A stretch of 64,000 bases of DNA from Candidatus Zixiibacteriota bacterium (lineage in GTDB: Bacteria > Zixibacteria > MSB-5A5 > GN15 > JACZUZ01): positions 1 to 64,000 of the forward strand of contig JAJRPM010000010.1 of NCBI GenBank assembly GCA_024280775.1, given 5' to 3'. Numbering within the stretch: the first letter of the stretch is position 1; the number at the start of each line of letters is the position of its first letter. Positions 1 through 64,000 of the stretch are shown here, one piece after another. The notes under the pieces were generated by a model. That model saw nothing but the letters and a program-made list of their open reading frames with translations, was not told where the DNA came from and made no database searches. The position numbers and the translations under genes were made by a program.

Positions 1-564
1 ATAGGAATTCAAGAACTGAATTATTGGATGGATGAATCTTTGCTTCACTCCCGATAATGGAAACACACTGATAAGCTTGACGCCGTGGTAACCGTTTGAA
101 TCTTCCTTCTGCAGTTTAGCATAGCGCCCTGCCGCATTCGGGTCGCTGTTTGATCCTCTATAGATTTCGAGATTCTTTTCATCAAGATTTATGACATACG
201 CCCATCTACAGTAGAAACTGTCGGCTAAGAACACACTCGCATCAATCATGTGCTCCAAGTTTTTGTGATACAGATGAAGACTCCCTTGTGTATTTCGCAA
301 GAGACAATACCACCTGTCGAAAACGCAATCTGATACATCAAGATCTGCGTAGAACATGTAGCGCCCCACCAACTCTCTTTCCGCGATATCATCCTTGTTT
401 ACCAGTTTGATTCGTTCGGCGGCCACTCGCATTTCCTCGTAATCAAACTGACTTACATAGTTCAAAATCCTCGCGCCAAGCATATCGGGATAGCTATCGA
501 CATGATTATACGTTACTTTGTCTTCGCCATTGATGCGGTAGCCATAAACTCCGCGAGTTACCAT
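1..564 (-). CDS. Hypothetical protein, 3' end cut by window edge (paralogue of next gene)
   Basis: The open frame starts at the ATG at 564 and reads without a stop to position 1, giving 188 residues; only a few C-terminal residues should be missing, judging by the 194-residue neighbour. The N-terminus reads MVTRGVYGYR, then DKVTYNH and DSYPDMLGARI. The same blocks occur in the same order in the gene at 700-1284, as do WCLLRNTQ-type, HMIDxxxFLADS and AYxINLDxxNxExYRG motifs. No signal peptide or membrane segment is visible, so it is probably cytoplasmic. I do not recognise a function. The two genes are clearly a tandem duplication that has diverged throughout its length. Confidence 0.8.
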   Translation of the reverse strand, partial: MVTRGVYGYRINGEDKVTYNHVDSYPDMLGARILNYVSQFDYEEMRVAAERIKLVNKDDIAERELVGRYMFYADLDVSDCVFDRWYCLLRNTQGSLHLYHKNLEHMIDASVFLADSFYCRWAYVINLDEKNLEIYRGSNSDPNAAGRYAKLQKEDSNGYHGVKLISVFPLSGVKQRFIHPIIQFLNSY

Positions 565-699
565 CAGCGAAAATGGAAAACAAAAGTTATAGATATTGGC
601 TACCAGAACAGGGACAACTAGCAGGATAACTCGACAAGGTGCAGGTCATGAACTTAAGCCCCGGACATATCTTCTGACCAATATGTCGAACCCGGTGAA

Positions 700-1284
700 C
701 TACTGATTCTCCTTTGCGATGTAGTCATTCAATAAACTGGTGATTAGTGGAATAGGCTCTTCCACGAGATGTGGCAACGAAATCTGGCTAATGAGCTTTA
801 CACCATAATAACCACCGGACCTGTCAATTTGTAAGCCAGCGTAGCGACCGGATTCCTTTGGGTCCTTGTTGAATCCTCTGTAAACTTCAATGTTCTCGCT
901 ATCAAGGTTTATGATATACGCCCATTCACAGAATAGACTATCTGCCAAAAACTCCTGCGAATCTATCATATGTTCTAAATCTTTATGATACGGGGAGAGA
1001 TCACTCTGTGTATTTCTTAGCAGGCAATACCAGCTATCATATCTACCATCAGCAACTTTGAGATTAGCATATGACTTGTATCGCTCGATCAACTCTTTCT
1101 CGACAGTTTCGTTTCCATTCACCAGAACAATAGTCCGAGCTACGTCGCTCATCCTTTCTAACCCCATTCGGCAGGCATAACTGATGATTCTTTCCCCAAG
1201 TACGTTGGGGTAGCTATCGTAGTGATTATACGTTATCTTGTCTGTGCCATCAATCCGGTAGCCATAAGCGCCTCGTGTTCCCAT
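700..1284 (-). CDS. Hypothetical protein, tandem paralogue
   Basis: A 194-residue protein beginning MGTRGAYGYR, with DKITYNH, DSYPNVLGERI, CLLRNTQSD, HMIDSQEFLADS and AYIINLDSENIEVYRG. The TRG-x-YG and YNH-x-DSYP blocks recall uncharacterised bacterial and phage proteins that begin with this signature; I know no assigned function. It has neither signal peptide nor membrane segment. The adjacent gene at 1-564 is a paralogue in the same orientation, 135 bp downstream, so this is a local duplication. No other recognisable partner gene lies nearby. Confidence 0.8.
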   Translation of the reverse strand: MGTRGAYGYRIDGTDKITYNHYDSYPNVLGERIISYACRMGLERMSDVARTIVLVNGNETVEKELIERYKSYANLKVADGRYDSWYCLLRNTQSDLSPYHKDLEHMIDSQEFLADSLFCEWAYIINLDSENIEVYRGFNKDPKESGRYAGLQIDRSGGYYGVKLISQISLPHLVEEPIPLITSLLNDYIAKENQ

Positions 1285-1559
1285 CCAAGATTAATGACAG
1301 ATGCCATAATAAACATTGGCTGTGTTTACCGGCCTAATGAGCATGCACATCAATTCCGAGGAATATCAAGAAGAATTGTTTGGATTTGTGCCCAATCTGT
1401 GCCCATCAAGGTACAAAAGTTACAGTATCACACTAAACTAAACCGAACTAGGTGGGATGCCTAACGTATTACGTTGCTTGACGTTGAGCCGTAAGTCGCT
1501 CAACTGTCATTGGTTACGAAAATCAATCAAAAAGACCGCAGGGCTCCTGACCTACCGGA

Positions 1560-4457
1560 CTAATGCGATGTTTGATACCACACAATCTGCCTAGCGCCGA
1601 TGTCTTCGAAGGTCAATTGTTTCAGGGCGCCTGTTTCTGTGTTCACGGTAAAGATGTCACCGCCGAGCGCCATGTTTGCATAGGCAATCTCCTTGTCATT
1701 GGGTGAGACGGCAATATCCCAGGCGCTGGCTCTGCTCATCACAATGTGAACACTGTTGTCTTCGAATGAGTAATATCTGATTGAGCCCTGCGGCACATAA
1801 TTCACTTCACCTGTGAGCGCATAATAGCCGAAGGCGTTGGCGGTGTGAAACATTGTCGGCGCATAGACAGCTCCGGCATTCGATATAATCTCATGACTGG
1901 CGCCTCCACTGGCAGGGAACACCTGAACGGAACTGGCATAACTGTTTAGAACCGCCACGACACGAGCGCCGTCACTCGTCCAGAATAAATGATGAAGCCC
2001 ACTGCCAGATAAGCTGGCGATTGCATGCTGATTTGTTCCATCAGCGTTGCACACCGAGATGTTTCCTGTGCCCTCGCCGCCGCTAAAGAATGCAATACGT
2101 GAGCCGTCTGGAGAGCTGACCGGCTGGAACACATCCACATTCAGCGGGTAATCCGGATTTGGTGAATTGGGGCTATATGGTGTCGGTCCAAGTCCTGTCC
2201 GGACGCCCGAGGACGCATCTTCGGAAAACAACGTTGAGGGGGTGTGCAGACGTGTTGGTTCATAGCCGCTGAAAAGAACGGTGTGCGCCTCATCCTGGAC
2301 CCACATCTGTTTGTGCGATGACTGCAAACTGTTGAATATATCCTTCAAGTCTCTTCCAATTCTCATGAGTGTCCCTGCCGAGTTAACTATGTATGACTGT
2401 GGTGAATAGGGAGTGGGATAAGAATACGGGTCGCTGAAATACCTCCCGCCAAGAGCCAGAAACAATCCATCAGGTGAGGGTTGAAGAAAATTGACTGTGT
2501 GAACATTCTCCGCTTGACTAGCCAGAGAAGTCAGTTGCATCAGATTCGAGCCATCCGGATTCATTTTCCAGAGGCTGACACTTCCGCCTTTGTCGCAGAT
2601 GAACGCCAGTACACTGTTTTGCTCGGCATAGGCCTTCACGAGTGTGTCCACCTGCGTATCGTAATCGCCTATCGCGCTTATATGCACCGTTACAGAATCG
2701 GCGGTTGAATCGATGTCGATACGACTGCCGAAGTGGCCGCTGGCGTCGGTGAAGCCGTAAGGTGTTTCTGCGGTGCCGTCGGTAACCGTGAGTGTGATTT
2801 CAATATCCGGACTCCACTCAATACTTCCCGAGCCGGTAACATAACCGGCGTTGAGTCCCAGCTGATTCGCACCTCCCGGTGTCATTGTTGACGCAAAATC
2901 TATTTCCAGCGCCAGCTTTGGCGCCACCCAGACTGAAATAGTTCGTGAAATGGTCATGTCCATGCCAAACGCTCCACCAGTGTAGGTGAAACCGGGTGGC
3001 AGTGACAGAACCAGCGCTCCGGCGCCTGTGGCGGGCATAACGTAGACGCGTCCTTCACCATAGTTGACACTGTCGGCCTGCCAGTTCGGGCTGGAGGTCA
3101 TGCCGGTGACAATTGAAGGAGTGAGTGACTGACACTTGACCAGTTGCGGGTCATTAACATACGCTTCCCATTTCATCGGTGGTGTAAGCGTTGCGACATT
3201 GATGTCGAGATGTAATTCGGGATGTAGTGTCGAATATGCCGCAAAGGTTGATTGCATTATTCCCAAAAAGAAATCCACTGTGTTCTTTAGAACATCTCTA
3301 AACGATTCCACAGGTGTTGAAGAGCCAGTAAGGCCAATGGCCGTCATGGTGAGTCCGACCAAATCGTAAGCCGTAAGCGGCGCCGGGAGATTCGAAGTAA
3401 GAATATAGACAGTAGCTTCGGTTGTGTCACCGGGACTAATTGTATTGTTGGCAAATGCAACTGACATTGAGTCAATAGTTGCTGGCAACGCTCCAACGAC
3501 AATCTTGTTGACGACTACATCAATAAGAGTCAACACCGCGCTTACTATCGCTACATAAGGCACAGTAGTACCGCTGATGCCAATAACGCCCGCCGCCAGA
3601 CCGACTGTCTCGGCAAAGGTCTGACCGGTTTCGTTGATGACAGTCTCGCCAAACATTTTTACAATGACATAGAATTGCATTCTGCGCGCGAGGTCCTGAT
3701 CGGTGAGGGTCGTGGGAATCACTGTCGGTGATGCGCTACGTTGCAAACTCAGTGGATTTACAACAGATGTGGTCGCTAATGAAGATGAAGTCGCCTGCAA
3801 TTCGGCGGCCATGTTCATGAACTCCTCGATGATACCATTGGCGTCTAAAACTGCAGTGACATAGGCCAGAGAAGAGTCTGCGTTGATCTGATTGGCTCCG
3901 GAAGCAAGCGAGGAGGGGTCAGCTGAGTTTATCAGTGAGTCAAGCGCCTTGAGGATGGCCTGCGTGTATTGCTCTTCGATTCCGGGAGTTGAGTTAAAAG
4001 CGCTGAGGACTGTATCGAGTGTCGCTGAGATAGTTGTCAGCGAGGAAGTTAGGTCTGCGAGAGAGTGTGTCGGGGCTGGCAGGGCTTCGACTGTTATTGC
4101 GCCTTTGGCTTCACCGAGTGTCATTCCGTTTTCAGATAAAACCAGATCGAGCTTCGCTGTTGGAACGACTACAACTCCTGAATCATCCAAAAACAACGGA
4201 ATCGAGACCAATACCTGGCCTGAATCACTAATGATAACCGGAGCGGACTGTCCGCCGATTGTGGCGCTGAGTGTGTCGGTGGTAGCGTCAAGTCCGGTGA
4301 GTCCGGAGACTTTCAGCGCAGTTCCCGGAACGCCGGAGGTGGGTGTAACTGTGAGAGTGGCGGTTTCTTCGACGATCGTCGGGTTGGAGCATCTTAGCAG
4401 GAGGGAGCCGGCTAGTACAGTTGCTACTAGTAGGATTGTGTAGTTGAGTTTTGTCAT
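1560..4457 (-). CDS. Large lipoprotein with IPT/TIG-like N-terminus and C-terminal TolB-type beta-propeller
   Basis: I chose the ATG at 4457, giving 965 residues, because a hydrophobic signal peptide begins directly there and ends in LLLRC (Cys23); the ATG at 4493 would add 12 charged residues before it. Arg at the -1 position of the lipobox is unusual. Residues about 30-105 read like an IPT/TIG fold (TLTVTPTSGVPGTALKVSG). The middle is rich in Ala, Ser, Thr and Val. The last roughly 330 residues hold WD40-like/PD40 repeats (SSPDGSRIAF, NADGTNQ, WTSDGARVV, VSPNDKEIAY, TGALKQLT), as in TolB-type propellers. It is probably exposed at the outer membrane; ligand unknown. Confidence 0.75.
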   Translation of the reverse strand: MTKLNYTILLVATVLAGSLLLRCSNPTIVEETATLTVTPTSGVPGTALKVSGLTGLDATTDTLSATIGGQSAPVIISDSGQVLVSIPLFLDDSGVVVVPTAKLDLVLSENGMTLGEAKGAITVEALPAPTHSLADLTSSLTTISATLDTVLSAFNSTPGIEEQYTQAILKALDSLINSADPSSLASGANQINADSSLAYVTAVLDANGIIEEFMNMAAELQATSSSLATTSVVNPLSLQRSASPTVIPTTLTDQDLARRMQFYVIVKMFGETVINETGQTFAETVGLAAGVIGISGTTVPYVAIVSAVLTLIDVVVNKIVVGALPATIDSMSVAFANNTISPGDTTEATVYILTSNLPAPLTAYDLVGLTMTAIGLTGSSTPVESFRDVLKNTVDFFLGIMQSTFAAYSTLHPELHLDINVATLTPPMKWEAYVNDPQLVKCQSLTPSIVTGMTSSPNWQADSVNYGEGRVYVMPATGAGALVLSLPPGFTYTGGAFGMDMTISRTISVWVAPKLALEIDFASTMTPGGANQLGLNAGYVTGSGSIEWSPDIEITLTVTDGTAETPYGFTDASGHFGSRIDIDSTADSVTVHISAIGDYDTQVDTLVKAYAEQNSVLAFICDKGGSVSLWKMNPDGSNLMQLTSLASQAENVHTVNFLQPSPDGLFLALGGRYFSDPYSYPTPYSPQSYIVNSAGTLMRIGRDLKDIFNSLQSSHKQMWVQDEAHTVLFSGYEPTRLHTPSTLFSEDASSGVRTGLGPTPYSPNSPNPDYPLNVDVFQPVSSPDGSRIAFFSGGEGTGNISVCNADGTNQHAIASLSGSGLHHLFWTSDGARVVAVLNSYASSVQVFPASGGASHEIISNAGAVYAPTMFHTANAFGYYALTGEVNYVPQGSIRYYSFEDNSVHIVMSRASAWDIAVSPNDKEIAYANMALGGDIFTVNTETGALKQLTFEDIGARQIVWYQTSH

Positions 4458-4493
4458 GAGGGGGGCTTTCGTTTCTCTTTTCCGCTGTCTCAT

Positions 4494-4899
4494 AGAGTGA
4501 TTTTATCGCCTTGTTACAGGTAAAGTAGATAAGTATATGGTCAGCAAGTCAAGTATCTCATATCTTTTCCAAGATAATGAGAATATAAGATACGTCAAGT
4601 GGAAAATGGGGATTGTAAGTGGAAGGCTATGTGCCGCAATAGGCTATATTGTGGTCTCTGTTTTGGTGGTAATCCGGCGAACGCCTGAGCTACGCATCTG
4701 GTATGCAGTAAAGAGATTATTTGAGGTGAGTAGATACCATCTTGTTTTCAAGACGAGCGCTTCAATTGTAACGTTTGATTTTTGCAAACATGGCCCGGTG
4801 GCCCGTCCGCTTTGCGGCGGGTTTCTAGTATATTCGCGAACCCCTAAGTAGCGTGAGAACCCTGAGGTTTGACCGATTCACTTGAAACCTGCCGCAGAG
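4494..4899. other. Non-coding stretch left of the IS element
   Basis: I see no convincing gene here. An imperfect hairpin (TCTCAT-A-TCTT paired with AAGAT-A-ATGAGA) lies near 4555-4581. A GC-rich hairpin (CCGC-TTT-GCGG) lies near 4817-4827, and a dispersed repeat copy ends at the insertion sequence. A 104-codon open frame at 4537-4851 crosses these structures and has no recognisable protein features. Confidence 0.5.
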
Positions 4900-4903
4900 G
4901 GGC
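4878..4903. repeat. Dispersed palindromic repeat, copy 1 (interrupted by IS)
   Basis: The 26 nt here match 10517-10542 with one mismatch. The core is a hairpin whose left arm is CCTGCCGC with loop AGA. The right arm is cut off after GGGGC, where the insertion sequence begins. Confidence 0.65.
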
Positions 4904-5994
4904 TTGTTGATTAACCGCCTTTTCGAGCAAAGGCAATTGTAAGTATTCCGTCTGACAGGTGTGATTGTGAGAACTTCATTGCTTTCTTCAGATTGCTCCT
5001 AAATGCGCGAAATACCCTCAGACCGCAGGGCCGCATAACGGCGACGCTTACGAGCAGCAACCTCATCACCTATATACTGCAAACGTTTACCGGCAAGACA
5101 CACAAAGACATCATTTGCTTCGTCAAATACAAACTCCTCAACTGTGAAACGACCTTCTCTACTCAGAGTGTTTTGCGGTGGTGAAACCAGCCTCATACCA
5201 CGCTCTTCAAGTAATGCGCAATTCTTACCACTACCATATGCTCCATCAGCGCATAGAGCCTCAGGAACAAAACCTAAACGATCAATCACATCATCAAGTA
5301 TCAGTGACATGTCACTATCGTCAGGAGCGTTTGCTGGTTTAACAGTAACACCGACAATGACTCGCTTTTTACCATCGGCAATTGTGTCCTGTTTGTAACC
5401 CGGCTTCTTGGAGCCACCGGGAAAGCGACCAAAACGAGCATCCTTATCTGAGCTGTTGGACTTGTTCACTTTTTTTATGTCCAAATCTGCGCGGATAGTG
5501 GTAGCGTCTAGGTGTAACACTTTGCCACCCAACAAACCGCTCTTCTGACATTGCGCCACACTACGATTGAAGAGTTGATCGAATACATCGTCGCCCATTC
5601 GGTCAAGCGCACGAGAGAGCGTTGAATGATCCGGTAGCTCTTCATCCAGTCGATAGCCGATAAACCAGCGATAGGCCAGATTAACCTGAACTTCACGCAT
5701 TAGTTTACGCACCGAAGGAATATTCTCCAGCGCCTGAAGTGTAAACAGGCGCATTACAACTTCCGGATCAATCGACGGACGACCATTGTTCGGGCAATAC
5801 TTCTCGCTAAGAGCTTCACGAACAAAACTCAAATCCAAAACTCGGTCGATCTTACGCAGATGATGATCCTTGGGGACAAGCTGCTCCAAAGGAGGCAGAA
5901 GAGTCAACCCATTATCCAATCTATCTCGTTTGCCTTGCATAAATTAGAATAATTGACAACAATGAAAAAAATAAAGGACTTTATCAACAAGCCC
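4900..5994 (-). mobile_element. IS1182-like insertion sequence, internally deleted
   Basis: A perfect 12-bp terminal inverted repeat, GGGCTTGTTGAT, reads inward at 4900-4911 and, on the other strand, at 5983-5994. The element is about 1.1 kb, shorter than typical IS1182-family members (roughly 1.3-1.9 kb), because the transposase gene has lost a segment before its 3' end. I found no clear target-site duplication. The left end lies within the right arm of a palindromic repeat, consistent with the hairpin or palindrome targets reported for some IS1182-family elements (established for the family; inferred here). Confidence 0.7.
4999..5940 (-). pseudogene. IS1182-family transposase, truncated by internal deletion and frameshift
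   Basis: The 313-residue frame begins like a full IS1182 transposase. An N-terminal DUF772-type domain (residues about 10-120, SIDPEVVMRLFTLQ, then LPDHSTLSR) is followed by the DDE core with LDATTIRAD (first Asp) and ADGAYGSGKN (second Asp). The frame stops after RRRYAALRSEG, before the third catalytic residue. The usual C-terminus (NLKKAMKF) can be read just downstream in another frame, ending at a TAA inside the terminal repeat (4911-4913). About 100 or more residues including the catalytic Glu are therefore gone, and the element should not transpose by itself. Confidence 0.75.
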
Positions 5995-6249
5995 TGAAAG
6001 GTGGGCCCCCTGCCTAACTATAACACACCGCAAGCGGTGCGGCGCCAAGCGCAAGTATGAGATTGGTGAAATTGAAGTAGGTGAGTGGTTGGGTTGTCAA
6101 GTCCCTGAGAAGGGGACTTGACCTACTATGTTGTTTGGAGTTGCTTGGTGTGGCAGGGTGAAGCGGGGTTGGTTGTGCTGGTGGAGCGGGTTGTGAAGAA
6201 TAGCGATGATCGTTGAGACTGCGTGAATCAGTTCGTGCTGGGGAGAAAT

Positions 6250-6324
6250 TGGAGGCGGCTCCCGGACTCGAACCGGGGAATGGGAGTTTTGCAGACTCCT
6301 GCCTTACCACTTGGCTAAGCCGCC
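6250..6324 (-). tRNA. tRNA-Cys (GCA)
   Basis: On the minus strand the cloverleaf begins GGCGGCT and closes with AGCCGCC, discriminator U and an encoded CCA. The anticodon loop is CTGCAAA, giving anticodon GCA. The T-arm is CCCGG-TTCGAGT-CCGGG. Confidence 0.95.
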
Positions 6325-6395
6325 TGAATAATTGCCGCCTAACCGATATATCGGCAATCGAGGAGGTAAGCAGTCAAACTTATTAAAATAAAAAA

Positions 6396-6468
6396 AGCGG
6401 GAGACGAGACTCGAACTCGCGACAGCCACCTTGGCAAGGTGGCGCTCTACCAACTGAGCTACTCCCGC
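6396..6468 (-). tRNA. tRNA-Gly (GCC)
   Basis: The minus strand folds with acceptor GCGGGAG/CTCCCGC and D-arm GCTCAGTTGGTAGAGC. The anticodon stem CCACC/GGTGG carries loop TTGCCAA (anticodon GCC), and the T-loop is TTCGAGT. CCA is not encoded; a run of U follows directly. It lies 71 bp upstream of tRNA-Cys on the same strand, so they are probably co-transcribed. Confidence 0.95.
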
Positions 6469-6680
6469 GCTACCTGAGCGACATAATACATAGAAATCCG
6501 ACTTTGTCAACAACTCCGCTATAACTTCTTTGCCACTATGTGATTAAGAGGGTGATAATCAGGCCCGAAAGCGCGAGGGAGCTGGAAAATGGACTCAATG
6601 TGGCGAATTCTCGTATTCTTTGGCATTGTTAGAGATTTGGATATTGACTCGGGGAGTTGTGAGATAGATAATGTAGGCCT

Positions 6681-8222
6681 ATGAAGAGAAACTTAAGAAA
6701 CTGTGGCGCCTATTGTGGGCTTGGCTATTTGGCTCTAGCTCTGATAGCGGGCTTTCTGATTCCATGTGTTGCAAGCGCGCAGAATCCAAAAGCGGCGCTG
6801 GCTCCGATAATATTTGAGAAGCCTAATAGCTCCAGATTTGAGGTGGTGTGGTTCCATCCGGATTTTCATAGTCGGGTTGTGGGCAATTTAGAGCAAACGA
6901 GCCAGTTTGCTTCTCCGTTTGAGGTGAATCGAGAGGGGATTGTCTCTTCACGAGTTTCTCTGGCGGCGCCGTTTGCAGTGTATCGGGTTGCGGCTTATTT
7001 GGATACGGTTGATATAAGTTCGGCTTTGCCGGGGGATGAGAATACCCCGCTTGATCTTCAGCTTACTGTTGACCGTGAGAGTCTAACTTTACATCCGACA
7101 GATATAGAGTTTTCTGCGGCATCGGGTGGTGGTCCTGAGGGGTTGGTTACGGTTTTTCCGGCTTTGTCTTTTGCCAATGGTGATTCTTTGTATGCCGGTT
7201 TGCAATGGCGTGCGGGCACTCCGTCGGCTCCGATGTTGGGAGGCTCTTCGAAATTGGGAAGTCTTGCCTCACAGGAATATGTGTTTCGTCAGGGAGCGGT
7301 TAATCACTGGAGTGTTGCGAGCCAGTTTAGTGGTATTGAGATTGAGGCTTTGGGGTGGCGGCCTGATACTTTGTTGGGTGAAGGAAGCGCTTCGTTTGCA
7401 CGTTCGGTGGCTCGGCCTCATTTTGTCGTTTGGTATGCTCCTGATTCTATTAGCTCGATTGATGTTGCGACTTCCAGCGCGATTGTTACCTCTGATACGC
7501 TTTCATGGGAGACGGCGCTTGGTAACGGTGGGTTTGTGACTATTGTTGCGGAGGATGATGCAGGGAAACTTTCTGATACGCTTAGAGCACGAGTGCCTAC
7601 TGGTTCATTCAAGAAGATTACTCTTAGCGCTCCTGAAATAGTTTTTGACCGGCGCAACCCCGAGACTCTAACCCAGAGTATTCTTGTGACAAATGAGGGG
7701 CACGGTCCAGTTAATATTGTATTGAGAACAGATGACTCGCGAGTCGAATTCAGCGACACTACACTGGTCATTGGTGGTTTTGGGCGTTTTGAAGTAGTCA
7801 CTATTGAGATGACTGAGCCTCCACGCGGGGCATTTCCTGAGTTACATTCGCTTTACATTTTTAACGATAGCGGCTGGTTGCCACTCAAGGTGGATTTGCG
7901 AGCGATTGGGGATATTCGAACTTCGGTGGATGATGATTCGCCAAAACCTCTGTCTTTTGAGCTATCTGAAGTGTATCCGAATCCAAATTTTGGCTTCGCA
8001 CAATTACGGATTGTTAGTCCCCGGAGCAAGACTTACAAGATTGACATCTATAATGTTCTGGGGCAATTATTGCAGAGTGAAGAGCGAGCGATTCTTGGTG
8101 AGACGACTATCCCGATAACTCTCACTCCTAGCGCCGAGCTTCCTCTGGCGGCGGGGGTGTATTTTGTACGAGTCTCCAGCGGCTCTGAGTCAACTATGCG
8201 CAAGATGGTGTTTGTGAAGTAA
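6681..8222 (+). CDS. Secreted protein with type IX-like C-terminal sorting domain
   Basis: A 513-residue protein with a Sec signal peptide (hydrophobic stretch LALALIAGFLIPCVASA, cleavage near residue 34). The centre is predicted beta-rich and does not match a family I know. The last about 85 residues have the features of the Por secretion-system C-terminal domain: VYPNPNFG at its start, then YKIDIYNVLGQLL, GVYFVRVSSG and a final KMVFVK. In Bacteroidetes and related FCB phyla this tail directs export by the type IX system and attachment to the surface. No type IX machinery gene lies in the window. Confidence 0.75.
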   Translation: MKRNLRNCGAYCGLGYLALALIAGFLIPCVASAQNPKAALAPIIFEKPNSSRFEVVWFHPDFHSRVVGNLEQTSQFASPFEVNREGIVSSRVSLAAPFAVYRVAAYLDTVDISSALPGDENTPLDLQLTVDRESLTLHPTDIEFSAASGGGPEGLVTVFPALSFANGDSLYAGLQWRAGTPSAPMLGGSSKLGSLASQEYVFRQGAVNHWSVASQFSGIEIEALGWRPDTLLGEGSASFARSVARPHFVVWYAPDSISSIDVATSSAIVTSDTLSWETALGNGGFVTIVAEDDAGKLSDTLRARVPTGSFKKITLSAPEIVFDRRNPETLTQSILVTNEGHGPVNIVLRTDDSRVEFSDTTLVIGGFGRFEVVTIEMTEPPRGAFPELHSLYIFNDSGWLPLKVDLRAIGDIRTSVDDDSPKPLSFELSEVYPNPNFGFAQLRIVSPRSKTYKIDIYNVLGQLLQSEERAILGETTIPITLTPSAELPLAAGVYFVRVSSGSESTMRKMVFVK

Positions 8223-8711
8223 TGTAGTCTGCTTGTCCATCTACATCCCCCAATATTCCACATGTATTGTTAAAGCTATTGATTTCTGGAGGGTTGTTCC
8301 GTAACATTAAGCATAATGGATATTTATTGTCCATTATGCGATTGAGTGAAAAAAGAGGGGTCATCTCCGAATCGGGTAGAGGGGGCTAGGAAACTACCCA
8401 GGGACAGCAGAGAATCACCCTCCGAATGTTTTTTGGGCCGCTGGTTCCCTATTCGTATAGGTAGGTTGCGGCGATTCAGTGGGCAGGGGGCTACCTGCGG
8501 TTTTGAAATTGCTTTATGAATCACACTGTGCTATCACGCCAATAGGCGCGTAAAAGCGCAATTCTAATTATCTACAAAGAATTTTTACAGGGTTGAAAAA
8601 GTTTAGCCCCTTGCTATTGTAATAATGGCGAATGTTTACGCATTTGTCAATAGAAGAATTTCTGACCGATAAGTCTGCTACTGCCTTTTGGTAGCCCAAG
8701 TCCGGCCTGTT
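8223..8711. other. Convergent intergenic region with inverted repeats
   Basis: This region separates the 3' ends of two convergent genes and holds no convincing coding sequence. A perfect 10-bp inverted repeat (GCATAATGGA 8311-8320, TCCATTATGC 8330-8339) with a 9-nt loop could act as a bidirectional transcription barrier, though no U-run follows it. Several further inverted repeats follow (see the RNA candidate at 8346-8515). Confidence 0.5.
8346..8515 (-). ncRNA. Possible structured RNA, partly resembling the c-di-AMP (ydaO) riboswitch
   Basis: Read on the minus strand, elements occur in this order: TCGCCGCAACC, a CCTAT-ACGA-ATAGG hairpin, GGGAACCA, GGGTGATTC, a GGGTAG/CTACCC hairpin, then CCCGATTCGGAGATGACC and a U6 run. 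The 5' half follows the remembered ydaO consensus order (CGCCGAACC, hairpin, GGGGGACCCA, GGGGUGAAUC). The 3' half is only loosely similar, and the closing helix is not apparent. No minus-strand gene follows, so it may be a relic or a chance resemblance. Confidence 0.25.
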
Positions 8712-9485
8712 TTAGCGCCTAATGATCTTGATTGGCATTGAAATCCGTGCAGTTGGCTTGGTTTCGAATTCCAGTGTGAGGGTTGAATAATATGTTCCAG
8801 CGGGGATGCTGTCTTTGGCTTGGAGGTATAAATGGGTGTAACCTTCGGGCGGGAGGTAATCGAACTCAGCTCCGAGTTTGAAGAGCGTGGAATCGATAAA
8901 GGCTATATGGAACGGGATTTTCTCCGAAGTGTAGTTTTTGATTACCAGTGAATCTCCCGCTTGGCTTCCCAAAAGCAACATGGAACTGGGCAACATGGCC
9001 ATCTCCGGGGGGCGGCCGCCAATCATTGCTTTGAACTGAATGACCCGCTCCGGGGCATAGGGGTCAGTGGAATGTATTTCTACAAAACGAGATTGAAGTC
9101 CGGAGAATTTCTCGGTGTCGAAGTTTATTGTCAGCTTGGTTGACGAGTCCGGTGGTAGGATATCGCGACCGAGTTTTGGGGTGGTGCATTCGCAGGTAGA
9201 GACTACATCCAAAAGCTGGAGGGTGTCGTCGCCTATGTTTCGTAGTGGCGCCTGGTATACCATTTTGTAACCTACCGGCACGTAGCCGAAGTCCCATTCG
9301 GTTGCAAATGCCGGGGAGGCCAGTTTGCCTTTGTAGCTGGGTTTGACCTTGTTGACCGTTGGGGATGTTTTGGGAGTTTGGCCCTTTTTTGTGTCTGAAT
9401 GCGCAGACGGGCTTGAGAATATGACCAATAGAATAGCGGCGCCTTTAAGCCAGTTGGAATTTGGAATCGTTTTAGTGTTTTTCAT
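8712..9485 (-). CDS. DUF1573-domain secreted protein
   Basis: The ATG at 9485 (257 residues) places a signal peptide at the N-terminus (LKGAAILLVIFSSPSAHS); the longer frame from 9551 adds an unlikely polar leader. Residues about 55-150 match DUF1573: WDFGYVPVGYKMVYQAPLRNIGDDTLQL, the cysteine-containing STCECTTP, then LPPDSSTKLTINFDT. This is an Ig-like fold common in periplasmic or surface proteins of Bacteroidetes, Planctomycetes and relatives. Its function is not established. It diverges from the SPOR lipoprotein gene. Confidence 0.75.
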   Translation of the reverse strand: MKNTKTIPNSNWLKGAAILLVIFSSPSAHSDTKKGQTPKTSPTVNKVKPSYKGKLASPAFATEWDFGYVPVGYKMVYQAPLRNIGDDTLQLLDVVSTCECTTPKLGRDILPPDSSTKLTINFDTEKFSGLQSRFVEIHSTDPYAPERVIQFKAMIGGRPPEMAMLPSSMLLLGSQAGDSLVIKNYTSEKIPFHIAFIDSTLFKLGAEFDYLPPEGYTHLYLQAKDSIPAGTYYSTLTLEFETKPTARISMPIKIIRR

Positions 9486-9880
9486 TGCCGGTGTAAATGG
9501 AGTTTCATGAAAAGTTCGATGTTTCTGTTGAGCGGCGCCTAGAGTTCCCATCGCTAACCGTCAGTAAAGAAGTCCATCATTGCGGGAAAATCAAGTGTTG
9601 TTTCCCCTCAAGCTCCCGGGTCTGTCTTCATAGTTTATTGCGCGCTGATGTCGAAAGCTGTACCATAGGCATAGAATCGACATCGGCGCCATCAGGTCTT
9701 ATACCGCCGGTAGTGATTTGAGTTTCGTGGCAGTTTTTCTTGTGAATGAACAAACACAAAGCATGGTTGTACAAGACATGGAAGTGACAGATTAACATGG
9801 CAAATAAGTTCTCTTGGGAGGTTTGTCCAGGCGGCGCTTTGTCACAAAAATAACTTCGTAATCTCCGAGGGAGGGAGTCT
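9486..9880. other. Divergent promoter region
   Basis: This region must carry the promoters for the divergent DUF1573 and SPOR genes. I see no clear -35/-10 pair, operator or RNA element, and the short frames in it lack protein-like features. The only firm signal is the ribosome binding site GGAGGGAG just before 9881. Confidence 0.5.
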
Positions 9881-10417
9881 ATGAATTTCAACGGTAAGAA
9901 ACAGAACAAGTTTGGCGCATCAGGTATTAGAATCAGTGTCATTATGCTGATGTTTATGGGATTGGTTGTTGCCGGTTGCGCGGATAAGGAAAAAGAAGAG
10001 GCCGCCAAGAAAGAAGAGTTGCGGCTGGAGACGGTGCGTAAGGATTCTATTCTTCAGGATTCGATAATGCGTGTGGCGCAGGCATTGGCCGATTCAGTTG
10101 CGGCGGCTGAGGCGGCGATTCCAGAGGAGCCGGAGATGCCTCCACATCCGGAGTTGGCGGTCGAATGGGGTACGTATACTGTGCAGATTGCATCTTATGA
10201 CTCTCGTGAACTGGCCATGCCATTCTACAATAAGCTGAAGGCCGAGGGGCGCGATCCGTATATCCTTGATGAAGTGATCAATGAGAACGGTGAGGATGTT
10301 GTTGTTTATCGTCTGCGTTTCGGAAAATTCTCCAGCAAGGATGAGGCGCATAACAAGGGCAGTGAAGTGGCCTTGGTTAATGAGTTGGATTATTGGGTGG
10401 ATAATTATAAGCATTAA
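9881..10417 (+). CDS. SPOR-domain lipoprotein
   Basis: A 178-residue lipoprotein with lipobox VVAGC (Cys33). A charged, probably helical linker (residues about 34-85, EKEEAAKKEEL) leads to a C-terminal SPOR domain from about residue 98 (YTVQIASYDSRELAMPFYNKLKAEG to YRLRFGKFSSKDEA). SPOR domains bind denuded glycan strands of peptidoglycan, often at the division septum. A strong Shine-Dalgarno sequence (GGAGGGAG) supports the start. Whether it acts in division, like DedD or RlpA, or elsewhere cannot be told. Confidence 0.85.
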   Translation: MNFNGKKQNKFGASGIRISVIMLMFMGLVVAGCADKEKEEAAKKEELRLETVRKDSILQDSIMRVAQALADSVAAAEAAIPEEPEMPPHPELAVEWGTYTVQIASYDSRELAMPFYNKLKAEGRDPYILDEVINENGEDVVVYRLRFGKFSSKDEAHNKGSEVALVNELDYWVDNYKH

Positions 10418-10440
10418 GTGGAATGTAGAATTTGGGACAA

Positions 10441-10545
10441 AACCCACCGCAAGCGGGTGGGGTACCTAATGATGTGCAAATCGATGAATCGGGTACGAAC
10501 TCTGACTTCTAGCCACTCACTTGAAACCTGCCCCAGAGGGGCAGG
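10441..10545. repeat. Dispersed palindromic repeat, intact copy 2
   Basis: Two hairpins lie between the SPOR and PQQ genes. CCACCGC-AA-GCGGGTGG occupies about 10443-10459. The perfect palindrome CCTGCCCC-AGA-GGGGCAGG occupies 10527-10545. The 26 nt at 10517-10542 match 4878-4903. There is no U-run, so these are repeats rather than terminators. A related CACCGC-AA-GCGGTG hairpin lies at 6026-6039. Confidence 0.6.
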
Positions 10546-10577
10546 CCACGAGTCCATACTGAGCCTTGCGATTTCTT

Positions 10578-12218
10578 ATGAAACGACGATTTATTCTAGC
10601 GTTCACTGTTGTTGCTGTAATATTGTCAGTGTGGCAGACTACTGTCTGCGCGCAAGAAATGGTTCATGCGCTCTGGCAGCATGAGACAGCTGAAGACATT
10701 ACATACCTTAGACTACTAGATGATTCACTGATTCTTACCGGCACCAAATCGGGTATCGAGTGTCTCAATTCATCCAAAGGGTATGTTTTGTGGCGGACAA
10801 CAGTGGAAGACTCTGCTATGGGTTGGAGGATCGGACATATCAACGAAACTCCGTATTTGCTGATGCTTCGTTCACGGGGCAAAGTTTTACGAGCCTCAAG
10901 GTTCAGAGGCGGCGGACAGACTATGTTGATGAGCAATAGTCTGAAAGTGATGAATATCCACACCGGCGCCGTCTTATGGGATTCTAAGTCCACAGATATT
11001 TATTCAATAGTTGGGTATTATCCAACTCCAGATTCTACAAAACTGATCTTAATCACTGTAGACTCCTCACGCGCAAGATCAATGCGTTGCATTGATTTTC
11101 AGGCTAAAGAACAGCTTTGGGAAATTAACCCAGTCAATAGCATGCAGGGTTTCGAATTGACCTACCTGCCTAGCTTGGATTCGCTTAGTCTTGGCCAGCA
11201 ACAGCCCGTTTTTGATACAGACAGCACTATGATTACTTTTTTCACAAAGGGCTTAGTCAGAAAATGGAACTGGTTAACTGGCGCTGTCATTTGGGAAACC
11301 AAGCTTCATGATGAAGAGTTGGCTCGACTAAGTAAAGGTCATATGCAAATGAGATTGAATTCGAAAGGGACAGGCCTCTTCGTGCCGATGCTCGATCGTC
11401 TGATTTTTGTCGATAAACAGACTGGTGAGATACTTTGGGAATCACCTGAGATGAAGGGTATTGTCAGTCAGGTTGAGGAAACTCAATACGGCTTGCTCGT
11501 AGAAGGAGCCCATTTCAAATCGAATAGGCGTCGTCACAGAGACTACATGATTCTAATAGACCCTGAAACAGGGGAGTTCAAGTGGAAGAAGCAAATCACA
11601 AAATTCAAGACCTCTCGAACTTCAAACTTCGTGACATTTGACGACCTTGCTTACATATATAGCGATCGCAGAATGTATGAGATTTCAATCCCGACTGGCT
11701 CCTATAGGGAAATAGGTGAAAAGTTGGATGTATCAGGAAACATTCGTCTATCCAAAGTTGATAACCAAATTCAACTTAATTCAGGAGAAACGGTAGCGCT
11801 GGTTGATACTGACGCTACAGTGGTCTTCAATAGCACCTATAAGCCTCTTGGCTCTGGTGGTGGGTTGTTCTCTACGATAAGAACAATTGTTTCTGTGGCC
11901 GTTGTGGCTTCTGCTATCGCGCAGGTTGGTAGCGGTTCCGATTGGAGTGGTGGATTCATTTATGTGCCCCGAGTGTCATACGGATTGACTCGATTCAGCA
12001 GTTCAGCAGTGGCCTCTGATAGTAGCATTTGTATGGTAACGAATGTAAGGCATGGATCTCAAAAACGACCAGGTATAATCCGTGTAAGGTTTAGTGATGG
12101 AGAAGTTGTAAATAGCGGGTTTATTTATGAGGATTATGTGTATTACACTTTCAGTGAGGCTCTATCAGTTTTGTACATAATTGAGGGCACGTCAAGAATC
12201 ACGGCCTTTCGATTCTAA
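10578..12218 (+). CDS. Secreted PQQ-like beta-propeller protein
   Basis: The ATG at 10578 (546 residues) is preferred over the in-frame TTG at 10566. It starts a signal peptide (KRRFILAFTVVAVILSVWQTTVCA). PQQ-type propeller blades recur: LNSSKGYVLWRT, MNIHTGAVLWDS, FQAKEQLWEI, WLTGAVIWET, VDKQTGEILWES and IDPETGEFKWKK. A glycine- and valine-rich hydrophobic stretch (GGGLFSTIRTIVSVAVVASA, about residue 435) is unusual for this fold and could be a membrane-contact loop. Such propellers act as scaffolds (as in BamB) or enzyme cofactor sites; no quinone-binding residues were identified. A degraded gene follows 3 nt after the stop, in the same frame. Confidence 0.75.
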   Translation: MKRRFILAFTVVAVILSVWQTTVCAQEMVHALWQHETAEDITYLRLLDDSLILTGTKSGIECLNSSKGYVLWRTTVEDSAMGWRIGHINETPYLLMLRSRGKVLRASRFRGGGQTMLMSNSLKVMNIHTGAVLWDSKSTDIYSIVGYYPTPDSTKLILITVDSSRARSMRCIDFQAKEQLWEINPVNSMQGFELTYLPSLDSLSLGQQQPVFDTDSTMITFFTKGLVRKWNWLTGAVIWETKLHDEELARLSKGHMQMRLNSKGTGLFVPMLDRLIFVDKQTGEILWESPEMKGIVSQVEETQYGLLVEGAHFKSNRRRHRDYMILIDPETGEFKWKKQITKFKTSRTSNFVTFDDLAYIYSDRRMYEISIPTGSYREIGEKLDVSGNIRLSKVDNQIQLNSGETVALVDTDATVVFNSTYKPLGSGGGLFSTIRTIVSVAVVASAIAQVGSGSDWSGGFIYVPRVSYGLTRFSSSAVASDSSICMVTNVRHGSQKRPGIIRVRFSDGEVVNSGFIYEDYVYYTFSEALSVLYIIEGTSRITAFRF

Positions 12219-12221
12219 CTG

Positions 12222-12590
12222 TTGTTGGACAGGCCGACCGGGCCAGTGTATGCGCAGCAGGCTGCTCAATATATTGAGGACTTGTTCCGAATTGTCTTAT
12301 TCCTGCGTTCAAAGGAAGAATTGCAAGGTGTGTATAATTGTTCTGCGCCAAACCCAGTTGAGAACGCAAACTTTATGAAGACCTTGCGACAAACTCTAAA
12401 TGTCCCGTTTGGACTACCCGCGCCTGCATGGCTGCTGGAGATTGGAGCAGTTTTTATCAGAACTGAAACTGAGCTAATTCTGAAAAGTCGCTGGGTAGTT
12501 CCTGAAAAACTGCTGAAAGCAGGGTACACTTTTAATTATCCTGAATTGAGTTCTGCGTTGAAGGATATTCTGCGCGATGAGAAGTCATGA
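12222..12590 (+). pseudogene. 5'-truncated remnant of YfcH/TIGR01777 epimerase-like gene
   Basis: The 122 codons correspond to only the C-terminal part of the SDR-type TIGR01777 family: YIEDLFRIVLFL matches the usual HIEDLVRAIxFL, followed by NCSAPNPVENANFMKTL, a PAPAWLLEIG segment and a closing PEKLLKAGYTFNYPELSSAL. The N-terminal Rossmann half (about 170 residues, including the NAD(P) motif) is missing. The first plausible start is a TTG. The deletion junction must lie just after the stop of the upstream gene. Overlap with the following DCC gene shows that these were once an operon. Confidence 0.7.
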
Positions 12591-12828
12591 TCATGTAATT
12601 CTCTTTGATGGTGTGTGTAACCTTTGCAACTATTTTGTGCAGTTGACTATCAGAAATGACCCTGAGGCAAAGTTCAAATTCGCTTCTTTGCAATCTGATG
12701 TCGGTACGGAATTGTTACGAGAGTTCGATTTGCCGACAACCGATGCTGTATCATTTGTATACATCAGGAATGGGAGATGCTTGCAGCGCTCAACTGCGGC
12801 GTTAGAAATAGTTTTGTTATCAATCTGA
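12577..12828 (+). pseudogene. Truncated DCC-family (DUF393) thiol-disulfide oxidoreductase-like gene
   Basis: The N-terminus VILFDGVCNLCN carries the DxxCxxC motif that names the DCC family, followed by FKFASLQSD and CLQRSTAALEI. Family members are usually about 130 residues; this frame stops at 83, right after the STAAL motif, and no continuation is visible in the next 75 bp. It overlaps the yfcH remnant by 14 nt. YfcH-like and DCC genes are frequent neighbours, so this is a decayed former operon. A short functional protein is less likely. Confidence 0.65.
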
Positions 12829-12904
12829 ATGGTTGAATTGTAGCTTTTGTGTTTTTGCGAACATGTCAGGAGCGCATGGCTCTTGACATACCGGGCTTCG
12901 GGAC

Positions 12905-13261
12905 TCATCCACCGAAGAGTTTCGTGCGGAACAGGAAGAACAGAGCCCCTAGAATACATAACCCGGCCCAAAGGTAGTCAAGTGACATTTTCTCTTTGAG
13001 ATAGAAAAGCGAAAATGGAACAAATACAATCAGGGTGATTACTTCTTGCAGAAGTTTGAGTTGTCCAACTGACATAATGCGATGCCCGATGCGGTTTGCG
13101 GGAACCTGAAACATATACTCAAATAAAGCAATTCCCCAACTTATCAATGCGGCGATTACCCAAGGCTTTTTTGAAAGATTATGCAGGTGACCATACCATG
13201 CGAAAGTCATAAAAACATTACTACAGAGGAGCAACAATACAGTGATTCCGATACGGTTCAT
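12905..13261 (-). CDS. DUF486 (DMT superfamily) small membrane protein
   Basis: A 118-residue protein with four predicted membrane segments: ITVLLLLCSNVFMTFAWYG, WVIAALISWGIALFEYMF, LQEVITLIVFVPFSLFYL and YLWAGLCILGALFFLF. The CSNVFMTFAWYGHL block and PANRIGH are characteristic of DUF486, a branch of the drug/metabolite transporter superfamily. Substrate unknown. It converges on the decayed yfcH/DCC pair. Confidence 0.85.
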   Translation of the reverse strand: MNRIGITVLLLLCSNVFMTFAWYGHLHNLSKKPWVIAALISWGIALFEYMFQVPANRIGHRIMSVGQLKLLQEVITLIVFVPFSLFYLKEKMSLDYLWAGLCILGALFFLFRTKLFGG

Positions 13262-13846
13262 GATCTTTTCCCAACATACAAAAGGTTGCTGACATAACTC
13301 TATCAGAGAGTTGTAGTGTATATGCTGTTATATGGAGCCTATTGGAGGCCGGATACACAGGTAACGGCAAAACAACTGGCTGTCAATGCGTATTGACCAG
13401 CCATAGCGAGAAGAAGCGCTACGCTCCTGCAATCGTCAATCAATACCACCACAATTTTACTACAAAACCACACCAGTTGTTTCATCGCCTACCATTTTAG
13501 AGCGCAGGCGCTCAATAAAGGAGATTTGCCGACGAAATTACGATGTGATTCCTTGTGGTACTCTTACAAAAATACTACAACATTCCAAGCAGGGCGCCTG
13601 TATATGTCGAACGAACCCATTTGTTCTCGAGGATTCGTATATTTAGGACCAAGGAAAAACACCGAAGCAATAGAGATCTCGTCTATAGGTGTTCAGAGTG
13701 GGTATTTGTTATTCAAAAAAACGAAACATTTAGTTCCTGTTTTCGTCAATTAGGGAGAGGCAGTCTGTGGGAACACATGATAGTCGGCTCTCAAACAATG
13801 CGGGCTGTTAGGCCAAATCACTTTCTAGATTGGATGGAGGAGTAGG
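13262..13846. other. Long intergenic region with nested inverted repeats
   Basis: Short frames here (for example 13526-13753) lack a usable start and any family similarity I can recognise. A perfect 10-bp inverted repeat (AAACAACTGG 13370-13379, CCAGTTGTTT 13473-13482) brackets about 93 bp, with a second hairpin inside near 13379-13403 (GGCTG-TCAAT against ATTGA-CCAGCC). The ribosome binding site of the next gene (GGAGGAGTAGG) ends the region. Confidence 0.5.
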
Positions 13847-14665
13847 ATGAGAAAGATTCATTGTAGCTTGCAAGGGCTTCAAGGTGCGGCTCCGAGATTC
13901 CTGCTAGTGGGTTTCTTGGCGTTTGTATGGCTTTTGGCGCCGGTTAGCGCTGATGCGAATCGGAAAGATCGAGATCGTAGTAAACGTAGGCGCTCGCACT
14001 CCACCGAAATCGTGACTCAAGTCCGCGAGGCTGAGAACTTTAGCAGAGTCAAGATTAAGGGTATCGCCGATGTGGAGATATCTTTTGGCTCAGAGTTCAA
14101 GGTCGAGGTTGAGGCCGATGAAGAGCTTATTGAGTATTTGGAAACATATGTCTCCGGCAGAACATTAATTGTCGGGATTGAGGATTACAATTGGGATTTG
14201 AGTGATTTGAATTGGGATTCTGACAAGGATTATCCGTTGCTCGTGCGTATCACTATGCCGAAGCTTACTCGTCTGGATGTAAAGGGGATAGGCTCGGTTC
14301 TGGTCGATGGGTTCGAAGGGACAGAGCTTGAGGTTACAGTCAAGGGTATTGGTGATGTAGAAATTCGCGAGTTCAAAGGGGACTTGCTTGAGCTTGACCT
14401 CAAGGGTGTGGCCGATGTGAATGTCAGCGGCGAGGTAGACGAGCTTGATGTTCGGTTATCGGGTGTAGGTGAGGCGGATCTCAGAGATCTTATCGCCAAG
14501 GTGGTGTTTGCCACAGCCAGCGGCATGGGAGATGTGATTGTGCACGCCACAGAGAAAATTGACGCCACCGCTACTGGTTTTGGCGATGTGATATATTATG
14601 GTAAGCCAAAGAAGGTCGATCGTACTAAGCGGGGTTTTGGAGATGTCATAGCCAAAAATCAATAA
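13847..14665 (+). CDS. DUF2807 GIN-domain secreted protein
   Basis: A 272-residue protein with a strong ribosome binding site (GGAGGAGTAGG) and a signal peptide ending near VSADA (about residue 37). From residue about 60 it has the repetitive beta-helix of DUF2807, the head-GIN putative adhesin domain: FSRVKIKGIADVEISFG, then repeated KGIGSVLVDG, KGIGDVEIREF, KGVADVNVSG and GVGEADL. Each repeat is one turn of a parallel beta-solenoid. Family members are exported and thought to act at the surface; no partner is shown. A strong terminator follows directly. Confidence 0.8.
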   Translation: MRKIHCSLQGLQGAAPRFLLVGFLAFVWLLAPVSADANRKDRDRSKRRRSHSTEIVTQVREAENFSRVKIKGIADVEISFGSEFKVEVEADEELIEYLETYVSGRTLIVGIEDYNWDLSDLNWDSDKDYPLLVRITMPKLTRLDVKGIGSVLVDGFEGTELEVTVKGIGDVEIREFKGDLLELDLKGVADVNVSGEVDELDVRLSGVGEADLRDLIAKVVFATASGMGDVIVHATEKIDATATGFGDVIYYGKPKKVDRTKRGFGDVIAKNQ

Positions 14666-14693
14666 CGATTTGCTTTTCAGATGTATTTGCGAG

Positions 14694-14722
14694 GGCGCAG
14701 TCTTGACTGCGCCTTCTTTTTT
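14694..14722 (+). terminator. Rho-independent terminator
   Basis: A perfect 9-bp stem GGCGCAGTC/GACTGCGCC with a TT loop is followed by TTCTTTTTT. It ends transcription of the GIN-domain gene. Confidence 0.9.
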
Positions 14723-14826
14723 GTGGATCACGACTCGACTTGACCTGATGGGGGCTAAGATGTAGGTTACTGTCAATGACATATTGTCAGCTAAACTCTG
14801 TAAACCCAAATTGAGGATATTCCCCT

Positions 14827-15960
14827 ATGTCGAACCGGAACAAAAGATTTGCGACAACCGCGTTTGTCTACTTTATGGCGCTGTCAATTGTATGCCTAAT
14901 ACCGCTGATAACTGGCGCCCAGGAGATATCTTCTGAGTCTGATGAACCTCTGATTCTCAAGACTTATCAGCCGCAGTTTCTTTCTCCGTTGGCTGTTGTC
15001 CAATTATTAGGGGCAGTCAAAATGGGCGAGGGTGATTTCTGGCGCTGGATAGATGATGAGAATTCAGGTGAAATGAATATCCGCTTGAATCCAGCCGCGA
15101 ATTTGGTTTTGTTCAATGGTTCAGAGAGACTTATCAAGCGGGCGATGGAGATTATCACGATCTCAGATGTTGCTCCTCGGCAAATTGAGATTGAGGTTCG
15201 GATTGTTGAGGTCAATGCTGATAAGGCTGAGAATCTAGGAATAGACTGGACGGATTTGCTTAACCGTAGTCAAGTTAGAGTTGATTGGAATTATAGCGAG
15301 AATGATGACGCTGACTCGCGTAAACAATCAACATCATCCGGTGGTCCATCGGGAGGCGTTAGTAGTCAATTGCTGGAAACCGACAGAACCAGTCGTCAAT
15401 TTTCAACTCGCACTAATACTGAATTGCTGAGCTCGTTGCATATTTTGCAAGAGAATGGTTTTGGTTCGGTGCGAGTTGCTCCACGAATTCTGACTCTTAA
15501 CAATCGCGCCGCTACTATTATTGACGGTCAGCGTGTCACCTATGTGACACGTTATTCCAGTTACACTAATCTCTTTGAAACCGATTCTATGGACGCTGGT
15601 TTGATTATCAAAGTCACGCCTTCGATAGGTGAAAGTGGATACATTACGCTTGAGTTGACGACTGAGTTCACCAATATGAGTGGTGGCATCTCTGGCAGCC
15701 CAATAAAGACCGGGCAGATAATTGAGAATACGGTGATTGTTCGTGATGGAGAATCAGCGTTGCTGGGAGGTTTCTCTCGTAATGTTGAGTCGGTGACAAA
15801 CCGCAAGGTGCCGTTGCTAGGTAGCTTGTTGCCGTTTCTTTTCTCTCGCAAAATTACTAGCTACACAGATATCGAAACCATAATTGTACTTACTCCGCGG
15901 GTTGTAGATTTTGAGACTTCGCCCAGCGCCGAAGAGCTCGAGACGCTGGATGCTGAATAG
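14827..15960 (+). CDS. Solitary secretin-domain protein (GspD/PilQ type)
   Basis: A 377-residue protein with a signal peptide (FMALSIVCLIPLITGAQ). A short N-terminal region (residues 40-110, LRLNPAANLVLFNGS-like) resembles an N-domain. The secretin core follows: RQIEIEVRIVEVN, GSVRVAPRILTLNNRAATIIDGQ, GLIIKVTPSIGESGYITLEL, ENTVIVRDGESALLGGF, RKVPLLGSLLPFLFSR and TIIVLTPRVV. Full-length GspD or PilQ is usually 500-700 residues with more N-domains, so this is a compact form. No pilus or secretion ATPase genes lie beside it; its partner system is unknown. Confidence 0.8.
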   Translation: MSNRNKRFATTAFVYFMALSIVCLIPLITGAQEISSESDEPLILKTYQPQFLSPLAVVQLLGAVKMGEGDFWRWIDDENSGEMNIRLNPAANLVLFNGSERLIKRAMEIITISDVAPRQIEIEVRIVEVNADKAENLGIDWTDLLNRSQVRVDWNYSENDDADSRKQSTSSGGPSGGVSSQLLETDRTSRQFSTRTNTELLSSLHILQENGFGSVRVAPRILTLNNRAATIIDGQRVTYVTRYSSYTNLFETDSMDAGLIIKVTPSIGESGYITLELTTEFTNMSGGISGSPIKTGQIIENTVIVRDGESALLGGFSRNVESVTNRKVPLLGSLLPFLFSRKITSYTDIETIIVLTPRVVDFETSPSAEELETLDAE

Positions 15961-16008
15961 GTGAGAGTCTTCATCCGGCGCCAAGTGTGATTGTGCCACC
16001 TGCTTTGT

Positions 16009-16983
16009 CTAGTCACTTTTGGGGATGTTATTTACGCAAGTTTGAGCATTGCGTTTAAGGCCTTCTAGTTTGGGACGTGTCAGGGCTGTACCTGCAGTTA
16101 AGTCCAGAAATTGTTCCTGTGACTCTAGCGCTAGCGCTTGTTTCAGGTTAACGAATTCACCTACGCCAGACTCGGGGAGAAACTCTTTGTTAGTTGTCGG
16201 TGTTGAGCGTTGCAGAGGGTGATTGTGCGGGCAGACTTCCTGGCAGATGTCACAACCGAAGATGCGGTTGCCGATTTTGGCTCGTAGAGTTGGTTCGATT
16301 TCACTGCGTTTTTCTATTGTCAAATATGAAATACATTTGCTGGCGTCTACTACTCCCGGGGCAATTATTGCTCCGGTGGGGCAGTGGATAATACATCGTT
16401 GGCAATTGCCGCAGTGGCCATGGCGGTTTTGGTTGGGCTTATCTGGTTTGAGTTCGACGGTGGTGAGTACTTCAGCGAGCATTACCCATGAGCCGTATTC
16501 TTCGGTGATTAACATTGAGTTTTTGCCAATGTAGCCCAGCCCGGCTTTTTCGGCGTAGGCGCGCTCAAGGAAGGGGCCGTAATCCACGAAATATTTGAAT
16601 TCCTTACGAGTGTCCAGTTCTGGAAACTTGTCATTTATCAATCGCAATAAGGCTCGGATTTTGGTTTCAAAGATTTTGTGATAATCGCGCCCGCGGGCAT
16701 AGCGCGCCACTTGGCCGGAGTCAGGTTCGGGTTGGTTGGAATTAGGCTGATAGTAATTCAGGCCGAGCATGATGATTGATTTTACTTCAGGCAGATTGAG
16801 AGACGGGTCACAGCGACGGTCTACTTTGTCGGCCATGTATTGCATATCGGCATGCAGGCCCTTGGCCAGCCATTTTTGATAGCGAGATACATCACGCTCC
16901 GGGGCTTCTGGGGTGGTAATACCACATAGATCGAAGCCGCATTCTTTACTGTAAGATTTTATCAGTTCTGTGGTTAAAGACAT
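16009..16983 (-). CDS. queG: Epoxyqueuosine reductase
   Basis: A 324-residue cytoplasmic iron-sulfur and cobalamin-dependent enzyme that reduces epoxyqueuosine to queuosine in tRNA, the last step of Q synthesis. Visible motifs are FVDYGPFLERAYAEKAGLGYIGKN (with the catalytic-region Asp) and two 4Fe-4S clusters: HCGNCQRCIIHCPTGAI and FGCDICQEVCPHN. The DUF1730 N-terminal domain and the length are normal, and it starts MSLTTELIKSY. The flanking genes are unrelated, so it is probably monocistronic. Confidence 0.93.
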   Translation of the reverse strand: MSLTTELIKSYSKECGFDLCGITTPEAPERDVSRYQKWLAKGLHADMQYMADKVDRRCDPSLNLPEVKSIIMLGLNYYQPNSNQPEPDSGQVARYARGRDYHKIFETKIRALLRLINDKFPELDTRKEFKYFVDYGPFLERAYAEKAGLGYIGKNSMLITEEYGSWVMLAEVLTTVELKPDKPNQNRHGHCGNCQRCIIHCPTGAIIAPGVVDASKCISYLTIEKRSEIEPTLRAKIGNRIFGCDICQEVCPHNHPLQRSTPTTNKEFLPESGVGEFVNLKQALALESQEQFLDLTAGTALTRPKLEGLKRNAQTCVNNIPKSD

Positions 16984-17328
16984 TCAGTTAAAGTCCTGTT
17001 TCTAGCCTATCGCAGGTTTGCGCCTGCGGCACAATATCACCTTTAGAGAGTAAACCTGCAAACTGGAAGAGTTGAATATATTTGTGAGATGTTTTAATGA
17101 AAAAGATATTGACATCTGCCCGAATGAGCAGTAATTGTAATGTGAGGGGATTGCTGAGTCCTTTCTTGCCTTGAGCAGGAAGCATGTCATGCTGGGCGAA
17201 GGGAAGTATCCAGGAGATGTTAGCAGTATGATTAGTGAGAAGACTCTTTGCTCCACTCAGAGTGACAACCTTTGATAAAGTTGATGAAGATTGGAAAAAT
17301 ATCATTGAGGGATATATGAGGATTTCAT
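16984..17328. other. lexA/queG divergent intergenic region
   Basis: No gene is supported. A palindrome (CGCAGG 17011-17016, CCTGCG 17023-17028) with a 6-nt loop lies next to queG. At 17266-17283 an imperfect inverted repeat (CAAC-CTTT against AAAG-TTG) lies about 45 bp before lexA and is a candidate LexA operator. That assignment is only positional. Confidence 0.4.
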
Positions 17329-17946
17329 ATGGGTGACAGATTAACCAATAGACAGCAGGCGATTTTGTCGTTTATTCGTGACTGTATTGTCAATGACGGT
17401 CGGGCGCCGACTATTCGCGAGATGTGTGAGCGATTTGAAATTCGCTCTACTAATGGGATTCGTGATCATATCAAAGCTTTGGTTACTAAAGGGTATCTTG
17501 AAAAGGACAATATGCTCTCTCGGGGTATTCGTTTGGTTGAGGACGTTAGCCGTCAGGTAGGCAGTTTGCCGCTTGTAGGTTCAGCTCCTGCTGGTTATCC
17601 GCTTACTGCTATTGAGAATTATGAAGGCGAAATTGCTGTTGATAAGAGTTTTCTGCCTTCCGCTGAGGCGTTTACTTTGCGTATTACAGGTGACTCGATG
17701 CATGATGCGGGCATTCATGACGGTGATATAGTTGTGGTGCAGAAGCAGGATGACGCTAATGCCGGCGAAATTGTGGTTGCGGTAATAGATAATGAGGCTA
17801 CGGTTAAGCGAATCTATTATGAGAAGGATGGCGGAATTCGATTGCAACCGGAGAATGACGCTTACACGCCAATTATGGTCGACCCGAGTGAGGTGGAATT
17901 CTATATCGCTGGGAAAATTGTGGGTCTTATGCGACGGTTTAATTGA
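17329..17946 (+). CDS. lexA: LexA SOS repressor
   Basis: A 205-residue transcriptional repressor of the SOS regulon. The N-terminal winged helix (residues 1-70, LTNRQQAILSFI then RAPTIREMCERF) is followed by the self-cleaving S24 peptidase domain. The Ala88-Gly89 scissile bond (SAPAG), catalytic Ser123 (GDSM) and Lys160 (EATVKR) are all present, so RecA-stimulated autocleavage should work. It heads a cluster ending in dinB, a classical SOS gene, with two small genes between them. Autoregulation is expected. Confidence 0.95.
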   Translation: MGDRLTNRQQAILSFIRDCIVNDGRAPTIREMCERFEIRSTNGIRDHIKALVTKGYLEKDNMLSRGIRLVEDVSRQVGSLPLVGSAPAGYPLTAIENYEGEIAVDKSFLPSAEAFTLRITGDSMHDAGIHDGDIVVVQKQDDANAGEIVVAVIDNEATVKRIYYEKDGGIRLQPENDAYTPIMVDPSEVEFYIAGKIVGLMRRFN

Positions 17947-17995
17947 GGGTGTTTTTGCTAGAATAATTGCGAAAGATTAATAAAAAGGAATTAGG

Positions 17996-18196
17996 ATGAT
18001 TCGAAACAGAAGACAGAGTATAACTAGAAGGCAAAGTAATATTAGAAACCTGAATAATACTAAAAACCATAGTAAAAGCAGTGGACGTATTCGCCGGGCG
18101 CTTCGTGTGTCAATAGCGCTGGGGGTGGTAATAATTGTGATTGTGCCACTGGATATATCAGGTTGGCTTACGGCTTTAGTGGATTATTCATTGTAG
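17996..18196 (+). CDS. Small basic single-pass membrane protein in SOS cassette
   Basis: A 66-residue frame with ATG and a good ribosome binding site (AAGGAATTAGG). The first about 38 residues are strongly basic and polar (repeated RRQS, RNLNN, RIRRALR). They are followed by one membrane segment (VSIALGVVIIVIVPL) and a short tail, DISGWLTALVDYSL. I know no family. By position between lexA and dinB it is probably SOS-regulated. A cationic tail plus one membrane span is the architecture of several SOS-induced division inhibitors (for example SidA), but no sequence similarity supports that function. Confidence 0.6.
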   Translation: MIRNRRQSITRRQSNIRNLNNTKNHSKSSGRIRRALRVSIALGVVIIVIVPLDISGWLTALVDYSL

Positions 18197-18212
18197 GCTT
18201 GGCGTTGTATAT

Positions 18213-18473
18213 ATGTATCAGAAAATTAACGAATCGATTGACACACTGGTATTTTTTGAAGGGTCGAAAATTAAGCCCCTGCGGTTTCGGTGGAATGGGA
18301 GAATTTACCGTATTAAGGAAGTGACTGCTAATTGGCAAACGCGCCGGGGAATTTACATTCAAAAGCGCTTCACTGCAGTTGATACAGCAGAGAATTACTT
18401 TCAACTGTGTTATGACTTATCCAAAAACGGTTGGACATTAACACGGATATTGCAGGAAGATTTTTCGCTGTAG
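18213..18473 (+). CDS. DUF6504-like protein preceding dinB
   Basis: An 86-residue cytoplasmic protein. The core PLRFRWNGRIYRIKEVTANWQ, then RFTAVDTAENYFQLCYD and GWTLTRIL, fits the DUF6504 pattern (FxWRGRxYxVxEV to YxLxxD to WxLxxV) known from genes beside ImuB/DinB-type polymerases in actinobacteria. Its place between lexA and dinB matches that association and suggests an accessory role in translesion synthesis. The mechanism is unknown. The ribosome binding site is weak. Confidence 0.65.
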   Translation: MYQKINESIDTLVFFEGSKIKPLRFRWNGRIYRIKEVTANWQTRRGIYIQKRFTAVDTAENYFQLCYDLSKNGWTLTRILQEDFSL

Positions 18474-18514
18474 AGTATTATTACAGATTATATTTTGCTG
18501 AATATTATAGAGTG

Positions 18515-19771
18515 ATGAGGCAAGAACAAACAGAGCAGAGCGCAGAAACTCAAGTCGATTGGGCTTTGTGGAAACGAGTGATATTCCATGTGGATATGGA
18601 TGCGTTTTTTGCCTCGATTGAGATTCGCAATAATCCTGAGTTGCGTGGTAAGCCGGTTATAGTTGGCGGGCCGATTGATTCGCGAGGAGTGGTTGCAGCA
18701 TGCTCTTATGAAACTCGTCCTTTTGGCGTTCATTCGGGTATGCCGATTCGTCAGGCGCTCTCGCGCTGTCCTGATGCGGTAGTCATTAGCGGCAGTTTGA
18801 AGCAATATGGCTATGTCTCGTCTCAGTTGATGAATCTGCTTACAAAATTTACATCCCAGGTTGAGCCATTTTCGGTGGATGAGGCTTTTCTAGATGTAAC
18901 TGGCTCGATGCGCCTGCACGGTTCACCGGTTCAGCTTGCCAAAGCGCTCAAGAAAACTATAGCAGATGAATTAGAGTTGACTTGCTCCATAGGAATATCT
19001 GAGAATAAGATAATGTCAAAGATGGCTTCCAAACTTCAAAAGCCCGATGGACTGACAGTACTTGATTCAAAATTGTACGCTGAGCGCTTTGGTCCCAAGC
19101 CGGTTTCGGTTTTGTGGGGAATTGGTGAGAAGTCTGCCGAGGGTATTCGCAAGCTGGGTATTGAAACTGTCAATGATTTGGTGAGTGCGAATCCTCAGGC
19201 TCTTACTTCATCGTTGGGGAGATTCGGGATTCGCGCTTTAGCTCTCGCAAAGGGTATTGATGACAGCGAGGTGTTAAGTTTAGAAAGTCTTGCTGATGAG
19301 AAATCAATTTCTCATGAAACCACATTTCCGCATGATTCATTAGATAAAGCATATTTGAAGAGAGCTTTGTTATCACTGAGCGAAAGAGTCGCTCGTCGTT
19401 TACGTAAAGGTGGTTTTCTAGCGCGTACAGTTTCTATTAAGGTTCGCTCCAAATCATTCAAAACTATTACACGTGACAAAACATTGGCTACGCCTAGTTC
19501 TGATGCAAAGATGATTTATTCTACTGCAAGAAAATTATTACCTGCTGAATATGGAACTGATGTAGCTGTCAGGTTGTTAGGAGTAAAAGCAGGGAATTTG
19601 ATTAAGCAGGGCTGTGAAGTTCAACTTAGTCTCTTTGATTCGAATACGGAAGATAGTGAAAAAGGCGCCAGGAAACGTACAGAGCTAATCTCGGCAATTG
19701 ATTATGTGCAGGATAAATATGGTGAGAGCGCATTGAAAAAGGCGTCTTTGGTTGAGCGTCCGCCTGAGTAA
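18515..19771 (+). CDS. dinB: DNA polymerase IV (Y family)
   Basis: I prefer the ATG at 18515 (419 residues); an upstream TTG at 18431 would overlap the previous gene. Motifs of a Y-family translesion polymerase are intact: VIFHVDMDAFFASIE (first metal Asp), AACSYETRPFGVHSGMP, FSVDEAFLDVTG (catalytic Asp-Glu), CSIGISENKIMSKMASKLQKPDG, the helix-hairpin-helix thumb and the little-finger domain. Near the C-terminus QLSLFD is a beta-clamp binding motif. It copies damaged DNA with low fidelity after SOS induction. Confidence 0.95.
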   Translation: MRQEQTEQSAETQVDWALWKRVIFHVDMDAFFASIEIRNNPELRGKPVIVGGPIDSRGVVAACSYETRPFGVHSGMPIRQALSRCPDAVVISGSLKQYGYVSSQLMNLLTKFTSQVEPFSVDEAFLDVTGSMRLHGSPVQLAKALKKTIADELELTCSIGISENKIMSKMASKLQKPDGLTVLDSKLYAERFGPKPVSVLWGIGEKSAEGIRKLGIETVNDLVSANPQALTSSLGRFGIRALALAKGIDDSEVLSLESLADEKSISHETTFPHDSLDKAYLKRALLSLSERVARRLRKGGFLARTVSIKVRSKSFKTITRDKTLATPSSDAKMIYSTARKLLPAEYGTDVAVRLLGVKAGNLIKQGCEVQLSLFDSNTEDSEKGARKRTELISAIDYVQDKYGESALKKASLVERPPE

Positions 19772-19852
19772 CATATACGCAACTTCGTGATATAACGGAT
19801 ATTATCAGAGACTAAATCAGTCAGTGTTCTGCCCGATTTGAAATTGTTGTCA

Positions 19853-19880
19853 TTGAGTCGCTACGACTCAAACTTGCTTT
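19853..19880 (+). terminator. Probable terminator of the lexA-dinB cluster
   Basis: A perfect 8-bp stem TTGAGTCG/CGACTCAA (19853-19860, 19864-19871) with a CTA loop is followed by ACTTGCTTTTC. The U-tract is poor, so efficiency is uncertain. Confidence 0.45.
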
Positions 19881-19976
19881 TCTCCTCTGAGAGTCGTATC
19901 AATAAATCGATGGATTGGCCCAATAATTGGCCACCAATAGTTCAATTATTAAGATAAGTATTTGATAAAGATTTCG

Positions 19977-21263
19977 ATGGATACCACGCATACACAAACA
20001 AAAGAAGCTACCACAAAAGAAGCTATGGATAACAAGCCGGGAGTTGCTTCGAGCAATTCCGACTCAAAGAATATCGACCCCAGTAAATGGGGAATTACTG
20101 AGCATGTAGCGACGTTGAAAGCTTCGATTATACGCGAGATGCTGAAGTATTCGCGGATGCCGGGGATAATTTCCTTTGCCGGTGGATTGCCTGCTCCGGA
20201 GATGTTTCCTCTGGAGGATTTGAAAGCGTCTTGCGATTCGATTATTGATAAGTATGGCGCTAATTCGATGCAATACTCGTTGTCGATGGGTATTGCGCCT
20301 TTGCGTGAGGCAATAGCCGAGCGCTCTAATAAGCGCGGGATAATTTCTTCAGCGGATAATATTCTGATAACATCAGGAGCCCAACAGGCGCTGGAAATGA
20401 TTGCCCGGGCATTTATCGATCCGGGTGATGTGATTATTACTGAGTATCCTACTTATGTAGGCGCTATTCAGGCGTTCAATTATCATCGCGCCAAATATGA
20501 ATTCGTGCCGCTCGATGATGATGGAATGCGGGTGGATTTGTTAGAAGAGAAAATCAAACAATCACATCCGAAATTGATTTATGTAGTCTCCACCTATCAG
20601 AACCCGAGTGGCAAGACGATGTCATTGGAGCGCAGGCATAAGTTGGTTGAGATTGCAACGCGCTATAATATTCCGATTGTCGATGATGATCCATATAGCG
20701 AGTTGCGATTCAATGGTGAACCGATTACTTCACTCAAGGCTCTAGGTGGCGATATTGTTATCACACTGGGGACGTTTTCAAAACTTTTGGCTCCGGGCTT
20801 GCGGATTGGTTGGATAAATGGTCCCAAAGAGGTTATGCCACTTTTTGAGCGTGTCAAACAGGTTAGTGATCTGCATGCCAATACTTTTGCGCAGTATATG
20901 ATTTATGATTATCTCGATCGCGGATTGCTGGAAGGGCACATTGATGATATTCGCGCCGATTATTCAGCGAAACGCGACCTGATGATTAAGGCTATTGAAG
21001 AACATTTCCCATCTTCAATAACCATTACCCATCCAGAGGGTGGCCTGTTTTTGTGGTGCGAATTGCCTGAAGGCTCTGATGCACACAAGTTACTTGAGTA
21101 TGCCGTCGAGGAAAAAGTCACCTATGTAATCGGTCAGGCTTTCCATCCCGATGGCGGTGGAAAGAATACATTCCGTCTGAATTTTTCGAATGCGAATCAT
21201 GAGACTATCGTTGAGGGTATCAAACGCTTAGGACGGATGTTCGCCAAGCGTCTGCCAAGTTGA
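19977..21263 (+). CDS. PLP-dependent aminotransferase (class I/II, LysN/aromatic type)
   Basis: I chose the ATG at 19977 over the TTG at 19962 (428 residues). The fold-type I motifs are FAGGLPAPEMFP, MQYSLSMGIAPLREAIAE, ITSGAQQALEMIARAFIDPGD, YVVSTYQNPSGKTM, VDDDPYSELRF and GTFSKLLAPGLRIGW with the PLP lysine. This pattern is typical of the broad-specificity 2-aminoadipate/aromatic/branched-chain transaminases. Its location just upstream of the aromatic cluster makes conversion of phenylpyruvate or hydroxyphenylpyruvate plausible; this is inference. It has its own terminator, so it is a separate transcription unit. Confidence 0.85.
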   Translation: MDTTHTQTKEATTKEAMDNKPGVASSNSDSKNIDPSKWGITEHVATLKASIIREMLKYSRMPGIISFAGGLPAPEMFPLEDLKASCDSIIDKYGANSMQYSLSMGIAPLREAIAERSNKRGIISSADNILITSGAQQALEMIARAFIDPGDVIITEYPTYVGAIQAFNYHRAKYEFVPLDDDGMRVDLLEEKIKQSHPKLIYVVSTYQNPSGKTMSLERRHKLVEIATRYNIPIVDDDPYSELRFNGEPITSLKALGGDIVITLGTFSKLLAPGLRIGWINGPKEVMPLFERVKQVSDLHANTFAQYMIYDYLDRGLLEGHIDDIRADYSAKRDLMIKAIEEHFPSSITITHPEGGLFLWCELPEGSDAHKLLEYAVEEKVTYVIGQAFHPDGGGKNTFRLNFSNANHETIVEGIKRLGRMFAKRLPS

Positions 21264-21284
21264 TCAGAGAGCCCGGTGTGTAGA

Positions 21285-21310
21285 GCAAGGAAAGTCCTTG
21301 CCTTTTTTCT
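21285..21310 (+). terminator. Rho-independent terminator after the aminotransferase gene
   Basis: The 7-bp stem GCAAGGA/TCCTTGC with an AAG loop (21285-21301) is followed by CTTTTTTCT. It separates the aminotransferase gene from the trp leader transcript. Confidence 0.8.
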
Positions 21311-21325
21311 GTAATATGGTATAGT
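21298..21325 (+). promoter_or_regulatory. Candidate sigma70-type promoter of the aromatic operon
   Basis: TTGCCT (21298-21303) and TATAGT (21320-21325) are separated by 16 nt. Transcription would begin near 21332, only a few bases before the leader ATG at 21335, so the leader mRNA could be nearly leaderless. This is a match by eye only. Confidence 0.4.
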
Positions 21326-21334
21326 CCCACTGAG

Positions 21335-21430
21335 ATGAAGTACGCCGAGACCATAAACGCCGCAAGTGCAAAATTTGAAACCACAGGTTTTGAGTTTGTC
21401 CGCTATTACTGGTGGAGTATATCCATATAG
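21335..21430 (+). CDS. trpL: Aromatic (trp) operon leader peptide
   Basis: A 31-codon frame (ATG to TAG) contains Phe codons near its middle (TTT at codons 14, 19 and 21), then Arg-Tyr-Tyr-Trp-Trp. The tandem TGG codons are at 21410-21415, six codons before the stop. Adjacent Trp codons in a short peptide, followed at once by alternative hairpins and a terminator, are the hallmark of ribosome-mediated attenuation. Ribosome stalling at Trp (and possibly Tyr) codons would favour the antiterminator. The leader has no clear Shine-Dalgarno sequence. It is too short and atypical to have been called by length alone. Confidence 0.8.
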   Translation: MKYAETINAASAKFETTGFEFVRYYWWSISI

Positions 21431-21478
21431 GCAGGCGGCTATCTTTTACATTGTACTGAATTTGGATTTTGCCCGCCT
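21400..21478 (+). promoter_or_regulatory. Transcription attenuator (regions 1-3)
   Basis: Region 1 CCGC (21400-21403) can pair with region 2 GCGG (21435-21438). Region 2, as AGGCGG (21433-21438), can instead pair with CCGCCT (21473-21478), which overlaps the 5' arm of the terminator. A ribosome stalled on TGG-TGG (21410-21415) would cover region 1 and release region 2 to form the antiterminator. A ribosome reaching the stop at 21430 would mask region 2 and allow termination. Confidence 0.7.
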
Positions 21479-21498
21479 AGTGCGGGCTTTTTTGTTTT
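21471..21498 (+). terminator. Attenuator terminator of the aromatic operon
   Basis: The perfect stem GCCCGC/GCGGGC with loop CTAGT (21471-21487) is followed by TTTTTTGTTTT. It lies between the leader peptide and the first structural gene at 21614. Confidence 0.9.
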
Positions 21499-21613
21499 AG
21501 GGGTTACTCCTAATTGCTATACTCGGTAGGCCCAATTGGGCGCCCAGCAAACAGCGCGGAAGTGATACGGATTAGGCTGAAGAATAAGATTTGACAAGAA
21601 GAACGAGATTGCA

Positions 21614-22447
21614 TTGAAATACACATTCACTAAATATGACGCAACAGGAAATGTCTTTTTGCTTTGTCGTTCAAACTCGTCATTGTCATCGGAGATACGA
21701 AAGGCTGTGTATAGCTCTCTTGCGCAGAAGATTTGCGCTCCTTTGACAGGAGCCGGAGCTGATGGAGTTTTGGTGTTGAGTCCGGCTAGAGGAGCCGATT
21801 TTACACTTGATGTATTCAATGCCGATGGGAGTTGGGCTGAGCGTTCAGGCAATGGTTTGCGCGCCGCCGCTGTGTTTGCACAGAATGAAATCTCAAGGCA
21901 AAAGAGCTGGAGAATCTCGTGCGGCGGCTCTGTGATTACTGCATCGGTATTGAAGAAAACTTCTCCGTGCGTCTGGCAGGTTTCTACTGAGGTTGGCTAT
22001 CCCGAAATTGAATCTGCGAAACTCAGCGAACTAGTAGCAGGATCCAAAAGCATCAAATACTTGCCAGTGACAATTGGAAACCCGCATGCGGTAATTCCAG
22101 TAAGAGCGTTTCCAAAAGACTGGGTTGAAATAGGCAGGCGCGTTGCAGTTAACCGGCGCTTTAGCGAAGGTGTAAATGTTGAGTTTGTCAAAGTTGTGAA
22201 CCGCCGCAGAGTAGAGATACGAATCTTCGAAAGAGGAGTAGGCCCGACCAGTTCTTCCGGCACAGGCGCCAGCGCCTCTGTTGCCGCTATGAAAGTTCTA
22301 GGGAAGGTATCAGGAAATGTAGCTGTTGATTCTATCGACTTGCAATCGACAAAGCAAAGACTCGATGTAAGTTGGATTGGACTGGACGAGCCGGTATGTG
22401 TCAAAGGGCCAGTCAAAGAGCTATTTACACTACAGGTGGCGCTATGA
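21614..22447 (+). CDS. Diaminopimelate epimerase-like protein with Ser/Ser active site
   Basis: A 277-residue protein of the DapF fold, starting at TTG. It has the family's two half-domain signatures: FNADGSWAERSGNGLRAAA and ERGVGPTSSSGTGASASVAA, with IGNPHAV and RRFSEGVNVEFV between them. In active DapF the motifs are CGNG and ACGTGAC; here both catalytic cysteines are serine. In known DapF enzymes the Cys pair acts as acid and base, so ordinary epimerisation is doubtful. It is the first gene after the trp attenuator and overlaps trpE (ATGA), so its role is probably linked to aromatic metabolism. Alternatives are an altered isomerase or a non-catalytic relative. Confidence 0.75.
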   Translation: MKYTFTKYDATGNVFLLCRSNSSLSSEIRKAVYSSLAQKICAPLTGAGADGVLVLSPARGADFTLDVFNADGSWAERSGNGLRAAAVFAQNEISRQKSWRISCGGSVITASVLKKTSPCVWQVSTEVGYPEIESAKLSELVAGSKSIKYLPVTIGNPHAVIPVRAFPKDWVEIGRRVAVNRRFSEGVNVEFVKVVNRRRVEIRIFERGVGPTSSSGTGASASVAAMKVLGKVSGNVAVDSIDLQSTKQRLDVSWIGLDEPVCVKGPVKELFTLQVAL

Positions 22448-23949
22448 TGTTCTCACAAGCAAGAGTTCGTGAACTTGCACGCGAGGGAAATGTGATACCT
22501 CTGTATGTACGTGTTCCGGCGGATTTGGACACTCCGGTTTCGACATTTCTGCGTTTGGCCAAAGGGAAGCGCTACTCGTTCTTGCTTGAGTCAATTGAAG
22601 GTGGCGAGAAATTGGCGCGCTATTCGTTTATCGCTTTTGATCCGTTCATGCGAGTTAAGGTGTTTCCTCCCGAGGAGAAGAGTAGCAACTCAAGAGAGCG
22701 TATAGTTGAGGTTGTTCGAGGTCGTAAACGTGAACGCGTTGTCGCAGAACCATTGGTGGTCGTTAATGAAATTCTAAACCGCTTTCGGCCGGTTAACATT
22801 GAGGGGATTCCTCGTTTTTCCGGTGGGGCGGTGGGGTATTTCGCTTATGACACTGCCGGTTGGGTGGACAAGTTTCCGGATGTAAACTCGGATGAAATAA
22901 ATATGCCCGATTGTATCTTGGGGTTCTACCAGTCTGTGGTTGTCTTTGATCATCTCAAGCAAGAGATTATTCTTATCTCGAACATACTCGTTGATGAAGA
23001 AAACAGCGGGAAAGCGCAGTCACTTAGCGCCAAATACACGTATGCAAAACAATGGCTAGTGGATACCCAGCAAAAACTACAATCAGCAGCGGTGAGGCGA
23101 ACGTCGGATTCCGAAAAACGAAAGCGCAAGCCGAAGTTGAAGTCGTTGACATCACGAAAAGAATTTGAACGTATAGTTCGCAAAGCGAAAGCGTATATCA
23201 AAGAGGGTGACATATTTCAGGTTGTGCTGTCAAGGCGCTGGAAAACCAAGTCTGATTTGCCGTCGATAGAAATTTACCGCAAGCTACGCCGTATCAATCC
23301 GTCTCCGTATATGTTTCTATTGCAATTTGGGGATGCCGCTGTCATTGGCTCATCGCCTGAGATGTTGGCGCGAATTGAAAATGAAACAATTGTTACACAT
23401 CCTATAGCGGGCACCAGGCCACGAGGCGCGAATGAAGCGCAGGATCGTCGCAACGAGGAATCTTTGTTACATGACGAAAAAGAGCTAGCCGAGCATACAA
23501 TGCTACTTGATCTAGGCAGGAATGATATTGGTCGTGTGTCCAAGTCAGGTTCGGTGCGTGTTATTAGGCAGATGGAAATCGAGCGCTATTCACATGTGAT
23601 GCATATGGTTTCTGCTGTTGAGGGTGATTTGACTCCGGGTCTGCCTGCCTTGGATGGTATGTTTAGTTGTTTCCCGGCGGGAACCGTAAGCGGAGCGCCT
23701 AAGATTAGGGCGATGGAGATAATTTCGGAACTTGAAGAATCGCGCCGGGGAGTCTATGCCGGGGCTATTGCATATTTGGATTTTTGGGGGAACCTGGATT
23801 CATGTATTGCGATTCGAACTATAGTCAAGCAAGGCGATGCCCTGTATTTGCAGGCTGGCGCTGGAATTGTCGCTGATTCGGTTCCGGCGCGTGAGTTTGA
23901 TGAGACAGCGCATAAGGTAGAGGCGCTTTTTGCAGCGCTTAACAGCTAA
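22444..23949 (+). CDS. trpE: Anthranilate synthase component I
   Basis: 501 residues from the ATG at 22444, which overlaps the preceding TGA (ATGA), indicating translational coupling. With TrpG it converts chorismate and glutamine to anthranilate. The N-terminal LLES motif (YSFLLESIEGGEKLARYSF) marks the tryptophan feedback site. The chorismate-binding domain shows IKEGDIFQVVLSRRW, NPSPYMFLL, HPIAGTRPRGA, DEKELAEHTMLLDLGRNDIGRV, FPAGTVSGAPKIRAMEII and GGNLDSCIAIRT-like motifs. The family's catalytic His and Glu motifs appear conserved. Confidence 0.96.
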   Translation: MMFSQARVRELAREGNVIPLYVRVPADLDTPVSTFLRLAKGKRYSFLLESIEGGEKLARYSFIAFDPFMRVKVFPPEEKSSNSRERIVEVVRGRKRERVVAEPLVVVNEILNRFRPVNIEGIPRFSGGAVGYFAYDTAGWVDKFPDVNSDEINMPDCILGFYQSVVVFDHLKQEIILISNILVDEENSGKAQSLSAKYTYAKQWLVDTQQKLQSAAVRRTSDSEKRKRKPKLKSLTSRKEFERIVRKAKAYIKEGDIFQVVLSRRWKTKSDLPSIEIYRKLRRINPSPYMFLLQFGDAAVIGSSPEMLARIENETIVTHPIAGTRPRGANEAQDRRNEESLLHDEKELAEHTMLLDLGRNDIGRVSKSGSVRVIRQMEIERYSHVMHMVSAVEGDLTPGLPALDGMFSCFPAGTVSGAPKIRAMEIISELEESRRGVYAGAIAYLDFWGNLDSCIAIRTIVKQGDALYLQAGAGIVADSVPAREFDETAHKVEALFAALNS

Positions 23950-23959
23950 GAGTGACAAT

Positions 23960-24544
23960 ATGATTTTGATGATTGATAACTACGACTCGTTCACTTACAA
24001 TCTGGTTCAGTACTTAGCTGAAATAGGGGCTGACTTACTTGTGGTGCGCAATGATGAGAAGACTTCTGAGGAGCTAATTGCTTTGCATCCTGAAGGCATC
24101 GTTGTATCACCCGGTCCGGGGCGGCCTGAAGGAGCCGGTGTATGTATGGAGTTGATTCAGAGAGTAGCTGGTAAAACACCGTTGCTTGGCGTGTGTTTGG
24201 GGCATCAATCAATCGCTCAGGTATTCGGCGGTACTATTGATTATGCGCCGACTTTGATGCATGGGAAAGTTTCACAGGTGACACATACTGATTCAACCTT
24301 GTTTAGTGGAATCGAGAATCCGTTTGTTGCTACCCGTTATCATTCATTGGTGGTAAAGCCGGATACTGTTCCTGATGAGTTTGAAGTAACTGCGCAGACT
24401 GAGGACGGTGTGGTAATGGCTCTTGAAAGTGATGCGTTGCGAATTTATGGAGTTCAGTTTCATCCGGAGTCAATTATGACCCCCTGCGGCAAGGGCATCC
24501 TGCGCAATTTCCTGCGAGTTGTAGGAGGTAGAGCTAGGGCATGA
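23960..24544 (+). CDS. trpG: Anthranilate synthase component II (glutamine amidotransferase)
   Basis: The ATG at 23960 (194 residues) gives the canonical start MILMIDNYDSFTYNLVQYL. The class I amidotransferase triad is visible: Cys in GVCLGHQSIAQVFGG, and His and Glu in GVQFHPESIMT. It supplies ammonia to TrpE. It begins 10 bp after trpE and overlaps trpD by ATGA. In many bacteria the same subunit also serves PabB; no pab genes are in the window. Confidence 0.95.
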   Translation: MILMIDNYDSFTYNLVQYLAEIGADLLVVRNDEKTSEELIALHPEGIVVSPGPGRPEGAGVCMELIQRVAGKTPLLGVCLGHQSIAQVFGGTIDYAPTLMHGKVSQVTHTDSTLFSGIENPFVATRYHSLVVKPDTVPDEFEVTAQTEDGVVMALESDALRIYGVQFHPESIMTPCGKGILRNFLRVVGGRARA

Positions 24545-25551
24545 AGATGATTCTCGAAATGTTAGGCGCCGGCAGTGACATGTCGCGCCGAGAGTCCAGC
24601 GAATTGATGATGGGCATAATTGGTAATGCTTATGATGATTTGCAAATCGCCGGGATGCTTATGGCGCTGAAAACCAAAGGTGAGACTGCTCAGGAAATTG
24701 CAGGCTTTGCGGATGCATTGCTTATTTGCGCAAACAAGATTGCTTTAGTTGATGACGGAGCAGTTGATTGCTGTGGAACTGGAGGAGATGGTTCGGGAAG
24801 TTTCAATATCTCTACTGCAGCGGCGATAGTTGCCGCAGGAGCCGGGGCCAAAGTCGCTAAGCATGGGAATCGTTCGGTGTCCTCCAAGTGCGGTTCTGCA
24901 GATTTGCTGGAGTATTGCGGTGTCAAAATCGATCCGGGGATTGATGCGGTTCGTGAGTGTTATGAAAAGCTGGGAATTTGTTTCATGTTTGCTCCGCGTT
25001 TTCATCCGGGAATTAAAATGGTGATGCCTGCCCGCAAGGCTTTGGGTGTGCGTACGATATTCAATATGCTCGGGCCGTTGTTGAATCCTGCTCGTGTGAC
25101 AAGACAGTTGCTGGGAGTTTACAACAAAGAAGTTATGCCGCTATTTGCTGAGACATTGCAGGAATTGGGAACGCGAAGAGCGTTGGTTGTGCATTCACAT
25201 GATGGTCTTGATGAAATATCAGCTTCGGCGCCAACCGATGTGCTTGAAATATGTGATGGTAAACTAGAGTCTTACACGAAGTCTTACACAGTGACACCGG
25301 AATCGCTTGGAGTCACTAAGGTTGATATATCCGAAATAGCTGGCGGAGACGCAAAGGCTAATCAGGCATTGCTGAGAAGTTTGCTCAATGGTCGCCAAAC
25401 TGGCGCGCGTCCTGCGACACTTGCGAATGCGGGCGCGGTGATATACTTGTCAGGTCTCTCTGAGAGTATCGCAGAGGGCGTAACATTGGCAAGAGAGGCT
25501 GTAGATTCGGGAGCCGCTCGTGAAGTGTTGAGTGAGTGGTTAAATCTTTGA
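24541..25551 (+). CDS. trpD: Anthranilate phosphoribosyltransferase
   Basis: A 336-residue enzyme of normal length that transfers the phosphoribosyl group from PRPP to anthranilate. The signature CGTGGDGSGSFNIST (PRPP binding), KHGNRSVSSKCGSADLLE and FAPRFHPGIKMVMPARKALGVRTIFNMLGPLLNP are intact. The start overlaps the trpG stop (ATGA). It is monofunctional, not fused to TrpG. Confidence 0.95.
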   Translation: MKMILEMLGAGSDMSRRESSELMMGIIGNAYDDLQIAGMLMALKTKGETAQEIAGFADALLICANKIALVDDGAVDCCGTGGDGSGSFNISTAAAIVAAGAGAKVAKHGNRSVSSKCGSADLLEYCGVKIDPGIDAVRECYEKLGICFMFAPRFHPGIKMVMPARKALGVRTIFNMLGPLLNPARVTRQLLGVYNKEVMPLFAETLQELGTRRALVVHSHDGLDEISASAPTDVLEICDGKLESYTKSYTVTPESLGVTKVDISEIAGGDAKANQALLRSLLNGRQTGARPATLANAGAVIYLSGLSESIAEGVTLAREAVDSGAAREVLSEWLNL

Positions 25552-25588
25552 GATTGACTGGTGAGGATTTGTCGAACTGGACTATTGA

Positions 25589-26932
25589 ATGAATAAGAAT
25601 ATTGATTGTGACATAGAGCCGTCAGGAGGCTCAAAGACGACATCGGCGCCTGATAAGGTTGGTGACGGACTGAGTTGGTCGCAGCGCTATGCAGTGTCAC
25701 TGCGGTTGTTGAGCGCCAATGCTAAGCGCTATCTTATAGGAGCGTTCTTACTTGGTATTACGCAAGCGAATATCCAATTGCTCTTCAATTTGTATCTTCG
25801 CGAGCGAGACGTCACAGAGTCGATCATCGGAAGCATACTTTCTTCGCGGGCGACTGGCGCGGCGTTGATGGCGCTACCTGCGGGGTTTCTACTGTTACGG
25901 AGCAAGCTCAAGCCGGTATTGATTGCTTCTTCATTGGTTTTCAGTGTTTCTGTGGGATTGATGGCGATGTGGGAAAGTGTGGAGTCGCTGTGGATGTTTG
26001 CTATGGTTGGTGGTATGGCATTTACGTTTTACCGGGTTGCCGCCGCGCCTTTTTATATGCGTAACTCAACGCCGACTGAGCGTCCGATGTTGTTTTCGTT
26101 GGGCTTTGGGATGATGACACTCTCAGGCGCTGTGGGATCTCTGGGGGCAGGTTACTTGGTGACAGTGTTTCAGGATATCGGCGGATTCGAATCCGTTTTG
26201 GCGCATCGCTATGCATTGTATGTTGGAGTGAGCGCCGGTGTGTTTGCGACAATTCCATTCTCGTTTATTGTTTCTAAGAAGCCGAGTCGTAAGGAGCGAG
26301 AGTCAGTTCTTTCATGGGATAGAGTGCGTGGACGTCTTGGCGTTTACTTGAAATTGTTCATTCCGTATTTCCTGGTGGGACTGGGAGCTGGATTCATAAT
26401 TCCATTCTTGAATATCTATTTCCGCGACAGATTCCATCAAACCACAGACGAAATAGGTGTATACTATTTCGCTGTGTCAGTGGCAACGTTTTTGGGGACT
26501 ATGGCTGCTCCGGCTATTGTTCACAAATTGGGGAAAATCAAGACTGTAGTTGTTACCGAATTGTTGTCAATTCCGTTCATGTTGATATTGGCCTATACTG
26601 CAAGTATTGAATGGGCGGTGGCGGCGTTTTTGTTGCGTGCGGCTTTTATGAATATGGGTCAACCGGTTTCGACGAACTTCTCTATGGAAGTGGTCACTGA
26701 GAAAGAACAGGGTTTAGTTAATGCGCTTATGATGTTGGCCTGGACTGGTAGTTGGACTTTTTCAACCAGTTTTGGTGGAACACTTATTGAAAAGCATGGC
26801 TATGAGTTGCCAATGCTGATAACAATTGCATTGTATGTTTTGGCTTCAGTCTTGTACTACATCTTTTTCCGTAAGGCCGAAACGAAAGAGAATGGTCTCT
26901 ATGTGGTAAATTTTAGCGGGTTGAATTCATGA
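25589..26932 (+). CDS. MFS transporter embedded in the trp operon
   Basis: A 447-residue protein with a polar N-terminal tail and about 12 predicted membrane segments in two halves: YLIGAFLLGITQANIQLLFNLYL, GAALMALPAGFLLL and VLIASSLVFSVSVGLMAMW in the first, and LFIPYFLVGLGAGFIIPFLNIYF and MLILAYTASIEWAVAAFLL in the second. It is a major facilitator superfamily member, with no substrate-specific motif that I recognise. It overlaps trpC by ATGA, so it is translated as part of the operon. Import or export of an aromatic compound is the natural guess but is inference. Confidence 0.8.
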   Translation: MNKNIDCDIEPSGGSKTTSAPDKVGDGLSWSQRYAVSLRLLSANAKRYLIGAFLLGITQANIQLLFNLYLRERDVTESIIGSILSSRATGAALMALPAGFLLLRSKLKPVLIASSLVFSVSVGLMAMWESVESLWMFAMVGGMAFTFYRVAAAPFYMRNSTPTERPMLFSLGFGMMTLSGAVGSLGAGYLVTVFQDIGGFESVLAHRYALYVGVSAGVFATIPFSFIVSKKPSRKERESVLSWDRVRGRLGVYLKLFIPYFLVGLGAGFIIPFLNIYFRDRFHQTTDEIGVYYFAVSVATFLGTMAAPAIVHKLGKIKTVVVTELLSIPFMLILAYTASIEWAVAAFLLRAAFMNMGQPVSTNFSMEVVTEKEQGLVNALMMLAWTGSWTFSTSFGGTLIEKHGYELPMLITIALYVLASVLYYIFFRKAETKENGLYVVNFSGLNS

Positions 26933-27699
26933 ACCGACTGTTACGTGAAATAATTGAGGCGAAGCGCGGTGATTTACTTAACATCCTAGGGGAGTCTGTG
27001 GCGCCTGAAGTTCCGCTGGCTTCAATTCCATTTCGGAGCTCTTTGGTTAACACAAACTCGCCTGCGTTTATTTGTGAGATCAAAAAGGCGTCCCCTTCTG
27101 AGGGAGTGATTTGCGAAAACTTTGAACCTAAGAAAATAGCGCAGTCTTACCAAGCGGGAGGCGCGACGGCGCTTTCGGTTTTGACGGATGTTCGTTTTTT
27201 TCAAGGGGCTCCTGAGTATGTAGCTCTCGCGAAGGGCGCTAGCGGGTTGCCGGTGTTGTGTAAGGATTTCTTTATCGACCCCAGGCAGGTGTCATGGGCG
27301 AAAAGGCTGGGGGCTGATGCGGTGTTGTTGATAATGCGTGTTCTTTCAGACTCTCAAGCTCAGGAGATTTACACCGCCTGCTCGGAGGATGGTCTTGATG
27401 TATTGGTTGAGACTCATGATGAGGACGATGTTGAGCGGGCGTTGGTTTTGGGGGCTAATATGATAGGAGTTAACAACCGCGACTTAGATACATTTGAGGT
27501 GAGCCTTGATGTGTCAGAGCGCCTGAAGAGTTACATACCTGATTCGACGCTTGCTATTTCTGAATCAGGTATTAAGACCAATAGTGATGTGATGAGACTT
27601 AGAAAGTCCGGGTATGACACGTTTCTGGTGGGTAGCTCTCTAATGAGGGCTGATGACAAGGTTAATGCGTTGAAAGAATTGCGCGGGAACGCTGAGTGA
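26929..27699 (+). CDS. trpC: Indole-3-glycerol phosphate synthase
   Basis: A 256-residue TIM-barrel enzyme that cyclises carboxyphenylamino-deoxyribulose phosphate to indole glycerol phosphate. Conserved active-site blocks are CEIKKASPSEGVI (catalytic Lys), LSVLTDVRFFQGAPEY, VLCKDFFIDPRQV (catalytic Lys), EDGLDVLVETHDEDD (Glu), IGVNNRDLDTFEV (Asn) and ISESGIKTNSD (Glu-Ser). It overlaps the MFS gene upstream and trpF downstream. Confidence 0.95.
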   Translation: MNRLLREIIEAKRGDLLNILGESVAPEVPLASIPFRSSLVNTNSPAFICEIKKASPSEGVICENFEPKKIAQSYQAGGATALSVLTDVRFFQGAPEYVALAKGASGLPVLCKDFFIDPRQVSWAKRLGADAVLLIMRVLSDSQAQEIYTACSEDGLDVLVETHDEDDVERALVLGANMIGVNNRDLDTFEVSLDVSERLKSYIPDSTLAISESGIKTNSDVMRLRKSGYDTFLVGSSLMRADDKVNALKELRGNAE

Positions 27700-28340
27700 T
27701 GACCTTTCCTAGAACAAAAATATGCGGGATAACGCGTGTGCGTGACGCTCAACTAGCGGCAAAGCTTGGCGCGGACTTTTTGGGGTTGATTACCTACAGG
27801 AAGTCCCCAAGAGTAGTGACGTTGAACCTCGCTAAGAACATTATTGAATCAACCCCACCTACTGTTCAGTTTGTTTTGGTGTTCGTAAATGAAAGTGTAG
27901 ATGCTGTGATCTCACGTGCGAGACGGTTGAGGTGTTCGATAGTTCAATTACATGGCAAATACACCGCCGGTGATGTTTCGCGGATTCAGAAGGCGGGACT
28001 TCGGGTTATTTGCGCCTTTCAGATTGGCGTGCTTCAGATTGACGCAGTGACGGATTTGGCAAAAGCGAGATCGTCCCGGGCTGATTTTGTGTTGCTTGAT
28101 ACAAGAGACACTAGTGATAACGACGTTCATGGCGGCACAGGTATGTCTTTTGACTGGGAATTGTTGAAGCGGCCGACGAACAGGCCGCGCAACTTGATTC
28201 TTGCAGGTGGCTTGTCGGCGGCAAATTTCAAGAAGGCCGTCGAACTTGTTCAGCCGTTGGTTTTGGATTTCAATTCCGGTGTGGAGTCTTCGCCGGGGAT
28301 TAAGTCTGCGCTTAAACTCAAGAGGCTTTTTTCAGCGTAA
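27699..28340 (+). CDS. trpF: Phosphoribosylanthranilate isomerase
   Basis: The ATG at 27699 shares one base with the trpC stop (TGATG); a GTG at 27696 is the alternative. The 213-residue TIM barrel has KICGITRVRDAQLAAKLGADFLGLI with the catalytic Cys, VQLHGKYTAGDV, DFVLLDTRD with the catalytic Asp, and LAGGLSAANF then DFNSGVESSPGIKS at the phosphate site. It catalyses the Amadori rearrangement before TrpC. Confidence 0.94.
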   Translation: MTFPRTKICGITRVRDAQLAAKLGADFLGLITYRKSPRVVTLNLAKNIIESTPPTVQFVLVFVNESVDAVISRARRLRCSIVQLHGKYTAGDVSRIQKAGLRVICAFQIGVLQIDAVTDLAKARSSRADFVLLDTRDTSDNDVHGGTGMSFDWELLKRPTNRPRNLILAGGLSAANFKKAVELVQPLVLDFNSGVESSPGIKSALKLKRLFSA

Positions 28341-28359
28341 AAGAAATGGAGACGACTAA

Positions 28360-29577
28360 GTGGCGAATAAATCACAGCCGGATAGAGATGGTCGCTTCGG
28401 GGAGTATGGTGGAAGGTTTGTTCCTGAAACTGTCGTTTTCGCTTTGGAGGAATTGACGAGAGCCTACAAGGTTGCTCGCGGCGAAAAAGAATTCAAGAAG
28501 CGGTTTTCGGATTTGCTCCGGGACTATGTAGGTCGTCCCTCGCCGTTATACTTTGCACAGCGATTCTCTGATAAAGTTGGCGCTGATGTGTATCTGAAGC
28601 GCGAGGATTTGAATCACACTGGAGCGCATAAGATTAACAATTGCCTGGGGCAGGCGTTGCTTGCGATGCGCATGGGCAAAAAGCGGATTATCGCTGAAAC
28701 CGGAGCGGGGCAACATGGGCTGGCTACCGCCACTGTTTGTGCGTTGTTCGGGCTTGAGTGTGTGATTTATATGGGGGCGAAAGATGTTCAGAGGCAGGCG
28801 CCGAATGTGCGTAAGATTGAATTCCTTGGAGCCAAGGTTGTCCCGGTTACGAGCGGCGCTCAGACTCTTAAGGACGCAACCAATGAGGCGATGCGTGACT
28901 GGGTGACGAATATTGAGACGACATTTTACATCATTGGCTCTGCTGTCGGGCCGCACCCGTATCCGATGATGGTTCGTGATTTTCAAAGTATCATCGGCAA
29001 AGAAGCGCGCCGACAAGCTCTGGGGCGTTTGGGGACACTGCCGGATTATGTGGTTGCTTGTGTTGGAGGCGGTTCAAATGCTATCGGTATTATGAACGCT
29101 TTCTTGCGTGATACGAAAGTGGAACTGATAGGAGTTGAGGCTGGAGGATATGGACTCTCTAGTGGTATGCATAGCGCCTCATTGACTAAAGGCAGGCCGG
29201 GAGTTTTGCACGGCTCTTATAGCTACCTTCTCTTTGATAATGAGGGACAGGTAATATTGCCGCATTCTATTTCAGCGGGGCTGGATTATCCGGGAGTCGG
29301 GCCGGAGCATTCGCATCTTCGGGATACTGGCCGGGTTGTTTATCGCTCGGTGACCGATAAACAGGCGCTGACGGCATTCAAGGCTCTTTCGTTATGCGAG
29401 GGAATCATTCCGGCGCTGGAGAGCTCGCACGCTCTCGCATATTTGATGGTCGGCAAAGAGTTCAAGAGCCGAGACAAAAACAAGGCCGGGAAGAAGCGGC
29501 CTAGTGTGATACTATGTCTTTCGGGTCGGGGCGATAAGGATATGGACATAGTTGAAGATGCGCAGGGGAAGGTTTGA
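28360..29577 (+). CDS. trpB: Tryptophan synthase beta chain
   Basis: 405 residues from a GTG start with an upstream GGAG. It condenses indole and serine using [18 protein letters not shown] opens the protein. The PLP lysine is in [18 protein letters not shown], with [20 protein letters not shown], the phosphate-binding GGGSNAIGI, and the C-terminal [11 protein letters not shown]. This is the canonical TrpB1 type that pairs with TrpA, encoded directly downstream. Confidence 0.97.
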
Positions 29578-29581
29578 GGAT

Positions 29582-30400
29582 ATGACTATTTCAATTGCGC
29601 ACAAGTTCAAGTTATTGAAAACGTCTGGTCGTAAGGCGCTAATCCCGTTTTTCACCGCGGGTTATCCGTCATTGGCGGAAACTGAGAAGCTGGCGTTGAC
29701 CGCTGTTTCTGCTGGCGCTGATGTACTTGAGATTGGGATGCCATTTAGCGATCCTCTAGCGGACGGTCCGGCAATACAGGTTTCCAGTTTTGAAGCCCTG
29801 AAGTCGGGATTGAAGATGAAGGATACTTTTTCTTTGGTCGAACGTATCGCAGGCAAGACTGGAACGCCTATTGCGTTGATGGGTTATTACAATCCGATAT
29901 TGGCTCAGGGAATTTCGAAATTTGTACGCTCGGCGAAATCTGCCGGGGTTAGCGGGTTGATTATCCCGGACCTGCCCCCTGAAGAAGCTGGCGAATTGCG
30001 TGATATTGCCCGCGACGCGCAAATGGGACTTTCGTTTTTGGTGGCGCCTACTACTGGCGAAAAGCGCTATGCGACTATAGCGAAGGCCTCCTCTGCGTTT
30101 GTCTATGCGGTTACGGTCGCGGGTGTTACAGGCGCAAGAACCACTTTCGCTACTCGAACCGATGACTATTTACGCTCAGTTCGAAAGGCGATATCCAAGC
30201 CGTTGGTTGCCGGTTTCGGGATATCGGATGGAGTCACGGCGAAAAAGATGGCGCTCCGGGTTGATGGAGTTGTGGTGGGTTCGGCGTTTATTGATTTGAT
30301 GCGCAAGAACACTCGGGCAACGGCCAGGGCTAGAGTTGGCGCCTTGGTTGAGGAGATTAGGAAATCGATAGATTCACTGGATTCTGGTAGGAATAGTTGA
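29582..30400 (+). CDS. trpA: Tryptophan synthase alpha chain
   Basis: I chose the ATG at 29582, 4 bp after the trpB stop and preceded by GGTTTGAGGA (272 residues). The alpha subunit cleaves indole glycerol phosphate. Active-site Glu and Asp are in ADVLEIGMPFSDPLADGP; LIIPDLPPEEAGEL, YAVTVAGVTGAR and the phosphate-binding GFGISD and VVGSAFIDLM are present. It ends the tryptophan-specific section of the cluster. Confidence 0.95.
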   Translation: MTISIAHKFKLLKTSGRKALIPFFTAGYPSLAETEKLALTAVSAGADVLEIGMPFSDPLADGPAIQVSSFEALKSGLKMKDTFSLVERIAGKTGTPIALMGYYNPILAQGISKFVRSAKSAGVSGLIIPDLPPEEAGELRDIARDAQMGLSFLVAPTTGEKRYATIAKASSAFVYAVTVAGVTGARTTFATRTDDYLRSVRKAISKPLVAGFGISDGVTAKKMALRVDGVVVGSAFIDLMRKNTRATARARVGALVEEIRKSIDSLDSGRNS

Positions 30401-30459
30401 TACTCTTGGGCGAGCCCGACCATAGCTTGATTAGGTTGAGTGGGGCTTGGAAACAGACG

Positions 30460-30828
30460 ATGAGCAAGTCAGATTCAAATAGAAACGACAAACCCGATAA
30501 TCCCAATAATCCCAATAATCCCGATGAACTCCCTGAGTTCGAAGAACTTCGTCAGAAGTTTCGGGATAGGATTGATGAGCTTGATGAGCGGATTCTAGCG
30601 GCTCTGAATGAGCGGGCTCAATGTGCGATTGATGTTGGAATTGTGAAGAAGAAACATGGCCAACGGTTGTTCGACCCGAAACGTGAAGAGCGGGTTTTGC
30701 GACGATTGGTAGAAATAAATGGAGGACCGCTTGCAAATGAGGCGGTTCTGCGACTGTTTGAAAGAATCATAGATGAATCTCGCCGAGTGGAGCGAACCGA
30801 GGTCTATGACAAGAACGATTTGAAGTAA
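30460..30828 (+). CDS. Chorismate mutase (AroQ-class, monofunctional)
   Basis: The ATG at 30460 (122 residues) is preferred over a TTG at 30397. After an Asn/Pro-rich tail encoded by 9-nt tandem repeats (CCCAATAAT) comes the all-helical mutase domain: LRQKFRDRIDELDERILAALNERAQ, VGIVKKKHG, FDPKREERVLRRL and LFERIIDESRRVE. The arginine, lysine and glutamate positions that bind chorismate are kept; the Gln of E. coli mutase appears as Glu, as in several other family members. It makes prephenate, the substrate of the TyrA encoded downstream. No dehydratase is fused to it. Confidence 0.88.
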   Translation: MSKSDSNRNDKPDNPNNPNNPDELPEFEELRQKFRDRIDELDERILAALNERAQCAIDVGIVKKKHGQRLFDPKREERVLRRLVEINGGPLANEAVLRLFERIIDESRRVERTEVYDKNDLK

Positions 30829-30853
30829 TGAGAGTGATGAGGTTACGGCCACT

Positions 30854-31897
30854 ATGATAATAGTAATGAACGCCACAGCGACGACTGAGAATATTCAGGC
30901 GGTTGTCGAGCGACTAACTGAACAGGGTTTTGATATACATAAATCCACAGGCGCCACCCATACAGTTTTGGGCGTGGTAGGTGGCGCTGGGGCTGTGGAT
31001 CCTCGGAATTACGAATTGCTGGACGGAGTCGGCGAAGTTGTTCGTATTAGCGAGCCATACAAGCTCGCTGGAAGATTGTTCAGAAAAGAAGACACTGTCA
31101 TCGATATTCGCGGTGTAAAGATCGGCGGGAATGAAATAGTTCTGATGGCCGGGCCTTGTTCGGTTGAGTCTCGTAGCGGGATTCGCGAGGCGGCGAAATT
31201 TGTTAAGCGATCCGGGGCCAAGGTTTTGCGCGGCGGGGCATTCAAGCCGCGAAGCTCTCCGTATTCATTTCAAGGCCTGGGTGTTGAGGGGCTTAAGTAT
31301 ATGCGTGAGGCCGCCGATGAAAACGGATTGTTGGTTATTTCTGAAATCATGGATCGGATGGATTTGCCTACGGCGATGAAGTATATCGATATCATTCAGG
31401 TGGGCGCGCGGAATATGCAGAATTACACTTTGTTGCGCGAATTGGGGAATATGCCCAAGCCGGTTTTGCTGAAACGCGGGATGTCGGCAACAATTAAGGA
31501 GCTTTTAATGTCCGCGGAATATATTATGGCTGGCGGGAATCACGAGGTGATACTATGCGAGCGTGGAATTCGGACATTCGAAAGTTACACGAGAAACACG
31601 ATGGATATTTCGGCTATTCCGATTCTCAAGAGTCTGTCACATTTGCCGGTGATTGCCGACCCAAGTCATGGCACCGGTATTCGTGATAAGGTGACGCCGA
31701 TGGCTCGCGCCTCGGTGGCCGCCGGAGCCGATGGTCTACTGATTGAGGCCCATCAGGACCCGGACCATGCGCTATCTGACGGAGCGCAGTCACTATATCC
31801 TGATCAGTTGCAAGAATTAGTGGAGCAGTTGCGAATTATTTCCAAAGCGGTGAATCGGACGATAGCGCCTGAGCCAGAGCGGATTAATGTGAGCTAA
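30854..31897 (+). CDS. aroF: DAHP synthase, type I-beta, copy 1
   Basis: A 347-residue enzyme making 3-deoxy-D-arabino-heptulosonate 7-phosphate from PEP and erythrose 4-phosphate, the first step of the shikimate pathway. Residues 1-75 form the N-terminal ferredoxin-like regulatory domain (MIIVMNATATTENIQAVVERL). The barrel follows with AGPCSVESR, RGGAFKPRSSPYSFQGLG, IIQVGARNMQNYTLL, KRGMSATIKE, CERGIRTFESYTRNT and IADPSHGTGIRD. A second copy lies at 34665. It overlaps argS by one base. Confidence 0.95.
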   Translation: MIIVMNATATTENIQAVVERLTEQGFDIHKSTGATHTVLGVVGGAGAVDPRNYELLDGVGEVVRISEPYKLAGRLFRKEDTVIDIRGVKIGGNEIVLMAGPCSVESRSGIREAAKFVKRSGAKVLRGGAFKPRSSPYSFQGLGVEGLKYMREAADENGLLVISEIMDRMDLPTAMKYIDIIQVGARNMQNYTLLRELGNMPKPVLLKRGMSATIKELLMSAEYIMAGGNHEVILCERGIRTFESYTRNTMDISAIPILKSLSHLPVIADPSHGTGIRDKVTPMARASVAAGADGLLIEAHQDPDHALSDGAQSLYPDQLQELVEQLRIISKAVNRTIAPEPERINVS

Positions 31898-33738
31898 TGA
31901 GTACCATGACCAAATCGATTTCAGAGAATACAGAGGCAACAACATTTGCCAGATTTCAATCCGAGTTTGCTGAAGCTGTTTCGGGCGCATTGCAAAAGGC
32001 CTATGGAGAGTCAAGCGCTGTTGCATTGGAAGCTGAGTTGCTGTCATTTGAGCATGTAGTCTCGCAGATTGAGCGACCCAAAAAGTCGGAGTTTGGCGAT
32101 TTGGCGTTTCCTTTGTTTCCTTATGTAAAACTCGTAAAAAAAGCGCCGAAAGCTGTATTTGATGATATTAAGTCGGGGATGGAGCTATCTGCTGAAGTTG
32201 GCGAGGTGACATTCGCTGGTGGCTATCTCAATATCAAACTGAGTTCTCATGGAGTGGCGCAAGCTCTTGCCAAGGAAGTTCTTTCTGCCCCGCAACGATT
32301 CGGACAATCTACGATTGGCGCCGGTAAGCGAGTCTTAGTTGAATTCTCTTCTCCCAACATCGCGAAGCCTTTTGGAATCGGTCATTTGCGTACTACGGTT
32401 ATCGGGGCGAGTTTGAATCGCATCTTCGGGTTCCTGGGATATGACACTACTAGCATCAACTACCTCGGTGACTGGGGTACGCAGTTTGGTAAGATGATTG
32501 TGGCGTACCAGAAATGGGACGGAGAGAATGCGCTTAAGGAAAACGCTATCAAAGGCGCCTTGGCGCTATATGTGCGTTTTCATAAAGAGGAAGAGACTGA
32601 CCCGTCACTATCAGAGGCGGCTCGTCTGGCTTTCAAAAAGCTTGAAGACGGCGACGCCGAGATGGTCAAGCTTTGGGAGATGTTCAAGGATGTTTCCTGG
32701 GCCGAGTTTAAGCGGGTGTATGACATACTGGGGATAGATTTTGACTTGATTACCGGTGAGTCATTCCTGAATGACAAAATGGATTCTGCGATTGCGCGTT
32801 TAGAAGCCGCGGGGCTTACATCAGAGTCACGAGGAGCTTTGGTTGTCGATTTGGAGGAGTTCAATTTGCCGCCATGTTTGTTGCGAAAACAGGATGGCGC
32901 GACTTTGTATGCTACTCGTGATATTGCAGGTTTGATGTACCGCTGGGAGACTTATCATTTTCAGGAGTCACTATATGTTGTAGGTTCTGCACAGGCGGAT
33001 CATTTCAAGCAGGTGTTCAAGGTGATTGAATTACTTGAGGACGCAGAAAAGACAGCTCCTGATGAGCGAATGACTGGCAAAGTTAAGCACATTCCTTTTG
33101 GTTGGGTAAAGTTTGAAGATCAGGCATTGAAGACTCGCGCCGGTCATGTGATTTATCTCGATGATGTTTTACAAAAAGCAATTGCGCTGGCCGAAGAGAA
33201 GATTCGTGAAAAGAACTCTGAATTGCCGGAGCTTGAGAAAGTGGCCAACCGAATTGGAGTTGGAGCAATTGTCTTTAGCCAACTTTCGGTGCGTAAGCAA
33301 AAAGATGTGAACTTTACTTGGGAAGGCGCTCTTAGTTTCGAGGGCGAAACCGGGCCGTATTTGCAATATACGCATGCGCGACTTAGCTCATTGTTGCGCA
33401 AGTACGGTCGTGAGTTGCCGGACGTCGCTTCGCTGGACTTTGGTGTGCTTGAGGATTCGGTGACACATCAGTTGGTAGTGACACTTTCAAGATTTCCATC
33501 TGTAGTTGAGCTTGCCGCGAAAGAGTATGAGCCGTTCTTGATTTCGTCATATCTGCTGGAGTTGACGTCATTGTTCAATTCATTCTATCAGCGTCGTGAC
33601 GATGATGGCAGAATAGTTAAGATACTTTCTGATGACGTTGCTTTGACAGATGCGCTAATGGCTGTGGTAAGTATGACCAAGACGACTATTGCCTCGGGAC
33701 TGGATTTGTTGGGTGTTGAAGCCCCGGAAGAAATGTAG
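31897..33738 (+). CDS. argS: Arginyl-tRNA synthetase
   Basis: A 613-residue class I synthetase. The N-terminal Arg-specific domain (residues about 20-130) is followed by the catalytic core with the HIGH-like motif in SSPNIAKPFGIGHLRTT, NYLGDWGTQFG, YATRDIAGLMYR and VGSAQADHFKQVF. The C-terminal anticodon-binding helical domain carries YLQYTHARLSSLLRK. The ATG shares a base with the DAHP synthase stop (TAATG), so it is genuinely inside the aromatic operon, an unusual place for argS. Confidence 0.95.
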   Translation: MSTMTKSISENTEATTFARFQSEFAEAVSGALQKAYGESSAVALEAELLSFEHVVSQIERPKKSEFGDLAFPLFPYVKLVKKAPKAVFDDIKSGMELSAEVGEVTFAGGYLNIKLSSHGVAQALAKEVLSAPQRFGQSTIGAGKRVLVEFSSPNIAKPFGIGHLRTTVIGASLNRIFGFLGYDTTSINYLGDWGTQFGKMIVAYQKWDGENALKENAIKGALALYVRFHKEEETDPSLSEAARLAFKKLEDGDAEMVKLWEMFKDVSWAEFKRVYDILGIDFDLITGESFLNDKMDSAIARLEAAGLTSESRGALVVDLEEFNLPPCLLRKQDGATLYATRDIAGLMYRWETYHFQESLYVVGSAQADHFKQVFKVIELLEDAEKTAPDERMTGKVKHIPFGWVKFEDQALKTRAGHVIYLDDVLQKAIALAEEKIREKNSELPELEKVANRIGVGAIVFSQLSVRKQKDVNFTWEGALSFEGETGPYLQYTHARLSSLLRKYGRELPDVASLDFGVLEDSVTHQLVVTLSRFPSVVELAAKEYEPFLISSYLLELTSLFNSFYQRRDDDGRIVKILSDDVALTDALMAVVSMTKTTIASGLDLLGVEAPEEM

Positions 33739-33741
33739 CTG

Positions 33742-34677
33742 ATGGCGAGATACGTTAAATCTACCAAAGGAACTGGACTAACCGGCGGAAGCAGTAAGGC
33801 CCTAGTGAGGAAGCGTAAAGTTTCTTTGCGTCAAGCTAGTGTTCGGTCTATTGGTATTTGCGGGGTCGGGCTGATTGGTGGCTCTATTGCTGAGCGCCTG
33901 AAAAGCAAGTGTTCAGCTTTGAAGATTGTTGGACATGATAGAAAGCCTGTTCTTAGAACCGCTCTTTCGCAAAAGGTAATTGATAGTGTTGCAACTCCAA
34001 TTGAAATGTTAGGTGATTGCGATTTGATAGTTCTATCGGCGAACCCGTCGACTAACCAGACTATACTCCGCGCTCTAAGTAGGCGCAAAACCGAATCGGC
34101 TCCATTGATAATCGATACAGGTTCTACCCAAAGCGGGATTGCAGAGTTGGCTGATTCACTAAAGTGGAACAATCAGGCGTGTTTTGTCGCAGGGCACCCG
34201 ATGGCCGGTAGAGAAATACAGGGAATAGAGAGCAGGCTACAGAATCTTTTCGAAGAGCATCCGTTTTTCTTTGACAGGTCTGTTGCTCTGAACTCACAGC
34301 AAAGAACAATTCTGGATTGGTTTACCGGAGCGCTTGGTTCATTCACGATGTACGTTGACAATCAGGCGCATGACGAAGTAATGACGGACATTTCACACAT
34401 ACCTCAGTTGCTCTCGACAATCATGGGGGGCTTTGTAAGTCACTATGATAAACAGACGATCCACTTGGCCGGCACAGGTTTGCAATCAATGATTCGTCTT
34501 GGTGGCTCGCCATACAGTAACTGGCGGGATGTCTTTGAGGAAAACAGCGAGCGCCTGTGCGAGCGTCTGGATGTTTTGATTAGCGATTTGTCTCTTGCGC
34601 GTGAAAGAATTCAAGCTGGCGAATCATTGCAGGATAGTTTTAAGAAAGCCAAAAGGGGTTATTCATGCTTGTGGTAA
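33742..34677 (+). CDS. tyrA: Prephenate/arogenate dehydrogenase
   Basis: A 311-residue NAD(P)-dependent enzyme of tyrosine synthesis. After a 35-residue basic extension comes the Rossmann motif ICGVGLIGGSIAERL; then LIVLSANPSTNQ, IIDTGSTQSGI, FVAGHPMAGREIQGI, ISHIPQLLSTIMGG with the catalytic His, and the C-terminal helical dimerisation domain. No ACT or mutase domain is fused; the mutase is encoded separately upstream. It overlaps the second DAHP synthase gene by 13 nt. Confidence 0.92.
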   Translation: MARYVKSTKGTGLTGGSSKALVRKRKVSLRQASVRSIGICGVGLIGGSIAERLKSKCSALKIVGHDRKPVLRTALSQKVIDSVATPIEMLGDCDLIVLSANPSTNQTILRALSRRKTESAPLIIDTGSTQSGIAELADSLKWNNQACFVAGHPMAGREIQGIESRLQNLFEEHPFFFDRSVALNSQQRTILDWFTGALGSFTMYVDNQAHDEVMTDISHIPQLLSTIMGGFVSHYDKQTIHLAGTGLQSMIRLGGSPYSNWRDVFEENSERLCERLDVLISDLSLARERIQAGESLQDSFKKAKRGYSCLW

Positions 34678-35678
34678 TGAAATCCAGCGCATCTGTTGAA
34701 ATGGTTGATGCGGTAGTTAAGGCTGTTGCCGATATGGGCCTCAAGGCGCATCCGATTCCCGGGGCCAATCGCACCGCGATTGGAATCACTGGCAACAAGG
34801 CGCAAGTCAATGACTCCCAACTACGAGCTTTGGCTGGAGTTGAAGACTTGGTGCATGTTACTGCGCCATACAAGTTGGTCGGTAGGGATTTCCATCCGCA
34901 GAGCAGTGAAGTTGTAATCGACGATGTAGTAATCGGCGGCAAAGAAATAGTGTTAATGGGCGGACCCTGTTCGGTTGAACCCTTGGAGATTACACTAGAG
35001 ATAGCCAAAGCTGTGAAGAACGCCGGTGGTAAAGTATTTCGCGGCGGCGCATTCAAACCGCGAACTTCGCCGTATTCTTTCCAGGGCTTGGGAGAAGAGG
35101 GGCTCAAGATATTGGCCCAAGTGCGTCAGGAGACGGGGCTGAAGATAATCACTGAGGCGATTGACCCTGAGAATCTCAAATTGGTTGCGGAGTACACAGA
35201 TATTATTCAGATTGGCGCGCGTAATATGCAGAATTTTTCTTTGTTAAAGGCCGCCGGTAAGTCTGATAAGGCGGTGATGATAAAACGTGGTATGTCCAGC
35301 ACTGTTGATGAGTTGCTGATGGCCGCTGAGTATGTGCTGGCTGGCGGTAATGAGCGAGTGATATTGTGTGAGCGTGGGGTCAGGACTTTTGCGGCGCATA
35401 CACGTAATACTTTGGACCTGTCGGCAATACCATATGTCAAAGCCAGGAGTCATCTGCCGATAATTGCAGATCCTAGTCATGGCACAGGTGTCAGGGAGAT
35501 GGTTGCGGCGCTTTCGCGCGCCTCTATTGCCGTTGGCGCTGATGGATTGATTCTTGAGACTCACATTCAACCTGACAAAGCGCTCTCTGATGCGTTCCAG
35601 ACTATCACTACAGAAGAGTTCAGCTCTGTTGCGAAAGAATCTGCAGAGATTGCGCACATCATGGGACGAAAACTATAG
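34665..35678 (+). CDS. aroF: DAHP synthase, type I-beta, copy 2
   Basis: A 337-residue paralogue of the enzyme at 30854, with the same architecture: N-terminal regulatory domain (MLVVMKSSASVEMVDAVVKAV) and barrel motifs GGPCSVEP, RGGAFKPRTSPYSFQGLG, IIQIGARNMQNFSLL, KRGMSSTVDELL and DPSHGTGVREM. All active-site blocks are intact, so both copies should work. The regulatory domains differ much more than the barrels, which suggests different effectors (inference). It overlaps tyrA. Confidence 0.94.
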   Translation: MLVVMKSSASVEMVDAVVKAVADMGLKAHPIPGANRTAIGITGNKAQVNDSQLRALAGVEDLVHVTAPYKLVGRDFHPQSSEVVIDDVVIGGKEIVLMGGPCSVEPLEITLEIAKAVKNAGGKVFRGGAFKPRTSPYSFQGLGEEGLKILAQVRQETGLKIITEAIDPENLKLVAEYTDIIQIGARNMQNFSLLKAAGKSDKAVMIKRGMSSTVDELLMAAEYVLAGGNERVILCERGVRTFAAHTRNTLDLSAIPYVKARSHLPIIADPSHGTGVREMVAALSRASIAVGADGLILETHIQPDKALSDAFQTITTEEFSSVAKESAEIAHIMGRKL

Positions 35679-35684
35679 CTATTT

Positions 35685-37052
35685 ATGAAGACACTTAAAC
35701 CACATAGAAAAATACAGGGTTCACTTTCACTGCCTGGGGACAAGTCGATTTCCCACCGCGCTGCGTTGCTTGCGCTTATGTGCGGGGAGCCGGTTAGGAC
35801 GCATAACTATTCAGATGGCGCGGACTGTGCGTCCTCGCTTAAGGCTGTTGAAGCGCTTGGATGCAAGGTAGAGCAGGACGGAGCTAACACTTTGCTTATC
35901 CTGCCGGCGGAAACTTTGACTACTGAGACCGCGAAAATTGATTGCGGTAATTCCGGCACAACTGCGAGATTGCTGGCCGGTATATTATCAGGCTTGGATA
36001 TTACAGCGGAAATCAGCGGCGATGAATCTCTAAGCCAAAGACCGATGAAGCGAATCGTGGAGCCTTTGCGCGAGTTAGGCGCCAGATTCAAAAGTGTGGC
36101 AGACGGTGAGTCTGATAAAGAACCCTCTTCATTGCCCTTGGCTATTCTCGGTGGGGCGCATGGTGACATTGAATATCGAATGCCAGTCGCCTCGGCTCAG
36201 GTCAAATCCGCGATTCTTTTCGCGGCTTGCGCCGGTGGTGGTCAGGCGGCGATAATTGAAGATGTGCGCACGCGCGATCATAGTGAGCGAATGCTACAAC
36301 ACTTTGGCGCCACGATTGAAACACAGCATCCGCGTGTTGAGTTAAAAGAAGATGAAAGAGACCCGCGTAAGAAGACACGCACTGTGCTCGATGATTGGAA
36401 GTTGCGCATTGTCGTAAAAGGTAACGGCAAGCTCTCAGGTGGCGATGTGGATATTCCAGGTGATATTTCTACAGCCGCATTTTTCTTTGCCGCGGCGGCA
36501 ATTGGCAAAGGCGAGGTGACAATTGAAAACCTTGGTTTGAATCCAACCCGCACAGCTTTTCTGGACCATCTCAAGGCTATTGGTTGTGAAGTGCATGTTG
36601 AGAACCGGGTAACGATTTCTGAAGAGCCTCGCGGCACAGTTACTGTCAAGGGGGGCAAACTCAAGGGACGGAAAATCTCCGGAGCCTTGGCGGCGCAATT
36701 GATTGATGAAATTCCAATAGTAGCGGTGATGGCCTGTTTTGCCGAAGGAGCTACACTCATTCGCGATGTCGCAGAGTTACGTGTCAAAGAGTGTGACAGG
36801 CTTGAGGCGTTGATTGAGAATCTTCGCTTGATAGGCGCTAAGGTCGGTTCTGTTGAAGAGGACGGAATTGTAATTGAAGCCAAAGGCGAGATGCAACCGG
36901 CAGACTTTGTTTCACACGATGACCACAGAATTGCGATGGCCTTGTCGATTGCGTCGTTGTTTTTGGCAGGTGAGTCTACAATAGACAATGCGGAATGTGT
37001 GGCTGTTAGCTGTCCCCGATTTTATGAAATGTTGGATTCTATTAAACATTAA
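35685..37052 (+). CDS. aroA: EPSP synthase (3-phosphoshikimate 1-carboxyvinyltransferase)
   Basis: A 455-residue two-domain enzyme joining shikimate 3-phosphate and PEP. Conserved blocks are LPGDKSISHRAALLA, DCGNSGTTARLLAGILSG, SLSQRPMKRIVEPLRELGA, MPVASAQVKSAILFA, the catalytic-Asp block LIDEIPIVAV, VKECDRLEALIENL and SHDDHRIAMALSIA. There is a charged insertion (KEDERDPRKKTRT, around residue 225). It starts 6 bp after the DAHP synthase stop. Confidence 0.96.
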   Translation: MKTLKPHRKIQGSLSLPGDKSISHRAALLALMCGEPVRTHNYSDGADCASSLKAVEALGCKVEQDGANTLLILPAETLTTETAKIDCGNSGTTARLLAGILSGLDITAEISGDESLSQRPMKRIVEPLRELGARFKSVADGESDKEPSSLPLAILGGAHGDIEYRMPVASAQVKSAILFAACAGGGQAAIIEDVRTRDHSERMLQHFGATIETQHPRVELKEDERDPRKKTRTVLDDWKLRIVVKGNGKLSGGDVDIPGDISTAAFFFAAAAIGKGEVTIENLGLNPTRTAFLDHLKAIGCEVHVENRVTISEEPRGTVTVKGGKLKGRKISGALAAQLIDEIPIVAVMACFAEGATLIRDVAELRVKECDRLEALIENLRLIGAKVGSVEEDGIVIEAKGEMQPADFVSHDDHRIAMALSIASLFLAGESTIDNAECVAVSCPRFYEMLDSIKH

Positions 37053-37074
37053 GAAACGTCTTAGCTAGAGCGAG

Positions 37075-37995
37075 ATGAGTGACGATAATCGCATGGCAAC
37101 CAATGTACAAGTTCTCCCAATGATTGATTCCAAAGACACGACCAACAAGAGATATACTTTTGGGTTGCTTGGTGAACAGGTTGATTATTCACGTTCCCCC
37201 GAGATCTTCCAAAGTATTTTTGCAGTAGATAATGTTTGTGGCTCGTTTGAAATTATCAATTGCCGCATCGAGGATTTGAAAAGTCAACTGGAAGAGTTAC
37301 GAGGTAAAGGCTTCGATGCGCTTAGTGTGACGATACCACACAAAGAAGCAATTGTTCCATTCCTGCAGAAGACAGACAAAATCGCGAGGGCGTTACGTTC
37401 GGTAAACTCGGTGAAACTCACCGACACTGGCGCCTGCGGGCTTAACACTGATTCTTACGGATTCGCTCAACCGTTGCTACCCTATGCAAGTGAGCTAAAG
37501 GGCAAATTAGCTTTGGTGCTTGGCGCGGGCGGGGCCGCTCGTTCGGTGGCTTATAGTTTGGCGTTGGATTCTGAGATTGGCTCCATAGAATTTTGCAGTC
37601 GAAGCGCTGCGCGTTTGGAGAAGAGCGCTTCTATGTTGACGGAGATATTTCCCCGGCTTCAGATTAGCACAAGAGTATGGGAGCCAACGAGTAGACTTTC
37701 CATTGATTCGAAAGTCGGAATTGTAGTAAATGCAACTCCGCTGGGTGGACCGAATGTTCCTATGCCAAGCGTCTGTGATTTGTTTGAAGGATTTAGCGGC
37801 GGAGAGATTTTCTACGATTTGAATTACAACGGCGATGATTCGATGAAGGCCGCCGCGGAGAAACATTGCCGGGTTGCGTTGGACGGTCTGCCAATGTTGA
37901 TACATCAGGCTCTGCGAAGTTACTATCTATGGACCGGAAGTAGTATTAGCTTCGACGATGTGAACGCCCGGATTTCCAATGATGAAGCAAAGTGA
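37075..37995 (+). CDS. aroE: Shikimate dehydrogenase
   Basis: A 306-residue enzyme that reduces 3-dehydroshikimate with NADPH. After a 25-residue extension come the shikimate-binding YSRSPEIFQSIF, the catalytic lysine in LSVTIPHKEAI, RSVNSVKL, GLNTDSYGF with the substrate Asp, and the nucleotide loop VLGAGGAARSVAYSL, then NATPLGG and DLNYN. The C-terminal GLPMLIHQALRSYYLWTG is typical. It overlaps aroK by 17 nt. Confidence 0.94.
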   Translation: MSDDNRMATNVQVLPMIDSKDTTNKRYTFGLLGEQVDYSRSPEIFQSIFAVDNVCGSFEIINCRIEDLKSQLEELRGKGFDALSVTIPHKEAIVPFLQKTDKIARALRSVNSVKLTDTGACGLNTDSYGFAQPLLPYASELKGKLALVLGAGGAARSVAYSLALDSEIGSIEFCSRSAARLEKSASMLTEIFPRLQISTRVWEPTSRLSIDSKVGIVVNATPLGGPNVPMPSVCDLFEGFSGGEIFYDLNYNGDDSMKAAAEKHCRVALDGLPMLIHQALRSYYLWTGSSISFDDVNARISNDEAK

Positions 37996-38584
37996 CATAC
38001 AGGTTGGCGATTCATCTGACTATGACCGTACACGGATAGTTTTTCTGACGGGTCTTTCCGGGTGCGGCAAATCCACTATCTCTGTTGAGTTAGCGCACGT
38101 AATGAAAAGAGAGTGTATTGATACCGACGAGCGCATTACCGAGCGAGAGAACAGGTCGATTCGAGAGATATTTGAGACTCAAGGAGAGAGGCGCTTTCGA
38201 GAGATCGAAACACAAGTGATTCAGGAGATTGTCGAGAATTGTACTGCAGAGGATGCAAACAAATATGTCGTAGCTCTTGGAGGCGGCGCTTTGATGTCCC
38301 AGGAGAACGTCGCCTGTGTCAAAAAGGCGGGACTGCTGGCTCTGCTAGAAGTTAGTTGCTCAGTTGCCGCTGAAAGATTGCAGGGACTCTATGACAGGCC
38401 GCTGGCGCTCGATGATAAGGGAAAGTTGTTATCTGTTGAAAAGCTTAGCGATCGGCTTGCAAGGTTGTTAGAGGATAGAAGTGAAGGTTTCTCTCAAGCA
38501 GATTTTGTGGTCAATAGCGGTACAAATTCGATTGTCACTACTTGCGAGAATATCCGCAGTTATGTTGAGTCTTTGGCGCTATAG
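37979..38584 (+). CDS. aroK: Shikimate kinase
   Basis: A 201-residue P-loop kinase that phosphorylates shikimate. The Walker A motif is GLSGCGKST, the shikimate Asp lies in CIDTDERITE, RRFREIETQVI carries the arginine, VVALGGGALM the GGG loop, and LYDRPLAL the lid arginine. The start overlaps aroE; a second ATG at 37982 is possible. Confidence 0.92.
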   Translation: MMKQSDIQVGDSSDYDRTRIVFLTGLSGCGKSTISVELAHVMKRECIDTDERITERENRSIREIFETQGERRFREIETQVIQEIVENCTAEDANKYVVALGGGALMSQENVACVKKAGLLALLEVSCSVAAERLQGLYDRPLALDDKGKLLSVEKLSDRLARLLEDRSEGFSQADFVVNSGTNSIVTTCENIRSYVESLAL

Positions 38585-38608
38585 AAGGCTTTCGAAGAGT
38601 GTGAACAG

Positions 38609-39709
38609 ATGAAAAAGAGCGAATCAATCCTTGTAGGAAGCGGTAAGAGACAATACCCCGTGTTGTTCACCGAAGGCAAGTGTATTCCCGAATCTGTAAG
38701 CGCCCTTACAGCATCATCCCAGTCAGTGATAATTATTGCTGATGCTACGGCGCATGCGCTATACCAAAAACTTATTGCCAAGGTTCTCTCCAAGATCGGA
38801 AAGCGCGCTAAGCTTATAACCATTCCCAGCGGTGAGCGCCATAAGAATGGCAAACACCTGCTTGGATTACTCGAGTCAGTAATAGCGCTGGGAGTTGATC
38901 GCTCAGCGACAATAGTCGCCTTTGGGGGCGGCGTGACCACTGACATTGCAGGATGTCTCGCGTCAATGCTTTTGCGTGGGGTAAAGTGGATTGCAATTCC
39001 CACTACATTTCTGGGCATGGTCGATGCGGCAATTGGCGGTAAGACCGGAGTTAATTCCGAACTAGGCAAGAATCTGATAGGAACATTTTGGCCTCCCCAA
39101 GCGGTGATTGTCTCACCGGATTTCATTCGCACTCAGCCACGTGGAGAGTTCAAGGATAGTATTGCTGAGGCGGTAAAATATTTTGCTATTCAAAGAAAGC
39201 CCTCGTTGAAGGACCTTAAGCTATTACAGAAAGGTTTCCCTGAGCATGACTCAGAGCTTTCGATGAAGATTATCGGACAGTGCGTTCGCATTAAGGCCGG
39301 AATTGTAAGGGCCGATGAGCGTGAGAGCGGTGTGCGCGCATTTTTGAATTTCGGCCATACGATTGGGCATGCTCTGGAATTCTGTGGTTCGTATCGCTAC
39401 ATTTCGCACGGACGAGCAGTGGCCGCCGGAATGGTTGGGGCCATTTCCCTCTCGTTGAAGCAGGGGCTGAAACTCTCTCCGGCTGTTGTTGAACTTCAGG
39501 AGTATTGCATTGAGCTTGCCTCGGGTCGGAAAGTAACAATAGAGTTGAGTGAGGCGCTTACGGCATTGCAAAATGATAAGAAGCGAAAACGTGGTAAACT
39601 GATGTTTGTGCTTCTCAAAGAGATTGGCAAGCCATATCTTAGTCCGGCGCCAAATAGCCGAGAATTGAGACAGACGGTGGACTTGTCAATAGGCGCTCTT
39701 GTCGATTGA
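38609..39709 (+). CDS. aroB: 3-Dehydroquinate synthase
   Basis: A 366-residue NAD- and divalent metal-dependent cyclase converting DAHP to 3-dehydroquinate. It shows IPSGERHKN, FGGGVTTDIAGCLASMLLRG, IPTTFLGMVDAAIGGKTGVN, KNLIGTFWPPQAV, the glutamate in DSIAEAVKYF (metal ligand) and FLNFGHTIGHALE with metal histidines. Its length is normal. Confidence 0.95.
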   Translation: MKKSESILVGSGKRQYPVLFTEGKCIPESVSALTASSQSVIIIADATAHALYQKLIAKVLSKIGKRAKLITIPSGERHKNGKHLLGLLESVIALGVDRSATIVAFGGGVTTDIAGCLASMLLRGVKWIAIPTTFLGMVDAAIGGKTGVNSELGKNLIGTFWPPQAVIVSPDFIRTQPRGEFKDSIAEAVKYFAIQRKPSLKDLKLLQKGFPEHDSELSMKIIGQCVRIKAGIVRADERESGVRAFLNFGHTIGHALEFCGSYRYISHGRAVAAGMVGAISLSLKQGLKLSPAVVELQEYCIELASGRKVTIELSEALTALQNDKKRKRGKLMFVLLKEIGKPYLSPAPNSRELRQTVDLSIGALVD

Positions 39710-39720
39710 GAGAGATTATT

Positions 39721-40152
39721 ATGAAACGAATTCTAGTTGTTAATGGGCCTAATCTGAACTTGCTGGGTTCTCGTGAGCCGGAGATATATGGATCAGAGGG
39801 GCTGAAGGATCTCGAAGAACGAATCATAGCTCGGGGCGCTGAGCTTGGAGTAGAGATTGAGTTATTTCAGTCGAATTCCGAAGGCGAGATAATTGATAAA
39901 CTTCAATCAGCTTCGGGGAAATGTGATGGAATTATCATCAACCCTGGTGGACTGACTCATTACAGCGTATCCCTGCGTGACACTTTGTTGGCGTTGAAAC
40001 TCCCAGTTATTGAGGTGCATATTTCCAATATCTATGCGCGGGAGGAATTCCGGGCGAAGTCGGTTATTGCTGATATTGCGCTAGGTCAAATAAGTGGCCT
40101 GGGTCTTTCCGGGTACTTATATGCGTTGGATCATTTTGCCTCAATGAAGTAG
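39721..40152 (+). CDS. aroQ: 3-Dehydroquinate dehydratase, type II
   Basis: The ATG at 39721 (143 residues) is chosen over a TTG at 39706. The dodecameric type II enzyme motifs are complete: VVNGPNLNLLGSREPEIYG with the catalytic Tyr, FQSNSEGEIIDKLQ, IINPGGLTHYSVSLRD, and EVHISNIYAREEFRAKSVIA with the catalytic His. It dehydrates 3-dehydroquinate between the AroB and AroE steps. Confidence 0.95.
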   Translation: MKRILVVNGPNLNLLGSREPEIYGSEGLKDLEERIIARGAELGVEIELFQSNSEGEIIDKLQSASGKCDGIIINPGGLTHYSVSLRDTLLALKLPVIEVHISNIYAREEFRAKSVIADIALGQISGLGLSGYLYALDHFASMK

Positions 40153-40156
40153 CGTC

Positions 40157-41815
40157 ATGGCCCCATTGCCGCTATTTCAAAAGTTTGTTCTTCTTATCCG
40201 CCGAATAGATATCCGTAGTTCTGCGAGGTTGCTCCTATTGGTTTGTGTAACCTGTGTCGTTACGTCCTCCTGCAATCAGCCTGCGCAAACCGAGGCCGCG
40301 GCTTCAAGTTTTTGTGATAGTCTCGAGGCGGAATTTGAATCAGCAAATGCTAGTATAGGCGTATCCCTTTGGCGGAATCTTCGAGATGGTTCAAGCTTAG
40401 AATCGCTACGCTTAGCGCGGCAAGTTTGGTACGAGCGTCTAAACAGCATGGGCGCTTTGGGACGAATAGACAAATATCAAAGAGTATCCAAGGACTCTCT
40501 GACGATTCAACGGCTACAGGTTTCACGCAAGAGAATTCTCGGGGCTTTGCTTGAGAACGATCCAGATATCTCTCTGATTACTGATAGCCTGAGGAGAGAG
40601 GCGCTAGTTGAAGTTGCGACTCCTCCGGCGTCATTTTCAGTTTTGGCAACTGACACTATACCACTTCTGTATCGCCGTAGAGAGGTCTACCATCAACTCG
40701 TTGGCGCAAGACGTGACTTTTCATCAGCGATAACCAGACTCGCTCGCTTAAGAAATCAGAGTTGCCAAAAGCTGGGTTACAATTCATTATTGGATTTGAA
40801 TCTTGAGCTGAGCGGTTTAACGAAAGATGATCTGAATCAGACTTTGGCGGAAATCGACTCTACAACAGTCGGCCGGTACAAGGGGCTGTTGAAACGCATC
40901 GCAGATACTCTGTCTCACCGCAGTCTCGAAGAGGCGGACCTGTACTTTTACGAATACAAAATAGCGAGTAGATACAGGCGGGATTTCTCAAGGTCCAAAG
41001 CGTTGGACTTTGCGTTGAAGACAATCAGCGATTTGGGTATAGATATACGTTACAGGTCGGTGTTTGTCGACTCGGGAGCTGGTTTGGCGGGAGCGCCGTT
41101 GTTGGTGGCTCCGCATCCTCCTGATGACATTCGTGTGTTATACAAGACGAGAGTTGAAGATGGGGCGCTGAAGGTTGGTTCTTATGAAATACCTGAGTTG
41201 TTGCTGAAACTTGGACAAAGTGTTCAATTGCTTTCATCGGAGAGTGAATCCTATTTATTGCGCGAGCCTGCCGAGCCGCTTTGGAGCAGGTGTAGCGGCG
41301 AGCTGTTTGTTTCACTGTTGAATAGAAGAGGATTGCAGAGGAAGTATGCGCGAATTCCTGAGGGACAATTCGATCAATATGAAGCAAGTGTCGGAGATGT
41401 ACGTTTATTACGCCTGAGAAGATTGTTGCTGATGGTGCGTCTTGAGTTGGAGCTATATGACAATCCTAATCGTGACTTAACGGAAGTGTATCACAAGTTG
41501 GTAAGCGAAGTTTTGCTGGTGAAACCTGACAAGCAATTTCAATACTGGACCAGTCGACGTGAATTGTTACTTGAGCCTGCGAGGCATTTTGCGCGGCTTT
41601 ACTCACAACTAATAGTGGCGCAAATCTATTCTACTGCGTTGCGAGAATATGGAGCATTGGCCAATAATCCTCAATTTGGCTCCTATCTTCAGAATGCCTA
41701 TTTTGCTTCGGGCTCCCGGATAGACTGGTCGGATTTGGTTCTTCTGGGAACAGGTGAGAGATTGGATTCGAAATACTTCCTGGATAGATTCGCGGTTGGC
41801 TCTCAGGCCAAGTAG
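40157..41815 (+). CDS. Lipoprotein related to M2 (ACE-like) peptidases, catalytic site lost
   Basis: A 552-residue lipoprotein: a hydrophobic segment ends in the lipobox VTSSC (Cys39). The body is helical. Around residues 310-400 it follows the M2 metallopeptidase layout (IRVLYKTRVEDG, then LLREPAEPLWSRCSGELF, matching the LLR and GE landmarks of ACE). At the zinc site HEMGH is replaced by LKLGQ, and the third ligand Glu, 28 residues after the first His, is Arg. It is therefore expected to be inactive as a zinc peptidase. It starts 5 bp after aroQ, at the end of the aromatic cluster. A binding or chaperone role is conceivable; none is shown. Confidence 0.65.
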   Translation: MAPLPLFQKFVLLIRRIDIRSSARLLLLVCVTCVVTSSCNQPAQTEAAASSFCDSLEAEFESANASIGVSLWRNLRDGSSLESLRLARQVWYERLNSMGALGRIDKYQRVSKDSLTIQRLQVSRKRILGALLENDPDISLITDSLRREALVEVATPPASFSVLATDTIPLLYRRREVYHQLVGARRDFSSAITRLARLRNQSCQKLGYNSLLDLNLELSGLTKDDLNQTLAEIDSTTVGRYKGLLKRIADTLSHRSLEEADLYFYEYKIASRYRRDFSRSKALDFALKTISDLGIDIRYRSVFVDSGAGLAGAPLLVAPHPPDDIRVLYKTRVEDGALKVGSYEIPELLLKLGQSVQLLSSESESYLLREPAEPLWSRCSGELFVSLLNRRGLQRKYARIPEGQFDQYEASVGDVRLLRLRRLLLMVRLELELYDNPNRDLTEVYHKLVSEVLLVKPDKQFQYWTSRRELLLEPARHFARLYSQLIVAQIYSTALREYGALANNPQFGSYLQNAYFASGSRIDWSDLVLLGTGERLDSKYFLDRFAVGSQAK

Positions 41816-41885
41816 TTGTCTTTAACCGCCGATGGCGTTACGCCTAGTATTTTCCCTGCATATTACAGAGACTGTTTCAGAGAAT

Positions 41886-43286
41886 ATGAGTTTCGACGAC
41901 AAGACACCTGATAACGAATCACCAGTGATTCGAGCGAATCCAAAACCCTCACTTACCGAGGGCCCGGTTTTGCGCGGAGTTATTGCGCTGGCCTGGCCTA
42001 CTGCCGCGGCGCTATTTCTGGAATTTGCGCTGGGTATAACTGACTTCTACTGGATTGGTTGGCTTGGCTCACAGCAACAGGACGCAATTACCAGTTCTAT
42101 GATTGTGGTCTGGACTATGTTCTCTCTGGTGAGTGTAGTCACAATTGGAGTCAATGCAATTGTTGCGCGTAATGTAGGGGCTCAGGACTTTACTCGCGCA
42201 GGTTTTGTAGGCTCGCAGGGACTCAAGCTGTCACTGCTTGGCGGAGTCCTTCTTGCGGCGCTTGGAGTTGTGTTTTCGCCTGATATCCTGCATTTCATGG
42301 GGGCTGATTCCGAAGTGGCAGAATTCGGTGTTGCCTACTTGCGGGTCTTCTTTTTGGCAGTTCCGGCGCTCCTGTTTGTTGAAACACTAGGAGCGATTTT
42401 TCGCGCTTCAGGAGACACCAAACGTCCGATGATTGTTGGCCTGACAGGTGTCGGGCTGAACATCATTCTCGATCCGATTTTGATTTTCGGTTGGCTTGGA
42501 GCTCCAGAGCTTGGCATAGCTGGCGCGGCTTGGGGTACGTTCATATCGCTGTTTGTGGATGTCTTGATTTATCTCTTCTTTCTTCGTCGTAACGTATTGC
42601 CGTTTTCATTGGCGGGTGTCATCAAGGGAAAGTTTGATATTGCAACCTGCAAGCTAATAACCAAACTCGGATTGCCCATTTCTGTTCAGCATTTGGTTTT
42701 TGTGAGTGTGTATTCGATTTTGATACAAATAGTGCATCGTTTCGGATTCGTGGCCGGGGCGGCTATGGGAATTGGCAATCGGCTTGAATCAATAAACTAT
42801 TTGGTAGTGACAGCAATATCGATTGCCACCAGCGCTTTGGTGGGGCAGAATCTTGGGGCCGGAAAACCGGAGCGGGCAATGAAAGTAGCCTGGATTTCAA
42901 CCGGTCTTGGAGCGGGCTTCGCATTGTTTCTTTCGCTGTTTTTCATTTTTCTGCCAGATCAACTTACTTCGGTTTTCACAGACGATCCAAAAGTCATCGA
43001 AATAGCGCGGGGATATTTGATAATTGTGGGGCTCTCGCAGTTGTTCATGGGTATAGAAATTGTTATCGACGGCGCCTTTTCCGGTGCAGGGGATACGGTG
43101 CCACCGATGATGATTTCAATACCCGGCTCATTGGCTCGGATTCCACTGGCTTACTTTTTTGCTTTGACTTTGGATATGGGAGTCAGCGGGGTTTGGTTGG
43201 CGATTTCTGTGACTACGGTTCTCAAGGCCGGACTACTGGTGTATTGGTTTCGTCGCGGCGGGTGGAGAAATAAGGTTGTGCATTGA
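41886..43286 (+). CDS. MATE-family efflux transporter
   Basis: I chose the ATG at 41886 (466 residues), just before the polar N-terminal tail. Twelve membrane segments in two homologous halves fit the MatE family: GVIALAWPTAAALFLEFALGITDFYWIG, VTIGVNAIVARNVGAQ and ALGAIFRASGDTKRPM-like in the first, and ISIATSALVGQNLGAGKPERAM and IEIVIDGAFSGAGDTVPPMMIS in the second. It would export cationic compounds or metabolites using Na+ or H+. Substrate unknown. Confidence 0.9.
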   Translation: MSFDDKTPDNESPVIRANPKPSLTEGPVLRGVIALAWPTAAALFLEFALGITDFYWIGWLGSQQQDAITSSMIVVWTMFSLVSVVTIGVNAIVARNVGAQDFTRAGFVGSQGLKLSLLGGVLLAALGVVFSPDILHFMGADSEVAEFGVAYLRVFFLAVPALLFVETLGAIFRASGDTKRPMIVGLTGVGLNIILDPILIFGWLGAPELGIAGAAWGTFISLFVDVLIYLFFLRRNVLPFSLAGVIKGKFDIATCKLITKLGLPISVQHLVFVSVYSILIQIVHRFGFVAGAAMGIGNRLESINYLVVTAISIATSALVGQNLGAGKPERAMKVAWISTGLGAGFALFLSLFFIFLPDQLTSVFTDDPKVIEIARGYLIIVGLSQLFMGIEIVIDGAFSGAGDTVPPMMISIPGSLARIPLAYFFALTLDMGVSGVWLAISVTTVLKAGLLVYWFRRGGWRNKVVH

Positions 43287-43421
43287 TGAATTGAGATTGA
43301 GCCTAGCCAGGAAGTTTAACCCTGACAAACAGGCTCAGGTGTGCGTAACTTCTTATTGACGTTCTCTTGAGAGATACAGGTTGGGATGGCGTCTTTTGGG
43401 GTAGACTGAGAGGGACCAATA

Positions 43422-44195
43422 ATGCGATTAGTAAGATTCAAATCAGAGCATGGAATTTTCTGGGGTGAGTTTCAGCCCGATGGAATAACGCCGTTGATTG
43501 GGAACCCATTTGGAAGTTTCAGAATGGATACTCAGCAGTATCAGCACGGCGCTATCCAGCTATTGGCTCCTGTTTTGCCGACGAAAATAATATGTGTAGG
43601 ATTGAACTATGCGGCGCATGTGGAGGAATCTGACACGGCAAGTGAGGCTCCCAAAGAGCCATTTATCTTTCTTAAACCACCTTCATCAATTATTGGGCCA
43701 GGGGCGCCAATAATCTTGCCTCGCGCATCGCAACAGGTAGACTATGAAGGCGAGTTGGCTTTGGTGATTAGCAACCGGGGCAAGAATATTCCACTGGCTG
43801 AGGCTGGGGAGTACATCCTGGGGATTACCTGCGCGAATGATGTAACCGCGCGTGATTTCCAGCGCTCTGACAAGCAGTGGACCAGAGCCAAGGGATTCGA
43901 TACTTTTTGCCCGGTCGGGCCTTGGGTTTGTACTGACGGCTCCTATGACCGTATCGAAATTGAATCATACTTGAATATGAATCTCCGCCAACGTGGAGTG
44001 AGCGATGAAATGCTGTTTTCGCCTGATGAGCTGGTTAGCTATATTTCTACAATTATGACTCTTGAAGCCGGCGATGTGATTCTCACGGGTGCTCCTGCGG
44101 GAGTTGGCCAGTTGCAAGATGGCGATCAAATTGAGGTTCGTATTCAGGGAATTGGCGCATTGGTGAATGACGTTCGCACAGAGAGCGCTGAGTAA
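43422..44195 (+). CDS. Fumarylacetoacetate hydrolase-family protein
   Basis: A 257-residue FAH-fold protein. The short N-terminal domain is followed by ICVGLNYAAHVEE, EPFIFLKPPSSIIGPG, the metal-binding VDYEGELALVI (two Glu) and CANDVTARDFQ (Asp), then RAKGFDTFCPVGP and LTGAPAGVG. The family includes acylpyruvases, oxaloacetate decarboxylases and hydratases of aromatic catabolism; the substrate cannot be read from the sequence. No catabolic genes lie nearby. Confidence 0.88.
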   Translation: MRLVRFKSEHGIFWGEFQPDGITPLIGNPFGSFRMDTQQYQHGAIQLLAPVLPTKIICVGLNYAAHVEESDTASEAPKEPFIFLKPPSSIIGPGAPIILPRASQQVDYEGELALVISNRGKNIPLAEAGEYILGITCANDVTARDFQRSDKQWTRAKGFDTFCPVGPWVCTDGSYDRIEIESYLNMNLRQRGVSDEMLFSPDELVSYISTIMTLEAGDVILTGAPAGVGQLQDGDQIEVRIQGIGALVNDVRTESAE

Positions 44196-44285
44196 GCGAG
44201 CAGGATGTTCGCGCTTTTGAATTTGTCCATGAAGATTCAAAGAATCTATTGCATACTTCCAGTCAGTCAAAGTGTTTAAGGCGCT

Positions 44286-47200
44286 ATGCGGAGTTTCAGT
44301 TTAACCATAATGGCTAAGCCGGGTTTATATAAGACGCTGGTGGTGTTAGCGTCGGCTTTTTGCTGTTTTTTGTTTTGGGTAGGTAACTCTTCGGCGGCGC
44401 CTATTAAGCTCAAGAACTCTGACGAACTTGAAATCCTTCGCGGCGGAGTTACTGATACAATTATTAACATCGGCAATGTGCGGTTTAATCAAGGAGACGC
44501 GCATCTTTCATGTGACAGCTCAATCTGGATAGTTGGTAAGCAATTGCTGATGTGGGGTAATGTAAACTATCGCGAGGGCTCCCGAAGTTTGTTCTCTGAC
44601 ACGTTAATCTATGATTTAGTGGATTCAATAATGTATGCCACCGGTCATGTGGTTCTCAAAGAAGATCAAAGTGACATTCTCGGTGATTCTTTGAAATATG
44701 TTGTAGCTGACTCGACGCTCTATGTCACTGGAGACAGCGTAATAATCACTTCGGTTACAGACTCAATGTGGGCAGTGGGGAAAGAGGCGTTCATAGACAG
44801 GGCCAGCGGTCGGCTAGAATTGCTTACTGATGCGCGAGTGGTTTTTGGATACCCGGACACTACTGTGACTCGTTCGCTCTCGGCGCTGTATATACGATAC
44901 GAGTACGACTCTGCTATTGCGGTGGCTCAGGAGGATGTTGTCCTGCTTGAAGGTGACAGCAAAGCAACCGGCGCTTGCGCGATTATTGAACGCAATTCCG
45001 CCAGGGTGCGTCTATATGAAGGAGCCACGCTGGATTGGTTGGGGAACTTTGTTAGTGGTGAATTTATTTCGATTCGTTCTTTTCTGGGAAAGCCTGAGCG
45101 CATTGATGTCTACGGTGATGGTGTAGCGCTCTTTACTGAAGTTGATACTGTTTCGGAATCTGAAGTTGGTATGCTTGATGACTCCCTGAGCATATCTGAT
45201 AGCCTCTTGCTTGCCGACGGTCAGCGCTTAGATAGCGCTATTGCCGATAGTGAAACTATTGCTCTTGTTGATTCTGTTTACCCTGTTGACACTGCTTACT
45301 CTGTTGATACTGCTGATTATGTGGAGAGTGACGAGATGGATACGCTTTCGTCGGATTCATCGCTTCTCACGCTACTACCTGACACTACAATCAATTCTAC
45401 TGGTTTTGAGATTCCCGGCAAGAGAATCACCAGCAAAATCACCGGCGCGCATTTGGCGTTCATGTTCGTTGACGGATTGTTGCATAGGGCAGATGCTTTC
45501 GGTCAGGCGTATTCTTATTACACTCCGACACCATTGCCGGGCGAATCCAAAATCACCAACACCGCCTCCGGGGATAGTATTCAACTGTATGTTGCGGATA
45601 ACCAGCTAAGCGCCGTTAAGGCATTCGGCTCGGTAGTAGGGGATTATATAGAAGATCGTTCTGCAAAAAGAGGTCCGGCTAGCACATCGAAAGCTGCTAC
45701 TGTCGATACAATCAAATACAATGGCGAAAGAGTATCATTTAATCTGCAGGATTCAATTATCACTCTTACAGGTTTTGCGGGGGTGATTCAGGGACCTATG
45801 TCACTCTCGGCAGATAGCATTCTATATAGCACAGCAGAGAGACTTGTTAAGGCTTATGCGCTTGAGCTTGAAGACACGCCAGTCGATAGTGTTGTTGCCA
45901 ACGAGCCATATACGGATGCAGCTAACAGTGACTCTGTTGACTCAACTTCGGTGGATACATTGAATGAGGACTTTGAGGCGTTTGCTATCGACGACCCTTA
46001 TCTAGGAACGGTAACTTTGAAGGATGGCTCGCAGGATGTTGATGGCGAGTATATAGAATTCTCTATGGTTACGCGTAAGGGGTTGATTATCCAATCCAAT
46101 TCCGAGTATGAAGGAGCATATTACACAGGGTCGGAATTGTATCGGGTAGAGGATGATGTGTTTCTGGTCGATGGCGGAACTTATACCACTTGCGATTATG
46201 AATCTCCACATTTTCATTTCTGGTCGAAGCATATGAAAATGATTCGCGGTAACAAAATGATAGCCAAGCCGGTGGTGTTCTTCATTGAGAAGATACCGAT
46301 ATTTGCGTTGCCGTTTTATGTATTCCCACTTGAGCAGGGACGCAGGTCGGGTATTCTCAATTTCCGTTTTGGAAATTTCAATCAGGGCGGGCGTTTTCTT
46401 GCCAATCTGGGTTACTATTGGGCGGCGAGTGAGTATTGGGATATTCAGAGCTGGATGGATTACTATGAGACTAGCGGACCTTCGTTCTCAACGCAGTTGC
46501 GCTACAACAAGCGCTATTCATTCAGCGGTAATTTCGGCGCCTCGGTGGCTTATACCAGTAATTTTGACCGCAGTACTTTCCAGGAGACAAAGTCAAAGCG
46601 CTGGCGAATCAATTTCAATCATCGCCAGACAATCAGCCCTACGTTCAGCCTAAACGCCTCTGGTAACTTTCTCTCTGATTCGAGATATTTTACGGATTTT
46701 ACGGACAATCTAAATGACCGTTTGAATCGCACACTTCGTAGTCAGGTGAATTTCAGCAAGCGCTTGGGACGTTCGTCACTTAGTGGCAGCTATGTATTTG
46801 ACGAAAACCTAGACGGTGATAAGCGCAAGACTGAAACATTTCCAAATCTCTCTTTCAGTATGCCGGCGGTGCAGATTTTCGGGTCTGCGGCTCCCGGTGA
46901 GGACAAGAAATGGTATCATTCAATCCGCATGGGTTATTCGTCTACTTTGCGTCACACATCCGAGGGACGGGATGATGACTCCACCACGGTAGCTTTGGCC
47001 GATACAACAGTTACTATCGACACCGTTCTTACTAATATCCTGGATTCAACAGTGAGTCCGCCGGATTCAATAGGCGTTGACACTACCATTGACACCAGCT
47101 CTAGTATTTCAGTAGTGGCGCTAGATTCGACGTTTTTTAGGACAGAGCGCTCAATTACGACTTACACTCATGGCACAAGTGTTGGCCCGAATTTTACTAT

Positions 47201-48212
47201 TCTCAAGTATTTCCCGGTTTCGTTCGCTCTGCGCTATAACGAAACCTGGTTCAAAGTTAATGAGACCAACCAATCGTTTGACGCGGGGATTAACACCGAT
47301 CGTTTCTTTCGTACATACACCGCATCGGCATCAGCAGGAATCTCGACCCACTTATATGGAACAGTCAAACCGAATCTATTCGGTTTGCGCGGGATTAGGC
47401 ATGAGATGAATCCTTCTGCGTCCTATAGCTATACGCCTAACATACGATTTGATCAGGAGACACTTGAGGCCGCCAGATTTGTGGGGGCCAGGAGTACCAC
47501 TAATCGTTCACAGTCGATAAACTTTGGTTTACGAAATGTCTTTGAGGTAAAGGTTGGCTCTGAGGAGTCATCAAAGAAGATTACGTTGTTGACTATGAAT
47601 TCTTCTTTGAGCTACAACCCAGAGGCCATTGACAGACGCTGGTCATCGATGAACACCAGTTTTCAGTCGTCGTTTATCAGGCGGGTGACGATGTCCGGTA
47701 GTATGGTTCACTCTTTCTATGCCGACGGAGGATTACAGAGATTCCAGGTCAATACATCATTCTCTACCGGCGGAAACTTCGGAGAGTTTAGAAGTTTTGG
47801 ACCTGAATTGAACGGGCTCTCAACTGGCAACACTGTTCCTTCCGGTGGTGGAGGTTCGCTACTAGGAAGCCCGGCCAAGAGTCGGACTTGGAGTTTTAGG
47901 GCGAGCCATACTTATTCCCAAATCAAAGGCAGTCCGCTAAAGCGCAATTTCATGACATTCAGCGCCCAGCTTCAATTGACTCCGAATATGTCTGTTTCAT
48001 ATAACCAGTCTTACGATATCTTCAACAAGAGCACGGTCAACAGGCATTTGAGGATATACCGCATTCTGCATCGCTGGGAGGGAGTTTTTGACTGGACTCC
48101 TTCAGGCTCCAATAGTGGTTTCAGTTTCCGGATAAATGTTATCGATCTTCCGGACATCAAATTCGAGAAATCACTGACCTCCAGCCTCGGAAGACAGCTG
48201 ATTCAGAATTGA
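44286..48212 (+). CDS. lptD: LPS-assembly protein LptD-like (OstA/LptA-fused)
   Basis: A very long (1308 residues) outer-membrane protein. After a signal peptide (VVLASAFCCFLFWVGNSSA) come OstA/LptA-type beta-jellyroll repeats (LEILRGGVTDTIINIGNVRFNQGDAHLSCD). The LptD hallmark TTCDYESPHFHFWSKHMKMI with PIFALPFYVFPLEQGRRSGIL lies near residues 635-700, and a C-terminal beta-barrel rich in aromatic and Asn/Ser strands follows. Asp/Ser/Thr/Val-rich low-complexity inserts (about 45226-45380 and 46975-47115) make it longer than E. coli LptD (784). It should insert LPS into the outer leaflet. No LptE or MsbA is nearby. Confidence 0.88.
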   Translation: MRSFSLTIMAKPGLYKTLVVLASAFCCFLFWVGNSSAAPIKLKNSDELEILRGGVTDTIINIGNVRFNQGDAHLSCDSSIWIVGKQLLMWGNVNYREGSRSLFSDTLIYDLVDSIMYATGHVVLKEDQSDILGDSLKYVVADSTLYVTGDSVIITSVTDSMWAVGKEAFIDRASGRLELLTDARVVFGYPDTTVTRSLSALYIRYEYDSAIAVAQEDVVLLEGDSKATGACAIIERNSARVRLYEGATLDWLGNFVSGEFISIRSFLGKPERIDVYGDGVALFTEVDTVSESEVGMLDDSLSISDSLLLADGQRLDSAIADSETIALVDSVYPVDTAYSVDTADYVESDEMDTLSSDSSLLTLLPDTTINSTGFEIPGKRITSKITGAHLAFMFVDGLLHRADAFGQAYSYYTPTPLPGESKITNTASGDSIQLYVADNQLSAVKAFGSVVGDYIEDRSAKRGPASTSKAATVDTIKYNGERVSFNLQDSIITLTGFAGVIQGPMSLSADSILYSTAERLVKAYALELEDTPVDSVVANEPYTDAANSDSVDSTSVDTLNEDFEAFAIDDPYLGTVTLKDGSQDVDGEYIEFSMVTRKGLIIQSNSEYEGAYYTGSELYRVEDDVFLVDGGTYTTCDYESPHFHFWSKHMKMIRGNKMIAKPVVFFIEKIPIFALPFYVFPLEQGRRSGILNFRFGNFNQGGRFLANLGYYWAASEYWDIQSWMDYYETSGPSFSTQLRYNKRYSFSGNFGASVAYTSNFDRSTFQETKSKRWRINFNHRQTISPTFSLNASGNFLSDSRYFTDFTDNLNDRLNRTLRSQVNFSKRLGRSSLSGSYVFDENLDGDKRKTETFPNLSFSMPAVQIFGSAAPGEDKKWYHSIRMGYSSTLRHTSEGRDDDSTTVALADTTVTIDTVLTNILDSTVSPPDSIGVDTTIDTSSSISVVALDSTFFRTERSITTYTHGTSVGPNFTILKYFPVSFALRYNETWFKVNETNQSFDAGINTDRFFRTYTASASAGISTHLYGTVKPNLFGLRGIRHEMNPSASYSYTPNIRFDQETLEAARFVGARSTTNRSQSINFGLRNVFEVKVGSEESSKKITLLTMNSSLSYNPEAIDRRWSSMNTSFQSSFIRRVTMSGSMVHSFYADGGLQRFQVNTSFSTGGNFGEFRSFGPELNGLSTGNTVPSGGGGSLLGSPAKSRTWSFRASHTYSQIKGSPLKRNFMTFSAQLQLTPNMSVSYNQSYDIFNKSTVNRHLRIYRILHRWEGVFDWTPSGSNSGFSFRINVIDLPDIKFEKSLTSSLGRQLIQN

Positions 48213-48295
48213 TAGTGTAATTTCATTGCCATGAAATACATGGTATGATTTGAATGTTGCTAAGAGGGAGTAGCCGGGGCTATTCTAGCTGTGAT

Positions 48296-50770
48296 ATGGC
48301 GCGCAAATTCAAGAAAAGAAAACGTAAGACAACGCTACCTATAGAGCGTCGCCGCAAGATAGTCGCCTCACTGGCTCTGTTTATTGGTGTATTGCTGATA
48401 GTCTCGTTGGTTAGTCACCGGATTATCGATGACCGGATGATTCTTGACGGCAAGGTAGCCCTGCTTTCTATAAGTGATAGCTCACAAATGGTGGATAATC
48501 GCGGTGGAGTAGTTGGGGCCTATTTGGCTATGGCCCTTTATTTTCTAGTGGGCTGGGGCGCCTTTATTGCTCCATTGGCGCTGATAATTTCCGGTTTCTG
48601 GCTGTGGAATCAAAAGTTTTGGGCCTCATACACTCGCCCTGTTTTCCTATATGCCTGCCTGTTTGGAGTAGGCCTGTTGCTGGCTGATAATCTGGGAGAT
48701 TTTTCTTCATTGGCGCTAACTGAGAACCGTTCGGCTTTGGATATTCTTCAGAGTTTCGGAGGAGGTGTGTCTCTGAAAGTGAATTATGTGGCGCTCAAGT
48801 TTTTGGGTGGGGTAGGCTCAACTTTGACATTCGGCGCGTCCGCTGTAATTGTACTTTTATTGGCGCTCCCGAAATCTGTAAAGCTTGAGACAATTCCAGA
48901 GCCAGTCAAAATGACCGGTCGAGCGGCTGGGAAAACCGCTGGCGGTCTCTTGGGAAGAATTAGCGAAGGCATATCCAATTGGAAACGCAAACGGGAATAT
49001 AGCTCGCTTGAATCAGCGGTGTCTTTTGTTCAAGGTGAGGAAGAGGACACCGAATCGGTGTCAGAGGGTGAGTTCGAGAGTCGTCTCAAAAAAGCGCTCA
49101 GCGATAACCTTGGTCACTCCAGTTCAGATGCCTTTGAGTCCGGCGGCGATGATTTGGTGGCCGCCACTGGTTTCGAATCGAATACTACAGATAGTGATGT
49201 CACTGCGCTGGAAGCTCTATCGCGAGTGAACCGGAGCGCTAATAAACCAGTGGAAGACAGCGATGATGAAGATGAGACCGCTGAGCAAACAACTTTGCCA
49301 TTGGATGATTACAAACTTCCTGAGCTGGATTTGCTTAACAGCGCCACACGGCGACCACCAAGTGAGAGTCACTCTGAAATGGCGGCTACCGCCACAGAAT
49401 TGCGTGAGACTTTGGCCACTTTCGGAGTCAAAATAAATGGCGAAGTGCGTATGATGCCCGGGCCGGTGGTTTCGCGTTTTGAGTTCCGTCCGGCTCTGGG
49501 TGTTAAGGTAAATCAGATATTGAACCTCGCTGATGACTTGGCGTTGGCTTTGCGCGCCAAGCGCATTCGAATTGTGGCCCCGATTCCTGGTAAAGCCGCT
49601 GTGGGAATTGAGGTGCCGAACAGGCGTCGTGACATTGTATTTCTGAAAGATGTCCTGAAGTCACGTTCATATACTTCCGTTGATACGAGATTACCGGTGG
49701 CTTTGGGTAAAACTGTCTCCGGTGAGCCGTATGTGGCGGATTTGGCCAAGATGCCTCATCTGTTGATTGCCGGTTCTACCGGTTCGGGAAAGTCAGTCTG
49801 TATCAATGCAATCATAACCAGTTTGCTTTATCGCATGACTCCGGCTGACCTGCGGTTCATCTTTATTGATCCCAAGATGCTTGAGCTGTCAGTTTATGCT
49901 GGTATCCCGCACTTGGAGAGACCGGTTGTAACTAATCCTCGCAAGGCTGAGCGCGTGCTGGCTGATGCGGTTATTGAGATGGAGAACCGTTACAAGAAAC
50001 TGGCGATTCATGGTGTGCGGAGGATTGTAGATTTCAACGCCAAGATGGAGGATGTGACCAAACGTCTGCCGTATTTGGTGATTATCATCGATGAGCTGGC
50101 GGACTTGATGATGGCCCAGACTTCGGCAAAGACCGAGTTGATGATTACCCGATTAGCGCAAATGGCTCGCGCGGTGGGTATTCATTTGATTCTTGCGACC
50201 CAGCGGCCCTCGGTGGATGTTATCACTGGGTTGATAAAGGCGAATTTCCCGTCGCGTATTGCTTTTCATGTACCTTCAAAAACCGACTCGCGCACAATTC
50301 TAGATGCAAACGGCGCAGAGAAATTGCTGGGACAGGGTGATATGTTATTCCAATGGGCGGGACAGCCCGAAGTGTTCCGTTTGCACGGAGCTTACATAAC
50401 CGGTGAAGAAACCGATAAGATTGTCGCACGAATACGGTCACAAAAAGTTGAAGTGCCTCGCATCGAAACTGTCTCGCGCGAAATCAGTGACGAGGAGGTT
50501 TCCACCTCGGCTCAGAAGGAAAAGGTGGATCCGATTTACTTAGAAGCAATCGAGATTGTATTGCACCACAAGCAGGCATCGGTTTCATTGCTCCAGCGTC
50601 GTCTTGGAATTGGCTATCAACGCGCCGCCAGATTGATTGACAGGATGGAAGAAAACCGCATCATTGGCCCCTACGACGGGAGCAAGGCTCGTCCAGTTCT
50701 TGTCGACCAGGCTTATCTCGCTGAACTACAAGGCGCAAGCAGCCAGACGCCTGAATCGATGGCCAGCTAA
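48296..50770 (+). CDS. ftsK: FtsK/SpoIIIE DNA translocase
   Basis: I prefer the ATG at 48296 (824 residues), directly before the basic tail KFKKRKRK. Four membrane segments (about residues 28-185) anchor it at the septum. An acidic linker leads to the alpha and beta motor domains with Walker A AGSTGSGKSVCINAI (about residue 495), FIDPKMLELSVYAGIPHL, Walker B VIIIDELADLMM and LATQRPSVDVITGLIKANFPSRIAF. The winged-helix gamma domain (ASVSLLQRRLGIGYQRAARLIDRM) reads KOPS sites. It is coupled to a lolA-like gene, as in many bacteria. Confidence 0.95.
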   Translation: MARKFKKRKRKTTLPIERRRKIVASLALFIGVLLIVSLVSHRIIDDRMILDGKVALLSISDSSQMVDNRGGVVGAYLAMALYFLVGWGAFIAPLALIISGFWLWNQKFWASYTRPVFLYACLFGVGLLLADNLGDFSSLALTENRSALDILQSFGGGVSLKVNYVALKFLGGVGSTLTFGASAVIVLLLALPKSVKLETIPEPVKMTGRAAGKTAGGLLGRISEGISNWKRKREYSSLESAVSFVQGEEEDTESVSEGEFESRLKKALSDNLGHSSSDAFESGGDDLVAATGFESNTTDSDVTALEALSRVNRSANKPVEDSDDEDETAEQTTLPLDDYKLPELDLLNSATRRPPSESHSEMAATATELRETLATFGVKINGEVRMMPGPVVSRFEFRPALGVKVNQILNLADDLALALRAKRIRIVAPIPGKAAVGIEVPNRRRDIVFLKDVLKSRSYTSVDTRLPVALGKTVSGEPYVADLAKMPHLLIAGSTGSGKSVCINAIITSLLYRMTPADLRFIFIDPKMLELSVYAGIPHLERPVVTNPRKAERVLADAVIEMENRYKKLAIHGVRRIVDFNAKMEDVTKRLPYLVIIIDELADLMMAQTSAKTELMITRLAQMARAVGIHLILATQRPSVDVITGLIKANFPSRIAFHVPSKTDSRTILDANGAEKLLGQGDMLFQWAGQPEVFRLHGAYITGEETDKIVARIRSQKVEVPRIETVSREISDEEVSTSAQKEKVDPIYLEAIEIVLHHKQASVSLLQRRLGIGYQRAARLIDRMEENRIIGPYDGSKARPVLVDQAYLAELQGASSQTPESMAS

Positions 50771-50837
50771 TTTCTTTCGCCAAAGCGAAGTCCGCCAAAC
50801 TCAACCAGACTGGCGCCTGAATTGTAGAAATATTACT

Positions 50838-51503
50838 ATGAAACATTCTCCGCTAATTCATAATACTCGAATTCCAATTGTTCTATCGCTTGTTTGTCTG
50901 GCGTTCTTCTCCGCATTTCTAGTGAGCAACCAATTGCAGGCAAAAGAAAAAGCCTCACTCTTTGAGAGACTGGCTGAGGATTACAATAGTTCTCCTCAAA
51001 CTACAATTGTATTTCAGCACATTGTCCGCTCAGATTTTTTCGAGACCGCCGATACTGTTGCCGGCTCAATAGTCTTCGCCGCCGATGGGCGCTATGTCAC
51101 TGAGCTTGGCCCTGATGTGTATCTCTTTGACGGTTCGTGTTTGTGGGAGTATAGCAAGTTGTACTCGCAAGCCTCACGAAACTGCCTGAAACCCGGACAG
51201 CGCCTTGACGATAGCTTTCTGTTTTTCAGGCATTTCAACGGATATTACCAGGTCAAAGCTGTGCTACCGGACTCAGTTTATCAGCTTTCGATTCTGAAGG
51301 ATTTCAAAGGTAAAGCTCCGGATTCTATGACCGTTACCCTAAGCCCGGCAGATAGTCGAATCATCTCCATGGATTATTACGATATAAATGAGGAGCTAAA
51401 CACCATCCTTCTTGGAGACGAAATCAAAGTAAACACAGTCGATAGCCTGCTTTTCCTGCCTAATTTCCCGGATTCCACTGAAATCATCGAAATACCTGGA
51501 TAA
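50838..51503 (+). CDS. lolA: LolA-like outer-membrane lipoprotein carrier
   Basis: The ATG at 50838 (221 residues) opens a signal peptide (IPIVLSLVCLAFFSAFLVSNQLQA). The mature part resembles LolA: FQHIVRSDFFETADTVAGSIVFAADGRYVTEL, DVYLFDGSCLWEYSK, and a late DINEELNTILLGDEIKVNT segment (normally D-x-x-G-N). It would carry lipoproteins across the periplasm. Its position after ftsK supports the call; sequence similarity is modest. Confidence 0.75.
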   Translation: MKHSPLIHNTRIPIVLSLVCLAFFSAFLVSNQLQAKEKASLFERLAEDYNSSPQTTIVFQHIVRSDFFETADTVAGSIVFAADGRYVTELGPDVYLFDGSCLWEYSKLYSQASRNCLKPGQRLDDSFLFFRHFNGYYQVKAVLPDSVYQLSILKDFKGKAPDSMTVTLSPADSRIISMDYYDINEELNTILLGDEIKVNTVDSLLFLPNFPDSTEIIEIPG

Positions 51504-51606
51504 ACTGCTAAGGTCGTAACATCTTTCCTGATTTCTTCTTATATTGATTCTCATTACGTGACTATTGTTTCGGTTCAAAGTTTCCTGATTGGGAAGCGGC
51601 TGAAAC

Positions 51607-53049
51607 ATGGCCACTAGAAACGGAACCTATATGAAATTCTATATTGAAAGACTCGGTTGTCCAAAGAATGACGTTGACGCCGACTATATTGCCGGTCGCC
51701 TGATTGATGACGGACACCAGCAGGTAGACTCAGCAGATGATGCCTCAGCGGTTATAGTTAATACCTGCGGGTTTATTCTACCGGCAAAGCAGGAGTCTAT
51801 TGGTGAGCTTTTGCGTTTCGGCGAGATGCGCAAGGACGGGCAGCTAAAGCGCTTGATTGCGGCGGGGTGCCTGAGTCAGCGTCACGGCGCTGACTTACTT
51901 GAGGGAATACCCGAAATCGATCTTGCCTGTGGACTAGGAGAATTGGATGCTCTCTCCGCCGCTTTGGGACCTGGCGCAGTTGATGGAAACGGCGCAACGA
52001 CTCCCAAACGATCTGTGGTTGAAACTCGAAATCTTTCGTATTTGGCGGGTAGCAAGAGGTTCATCGACAGCAATGTACCGTATGCCTACTTGAAAATATC
52101 TGATGGTTGCGATAGAAAGTGTAGCTATTGCGTGATTCCCAAGATGCGTGGCAGTTTTCGTTCGCGTTCAATAGAAGATATCGTTACCGAGGCCGAGCAA
52201 CTAGCTGAGGCGGGGAAGAAGGAGCTGATTCTAGTTTCGCAGGAGGCTACGCTCTTTGGCTGTGAGACCGGAAAAACTCAGATTCTGGAGCTTTTGCAGG
52301 AATTGGAGGGTGTTTCTGGCATAGAATGGATAAGATTATTGTATTTGCACCCTCAGGCTTTGGGCAGTGATTTAATAGACTATTTAAGTAATGGCAGTAA
52401 GGTGTTGCCATACTACGACTTACCGCTCCAGCATATTTCCGATTCGATGCTTTCACGAATGCGCAGGCAGGTTCGCAGGGCAAAGATAGAGAGGGTCTTA
52501 GCCGAAATACAGGAGAAGAGCTCGAATGCAATTATTCGCACAACTTTTATCGTGGGCTTCCCGGGTGAGACCGAGGAGGACTTCGGTGAGTTGATGGATT
52601 TTGCCTCCGAGTTTGAATTTGACCGGATGGGCGCCTTTGCATATTCGAAAGAGGACGGTTCGTCGTCAGCTTTGATGCCCGACCAGATTCCGGAGGCTCT
52701 CAAAGAGGAGCGCGTTGTGGCGCTTAATGAGTTGCAAACAACTATTGCCCAAAACAAGAATGCAGGGTTAATTGGGCGTCGCGAAAGAGTTCTGATTGAT
52801 TCGGTTGGTCAGGACATGGATTTGGTGGACGCCAATGCGCCGGACGGTCGCAAGGTTATTGCAGTTGGCAGGACAATGGGTGATTGCCCGGATATTGACC
52901 ACTTGGTTTATTTGGTTGCCAGTAGAGAATCATCCGGCGGTATCGAAGATGGAACGAAGTTGAAGGATCGATTGCACAACTCATTTTGCGATGCTGAGGT
53001 TTGTGACACAGTTGGTGTGGACCTGGTGGCAGAGATAGCGGTAAACTAA
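51607..53049 (+). CDS. rimO: Ribosomal protein S12 methylthiotransferase
   Basis: A radical SAM enzyme that methylthiolates an Asp of ribosomal protein S12. It starts at 51607 (480 residues), or perhaps at the ATG at 51634, which also has a GGAA box and begins MKFYIERLGCPKND. The UPF0004 domain has cysteines in GCPKND, NTCGFI and AAGCLSQ. The radical SAM motif is CDRKCSYCVIPKMRG, with YLHP, LPLQHISD and FIVGFPGETEEDF downstream and FAYSKEDGS typical of RimO rather than MiaB. A TRAM-like C-terminus follows. Confidence 0.92.
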   Translation: MATRNGTYMKFYIERLGCPKNDVDADYIAGRLIDDGHQQVDSADDASAVIVNTCGFILPAKQESIGELLRFGEMRKDGQLKRLIAAGCLSQRHGADLLEGIPEIDLACGLGELDALSAALGPGAVDGNGATTPKRSVVETRNLSYLAGSKRFIDSNVPYAYLKISDGCDRKCSYCVIPKMRGSFRSRSIEDIVTEAEQLAEAGKKELILVSQEATLFGCETGKTQILELLQELEGVSGIEWIRLLYLHPQALGSDLIDYLSNGSKVLPYYDLPLQHISDSMLSRMRRQVRRAKIERVLAEIQEKSSNAIIRTTFIVGFPGETEEDFGELMDFASEFEFDRMGAFAYSKEDGSSSALMPDQIPEALKEERVVALNELQTTIAQNKNAGLIGRRERVLIDSVGQDMDLVDANAPDGRKVIAVGRTMGDCPDIDHLVYLVASRESSGGIEDGTKLKDRLHNSFCDAEVCDTVGVDLVAEIAVN

Positions 53050-53067
53050 AGTAGTGTTGAGAGTGTT

Positions 53068-53718
53068 ATGATACATCTTGAAAAAGCAGGTATATATCTA
53101 TCGAAACCGATTACCTATGTATTGGTATTGATATATTTGGCCCAATCTGGGTTGCTGATGTTCTTGATTCATGACAAGTATGAATTGGAAAATCAGATTC
53201 AATTCCAGCAAACCCAGATAACCGAGTTGGAAGAGAAGCTGAAGATATTCAAAGTTATCGATGACTATCAAATCGGTTTCACCGATGAAGAAAAAGGTCG
53301 CTTGGCGAATGTGATTATATCGGAGTGCGATAGATATGGCTACGATCCGCTGTTCCTGATGGGGTTGATTATCACCGAATCGTCATTCAAGCGGGGGCAG
53401 ATTAGCCATATGGGGGCTCAGGGGTTGATGCAGGTAATGCCGCCGGTGGGGCGGACTTTGGCTCGTGGTAGCGGGATGGCCTGGGAAGAGGGTGAGACGC
53501 TCTTTGATTTTGAGTCAAATATCAAACTTGGGAGCTTGCATCTATTTAGGCAGATTCTTCAGTTCAAGTCTGTCGATAGAGGCATAATATCGTATAATCA
53601 GGGTGAGACATCGCTTAGGCGAAAGATTCGGCAGAATAAGCCATTGCCCAAAGCGTATTTGAAAAAAGTTATTGCCAAGTACCAAGAGCTCAAAGAGAAG
53701 TACGACGATATGTCCTGA
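53068..53718 (+). CDS. Membrane-anchored lytic transglycosylase (SLT domain)
   Basis: A 216-residue protein with one N-terminal membrane anchor (ITYVLVLIYLAQSGLLMFLI), a coiled-coil stretch (ENQIQFQQTQITELEEKLKIF) and an SLT domain from about residue 90. The catalytic Glu lies in LIITESSFKRG, followed by GAQGLMQVMPPVGRTLA and IISYNQG. It would cleave peptidoglycan glycan strands with anhydro-muramyl ends. It starts 18 bp after rimO. Confidence 0.88.
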   Translation: MIHLEKAGIYLSKPITYVLVLIYLAQSGLLMFLIHDKYELENQIQFQQTQITELEEKLKIFKVIDDYQIGFTDEEKGRLANVIISECDRYGYDPLFLMGLIITESSFKRGQISHMGAQGLMQVMPPVGRTLARGSGMAWEEGETLFDFESNIKLGSLHLFRQILQFKSVDRGIISYNQGETSLRRKIRQNKPLPKAYLKKVIAKYQELKEKYDDMS

Positions 53719-53766
53719 GCCGGGACACGGCAGATCCACAATTAGCAAACAGATTGACACTCCGAG

Positions 53767-54708
53767 ATGACAGACTCCGCTGTAATGCATTCATATCAAA
53801 AGCTATTCTCTCCGCCAAACCGATATAGATTATCTGCAATCAAGCTTATTGCCGCAGGTGTTCTGATTTGTGCATCATCGATTACAATCGGCGGTTGTGG
53901 CGCGACATCAGAACACAGGGCGCTCTCGGTTGAGGATCAATTCGCGAAGGCCAAAAAATATTACGAAAAGAAAAAGTATTTTGAGTCCGCTGAAGAGTTT
54001 CAAAAGGTAATTTACAATTATCCGGGTTCTAATATAATTGATACCGCGCAGTACTATTTGGCGAATTCGTATCTTGAGGATAAACAATATTCTTTGGCAG
54101 CAGTTGAATTCGAGCGTTTGATTAAGAACTATCCTCGCTCGGATTTCGGACCTGATAGTAGATTTCTAGCCGGTTATGCCCGGTATCTGGGAGCGCCAAG
54201 GCATTATGGTTTGGATCAGACCGAGTTGCTGGAAGCAATCGAGATTATGAATGATTTCATAATCGATTATCCGGAATCTAAGATGGTTCCAGAGGCTAAG
54301 AAAGCCCTGCTTGAAGCGCATACTCGTCTGGCTAAGAAGAATTTCAAGAGCGCAATGGTCTATGTGCACAGTAGAGTATTCACTTCAGCGTTGATCTATT
54401 TTCAGATTGTCCTGGATGATTTTCCAGAGACCGAGTTTGCGCCCCTGGCTTTGCTTGAAAAAGGCAAAGCTCAGTATAATCTGAATGAGCTGGAAGATGC
54501 GGCGCAAACGCTGAATACATTCATAGCAAAGTATCCAAGTCATAAGCTAATCAAGAAGGCTCGTGAAGAGCTAAAGAAAGTGGAAAAGAAGCTTGCTGAA
54601 GTGGCGCCGGTTAACACCGCCAGTGAGCCTGAAGCTCCCGGTGACTCCCTGGTCCCGGCTACTTCCAATGAGACTGGCTACAAAATTAACACGGTTGATT
54701 CCAAGTAA
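53767..54708 (+). CDS. bamD: BamD-like outer-membrane assembly lipoprotein
   Basis: A 313-residue lipoprotein with lipobox IGGC (Cys44) and at least five TPR-like helical repeats: YYEKKKYFESAEEFQKVIYNYPGSN, QYYLANSYLEDKQYSLAAVEFERLIKNYP, then EAIEIMNDFIIDYPESK and EDAAQTLNTFIAKYPSHK. This is the YfiO/BamD layout (the E. coli protein is 245 residues); the acidic C-terminal tail is extra. It helps BamA insert outer-membrane barrels such as LptD. BamA itself is not in the window. Confidence 0.88.
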   Translation: MTDSAVMHSYQKLFSPPNRYRLSAIKLIAAGVLICASSITIGGCGATSEHRALSVEDQFAKAKKYYEKKKYFESAEEFQKVIYNYPGSNIIDTAQYYLANSYLEDKQYSLAAVEFERLIKNYPRSDFGPDSRFLAGYARYLGAPRHYGLDQTELLEAIEIMNDFIIDYPESKMVPEAKKALLEAHTRLAKKNFKSAMVYVHSRVFTSALIYFQIVLDDFPETEFAPLALLEKGKAQYNLNELEDAAQTLNTFIAKYPSHKLIKKAREELKKVEKKLAEVAPVNTASEPEAPGDSLVPATSNETGYKINTVDSK

Positions 54709-54782
54709 GCGCTCTCTGACTACTACCTTATTCATTTGCCTAATCATTGCCAGCCTCACATTCAGCGCCGTATACTCATAGA

Positions 54783-55460
54783 ATGACGGCCCAAGCTGAA
54801 ACTTTGCAAAAACTGCAACCACACCTGAAAGATGGCTCCCATTGGGGATTCTTTGGCGGAGCTTTTGATCCACCGCATAAGGGACATTTTGCTTTGGCCA
54901 AAGCTCTCAGCGAAGCTGAGAAACTGGACGGTGTAATTATCGCGCCATCGTTTCATCCGCCGCATAAAGCGGCTCCCGAAGCGAGTTTCGCTGATAGAGT
55001 GGCAATGTGTGAGCTGGCTTGTTCGTCGGAGAAAGGATTTGTGGTTTGTGATATTGAGAGTCATCTTCCTACACCTGGATACACAGTTGAGGTAATCGGG
55101 GAACTCGCTAACAAATTCCCCGAAGTGTCTTTCTCAGTTTTGGTCGGGGCGGACAACTTACGGATTCTAGCGTCCTGGAGTAGGATTGAAGGCCTCCTGC
55201 GCATGGCTACAATGATTGTCGGCTCTCGTCCGGAGGAGGCTCAGAAGGGCGCTGTGGGTGTTGGCGATATTATCCCGGAAGCGCTTGCGGGACGGGTGCG
55301 AATTGTACAATCTCCGCTGATTGACATATCTTCATCAACTTTGCGCGCGAGATTGCGAGCAGACCGAAAGACGAATTCCGAAACAAACTCCAAAACAAAC
55401 ACAGAAAACATCCACCCCGATGTTTATCGCTATATAAAAGAACATAGGTTGTATCAATGA
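54783..55460 (+). CDS. nadD: Nicotinate-nucleotide adenylyltransferase
   Basis: The ATG at 54783 is chosen over a TTG at 54747 (225 residues). NAD synthesis enzyme of the nucleotidyltransferase superfamily: GFFGGAFDPPHKGHFALAK contains the GxFxPxHxGH site, SFHPPHKA the substrate loop, and IDISSSTLRARL the C-terminal ISSTxIR motif. A Thr/Asn/Lys repeat insertion (KTNSETNSKTNTEN) lies just before the final helix. It overlaps polA by ATGA. Confidence 0.93.
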   Translation: MTAQAETLQKLQPHLKDGSHWGFFGGAFDPPHKGHFALAKALSEAEKLDGVIIAPSFHPPHKAAPEASFADRVAMCELACSSEKGFVVCDIESHLPTPGYTVEVIGELANKFPEVSFSVLVGADNLRILASWSRIEGLLRMATMIVGSRPEEAQKGAVGVGDIIPEALAGRVRIVQSPLIDISSSTLRARLRADRKTNSETNSKTNTENIHPDVYRYIKEHRLYQ

Positions 55461-58213
55461 ATGCAAAAGCTAAGACTGACTCTAACTCTGGTGGCGAACA
55501 AACACTCTATCTAATCGACGGCTCGGCTTTGATATACAGGGCGTTCTTCGCATTTATTCGTAATCCATTGATAAACTCACGGGGCGAGAACACTTCTGCT
55601 TCGTTCGGATTCGCCAGCTCGTTGTTGAAGATTCTCAAAGAGGAAGCGCCGGATCATGTGGCGGTGATTTTTGACACCAAGGCTCCGACATTTCGTCATG
55701 AGATGTACAAAGAGTATAAATCGACTAGGGCGAAGATGCCAGAGGAGTTGGTGGACCAATTGCCTCGAATCAGAGAGATAGTTGCCGCATTAAATATTCC
55801 GGCCTATGAGCTTGAGGGATTTGAAGCTGATGACATAATTGGAGCCTTTGCAACCGAAGGCGCTAAGTCCGGGTTGAAGGTCTGGATTGTTAGCGGTGAT
55901 AAAGATTTCTGTCAGCTAGTTAGCGACAAAGTGCATATTTACAATTCCAAGAAAGCTTCCGAGCCGCCACAAAGATTGGATAGTGAGGGCGTAAAGGAAA
56001 AGATGGGTGTTTATCCCGAGCGGATAATTGACTTGCTGGCGCTGATGGGTGATAGCTCGGACAATGTGCCCGGCATTGCCGGAGTTGGGCCTAAGACGGC
56101 TGTGAAGTTACTGGGAGAATATGGGACGCTCGAGGATGTGCTAGACCATGCTGAAGAGATTTCCGCTAAGGGACTTCGCGCGAAGGTGCTCGCCGGAAAA
56201 GAAAATGCGCTCCTGAGTAAGGAACTAGTGACTATCAAAACCGAGACACCGGTTGAGTTTTCACTGGAAGAATTGAAACGCAAAGAACCCGATGAAGAAG
56301 AGACCAGGAAGCTTTTCACTGAGTTGGAATTCAGCGGGATTTTGAAGAATCTCTTTGCGGGGAACAATGGCGCAGAGCCAGGCGCAACTACCTCTTCACA
56401 AGAGCAGGCGCAAGTTGATTATATATGTGTGAAATCAATTGACGAGCTTAAGGCTCTAGTTGATAGAGCGCTGGCGCTAACCGATGTGGCAATTGACACC
56501 GAGACAACTTCGTTGAATCAACTTACCGCTGAACTAGTGGGAGTGTCGTTGTGCCTAACTTCGAAAGAGGCCTATTACATCCCTGTGGGGCATACCCTTG
56601 AGCCAAAGGACAATCTGCCGAAGGATAAGGCTCTTGCTGAATTATCCCGTCTGTTGCTAGCTCCGAATGTGGAAAAAACGGGGCAGAACATCAAGTATGA
56701 TCTTCATGTATTGCTCAACGCCGGGCTGGAGGTTGTCAATGTTGGCTTTGACACTATGCTGGCGGCCTATGTTATCAATCCATCACAGAGACGTTACTCA
56801 CTGGATGATCAGGCGATGGATAGATTCAACTATCGTATGCAACCGATTTCAGATTTGATTGGTAGCGGGAAAAAGCAAATATCATTTGCCCAGACTCCGG
56901 TTGACGCCGCAACGCAGTACGCCGCTGAGGACGCTGACCTGACATATCGCCTGCGTGGTATTCTTGAGCCAGAGATTAACCGGCTGAATCTTAGCAAACT
57001 CTTCTTTGAAATAGAAATGCCTCTGATTCCGGTGTTGTGTGCTATGGAGCGAGAGGGAGTGCGTATTGACACTGACTTTCTAGCTGAGATGTCAGAAGAA
57101 CTAGAGAAGAGTATCGCCGATCTCAAGCTTGATATTTATCGGGAAGTCGGCAGTGAATTCAACCTTAATTCACCACAGCAACTTGCCAAAGCGCTCTTCG
57201 AGGATTTGAAACTTCCTCCCAAAGGCAAGACCGCAAAGAAAACCGGTTACTCCACAGATGTGCGTGTGTTGGAGGAGCTCGCGGCTATTCATCCGGCTCC
57301 TCAGATGATACTCGAGTATCGTCAATTGACCAAACTTAAGAACACCTATGTCGATTCTCTGCCAACTTTGGTGAACGAGAAAACTGGCCGGGTGCATACT
57401 ACGTTCAATCAAACAATAGCGGCCACCGGCAGGTTGTCGTCAACTGATCCAAATTTGCAAAACATCCCGATTCGCACTGAAATCGGTAGTCGGATTCGCA
57501 GAGCGTTTGTTCCGCGTGACAATGACCATTGCCTGATGACTGCGGATTATTCACAGATTGAACTTCGTATTCTTGCTCATGTATGTGAGGACGCAGGTTT
57601 GATAGACGCTTTCAAGAAGGAGCAGGACATACATCGGCGCACTGCCGCTGAGGTATTTGGAGTGGCGCTTGATGAAGTTACCTCCGAGCAAAGACGTGTC
57701 GCCAAGACTGCGAATTTCGCGGTGATTTATGGAGTGTCGGCCTATGGGCTCTCGCAACAAAGCGAAATGGATGTAAGTGAGGCCAAGCGATTTATCGAAA
57801 CCTATTTTGAGCGCTATCCCGGTATCAAAACCTATATGGATGAGACTATCGCTTTTGCTCAGGAGAAAGGTTATGTGGAAACTCTCACAGGTCGCCGACG
57901 TTACATTCCTGATATCAATGCCAAGAATTTTCAGATACGTCAATTCGCAGAACGAATCGCGGTGAATACTCCCATTCAAGGCGCCGCCGCTGATATGATT
58001 AAGATTGCGATGTTGAAGGTGCATGAACGGATGCAGGATATGAAATCGGCAATGGTTCTTCAGGTGCATGATGAATTGGTGGTTGACGCTCACAAGTCTG
58101 AGGTAGAAGCGCTAACTGAATTGGTTCGTCACGAAATGCAGTCGGCTTTGGAACTAAAGGTTCCGTTGGTGGTGGATATCGGTGTTGGCGAGAATTGGCT
58201 GGATGCTAAATAA
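55457..58213 (+). CDS. polA: DNA polymerase I
   Basis: A 918-residue full-length enzyme. The 5'-3' nuclease domain (1-300) has LYLIDGSALIYRAF, GFEADDIIGAFA and GDKDFCQLV. The 3'-5' exonuclease is intact: AIDTETTSLN (Exo I), GQNIKYDLHVL (Exo II), YAAEDADLTYRL (Exo III). The polymerase has motif A ADYSQIELRILAHV, motif B RRVAKTANFAVIYGVSAYGL and motif C QVHDELVVDA. It fills gaps in repair and removes RNA primers. It overlaps nadD (ATGA) and coaE (TAATG). Confidence 0.97.
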   Translation: MNAKAKTDSNSGGEQTLYLIDGSALIYRAFFAFIRNPLINSRGENTSASFGFASSLLKILKEEAPDHVAVIFDTKAPTFRHEMYKEYKSTRAKMPEELVDQLPRIREIVAALNIPAYELEGFEADDIIGAFATEGAKSGLKVWIVSGDKDFCQLVSDKVHIYNSKKASEPPQRLDSEGVKEKMGVYPERIIDLLALMGDSSDNVPGIAGVGPKTAVKLLGEYGTLEDVLDHAEEISAKGLRAKVLAGKENALLSKELVTIKTETPVEFSLEELKRKEPDEEETRKLFTELEFSGILKNLFAGNNGAEPGATTSSQEQAQVDYICVKSIDELKALVDRALALTDVAIDTETTSLNQLTAELVGVSLCLTSKEAYYIPVGHTLEPKDNLPKDKALAELSRLLLAPNVEKTGQNIKYDLHVLLNAGLEVVNVGFDTMLAAYVINPSQRRYSLDDQAMDRFNYRMQPISDLIGSGKKQISFAQTPVDAATQYAAEDADLTYRLRGILEPEINRLNLSKLFFEIEMPLIPVLCAMEREGVRIDTDFLAEMSEELEKSIADLKLDIYREVGSEFNLNSPQQLAKALFEDLKLPPKGKTAKKTGYSTDVRVLEELAAIHPAPQMILEYRQLTKLKNTYVDSLPTLVNEKTGRVHTTFNQTIAATGRLSSTDPNLQNIPIRTEIGSRIRRAFVPRDNDHCLMTADYSQIELRILAHVCEDAGLIDAFKKEQDIHRRTAAEVFGVALDEVTSEQRRVAKTANFAVIYGVSAYGLSQQSEMDVSEAKRFIETYFERYPGIKTYMDETIAFAQEKGYVETLTGRRRYIPDINAKNFQIRQFAERIAVNTPIQGAAADMIKIAMLKVHERMQDMKSAMVLQVHDELVVDAHKSEVEALTELVRHEMQSALELKVPLVVDIGVGENWLDAK

Positions 58214-58827
58214 TGTTGTTGGGTGTAACGGGACAAATCGGGGCAGGCAAAAGCTCGGTGGCTAATCTATTGGCCAAGAAGGGAGCGACTATTGTCGATG
58301 CTGATAAAATCGGCAAGCAGGTCACCGGCTCTGCAGCTGTGCTGAGAAAACTGGTTTCGACTTGGGATGACTCGATTCTCACCAGGTCCGGAAAGTTGCG
58401 TCCTTCAAGACTTGCGGAGCTGGTTTTCAACGACCCAAGTGGAAAAGAGCTGGAGCGATTCAACGCAATAATACGCGCCCCGCTGGGTAAGGCTGTTTCT
58501 AGGGAATTGCGCCTCGCTGAAAAGCTTATGATGAGCCGCAAAACCGTGGTTCCAGTAGTATTGGATGCGGCGCTTTTGCCTGACTGGGATATTTCCGCGA
58601 AGATGGACTTGATAATCCTGGTCTCAGCAACTCGTGAGGTTCGACTCAAACGGCTTGTTCAGCGCGGTATGCAGGCCTCCGATGCCAAAGCCCGTATGAG
58701 TCGTCAGAGTTCCTTGAAACGATATCGTGAAATCTCGGATGTCGAAATCTCCAACAACTCCAGCGCCGCTGATTTGGAGGCGAAAGTCGATAGTCTCTGG
58801 AAGAGACGCATCGCGCCCCTGCTGTAG
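58213..58827 (+). CDS. coaE: Dephospho-CoA kinase
   Basis: A 204-residue P-loop kinase for the last step of coenzyme A synthesis. Walker A lies in GVTGQIGAGKSSVANLLAKKGA, the substrate Asp in IVDADKIGKQV, and VVLDAALLPDWDI with LVSATREVRLKRLVQRGM form the later core and lid. In most enzymes the first motif reads LTGGIGSGKS; here it is VTGQIGAGKS. The start shares a base with the polA stop. Confidence 0.9.
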   Translation: MLLGVTGQIGAGKSSVANLLAKKGATIVDADKIGKQVTGSAAVLRKLVSTWDDSILTRSGKLRPSRLAELVFNDPSGKELERFNAIIRAPLGKAVSRELRLAEKLMMSRKTVVPVVLDAALLPDWDISAKMDLIILVSATREVRLKRLVQRGMQASDAKARMSRQSSLKRYREISDVEISNNSSAADLEAKVDSLWKRRIAPLL

Positions 58828-58892
58828 ACGCCTCATCGCAGTATTCTCAGAAATACCTTGAAGTTGATAGTCCGCTGACGTATCAAGCCCCT

Positions 58893-59708
58893 ATGAAACG
58901 GGCGCTGGTCATACGAAATATAGTCGATCTCAACGCAGAGCCGCGTTTCCATGCTGAGCGCAAATCCCAGCTCCTCTTTGGCGAGCGAGTCAGTATTCAC
59001 GCTGAACGTGAGGGTTATTCTGAGATCGAGCAAGTCGACGGTTATCGCGGCTGGGCGCCGACTTTGGCGCTTTGCGAGATAAGCGAGTCTGACTGGAAAA
59101 GGCTCGATGAGGCATTCACCCTGCGAGTTTGCAGTCCGGTTGCTGAGGTATTCACCGATTCAGATGCGCCGGTTCCGCCATATTTTCTTAGCTATGGTTC
59201 AATTGTATATCCCGCCCCCGCGGACGAGCAAGACAGCAAGGCCGCAGAGCGAATTGAGATTGCCTCTCCAGATAGTCTCAAGCGTTGGATACGCTCCGAA
59301 GATGTAACTCCTGTTCCACAGAGACCCACGGATTTGGCGGTGTTCAGCGACAATGTCCTGTTGGCTGGACTGCAGTTTCTCGGTGTTCCCTACCTTTGGG
59401 GAGGCCGTTCGTCATTGGGGTTGGATTGTAGCGGGCTGACGCAATTGGTGTGCTCACTCAATAGCGTGGAATTACCTCGTGACAGCGCCGATCAGCGAAA
59501 CTGCGGCAAAGAGGTGGCGCGTGATGATTTGTTACCGGGAGATTTGGTGTTTTCCGAAGGACATGTGGTTATCTATATGGGCGAGGACCTGGTACTGCAC
59601 GCATCGCAAAGAGAGGGAGGAGTGACAGTCAGCTCTTACTCGCCTGATAAACCAAGCTACCGAAAAGACCTCGATGAAGGGTTTCAATTCGCCCGTCGCT
59701 TGGTCTGA
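58893..59708 (+). CDS. NlpC/P60 cysteine peptidase with SH3-like N-terminus
   Basis: A 271-residue protein with bacterial SH3-like repeats (residues about 5-130, VDLNAEPRFHAERKSQLLFGE, GYRGWAP) and a C-terminal NlpC/P60 domain: FLGVPYLWGGRSSLGLDCSGLTQLV (catalytic Cys), GDLVFSEGHVVIYMG (His) and LVLHASQREGGV (third residue His). The layout matches YkfC-type gamma-D-glutamyl-diamino acid endopeptidases that recycle muropeptides. No signal peptide is visible, which fits a cytoplasmic recycling role. Confidence 0.87.
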   Translation: MKRALVIRNIVDLNAEPRFHAERKSQLLFGERVSIHAEREGYSEIEQVDGYRGWAPTLALCEISESDWKRLDEAFTLRVCSPVAEVFTDSDAPVPPYFLSYGSIVYPAPADEQDSKAAERIEIASPDSLKRWIRSEDVTPVPQRPTDLAVFSDNVLLAGLQFLGVPYLWGGRSSLGLDCSGLTQLVCSLNSVELPRDSADQRNCGKEVARDDLLPGDLVFSEGHVVIYMGEDLVLHASQREGGVTVSSYSPDKPSYRKDLDEGFQFARRLV

Positions 59709-59715
59709 GTGTGAG

Positions 59716-61662
59716 ATGCTTACCTACACCAACAAACTATACCTGGCTAGTGCGGCAGTGGTTTGCTTATTCTGTGTTGCATTGACAGCCCACGCTGGCG
59801 CTAGAGATGACTCGAACATTCAGGTTGTCTATCCCAAACTCAATCAGCGTATAGGCGCTATTGATTCAACTTTCATATTCGGTTCAGTGAATCCCGGCTG
59901 GGAGATTTCAGTCAACGGCTACGCCACTCCTGTACACAAGGATGGCGGATGGATTGCTTTTCTGCCTTTGCAGGCAGGTGAGTTCGTTTTTGATATTGTG
60001 GCTGTTAAGGGTAAAGATACTGCGTCAATAGAATGGCCAGTTGAAGTTCCGGGGACGTTGATTGTAAACGAAATGGACTCGTTGGTGGTTTTCGAGGATT
60101 ACCGTTTGCCTGCTACTTCACGTTCGGCGGTGACAGGTGATATGCTACGGATTCAATTCCGTGGCACACCAGGGTGTCGCGCGTGGGGGGAGATTGTCGG
60201 TGTGGTGGATTCGATTCCAATGTCCGAGGCCAAAACTATTCCGCAACCATATCATGCCGGAGATGTATTCGATGGTGAATCAGAAGAAATCGATAGTTCA
60301 CTGACAGTTCCGGGCGTGTATCAGGGGATGTACAATTTCATTTCCGCTACGGTCATAGATTCAACGAAGTTAGTTTATCATATGACGGCGCCGGATTTGA
60401 CCCCGAGACTTAGTGACGAAACCGATGGACATCCACACAAGAGGTTGCTTGGCGTTGATATTGATGCTCTACGAGAGGTCGACTGGCGGCTGGCAAAGTA
60501 TACCGACAGCGTTGTGAGTGACACTGCAACAATTGCGCTAACATTCAACCCAAACGAATTCCCTCGCACGATTGAGTTCACTGACACTACTCAGCGCCTG
60601 CGGGTAGCGCCGGCGCGCGGCTATCTCGGAATCTTTCAACCAGCCGGAGTTCGCGCTTTGGCGGTTGGCTTTGAAGGTGATTGGTTCCGATTGCAACTTT
60701 CGGAAACCCGAGTCGGATATGTTGAGATGTCTCGCGCCGAGGCTCTTCCGGTTGGCATTTTGCCGCCGCGCAGTCGGCTGTCGAGTTTCCGTTGTGAGTC
60801 AGGGGAGCGTGAACTAGTAATCAGCGCTCAACTAGGGGCTAAGCATCCGTTTTCTATTAGCGAACCTGATGAGCGAACGATGATAGTTGAGTTGTTCGGT
60901 GTCACTATGGACACAGACTGGTTCCGTTTCGACTATCAGGACAAACTGCTAACTGCGGCAACCTGGACCCAGCCAGAGCCGGACTTGTTTCGTTTGGAGC
61001 TTCGGTTTTCGACCCCGATTTGGGGGTATAGCGCGGAATACAGAGGGAATACTTTCGAACTGACAATTATGCATCCGCCTGCTAATGTTCATTCACTGCG
61101 CGGCAAAGTTATAGTCATTGACCCGGGTCATAAGCCGGACCCTGGCTCGATTGGTCCCACTGGCTTGACCGAGGCTGAGGCAAATTTGGCAATTGCGCTG
61201 GTCTTACGTGATGAGTTGGTTCGCAATGGAGCGCAAGTGATAATGACGCGCGAAGGCGAAGAGGGGTTAGAATTGTATGACCGTCCCAAGGTTGCAGACA
61301 GTGTAGGGGCGGATTTATTTGTCTCTATTCACAATAACGCCTTGCCGGATGGAACCAATCCATTTGTGAATTACGGAGTCTCTAGCTATTTTTATCACAC
61401 TCATTCTCAGTCTCTAGCCAAAGCGATTCACAAAAAAATGATTGCCTTGCCGAATCAAAAAGATCATGGTTTCTATCACGGCAATCTTGCGGTGTTACGT
61501 CCGACAGAGAGGCCGTCAGCGCTGATTGAATGCGGTTTTATGATTCTACCTGAACAAGAGAGTTGGTTGAAGACCAAAAGCTATAGGCAAAGGGTCGCGC
61601 ACGCTATCGCGCAGGGTATTGAAGAGTTTCTCAAAGATTACAATCTTACAGTTTCCCAATAA
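59716..61662 (+). CDS. N-acetylmuramoyl-L-alanine amidase
   Basis: The ATG at 59716 (648 residues) opens a signal peptide (LYLASAAVVCLFCVALTAHA). The N-terminal 440 residues are beta-rich, with an SH3-like part (LRVAPARGYLGIF) and an AMIN-like region. The Amidase_3 domain (about 455-640) has zinc ligands in VIDPGHKPDPG (His), LTEAEANLAIA (Glu) and LFVSIHNNALP (His), and the catalytic Glu in ALIECGFM. It hydrolyses the stem peptide-MurNAc bond. The gene pairs functionally with the NlpC/P60 peptidase 7 bp upstream. Confidence 0.9.
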   Translation: MLTYTNKLYLASAAVVCLFCVALTAHAGARDDSNIQVVYPKLNQRIGAIDSTFIFGSVNPGWEISVNGYATPVHKDGGWIAFLPLQAGEFVFDIVAVKGKDTASIEWPVEVPGTLIVNEMDSLVVFEDYRLPATSRSAVTGDMLRIQFRGTPGCRAWGEIVGVVDSIPMSEAKTIPQPYHAGDVFDGESEEIDSSLTVPGVYQGMYNFISATVIDSTKLVYHMTAPDLTPRLSDETDGHPHKRLLGVDIDALREVDWRLAKYTDSVVSDTATIALTFNPNEFPRTIEFTDTTQRLRVAPARGYLGIFQPAGVRALAVGFEGDWFRLQLSETRVGYVEMSRAEALPVGILPPRSRLSSFRCESGERELVISAQLGAKHPFSISEPDERTMIVELFGVTMDTDWFRFDYQDKLLTAATWTQPEPDLFRLELRFSTPIWGYSAEYRGNTFELTIMHPPANVHSLRGKVIVIDPGHKPDPGSIGPTGLTEAEANLAIALVLRDELVRNGAQVIMTREGEEGLELYDRPKVADSVGADLFVSIHNNALPDGTNPFVNYGVSSYFYHTHSQSLAKAIHKKMIALPNQKDHGFYHGNLAVLRPTERPSALIECGFMILPEQESWLKTKSYRQRVAHAIAQGIEEFLKDYNLTVSQ

Positions 61663-61690
61663 GGTTTTGAGGAGAATTGAGGAAATACTC

Positions 61691-61963
61691 ATGGCAAAGA
61701 CTGATGTAGAAAGCAAGCCCGGCAAGACCGAAACGCTGAAGCCAAAACACAAACTCGGCGGACTATATCTAGCGTTGTTTGTGGCCGGTTTCATGTTGGT
61801 CGGTCAATCGTTGGAGGCATTCCTGATGTGGAAAATGCAAGCGCGACTGGGGTTGGTGTTGCTTTCGACGGCTATGATAATTGGTCTTTGTAAAGAGCGG
61901 GCTATGATGGCGTTGTCTTTGATTATTCTTTGGGGCGGTTTTGTGGTAACCATTATGCACTAG
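61691..61963 (+). CDS. Small hypothetical membrane protein
   Basis: The ATG at 61691 has a good ribosome binding site (GAGGAAA), giving 90 residues; a longer frame from 61619 would overlap the amidase gene. A charged N-terminal tail (about 24 residues) is followed by three likely membrane segments: GGLYLALFVAGFMLVGQSLEAF, ARLGLVLLSTAMIIGLC and ALSLIILWGGFVVTIM. I recognise no family. It probably belongs to the amidase transcript, 28 bp downstream of it. Confidence 0.65.
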   Translation: MAKTDVESKPGKTETLKPKHKLGGLYLALFVAGFMLVGQSLEAFLMWKMQARLGLVLLSTAMIIGLCKERAMMALSLIILWGGFVVTIMH

Positions 61964-61993
61964 TCTATCGAACAAATGATATTAACACCAACA

Positions 61994-62181
61994 GTAGGGG
62001 CGCAGCGCGCTGTGCCTTCCAGATTCAAAGACAAAACACAGATGCCGTAGGGGCGTCGTTTCGGCGCCCTTTTCTGGACTTGACAAATATCATGAATTGC
62101 AACAAAGGCGGGGAAACCCCGCCCCTACAAGGTTGAGAGTTGTTTTTGTATCTTGACAGGCACAGCGCGCTGTGCCCCTAC
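61994..62181. repeat. Cluster of four GTAG-headed REP-like palindromes
   Basis: Units at 61994-62016 and 62047-62070 read forward; units at 62107-62128 and 62159-62181 read in reverse. Each starts GTAGGGGC and continues into a palindrome. The outer pair are near-perfect inverted copies of 23 nt with one difference. A GTAG head before a hairpin is the known signature of REP elements mobilised by RAYT transposases; no such gene is in the window. Confidence 0.75.
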
Positions 62182-62219
62182 TTATTCGGCAGTGTATTGG
62201 GAGTAGAGGTCTGAGAATG

Positions 62220-62248
62220 TTGACAAGCGCGCAGGATTCGGGTTTATA
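62220..62248 (+). promoter_or_regulatory. Candidate promoter for tRNA-Arg
   Basis: A consensus TTGACA (62220-62225) and TTTATA (62243-62248) are separated by 17 nt, 66 bp before the tRNA. This is a match by eye. Confidence 0.45.
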
Positions 62249-62314
62249 TCTGCCAGCCTTTGCCGTTATGGCGGGTCGAGTTGATTCAAAAAAGGGTACA
62301 AAGAAGCAAACCTT

Positions 62315-62386
62315 GCCCCCATGGTGTAACGGATAACACGTTGGCCTCCGAAGCCGCAGATTCAGGTTCGATTCCTGATGGGGGTA
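62315..62386 (+). tRNA. tRNA-Arg (CCG)
   Basis: The acceptor GCCCCCA pairs with TGGGGGT (first pair G-U), with discriminator A. The D-arm is GTGTAACGGATAACAC, the anticodon loop CTCCGAA gives CCG, and the T-arm is CAGG-TTCGATT-CCTG. CCA is not encoded. The first pair of the anticodon stem is mismatched (U-C). Confidence 0.92.
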
Positions 62387-62472
62387 TGAATAACAATTAG
62401 TTACAAAATGAAGTAGTTAATGAAGCCTACGTAGGTAAATTCGATGAAGACAAATAACTAGATTAGAGACAT

Positions 62473-64000
62473 ATGCGCTGGACACAGACTTACATACCGA
62501 CATTACGCGAGGCTCCCGCAGAGGCGGAGTTGATTTCTCATAAATTGCTTGTACGCGCAGGCTATATTCGCAAGCTGGCTTCGGGGATTTATCTCTATTT
62601 GCCTTTGATGCAAAGAGTGATTCAGAAGTTCTCACAAATTGTACGTGACGAGATGAACGCCGCCGGCGCGGTGGAAGTTACGATGTCCGCTTTGGCTCCG
62701 GCTGAGGTGTGGCAAAAATCTGGGCGTTATGAAACCGCCGGGCGAGAGCAAATGCGTCTGAAAGATCGTCACGGACGCGATTATGTGCTCAACGGCACCC
62801 ACGAGGAAGTGATAACCTCACTGGTTTCCGGTGAGTTGAAGAGCTACAAACAATTGCCGTTGAATATGTATCAGATTCAGATAAAGTTTCGTGATGAGAT
62901 TCGTCCGCGTTTTGGTTTGATGCGCGGCCGTGAGTTTATCATGAAAGACGCTTATAGTTTCGACGCCGATGTCGAATCACATAGGGTGAGCTATCAGAAA
63001 ATGGTCGACGCCTACTTCAAGATATTCGAACGCGCCGGGCTGGATTCTCGCATGGTTGAGTCTGACACCGGAGCAATGGGCGGCGAGTCGGCGCATGAAT
63101 TTATGGTGATTGTGGACACATCGGCAGGTGAGGAGTATTTGCTGTTTTGCGATAAATGTGATTATGCCGCCAATCGTGAGAAGGCGACTTTTCGTGATGA
63201 GAACCCGCCGATTATCGATAGCGAAGAGAAGGAGCTGGAAAAAGTTCCGACACCGGGAGCCGCGACAATTGAGGAAGTCACTGCGTTCTTGAAGGTCGAT
63301 GCGAATCGCCTGGTGAAGACTTTGATTTACAAGGCAATCGACGACAAAGATAATGCCACGCCGATAGTGGCCCTTGTTCGTGGCGATCGCGAGCTAAATG
63401 AGGTCAAGCTCAACAATTTAGTCAAGGCGGTTGAATTGGAGATGGCTGACGAAGATTTTGTGTGCGAAGTAACAGGCGCTCCGGTTGGATTTGCCGGGCC
63501 GGTTGGTTTGAAGAACAAAGAAATTACTATTTATGCGGACCATGAGGTCATGGCTCTCAAGAATGTGATAGTCGGGGCCAATGAGGCTGATACGCATTAT
63601 CTAAATGCAAATATCGGGCGAGACTTTGAAGTGACCGAAACTGGTGATTTGACTACCGCCAGCGAAGGTGACGCCTGCCCGAATTGTGATGGCCGTTTGG
63701 TATGCAAGAAGGGTATTGAGGTTGGCAATACCTTTATGCTGGGAACGAAATACTCAGACTCAATGGACGCTAAGTTCCTGAATTCCAACGGCAAAGCGAT
63801 GCCGTTCGTGATGGGCTCCTATGGAATAGGTATTACCCGCACACCGCAGGCGGCAGTTGAGCGTTATCATGACGATGGCGGAATTATCTGGCCCAAGGAT
63901 ATTGCTCCATATTCTGTGGAAGTTGTCCCACTCAATTACAAACAGGACAATATCCGTGAAGCCGCGGACAGCATCTATGCCAAGCTAAGCGAAGCCGGGG
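62473..64000 (+). CDS. proS: Prolyl-tRNA synthetase, 3' end cut by window edge
   Basis: The frame opens at the ATG at 62473 (MRWTQTYIPTLREAPAEAE) and stays open to the right edge (509 codons; the bacterial-type enzyme is about 570). It is a class II synthetase: motif 1 LASGIYLYLPLMQRVIQK, motif 2 FRDEIRPRFGLMRGREFIMKDAYSFD with YVLNGTHEEV before it, then the YbaK-like editing insertion (about residues 235-390, TPGAATIEEVTAFL and TGAPVGFAGPVGL) and motif 3 MGSYGIGITR. The anticodon-binding domain starts just before the edge. Confidence 0.95.
   Translation, partial: MRWTQTYIPTLREAPAEAELISHKLLVRAGYIRKLASGIYLYLPLMQRVIQKFSQIVRDEMNAAGAVEVTMSALAPAEVWQKSGRYETAGREQMRLKDRHGRDYVLNGTHEEVITSLVSGELKSYKQLPLNMYQIQIKFRDEIRPRFGLMRGREFIMKDAYSFDADVESHRVSYQKMVDAYFKIFERAGLDSRMVESDTGAMGGESAHEFMVIVDTSAGEEYLLFCDKCDYAANREKATFRDENPPIIDSEEKELEKVPTPGAATIEEVTAFLKVDANRLVKTLIYKAIDDKDNATPIVALVRGDRELNEVKLNNLVKAVELEMADEDFVCEVTGAPVGFAGPVGLKNKEITIYADHEVMALKNVIVGANEADTHYLNANIGRDFEVTETGDLTTASEGDACPNCDGRLVCKKGIEVGNTFMLGTKYSDSMDAKFLNSNGKAMPFVMGSYGIGITRTPQAAVERYHDDGGIIWPKDIAPYSVEVVPLNYKQDNIREAADSIYAKLSEAG

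Follow-up and report, generated by a model that had tools for sequence, protein, structure and literature searches.

The closest described systems are the trp attenuators of the trpL type, represented in Rfam by the family RF00513 (Trp_leader). In Escherichia coli, the short leader ORF of trpL has tandem Trp codons close to its end; the antiterminator and the terminator have one arm in common, and the stop codon is placed so that the terminating ribosome covers region 2. In the same organism, thrL (Thr, Ile) and ilvL (Ile, Val, Leu) are attenuators with several control amino acids. In Sinorhizobium meliloti, where trpE(G) alone is controlled, the leader AUG is itself the 5' end of the rnTrpL attenuator RNA (PMC7298713). 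In Corynebacterium glutamicum, aromatic codons are found in two separate leader peptides that control aromatic biosynthesis genes, aroR before aroF and trpL for trp (PMC11802643). Finally, double or triple UGG codons and complementary triples in terminator and antiterminator are described for actinobacterial trp attenuators in one report (PMC1262725). According to a 2010 survey, leader-peptide attenuators had previously been known only from Proteobacteria and Actinobacteria (PMC2965389), and our literature search found no earlier description of trp attenuation in Zixibacteria.

The locus compared here belongs to a Candidatus Zixiibacteriota bacterium and lies in a window of 64,000 nucleotides, the whole stretch of DNA analysed (positions 1 to 64,000 of contig JAJRPM010000010.1). 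A preliminary description had proposed a trp-type attenuator in front of a 20-kb aromatic cluster. Leader, pairing, spacing and comparison with relatives bear out the ribosome-mediated mechanism, and the element is very probably a transcription attenuator of the trp type with Trp as its control amino acid. It shares with E. coli trpL the tandem codons late in a short leader ORF, the common arm and the position of the stop, whereas its leader is twice as long, predicted to be nearly leaderless and provided with Tyr codons beside the Trp codons. The genes controlled are also different, since the first one is dapF and the cluster adds argS and genes of the chorismate and Tyr pathways. The RNA start at the leader AUG, known in S. 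meliloti, is predicted here, but a long operon follows. In contrast to C. glutamicum, Tyr and Trp codons occur in one leader. As in thrL and ilvL, codons for more than one amino acid match the end products of the operon, but those leaders serve Thr and branched-chain pathways and the second input of the present one is a probable reading of its codons. Repeated UGG codons and complementary triples are common to the actinobacterial attenuators, which belong to another phylum and for which the accessible part of the report mentions neither Tyr codons nor leaderless starts (PMC1262725).

In Rfam, the region matches RF00513 best, over the full model (1-100) but with 24.7 bits (E=0.008), and the gathering threshold of 41 bits is not reached. 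At gathering score, Rfam gave no match at the loci of eight relatives and, in the window, tRNAs only, with no T-box or other riboswitch. The element would work like Trp_leader without being counted in that Rfam family. Every feature of the trp attenuation class that a sequence can reveal appears to be present, with the exception of the protector hairpin, which is uncertain. The features are collected in Table 1.

Table 1. Features of the attenuator and of the genes around it, with positions in the window; promoters and pairing arms are predicted.
Feature	Position	Strand	Basis
Class I/II aminotransferase gene	19962-21263		protein family search
Terminator-like hairpin GCAAGGAAAGTCCTTGC and T-run, 3' of the aminotransferase gene	21285-21301	+	terminator scan, sequence
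Promoter P1, TTGCCT-16-TATAGT, extended -10 (TGG)	21298-21325	+	predicted; same layout in G001, G002, G003
Leader ORF MKYAETINAASAKFETTGFEFVRYYWWSISI, 31 codons (ATG 21335, stop TAG 21428-21430)	21335-21430	+	sequence; control codons kept in relatives
Candidate region 1, protector arm CGCCGC	21358-21363	+	fold prediction only
CCGC, doubtful region-1 arm	21400-21403		sequence
Control codons TAT-TAC-TGG-TGG (TGG-TGG 21410-21415)	21404-21415		sequence
Best RF00513 match	21404-21495		Rfam
Region 2, antiterminator 5' arm TAGGCAGGCGGC, sharing bases with the stop codon	21428-21439	+	pairing analysis
AGGCGG in region 2	21433-21438		sequence
Region 3 TGCCCGCCTAGT, terminator 5' arm and loop, antiterminator 3' arm	21470-21481	+	pairing analysis
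Attenuator terminator GCCCGC-CTAGT-GCGGGC and TTTTTTGTTTT (hairpin 21471-21487)	21471-21498	+	sequence, terminator scan
Putative promoter P2, TTTAGG-16-TATACT, TG ahead	21496-21523	+	family alignment, promoter scoring
dapF, first gene past the attenuator, TTG start, overlapping trpE	21614-22447	+	TIGR00652
trpE, trpG, trpD, MFS transporter, trpC, trpF, trpB, trpA	22372-30400	+	protein families
Chorismate mutase, DAHP synthase 1, argS, tyrA, DAHP synthase 2, aroA, aroE, aroK, aroB, aroQ	30397-40152	+	protein families
argS (arginyl-tRNA synthetase)	31897-33738
552-aa protein, 3' of aroQ	40157-41815

The positions first given for the leader ORF, its control codons, AGGCGG, CCGC and the terminator all agree with the sequence. 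The short ORF contains tandem codons for a product of its own operon, conserved in relatives; TGG-TGG is followed by AGT ATA TCC ATA and then the stop, giving a peptide that ends in RYYWWSISI. The sequence TATTACTGGTGG occurs a single time in the 3.17-Mb genome. An intrinsic terminator with a T-run lies between the leader ORF and the first gene, and its 5' arm can pair instead with region 2 in a predicted antiterminator stem of -15 kcal/mol, stronger than the terminator itself (-11 to -12 kcal/mol). The pairing of region 2 begins at +14 from the last Trp codon and the stop codon abuts region 2, a spacing that would leave region 2 free at the stall and covered at the stop.

The protector hairpin is less clear. 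CCGC had been put forward as the region-1 partner of AGGCGG, but it offers 4 bp only and the predicted fold of the untranslated leader pairs region 2 with the upstream CGCCGC instead, which makes CCGC doubtful and leaves a 1:2 hairpin uncertain as a predicted structure. By itself, the fold of the whole leader was only moderately more stable than shuffled sequence (z=-1.46; 13/200 shuffles equally good), as was the antiterminator of the window (z=-1.4). That the element is real and not due to chance is confirmed by comparison, because it recurs in 4/4 genomes of the family and, phylum-wide, in 32 leaders.

In the proposed mechanism, RNA polymerase would start at P1, giving a leader mRNA whose 5' end nearly coincides with the AUG, and the leader would be translated by a ribosome close behind the polymerase. 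Were charged tRNA-Trp, and probably also tRNA-Tyr, scarce, the ribosome would stall at the control codons with its front edge at about 21428; region 2 would be free to pair with region 3, the terminator would be blocked and transcription would proceed through dapF-trp-aro-tyrA. With ample charged tRNA, the ribosome would reach the UAG at 21428, where region 2 starts, region 2 would be covered and the terminator would form. The leader ORF, control codons, terminator, exclusive 2:3 pairing, spacing and gene context are observed in the sequence and its comparison, and they suggest stalling, termination and a response to Trp.

Upstream of the element are lexA, dinB and the aminotransferase gene, and a separate terminator-like hairpin sets the latter apart from the leader transcript. 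In support of attenuation, a promoter (P1) is predicted upstream of the leader and conserved in the family. The end of its -10 is 9 nt from the leader ATG, which places the predicted start of the leader mRNA at about 21332-21333 and would make it near-leaderless. In the same way, nine further leaders of the phylum (G001, G002, G003, G023, G042, G006, G009, G062, G096) follow a strong promoter, and in each the distance from the end of the -10 to the ATG is exactly 6 or 9 nt. No Shine-Dalgarno match was found in those nine, whereas one is present in many other leaders of the phylum, and the prediction for the nine is a leaderless or near-leaderless mRNA.

In all 3 other genomes of the family, the element occupies the interval from the aminotransferase gene to dapF; the leaders contain ARSYWWSVPI (G001), VRSYFWWGGNT (G003) and NNYLYFWRSWRYG (G002). 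Beyond the family, TrpE was matched at threshold in 67/132 genomes of the phylum, and the region upstream of dapF or trpE was scanned in the TrpE-positive genomes with sufficient sequence. This yielded 32 trp leaders, distributed over 30 genomes and nine families; each has two or more Trp codons and a T-tailed hairpin. The check on relatives that had been suggested for the locus thus came out in its favour, with Trp codons in tandem or near-tandem, the alternative pairing retained and compensatory change across families. An ordinary terminator of the aminotransferase gene beside a chance short ORF, as might be imagined from most genomes of family f4 where just a terminator separates aminotransferase gene and dapF, is rejected in view of this conservation in family and phylum and retains a negligible probability: the aminotransferase gene has its own hairpin, and the 32 leaders repeat the combination of Trp codons, spacing and alternative pairing.

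Pairing between region 2 and the 5' arm of the terminator was found in 32/32 leaders, with bases that differ by family. The core is GGCGG/CCGCC in the family of the window, where it hardly varies, GATAGTGG/CCGCTATC in f2 and part of f4, GATCGGTGGG/CCCGTCGATC in f19 and CGGGCGGG/CCCGCCCG in f7, so that an antiterminator excluding the terminator has been rebuilt with compensatory change across the phylum. Mean pairing energy of region 2 was -18.0 kcal/mol with its own arm vs -11.2 kcal/mol with arms of other families, and the own arm was better than every cross-family arm in 18/32 leaders. Against shuffled sequences, the antiterminators had a median z of -2.5 and at most 10/200 shuffles were as good in 21/32 leaders; two f19 leaders were no better than shuffles. 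In addition, counted from the initial T of its last Trp codon, every leader (32/32) has the start of region 2 at 13-25 nt downstream (the search for it opened at +3 from that codon), which is the spacing that a stalled ribosome needs to leave region 2 free.

Tandem pairs of complete Trp-leader attenuators were seen upstream of trpE, before one trp operon, in L134 (G004) and L130 (G010); both leaders of G004 are Tyr-rich (GFYFGRYWWWHY and GYSYSYYWWWY). Trp-leader attenuators also precede trpE in L052, L091 and L093, whose titles name Dehalococcoidia or Chloroflexi (TNNWWWR in Dehalococcoidia), and in many Bacteroidetes relatives (L109, L111, L183-L239). On the contrary, in most f4 genomes that carry this cluster the gap from the aminotransferase gene to dapF lacks a Trp leader (L114-L120, L123-L128, L138), and in several of them it contains a terminator alone. 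The leader has been lost, or was never present, in most f4 genomes, and therefore the element is not universal and another control must exist there.

How far the attenuator commands the cluster is a separate matter. Within 23.9-43.8 kb, no convincing plus-strand intrinsic terminator was found, and terminator-like sites on both strands numbered 24 against 20.3 expected. This agrees with control of the whole 20 kb, as first proposed, but that proposal has to be qualified, as a conserved promoter-like -10 seems to lie between the terminator and dapF. The motif TATA[C/A]TC is kept 33-34 nt 3' of the terminator in 4/4 family members while almost no neighbouring column is conserved, and it may be the -10 of a second promoter, P2, that bypasses the attenuator. 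A weak promoter downstream of the terminator may provide unregulated basal expression. An inverted repeat is present ahead of TATA[C/A]TC in some of the four loci, the window, L112, L113 and L139 (TTGGGATGAATCCCAA in G001). A second promoter with an operator is one possible reading of the P2 region.

If P2 or internal promoters did most of the work, the attenuator would be present but minor. The fixed distance of TATA[C/A]TC from the terminator and the f4 genomes that manage the same cluster without a leader are compatible with this, but P1 is precisely placed and outscores P2 in 4/4 family members, by a slight margin in some, and control codons and pairing have been maintained by selection, which implies that the attenuated transcript is of consequence. 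A minor role is accordingly unlikely. Within the cluster, argS lies among the aromatic genes at a position shared by many relatives. The 552-aa protein gene 3' of aroQ, without NCBIfam or Pfam match, is apparently the next gene of the cluster.

From Phe codons and the Tyr pair, it had been suggested that several aromatic amino acids could be sensed, in keeping with an operon that makes them all. That premise fails: tyrA is inside the cluster, but pheA is outside it on a different contig, so that the products of the cluster are chorismate, Tyr and Trp and do not include Phe. The suggestion itself survives for Tyr, as a probable input associated with tyrA, and not for Phe. Phe codons show no enrichment around the Trp run (4.9% vs 4.0% elsewhere), their association with tyrA is not significant after correction (p=0.053) and no genome with a match has pheA close to the trp operon. 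No Phe or Tyr leader was found before pheA of this genome.

For Tyr, a control window was defined around the last Trp codon, from 8 codons ahead of it to 2 codons beyond. In the Zixibacteria leaders, Tyr represents 18.5% of the non-Trp residues in this control window vs 3.0% in the rest of the leaders, a sixfold difference. The mean number of Tyr codons in it was 2.31 with tyrA in the operon vs 0.62 without (p=1.1e-4). With independent contrasts on the TrpE tree, the relation of Tyr count to tyrA held (r=0.66, p=2.5e-4), and Tyr came first among 19 amino acids. The Tyr-tyrA hypothesis had been framed after these leaders were seen and was first tested on the same data. Because of this, a second set was assembled from another phylum, within the class and the order to which a Bacteroidetes relative belongs, in which tyrA was searched with PF20463 and then with a profile built from the TyrA found, which caught a divergent TyrA that PF20463 had missed. 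There the means were 2.25 with tyrA vs 0.44 without (p=5e-4 uncorrected), at least one Tyr codon was present in 8/8 tyrA operons and some Tyr in 4/16 operons without tyrA. After correction for relatedness r was 0.41 (p=0.049) with Gln scoring above Tyr, and the second set agrees in direction and lends weak support to the link. Codons for the second product are associated with the gene for that product in both sets.

Set against a sensing of Tyr is the simpler idea of an attenuator that reads Trp alone, in which Tyr codons would be passengers that position or slow the ribosome or serve RNA structure, the level of Tyr going unsensed. Trp codons are the sole constant feature of the leaders, and Tyr codons also occur in some operons without tyrA, as in G021 and G089. 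Moreover, the C. glutamicum AroR leader (Phe-Tyr-Phe) responds to Phe and not to Tyr (PMC11802643), and a Tyr codon without a Tyr response calls for caution here. On the other side, the Tyr count tracks tyrA after correction for relatedness in Zixibacteria and in the same direction in the second set, and Tyr is encoded both by TAT (34) and by TAC (15), a point in favour of the amino acid over a fixed RNA sequence. Passenger Tyr codons are a tentative explanation, somewhat short of an even chance, whereas Tyr as a real second control input stands, from these comparisons, at about evens.

In the fuller form of the two-amino-acid reading, one leader would read the supply of both Tyr and Trp and couple the chorismate-Tyr-Trp cluster, together with dapF and argS, to the scarcer one, and control codons would evolve with the gene content of the operon, Tyr codons fading where tyrA is absent. 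We regard this as having roughly equal chances of holding or failing. The principle of attenuation is textbook, and it is the apparent Tyr input tracking the gene content of the cluster that is unusual.

Ribosome-mediated trp attenuation would by this element be extended to Zixibacteria, represented here by a little-studied bacterium. The near-leaderless starts predicted for this and other leaders suggest that attenuation is workable without a ribosome-binding site. If it is true that Tyr is sensed too, the leader would be a naturally occurring aromatic switch with two inputs. How control codons follow gene content would then be testable on the numerous parallel leaders of the phylum.

What the first reader, a model, noticed from the sequence alone, without database searches (positions are those of the whole stretch)
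21614..22447. DapF-fold protein with both catalytic cysteines replaced by serine, first gene of the trp operon
The DapF signatures are intact apart from the two catalytic residues: SGNG instead of CGNG, and SSGTGAS instead of ACGTGAC. Losing both in parallel while keeping the surrounding motifs suggests selection for another chemistry or a binding role, not decay. The gene lies directly behind the trp attenuator and shares ATGA with trpE, so its level follows tryptophan supply. A DapF homologue has no known place in aromatic synthesis. PhzF, another member of this fold, acts on an anthranilate-related compound without cysteines, which makes an aromatic substrate thinkable.
Basis: partly seen in the sequence, partly recalled or inferred. 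Interest (0 to 1): 0.8.

Follow-up and report, generated by a model that had tools for sequence, protein, structure and literature searches.

The report
Cysteine-free DapF orthologue heading trp operon
A gene that looks like the cell-wall enzyme DapF carries serines in place of both catalytic cysteines; it is the genome's only DapF, is swapped only between cysteine and serine across a whole phylum that lacks the usual route to DapF's substrate, and so makes it testable whether this enzyme class can work with serine.

Summary
ORF 21614-22447 is a DapF orthologue (TIGR00652, 167 bits against a 115 cut-off) with Ser78 and Ser215 at both catalytic Cys positions. It lies behind a tryptophan leader peptide and terminator and overlaps trpE.

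It is not a spare paralogue. It is the only DapF in the genome, and the locus (aminotransferase-dapF-[trp]-MFS-argS) recurs across the phylum. In 82 phylum sequences the two positions are only ever Cys or Ser (SS 55, CS 14, CC 10, SC 3), with nested Ser-to-Cys reversals. The DAP-contacting residues Asn11, Asn64, Asn190, Glu208 and Arg209 are invariant, and dN/dS is about 0.16-0.19 in Ser/Ser pairs. That argues for a working enzyme with a DAP-like substrate, and against decay or an aromatic (PhzF-like) substrate.

The phylum has no known DAP route: dapB 0/80 genomes, dapA over cut-off 0/29, ddh over cut-off 0/31. Yet MurE keeps the DAP motif DNPR. Two Acidobacteriaceae genomes that do have dapB carry a Ser/Ser protein as their sole DapF, beside LdcA and Mpl.

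Best reading: a serine-variant DapF-type epimerase acting on a DAP-like cell-wall diamino acid. Activity is untested.

The parts
21335..21430 (+). trp leader peptide MKYAETINAASAKFETTGFEFVRYYWWSISI* (tandem Trp codons)
   Evidence: similar SYWW / SYFWW leaders upstream of the gene in L115 and L117
21471..21493 (+). intrinsic-terminator-like hairpin and T-run of the attenuator
   Evidence: GCCCGCCTAGTGCGGGCTTTTTT
21614..22447 (+). DapF orthologue with Ser/Ser at the two catalytic Cys positions
   Evidence: TIGR00652 167 bits, Pfam DAP_epimerase; AF2 model pLDDT 95; Foldseek best DapF
21845..21847 (+). codon TCA = Ser78, replaces catalytic Cys73 (H. influenzae numbering); N-terminus of helix 79-92
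22256..22258 (+). codon TCC = Ser215, replaces catalytic Cys217; N-terminus of helix 216-228
19962..21263 (+). PLP aminotransferase of the LysN / PH0207 / KAT-II type, conserved upstream neighbour of dapF
   Evidence: same neighbour in f1-f5, f9, f10, f14, f15, f17, f18
22444..23949 (+). trpE (TIGR00564 540 bits), overlaps dapF by ATGA
23960..24544 (+). trpG
   Evidence: ORF list and synteny
24541..25551 (+). trpD
25589..26932 (+). MFS transporter inside the operon, conserved next to dapF when trp genes are absent
26929..30400 (+). trpC, trpF, trpB, trpA
31897..33738 (+). argS, conserved downstream end of the dapF locus

Best explanation
The gene is the vertically inherited dapF of this phylum. 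Its product most likely still performs a DapF-type reaction (stereo-inversion, or at least reversible alpha-proton exchange) on a DAP-like L-alpha-amino diacid used in the cell wall (DAP itself or an isostere such as lanthionine), with serine hydroxyls in place of one or both catalytic thiols at the N-termini of the two opposed central helices. Shown: orthology, single copy, Cys/Ser-only variation, invariant substrate residues, purifying selection, DAP-type MurE, absence of dapA/dapB/ddh, Trp-attenuated transcription unit. Inferred: catalysis by serine, the identity of the substrate, and the link to peptidoglycan. The position ahead of trpE follows an old locus (aminotransferase-dapF-MFS-argS) into which trp genes are fitted in some families; it would couple expression to tryptophan supply but does not imply an aromatic substrate.
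For: Single DapF in own genome and 92 of 98 phylum genomes carry DapF. 82 phylum sequences: SS 55, CS 14, CC 10, SC 3, no other residue; Asn11, Asn64, Asn75, Asn190, Glu208, Arg209 82/82, Asn157 81/82. Tree of 93 with the two columns masked: at least 8 state changes, with Cys regained inside the Ser/Ser clade in L085 and L101. dN/dS 0.16-0.19 in Ser/Ser pairs against 0.13 in a Cys/Cys pair. MurE DNPR in 29 of 30 genomes. Two Acidobacteriaceae genomes have dapB, in one of them next to lysC and dapA, and only a Ser/Ser DapF, in line with LdcA and Mpl. Precedent for Ser as acid/base in the same fold: Ser/Cys 4-hydroxyproline epimerase B9JQV3 (PMC4113996).
Against: No known DAP synthesis in the phylum: dapB 0 of 80, dapA over cut-off 0 of 29, Ddh over cut-off 0 of 31, so the substrate's source is unknown. 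Cys-to-Ser mutants of the related HisR are greatly impaired (PMC11602996), and Ser is a poor base for an alpha-proton. All four genomes of family f16 lack DapF, so it is dispensable in one lineage. The proline racemase superfamily rule for catalytic Ser (an Asn three residues on, PMC4113996) is not met in SGNG.
Confidence: 0.45

Rival explanations
1. The protein kept the DapF fold and amino-acid pocket but now does another reaction needing only one or no thiol base (isomerisation, dehydration, racemisation of another amino acid), as PrpF, t3HypD, PhzF or HisR do in this fold.
For: No DAP route in the phylum; Fusobacterium likewise lacks DAP synthesis and its 'DapF' is a histidine racemase (PMC11602996); Ser/Thr and Cys/Thr pairs give dehydratases in the proline racemase superfamily (PMC4113996); constant neighbourhood of an aminotransferase and aromatic genes.
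Against: Residues that hold the second carboxylate and amine of DAP are invariant in 82/82 sequences, whereas the HisR pocket has no basic residue; Cys/Cys, Cys/Ser and Ser/Ser orthologues share one locus, which would require all to have changed function alike.
Confidence: 0.25
2. A non-catalytic DapF: the fold is retained as a ligand sensor or as a protein partner, as E. coli DapF binds and activates the mRNA pyrophosphohydrolase RppH.
For: Ser mutants of this fold hardly turn over; DapF-RppH interaction is established in E. coli (PMC4227774; 6d13 among structural hits).
Against: A binder would not need the two positions to stay Cys or Ser and revert to Cys; active-site Asn and Arg are invariant; RppH in these genomes was not tested.
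Confidence: 0.15
3. Racemase or isomerase of an aromatic or anthranilate-pathway compound.
For: First gene of the trp operon, under a Trp attenuator; also next to trp in f4, f7, f18.
Against: trpEGDCFBA and the shikimate genes seen in the window leave no obvious missing step; same gene without trp genes in f2, f3, f5; DAP head-group residues invariant; no PhzF match in Pfam.
Confidence: 0.08
4. Decaying remnant of dapF after loss of the DAP pathway.
For: dapA and dapB are absent; f16 has lost the gene; the window protein is less conserved than its neighbours (55% identity with the sister genome against 78-80% for trpE and the aminotransferase).
Against: dN/dS well below 1, intact frames in nearly all of about 90 genomes, pocket residues invariant.
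Confidence: 0.03

Closest known systems
Diaminopimelate epimerase DapF (TIGR00652; PDB 8qzy, 9mro, 1gqz)
   Same: Fold (TM 0.83-0.87), whole length, Asn11/64/157/190, Glu208, Arg209, glycine motifs
   Different: Both catalytic Cys are Ser; no DAP pathway in the genome; trp-operon setting
HisR of Fusobacterium nucleatum (annotated DapF; PDB 9cr1)
   Same: DapF homologue in a bacterium without DAP synthesis
   Different: HisR has Cys/Cys and a pocket without basic residues; only 16% identity here
Ser/Cys 4-hydroxyproline epimerase B9JQV3 and Ser/Thr t3HypD B9K4G4 (proline racemase superfamily)
   Same: Ser replaces a catalytic Cys in the same fold in an active enzyme (PMC4113996)
   Different: Different superfamily branch, proline-type substrates, one Cys left in the epimerase, Asn at Ser+3
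PhzF
   Same: Same overall fold, no catalytic cysteines
   Different: 11-12% identity, no Pfam match, a glutamate acid/base in PhzF (own knowledge), aromatic substrate
H. influenzae DapF C73S and C217S mutants (PDB 2q9h, 2q9j)
   Same: Same substitutions made in the laboratory, one at a time
   Different: Here natural, paired and conserved

Membership tests
DapF (TIGR00652 equivalog) | HMM score over curated cut-off | tested here: met
   167.2 against 114.65 bits
DapF (TIGR00652 equivalog) | Two catalytic cysteines (Cys73, Cys217) | tested here: not met
   Ser78 and Ser215
DapF (TIGR00652 equivalog) | DAP-binding Asn11, Asn64, Asn157, Asn190, Glu208, Arg209 | tested here: met
   all present in the window protein; 82/82 in the phylum, Asn157 81/82
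DapF (TIGR00652 equivalog) | DAP pathway in the same genome | tested here: not met
   no dapB, no dapA, no Ddh over cut-off; MurE with DNPR present
DapF (TIGR00652 equivalog) | Epimerises LL-DAP and meso-DAP | not testable with these tools
   needs purified protein
PhzF family | Sequence match to the family model | tested here: not met
   Pfam finds only DAP_epimerase at E up to 1
HisR/CntK histidine racemase | Cys/Cys pair | tested here: not met
   Ser/Ser
HisR/CntK histidine racemase | Pocket without basic residue | tested here: not met
   Arg207 (Arg209 equivalent) conserved; HisR statement from PMC11602996
trp attenuator | Leader peptide with tandem Trp codons before a terminator | tested here: met

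The most novel reading that the evidence does not exclude
A whole bacterial phylum builds a DAP-like cell-wall diamino acid by a route without DapA, DapB or Ddh, whose last steps are the conserved LysN-type aminotransferase and a DapF that works with serine in place of the catalytic thiols.
Probability: 0.22. Interest if true: 0.88.

Novelty: new variant of a known kind. Interest (0 to 1): 0.62.

Why it matters
DapF is the textbook two-thiol epimerase and a drug target; its Cys-to-Ser mutants are used as impaired forms for crystallography. Here nature has made the swap repeatedly, in one or both positions, and kept it under selection. This gives ready-made orthologue series (Cys/Cys, Cys/Ser, Ser/Cys, Ser/Ser) to test whether a serine pair can drive alpha-proton transfer. 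It also flags a phylum with DAP-type MurE and DapF but no known way to make DAP, so its wall chemistry and the source of that residue are open, testable questions. Automatic annotation would call these proteins DapF without noticing either problem.

Tried and rejected
A second Cys/Cys dapF in the genome: none found. Chance or decay: rejected by conservation and dN/dS. PhzF-like or aromatic function: no sequence support. Serines tied to trpE neighbourhood: not so. Reading the LysA-like hits as diaminopimelate decarboxylase: all are below cut-off, and one (L169) sits between SpeH-like and spermidine-synthase-like genes. meso-DAP dehydrogenase bypass: the weak hit at C9:53733 lies in a Gfo/Idh-like gene. 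DapL: no hit over the TIGR03542 cut-off; the strongest aminotransferase paralogues sit with NlpC/P60 and dipeptide-epimerase-like genes. Literature searches for natural Ser DapF, a DapB-less DAP route and Acidobacteriaceae wall DAP found nothing direct. The phylum's name was not determined.

Full report
Observation. The ORF at 21614-22447 is real and is a full-length DapF homologue: TIGR00652 167.2 bits over a cut-off of 114.65, both halves matching Pfam DAP_epimerase. Aligned with solved DapF (9mro) it has Ser at both catalytic positions, Ser78 (TCA) and Ser215 (TCC). It overlaps trpE by ATGA. The attenuator call is good: a 31-residue leader peptide ending ...VRYYWWSISI at 21335-21430, then a GC hairpin with a T-run at 21471-21493; YWW or YFWW leaders recur at the same place in L115 (same genus) and L117 (same family).

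Copy number and locus. It is the only DapF in the 97.5% complete genome. In the phylum (98 genomes of 85% completeness or more) 92 carry DapF. Fetched regions show one recurring locus: LysN/PH0207-type aminotransferase - dapF - MFS - argS, followed by aro genes in several of the loci read, with trpEGD before and trpCFBA after the MFS gene in families f1, part of f4 and f18, and trp directly behind dapF in f7. So the gene is an orthologue in a fixed place, and trp is an optional neighbour.

Variation at the catalytic positions. In 82 phylum sequences the pair is SS 55, CS 14, CC 10, SC 3; nothing else occurs. The states follow families: f1-f5 and f18 Ser/Ser, f7 Ser/Cys, f9-f13 Cys/Ser, f6, f8, f14 and f15 Cys/Cys, f17 mixed; there is one CS exception in f3 and one SC exception in f4. 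On a tree built without these two columns at least eight changes of state are needed, and L085 and L101 have regained one Cys inside the Ser/Ser clade. Of 80 outside relatives from the genome collection, 78 are Cys/Cys and two, both Acidobacteriaceae, are Ser/Ser (its count also includes one Cys/Cys reference). Asn11, Asn64, Asn75, Asn190, Glu208 and Arg209 are invariant in the phylum, Asn157 all but once. dN/dS is 0.16-0.19 in Ser/Ser pairs and 0.13 in the Cys/Cys pair; the window pair's dS (2.2) is near saturation, so that value is rough. This is selection for a hydroxyl or thiol at two places around an unchanged amino-acid pocket.

Structure. An AlphaFold2 model (pLDDT 95.3, pTM 0.91) puts both serines at the N-termini of the two central helices, the canonical place of the cysteines. 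Foldseek ranks DapF first (8qzy E 7e-27; 9mro TM 0.87), PhzF at 7e-16 with 11% identity and HisR at 3e-13.

Pathway context. The phylum has no known way to make DAP: dapB 0 of 80 genomes, dapA over cut-off 0 of 29, with two weaker family members, meso-DAP dehydrogenase over cut-off 0 of 31, DapL (TIGR03542) and LysA over cut-off 0 of 31. The same searches hit most control genomes over cut-off for dapA and dapB. Yet MurE carries DNPR in 29 of 30 genomes, the motif that holds the free carboxylate of DAP (PMC3829189), with GKGAE in place of GKGHE in most of those read. DapF and MurE thus both look made for a diamino-dicarboxylic acid whose source is unknown. Fusobacterium is a precedent for lanthionine instead of DAP, but there the DapF homologue proved to be a histidine racemase with a non-basic pocket (PMC11602996).

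Independent case. Two Acidobacteriaceae MAGs have a single DapF each, Ser/Ser, followed by an LdcA-type carboxypeptidase and Mpl (446 bits in L005, over cut-off), and both have dapB behind lysC, with dapA beside it in G061. There a Ser/Ser DapF is the only visible candidate for meso-DAP supply and sits among DAP-peptide recycling genes. DapL, Ddh and LysA were not tested there, so this is suggestive, not proof.

Mechanism. Most likely (0.45) these are active variants in which serine replaces one or both thiols. Ser/Cys epimerases are known in the proline racemase superfamily (PMC4113996), though their catalytic Ser has an Asn partner at +3 that SGNG lacks, and Ser mutants of HisR are greatly impaired. 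The rivals are a changed reaction, a non-catalytic role such as the RppH partnership of E. coli DapF (PMC4227774), an aromatic substrate, and decay, in falling order.

Verdict. It is a new variant of a known kind, with a sharp experimental test.

Noticed in passing
G000:C16:30974-32347 (L153, L252) and MurE of 29 other genomes: MurE keeps DNPR in 29 of 30 genomes (L146 reads DNSR) but has GKGAE (also GKGIE, GKGDE) where GKGHE is usual, in a phylum without dapA or dapB.
   Followed up: partly
G099-G102 (family f16): All four genomes of family f16 lack any DapF, although 92-94% complete.
   Followed up: no
window 25589-26932: An MFS transporter sits inside the trp operon between trpD and trpC, and stays next to dapF at loci without trp genes.
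   Followed up: partly
window 30854-31897 and 34665-35678: Two DAHP synthase genes a few kilobases apart in the same aromatic cluster.
   Followed up: no
L118 (G003:C209:4689-4949): A fragment of a second, Cys-type DapF end (ACGTGAC) on a 5 kb contig of a 68% complete genome; could be foreign DNA in the bin.
   Followed up: no
L173-L178: In several genomes of the order an aspartate/DapL-like aminotransferase sits beside NlpC/P60 and dipeptide-epimerase-like genes, a possible peptidoglycan-recycling group, about 30 kb from dapF.
   Followed up: partly
window 4999-5940: IS-type transposase gene near the window's start.
   Followed up: no
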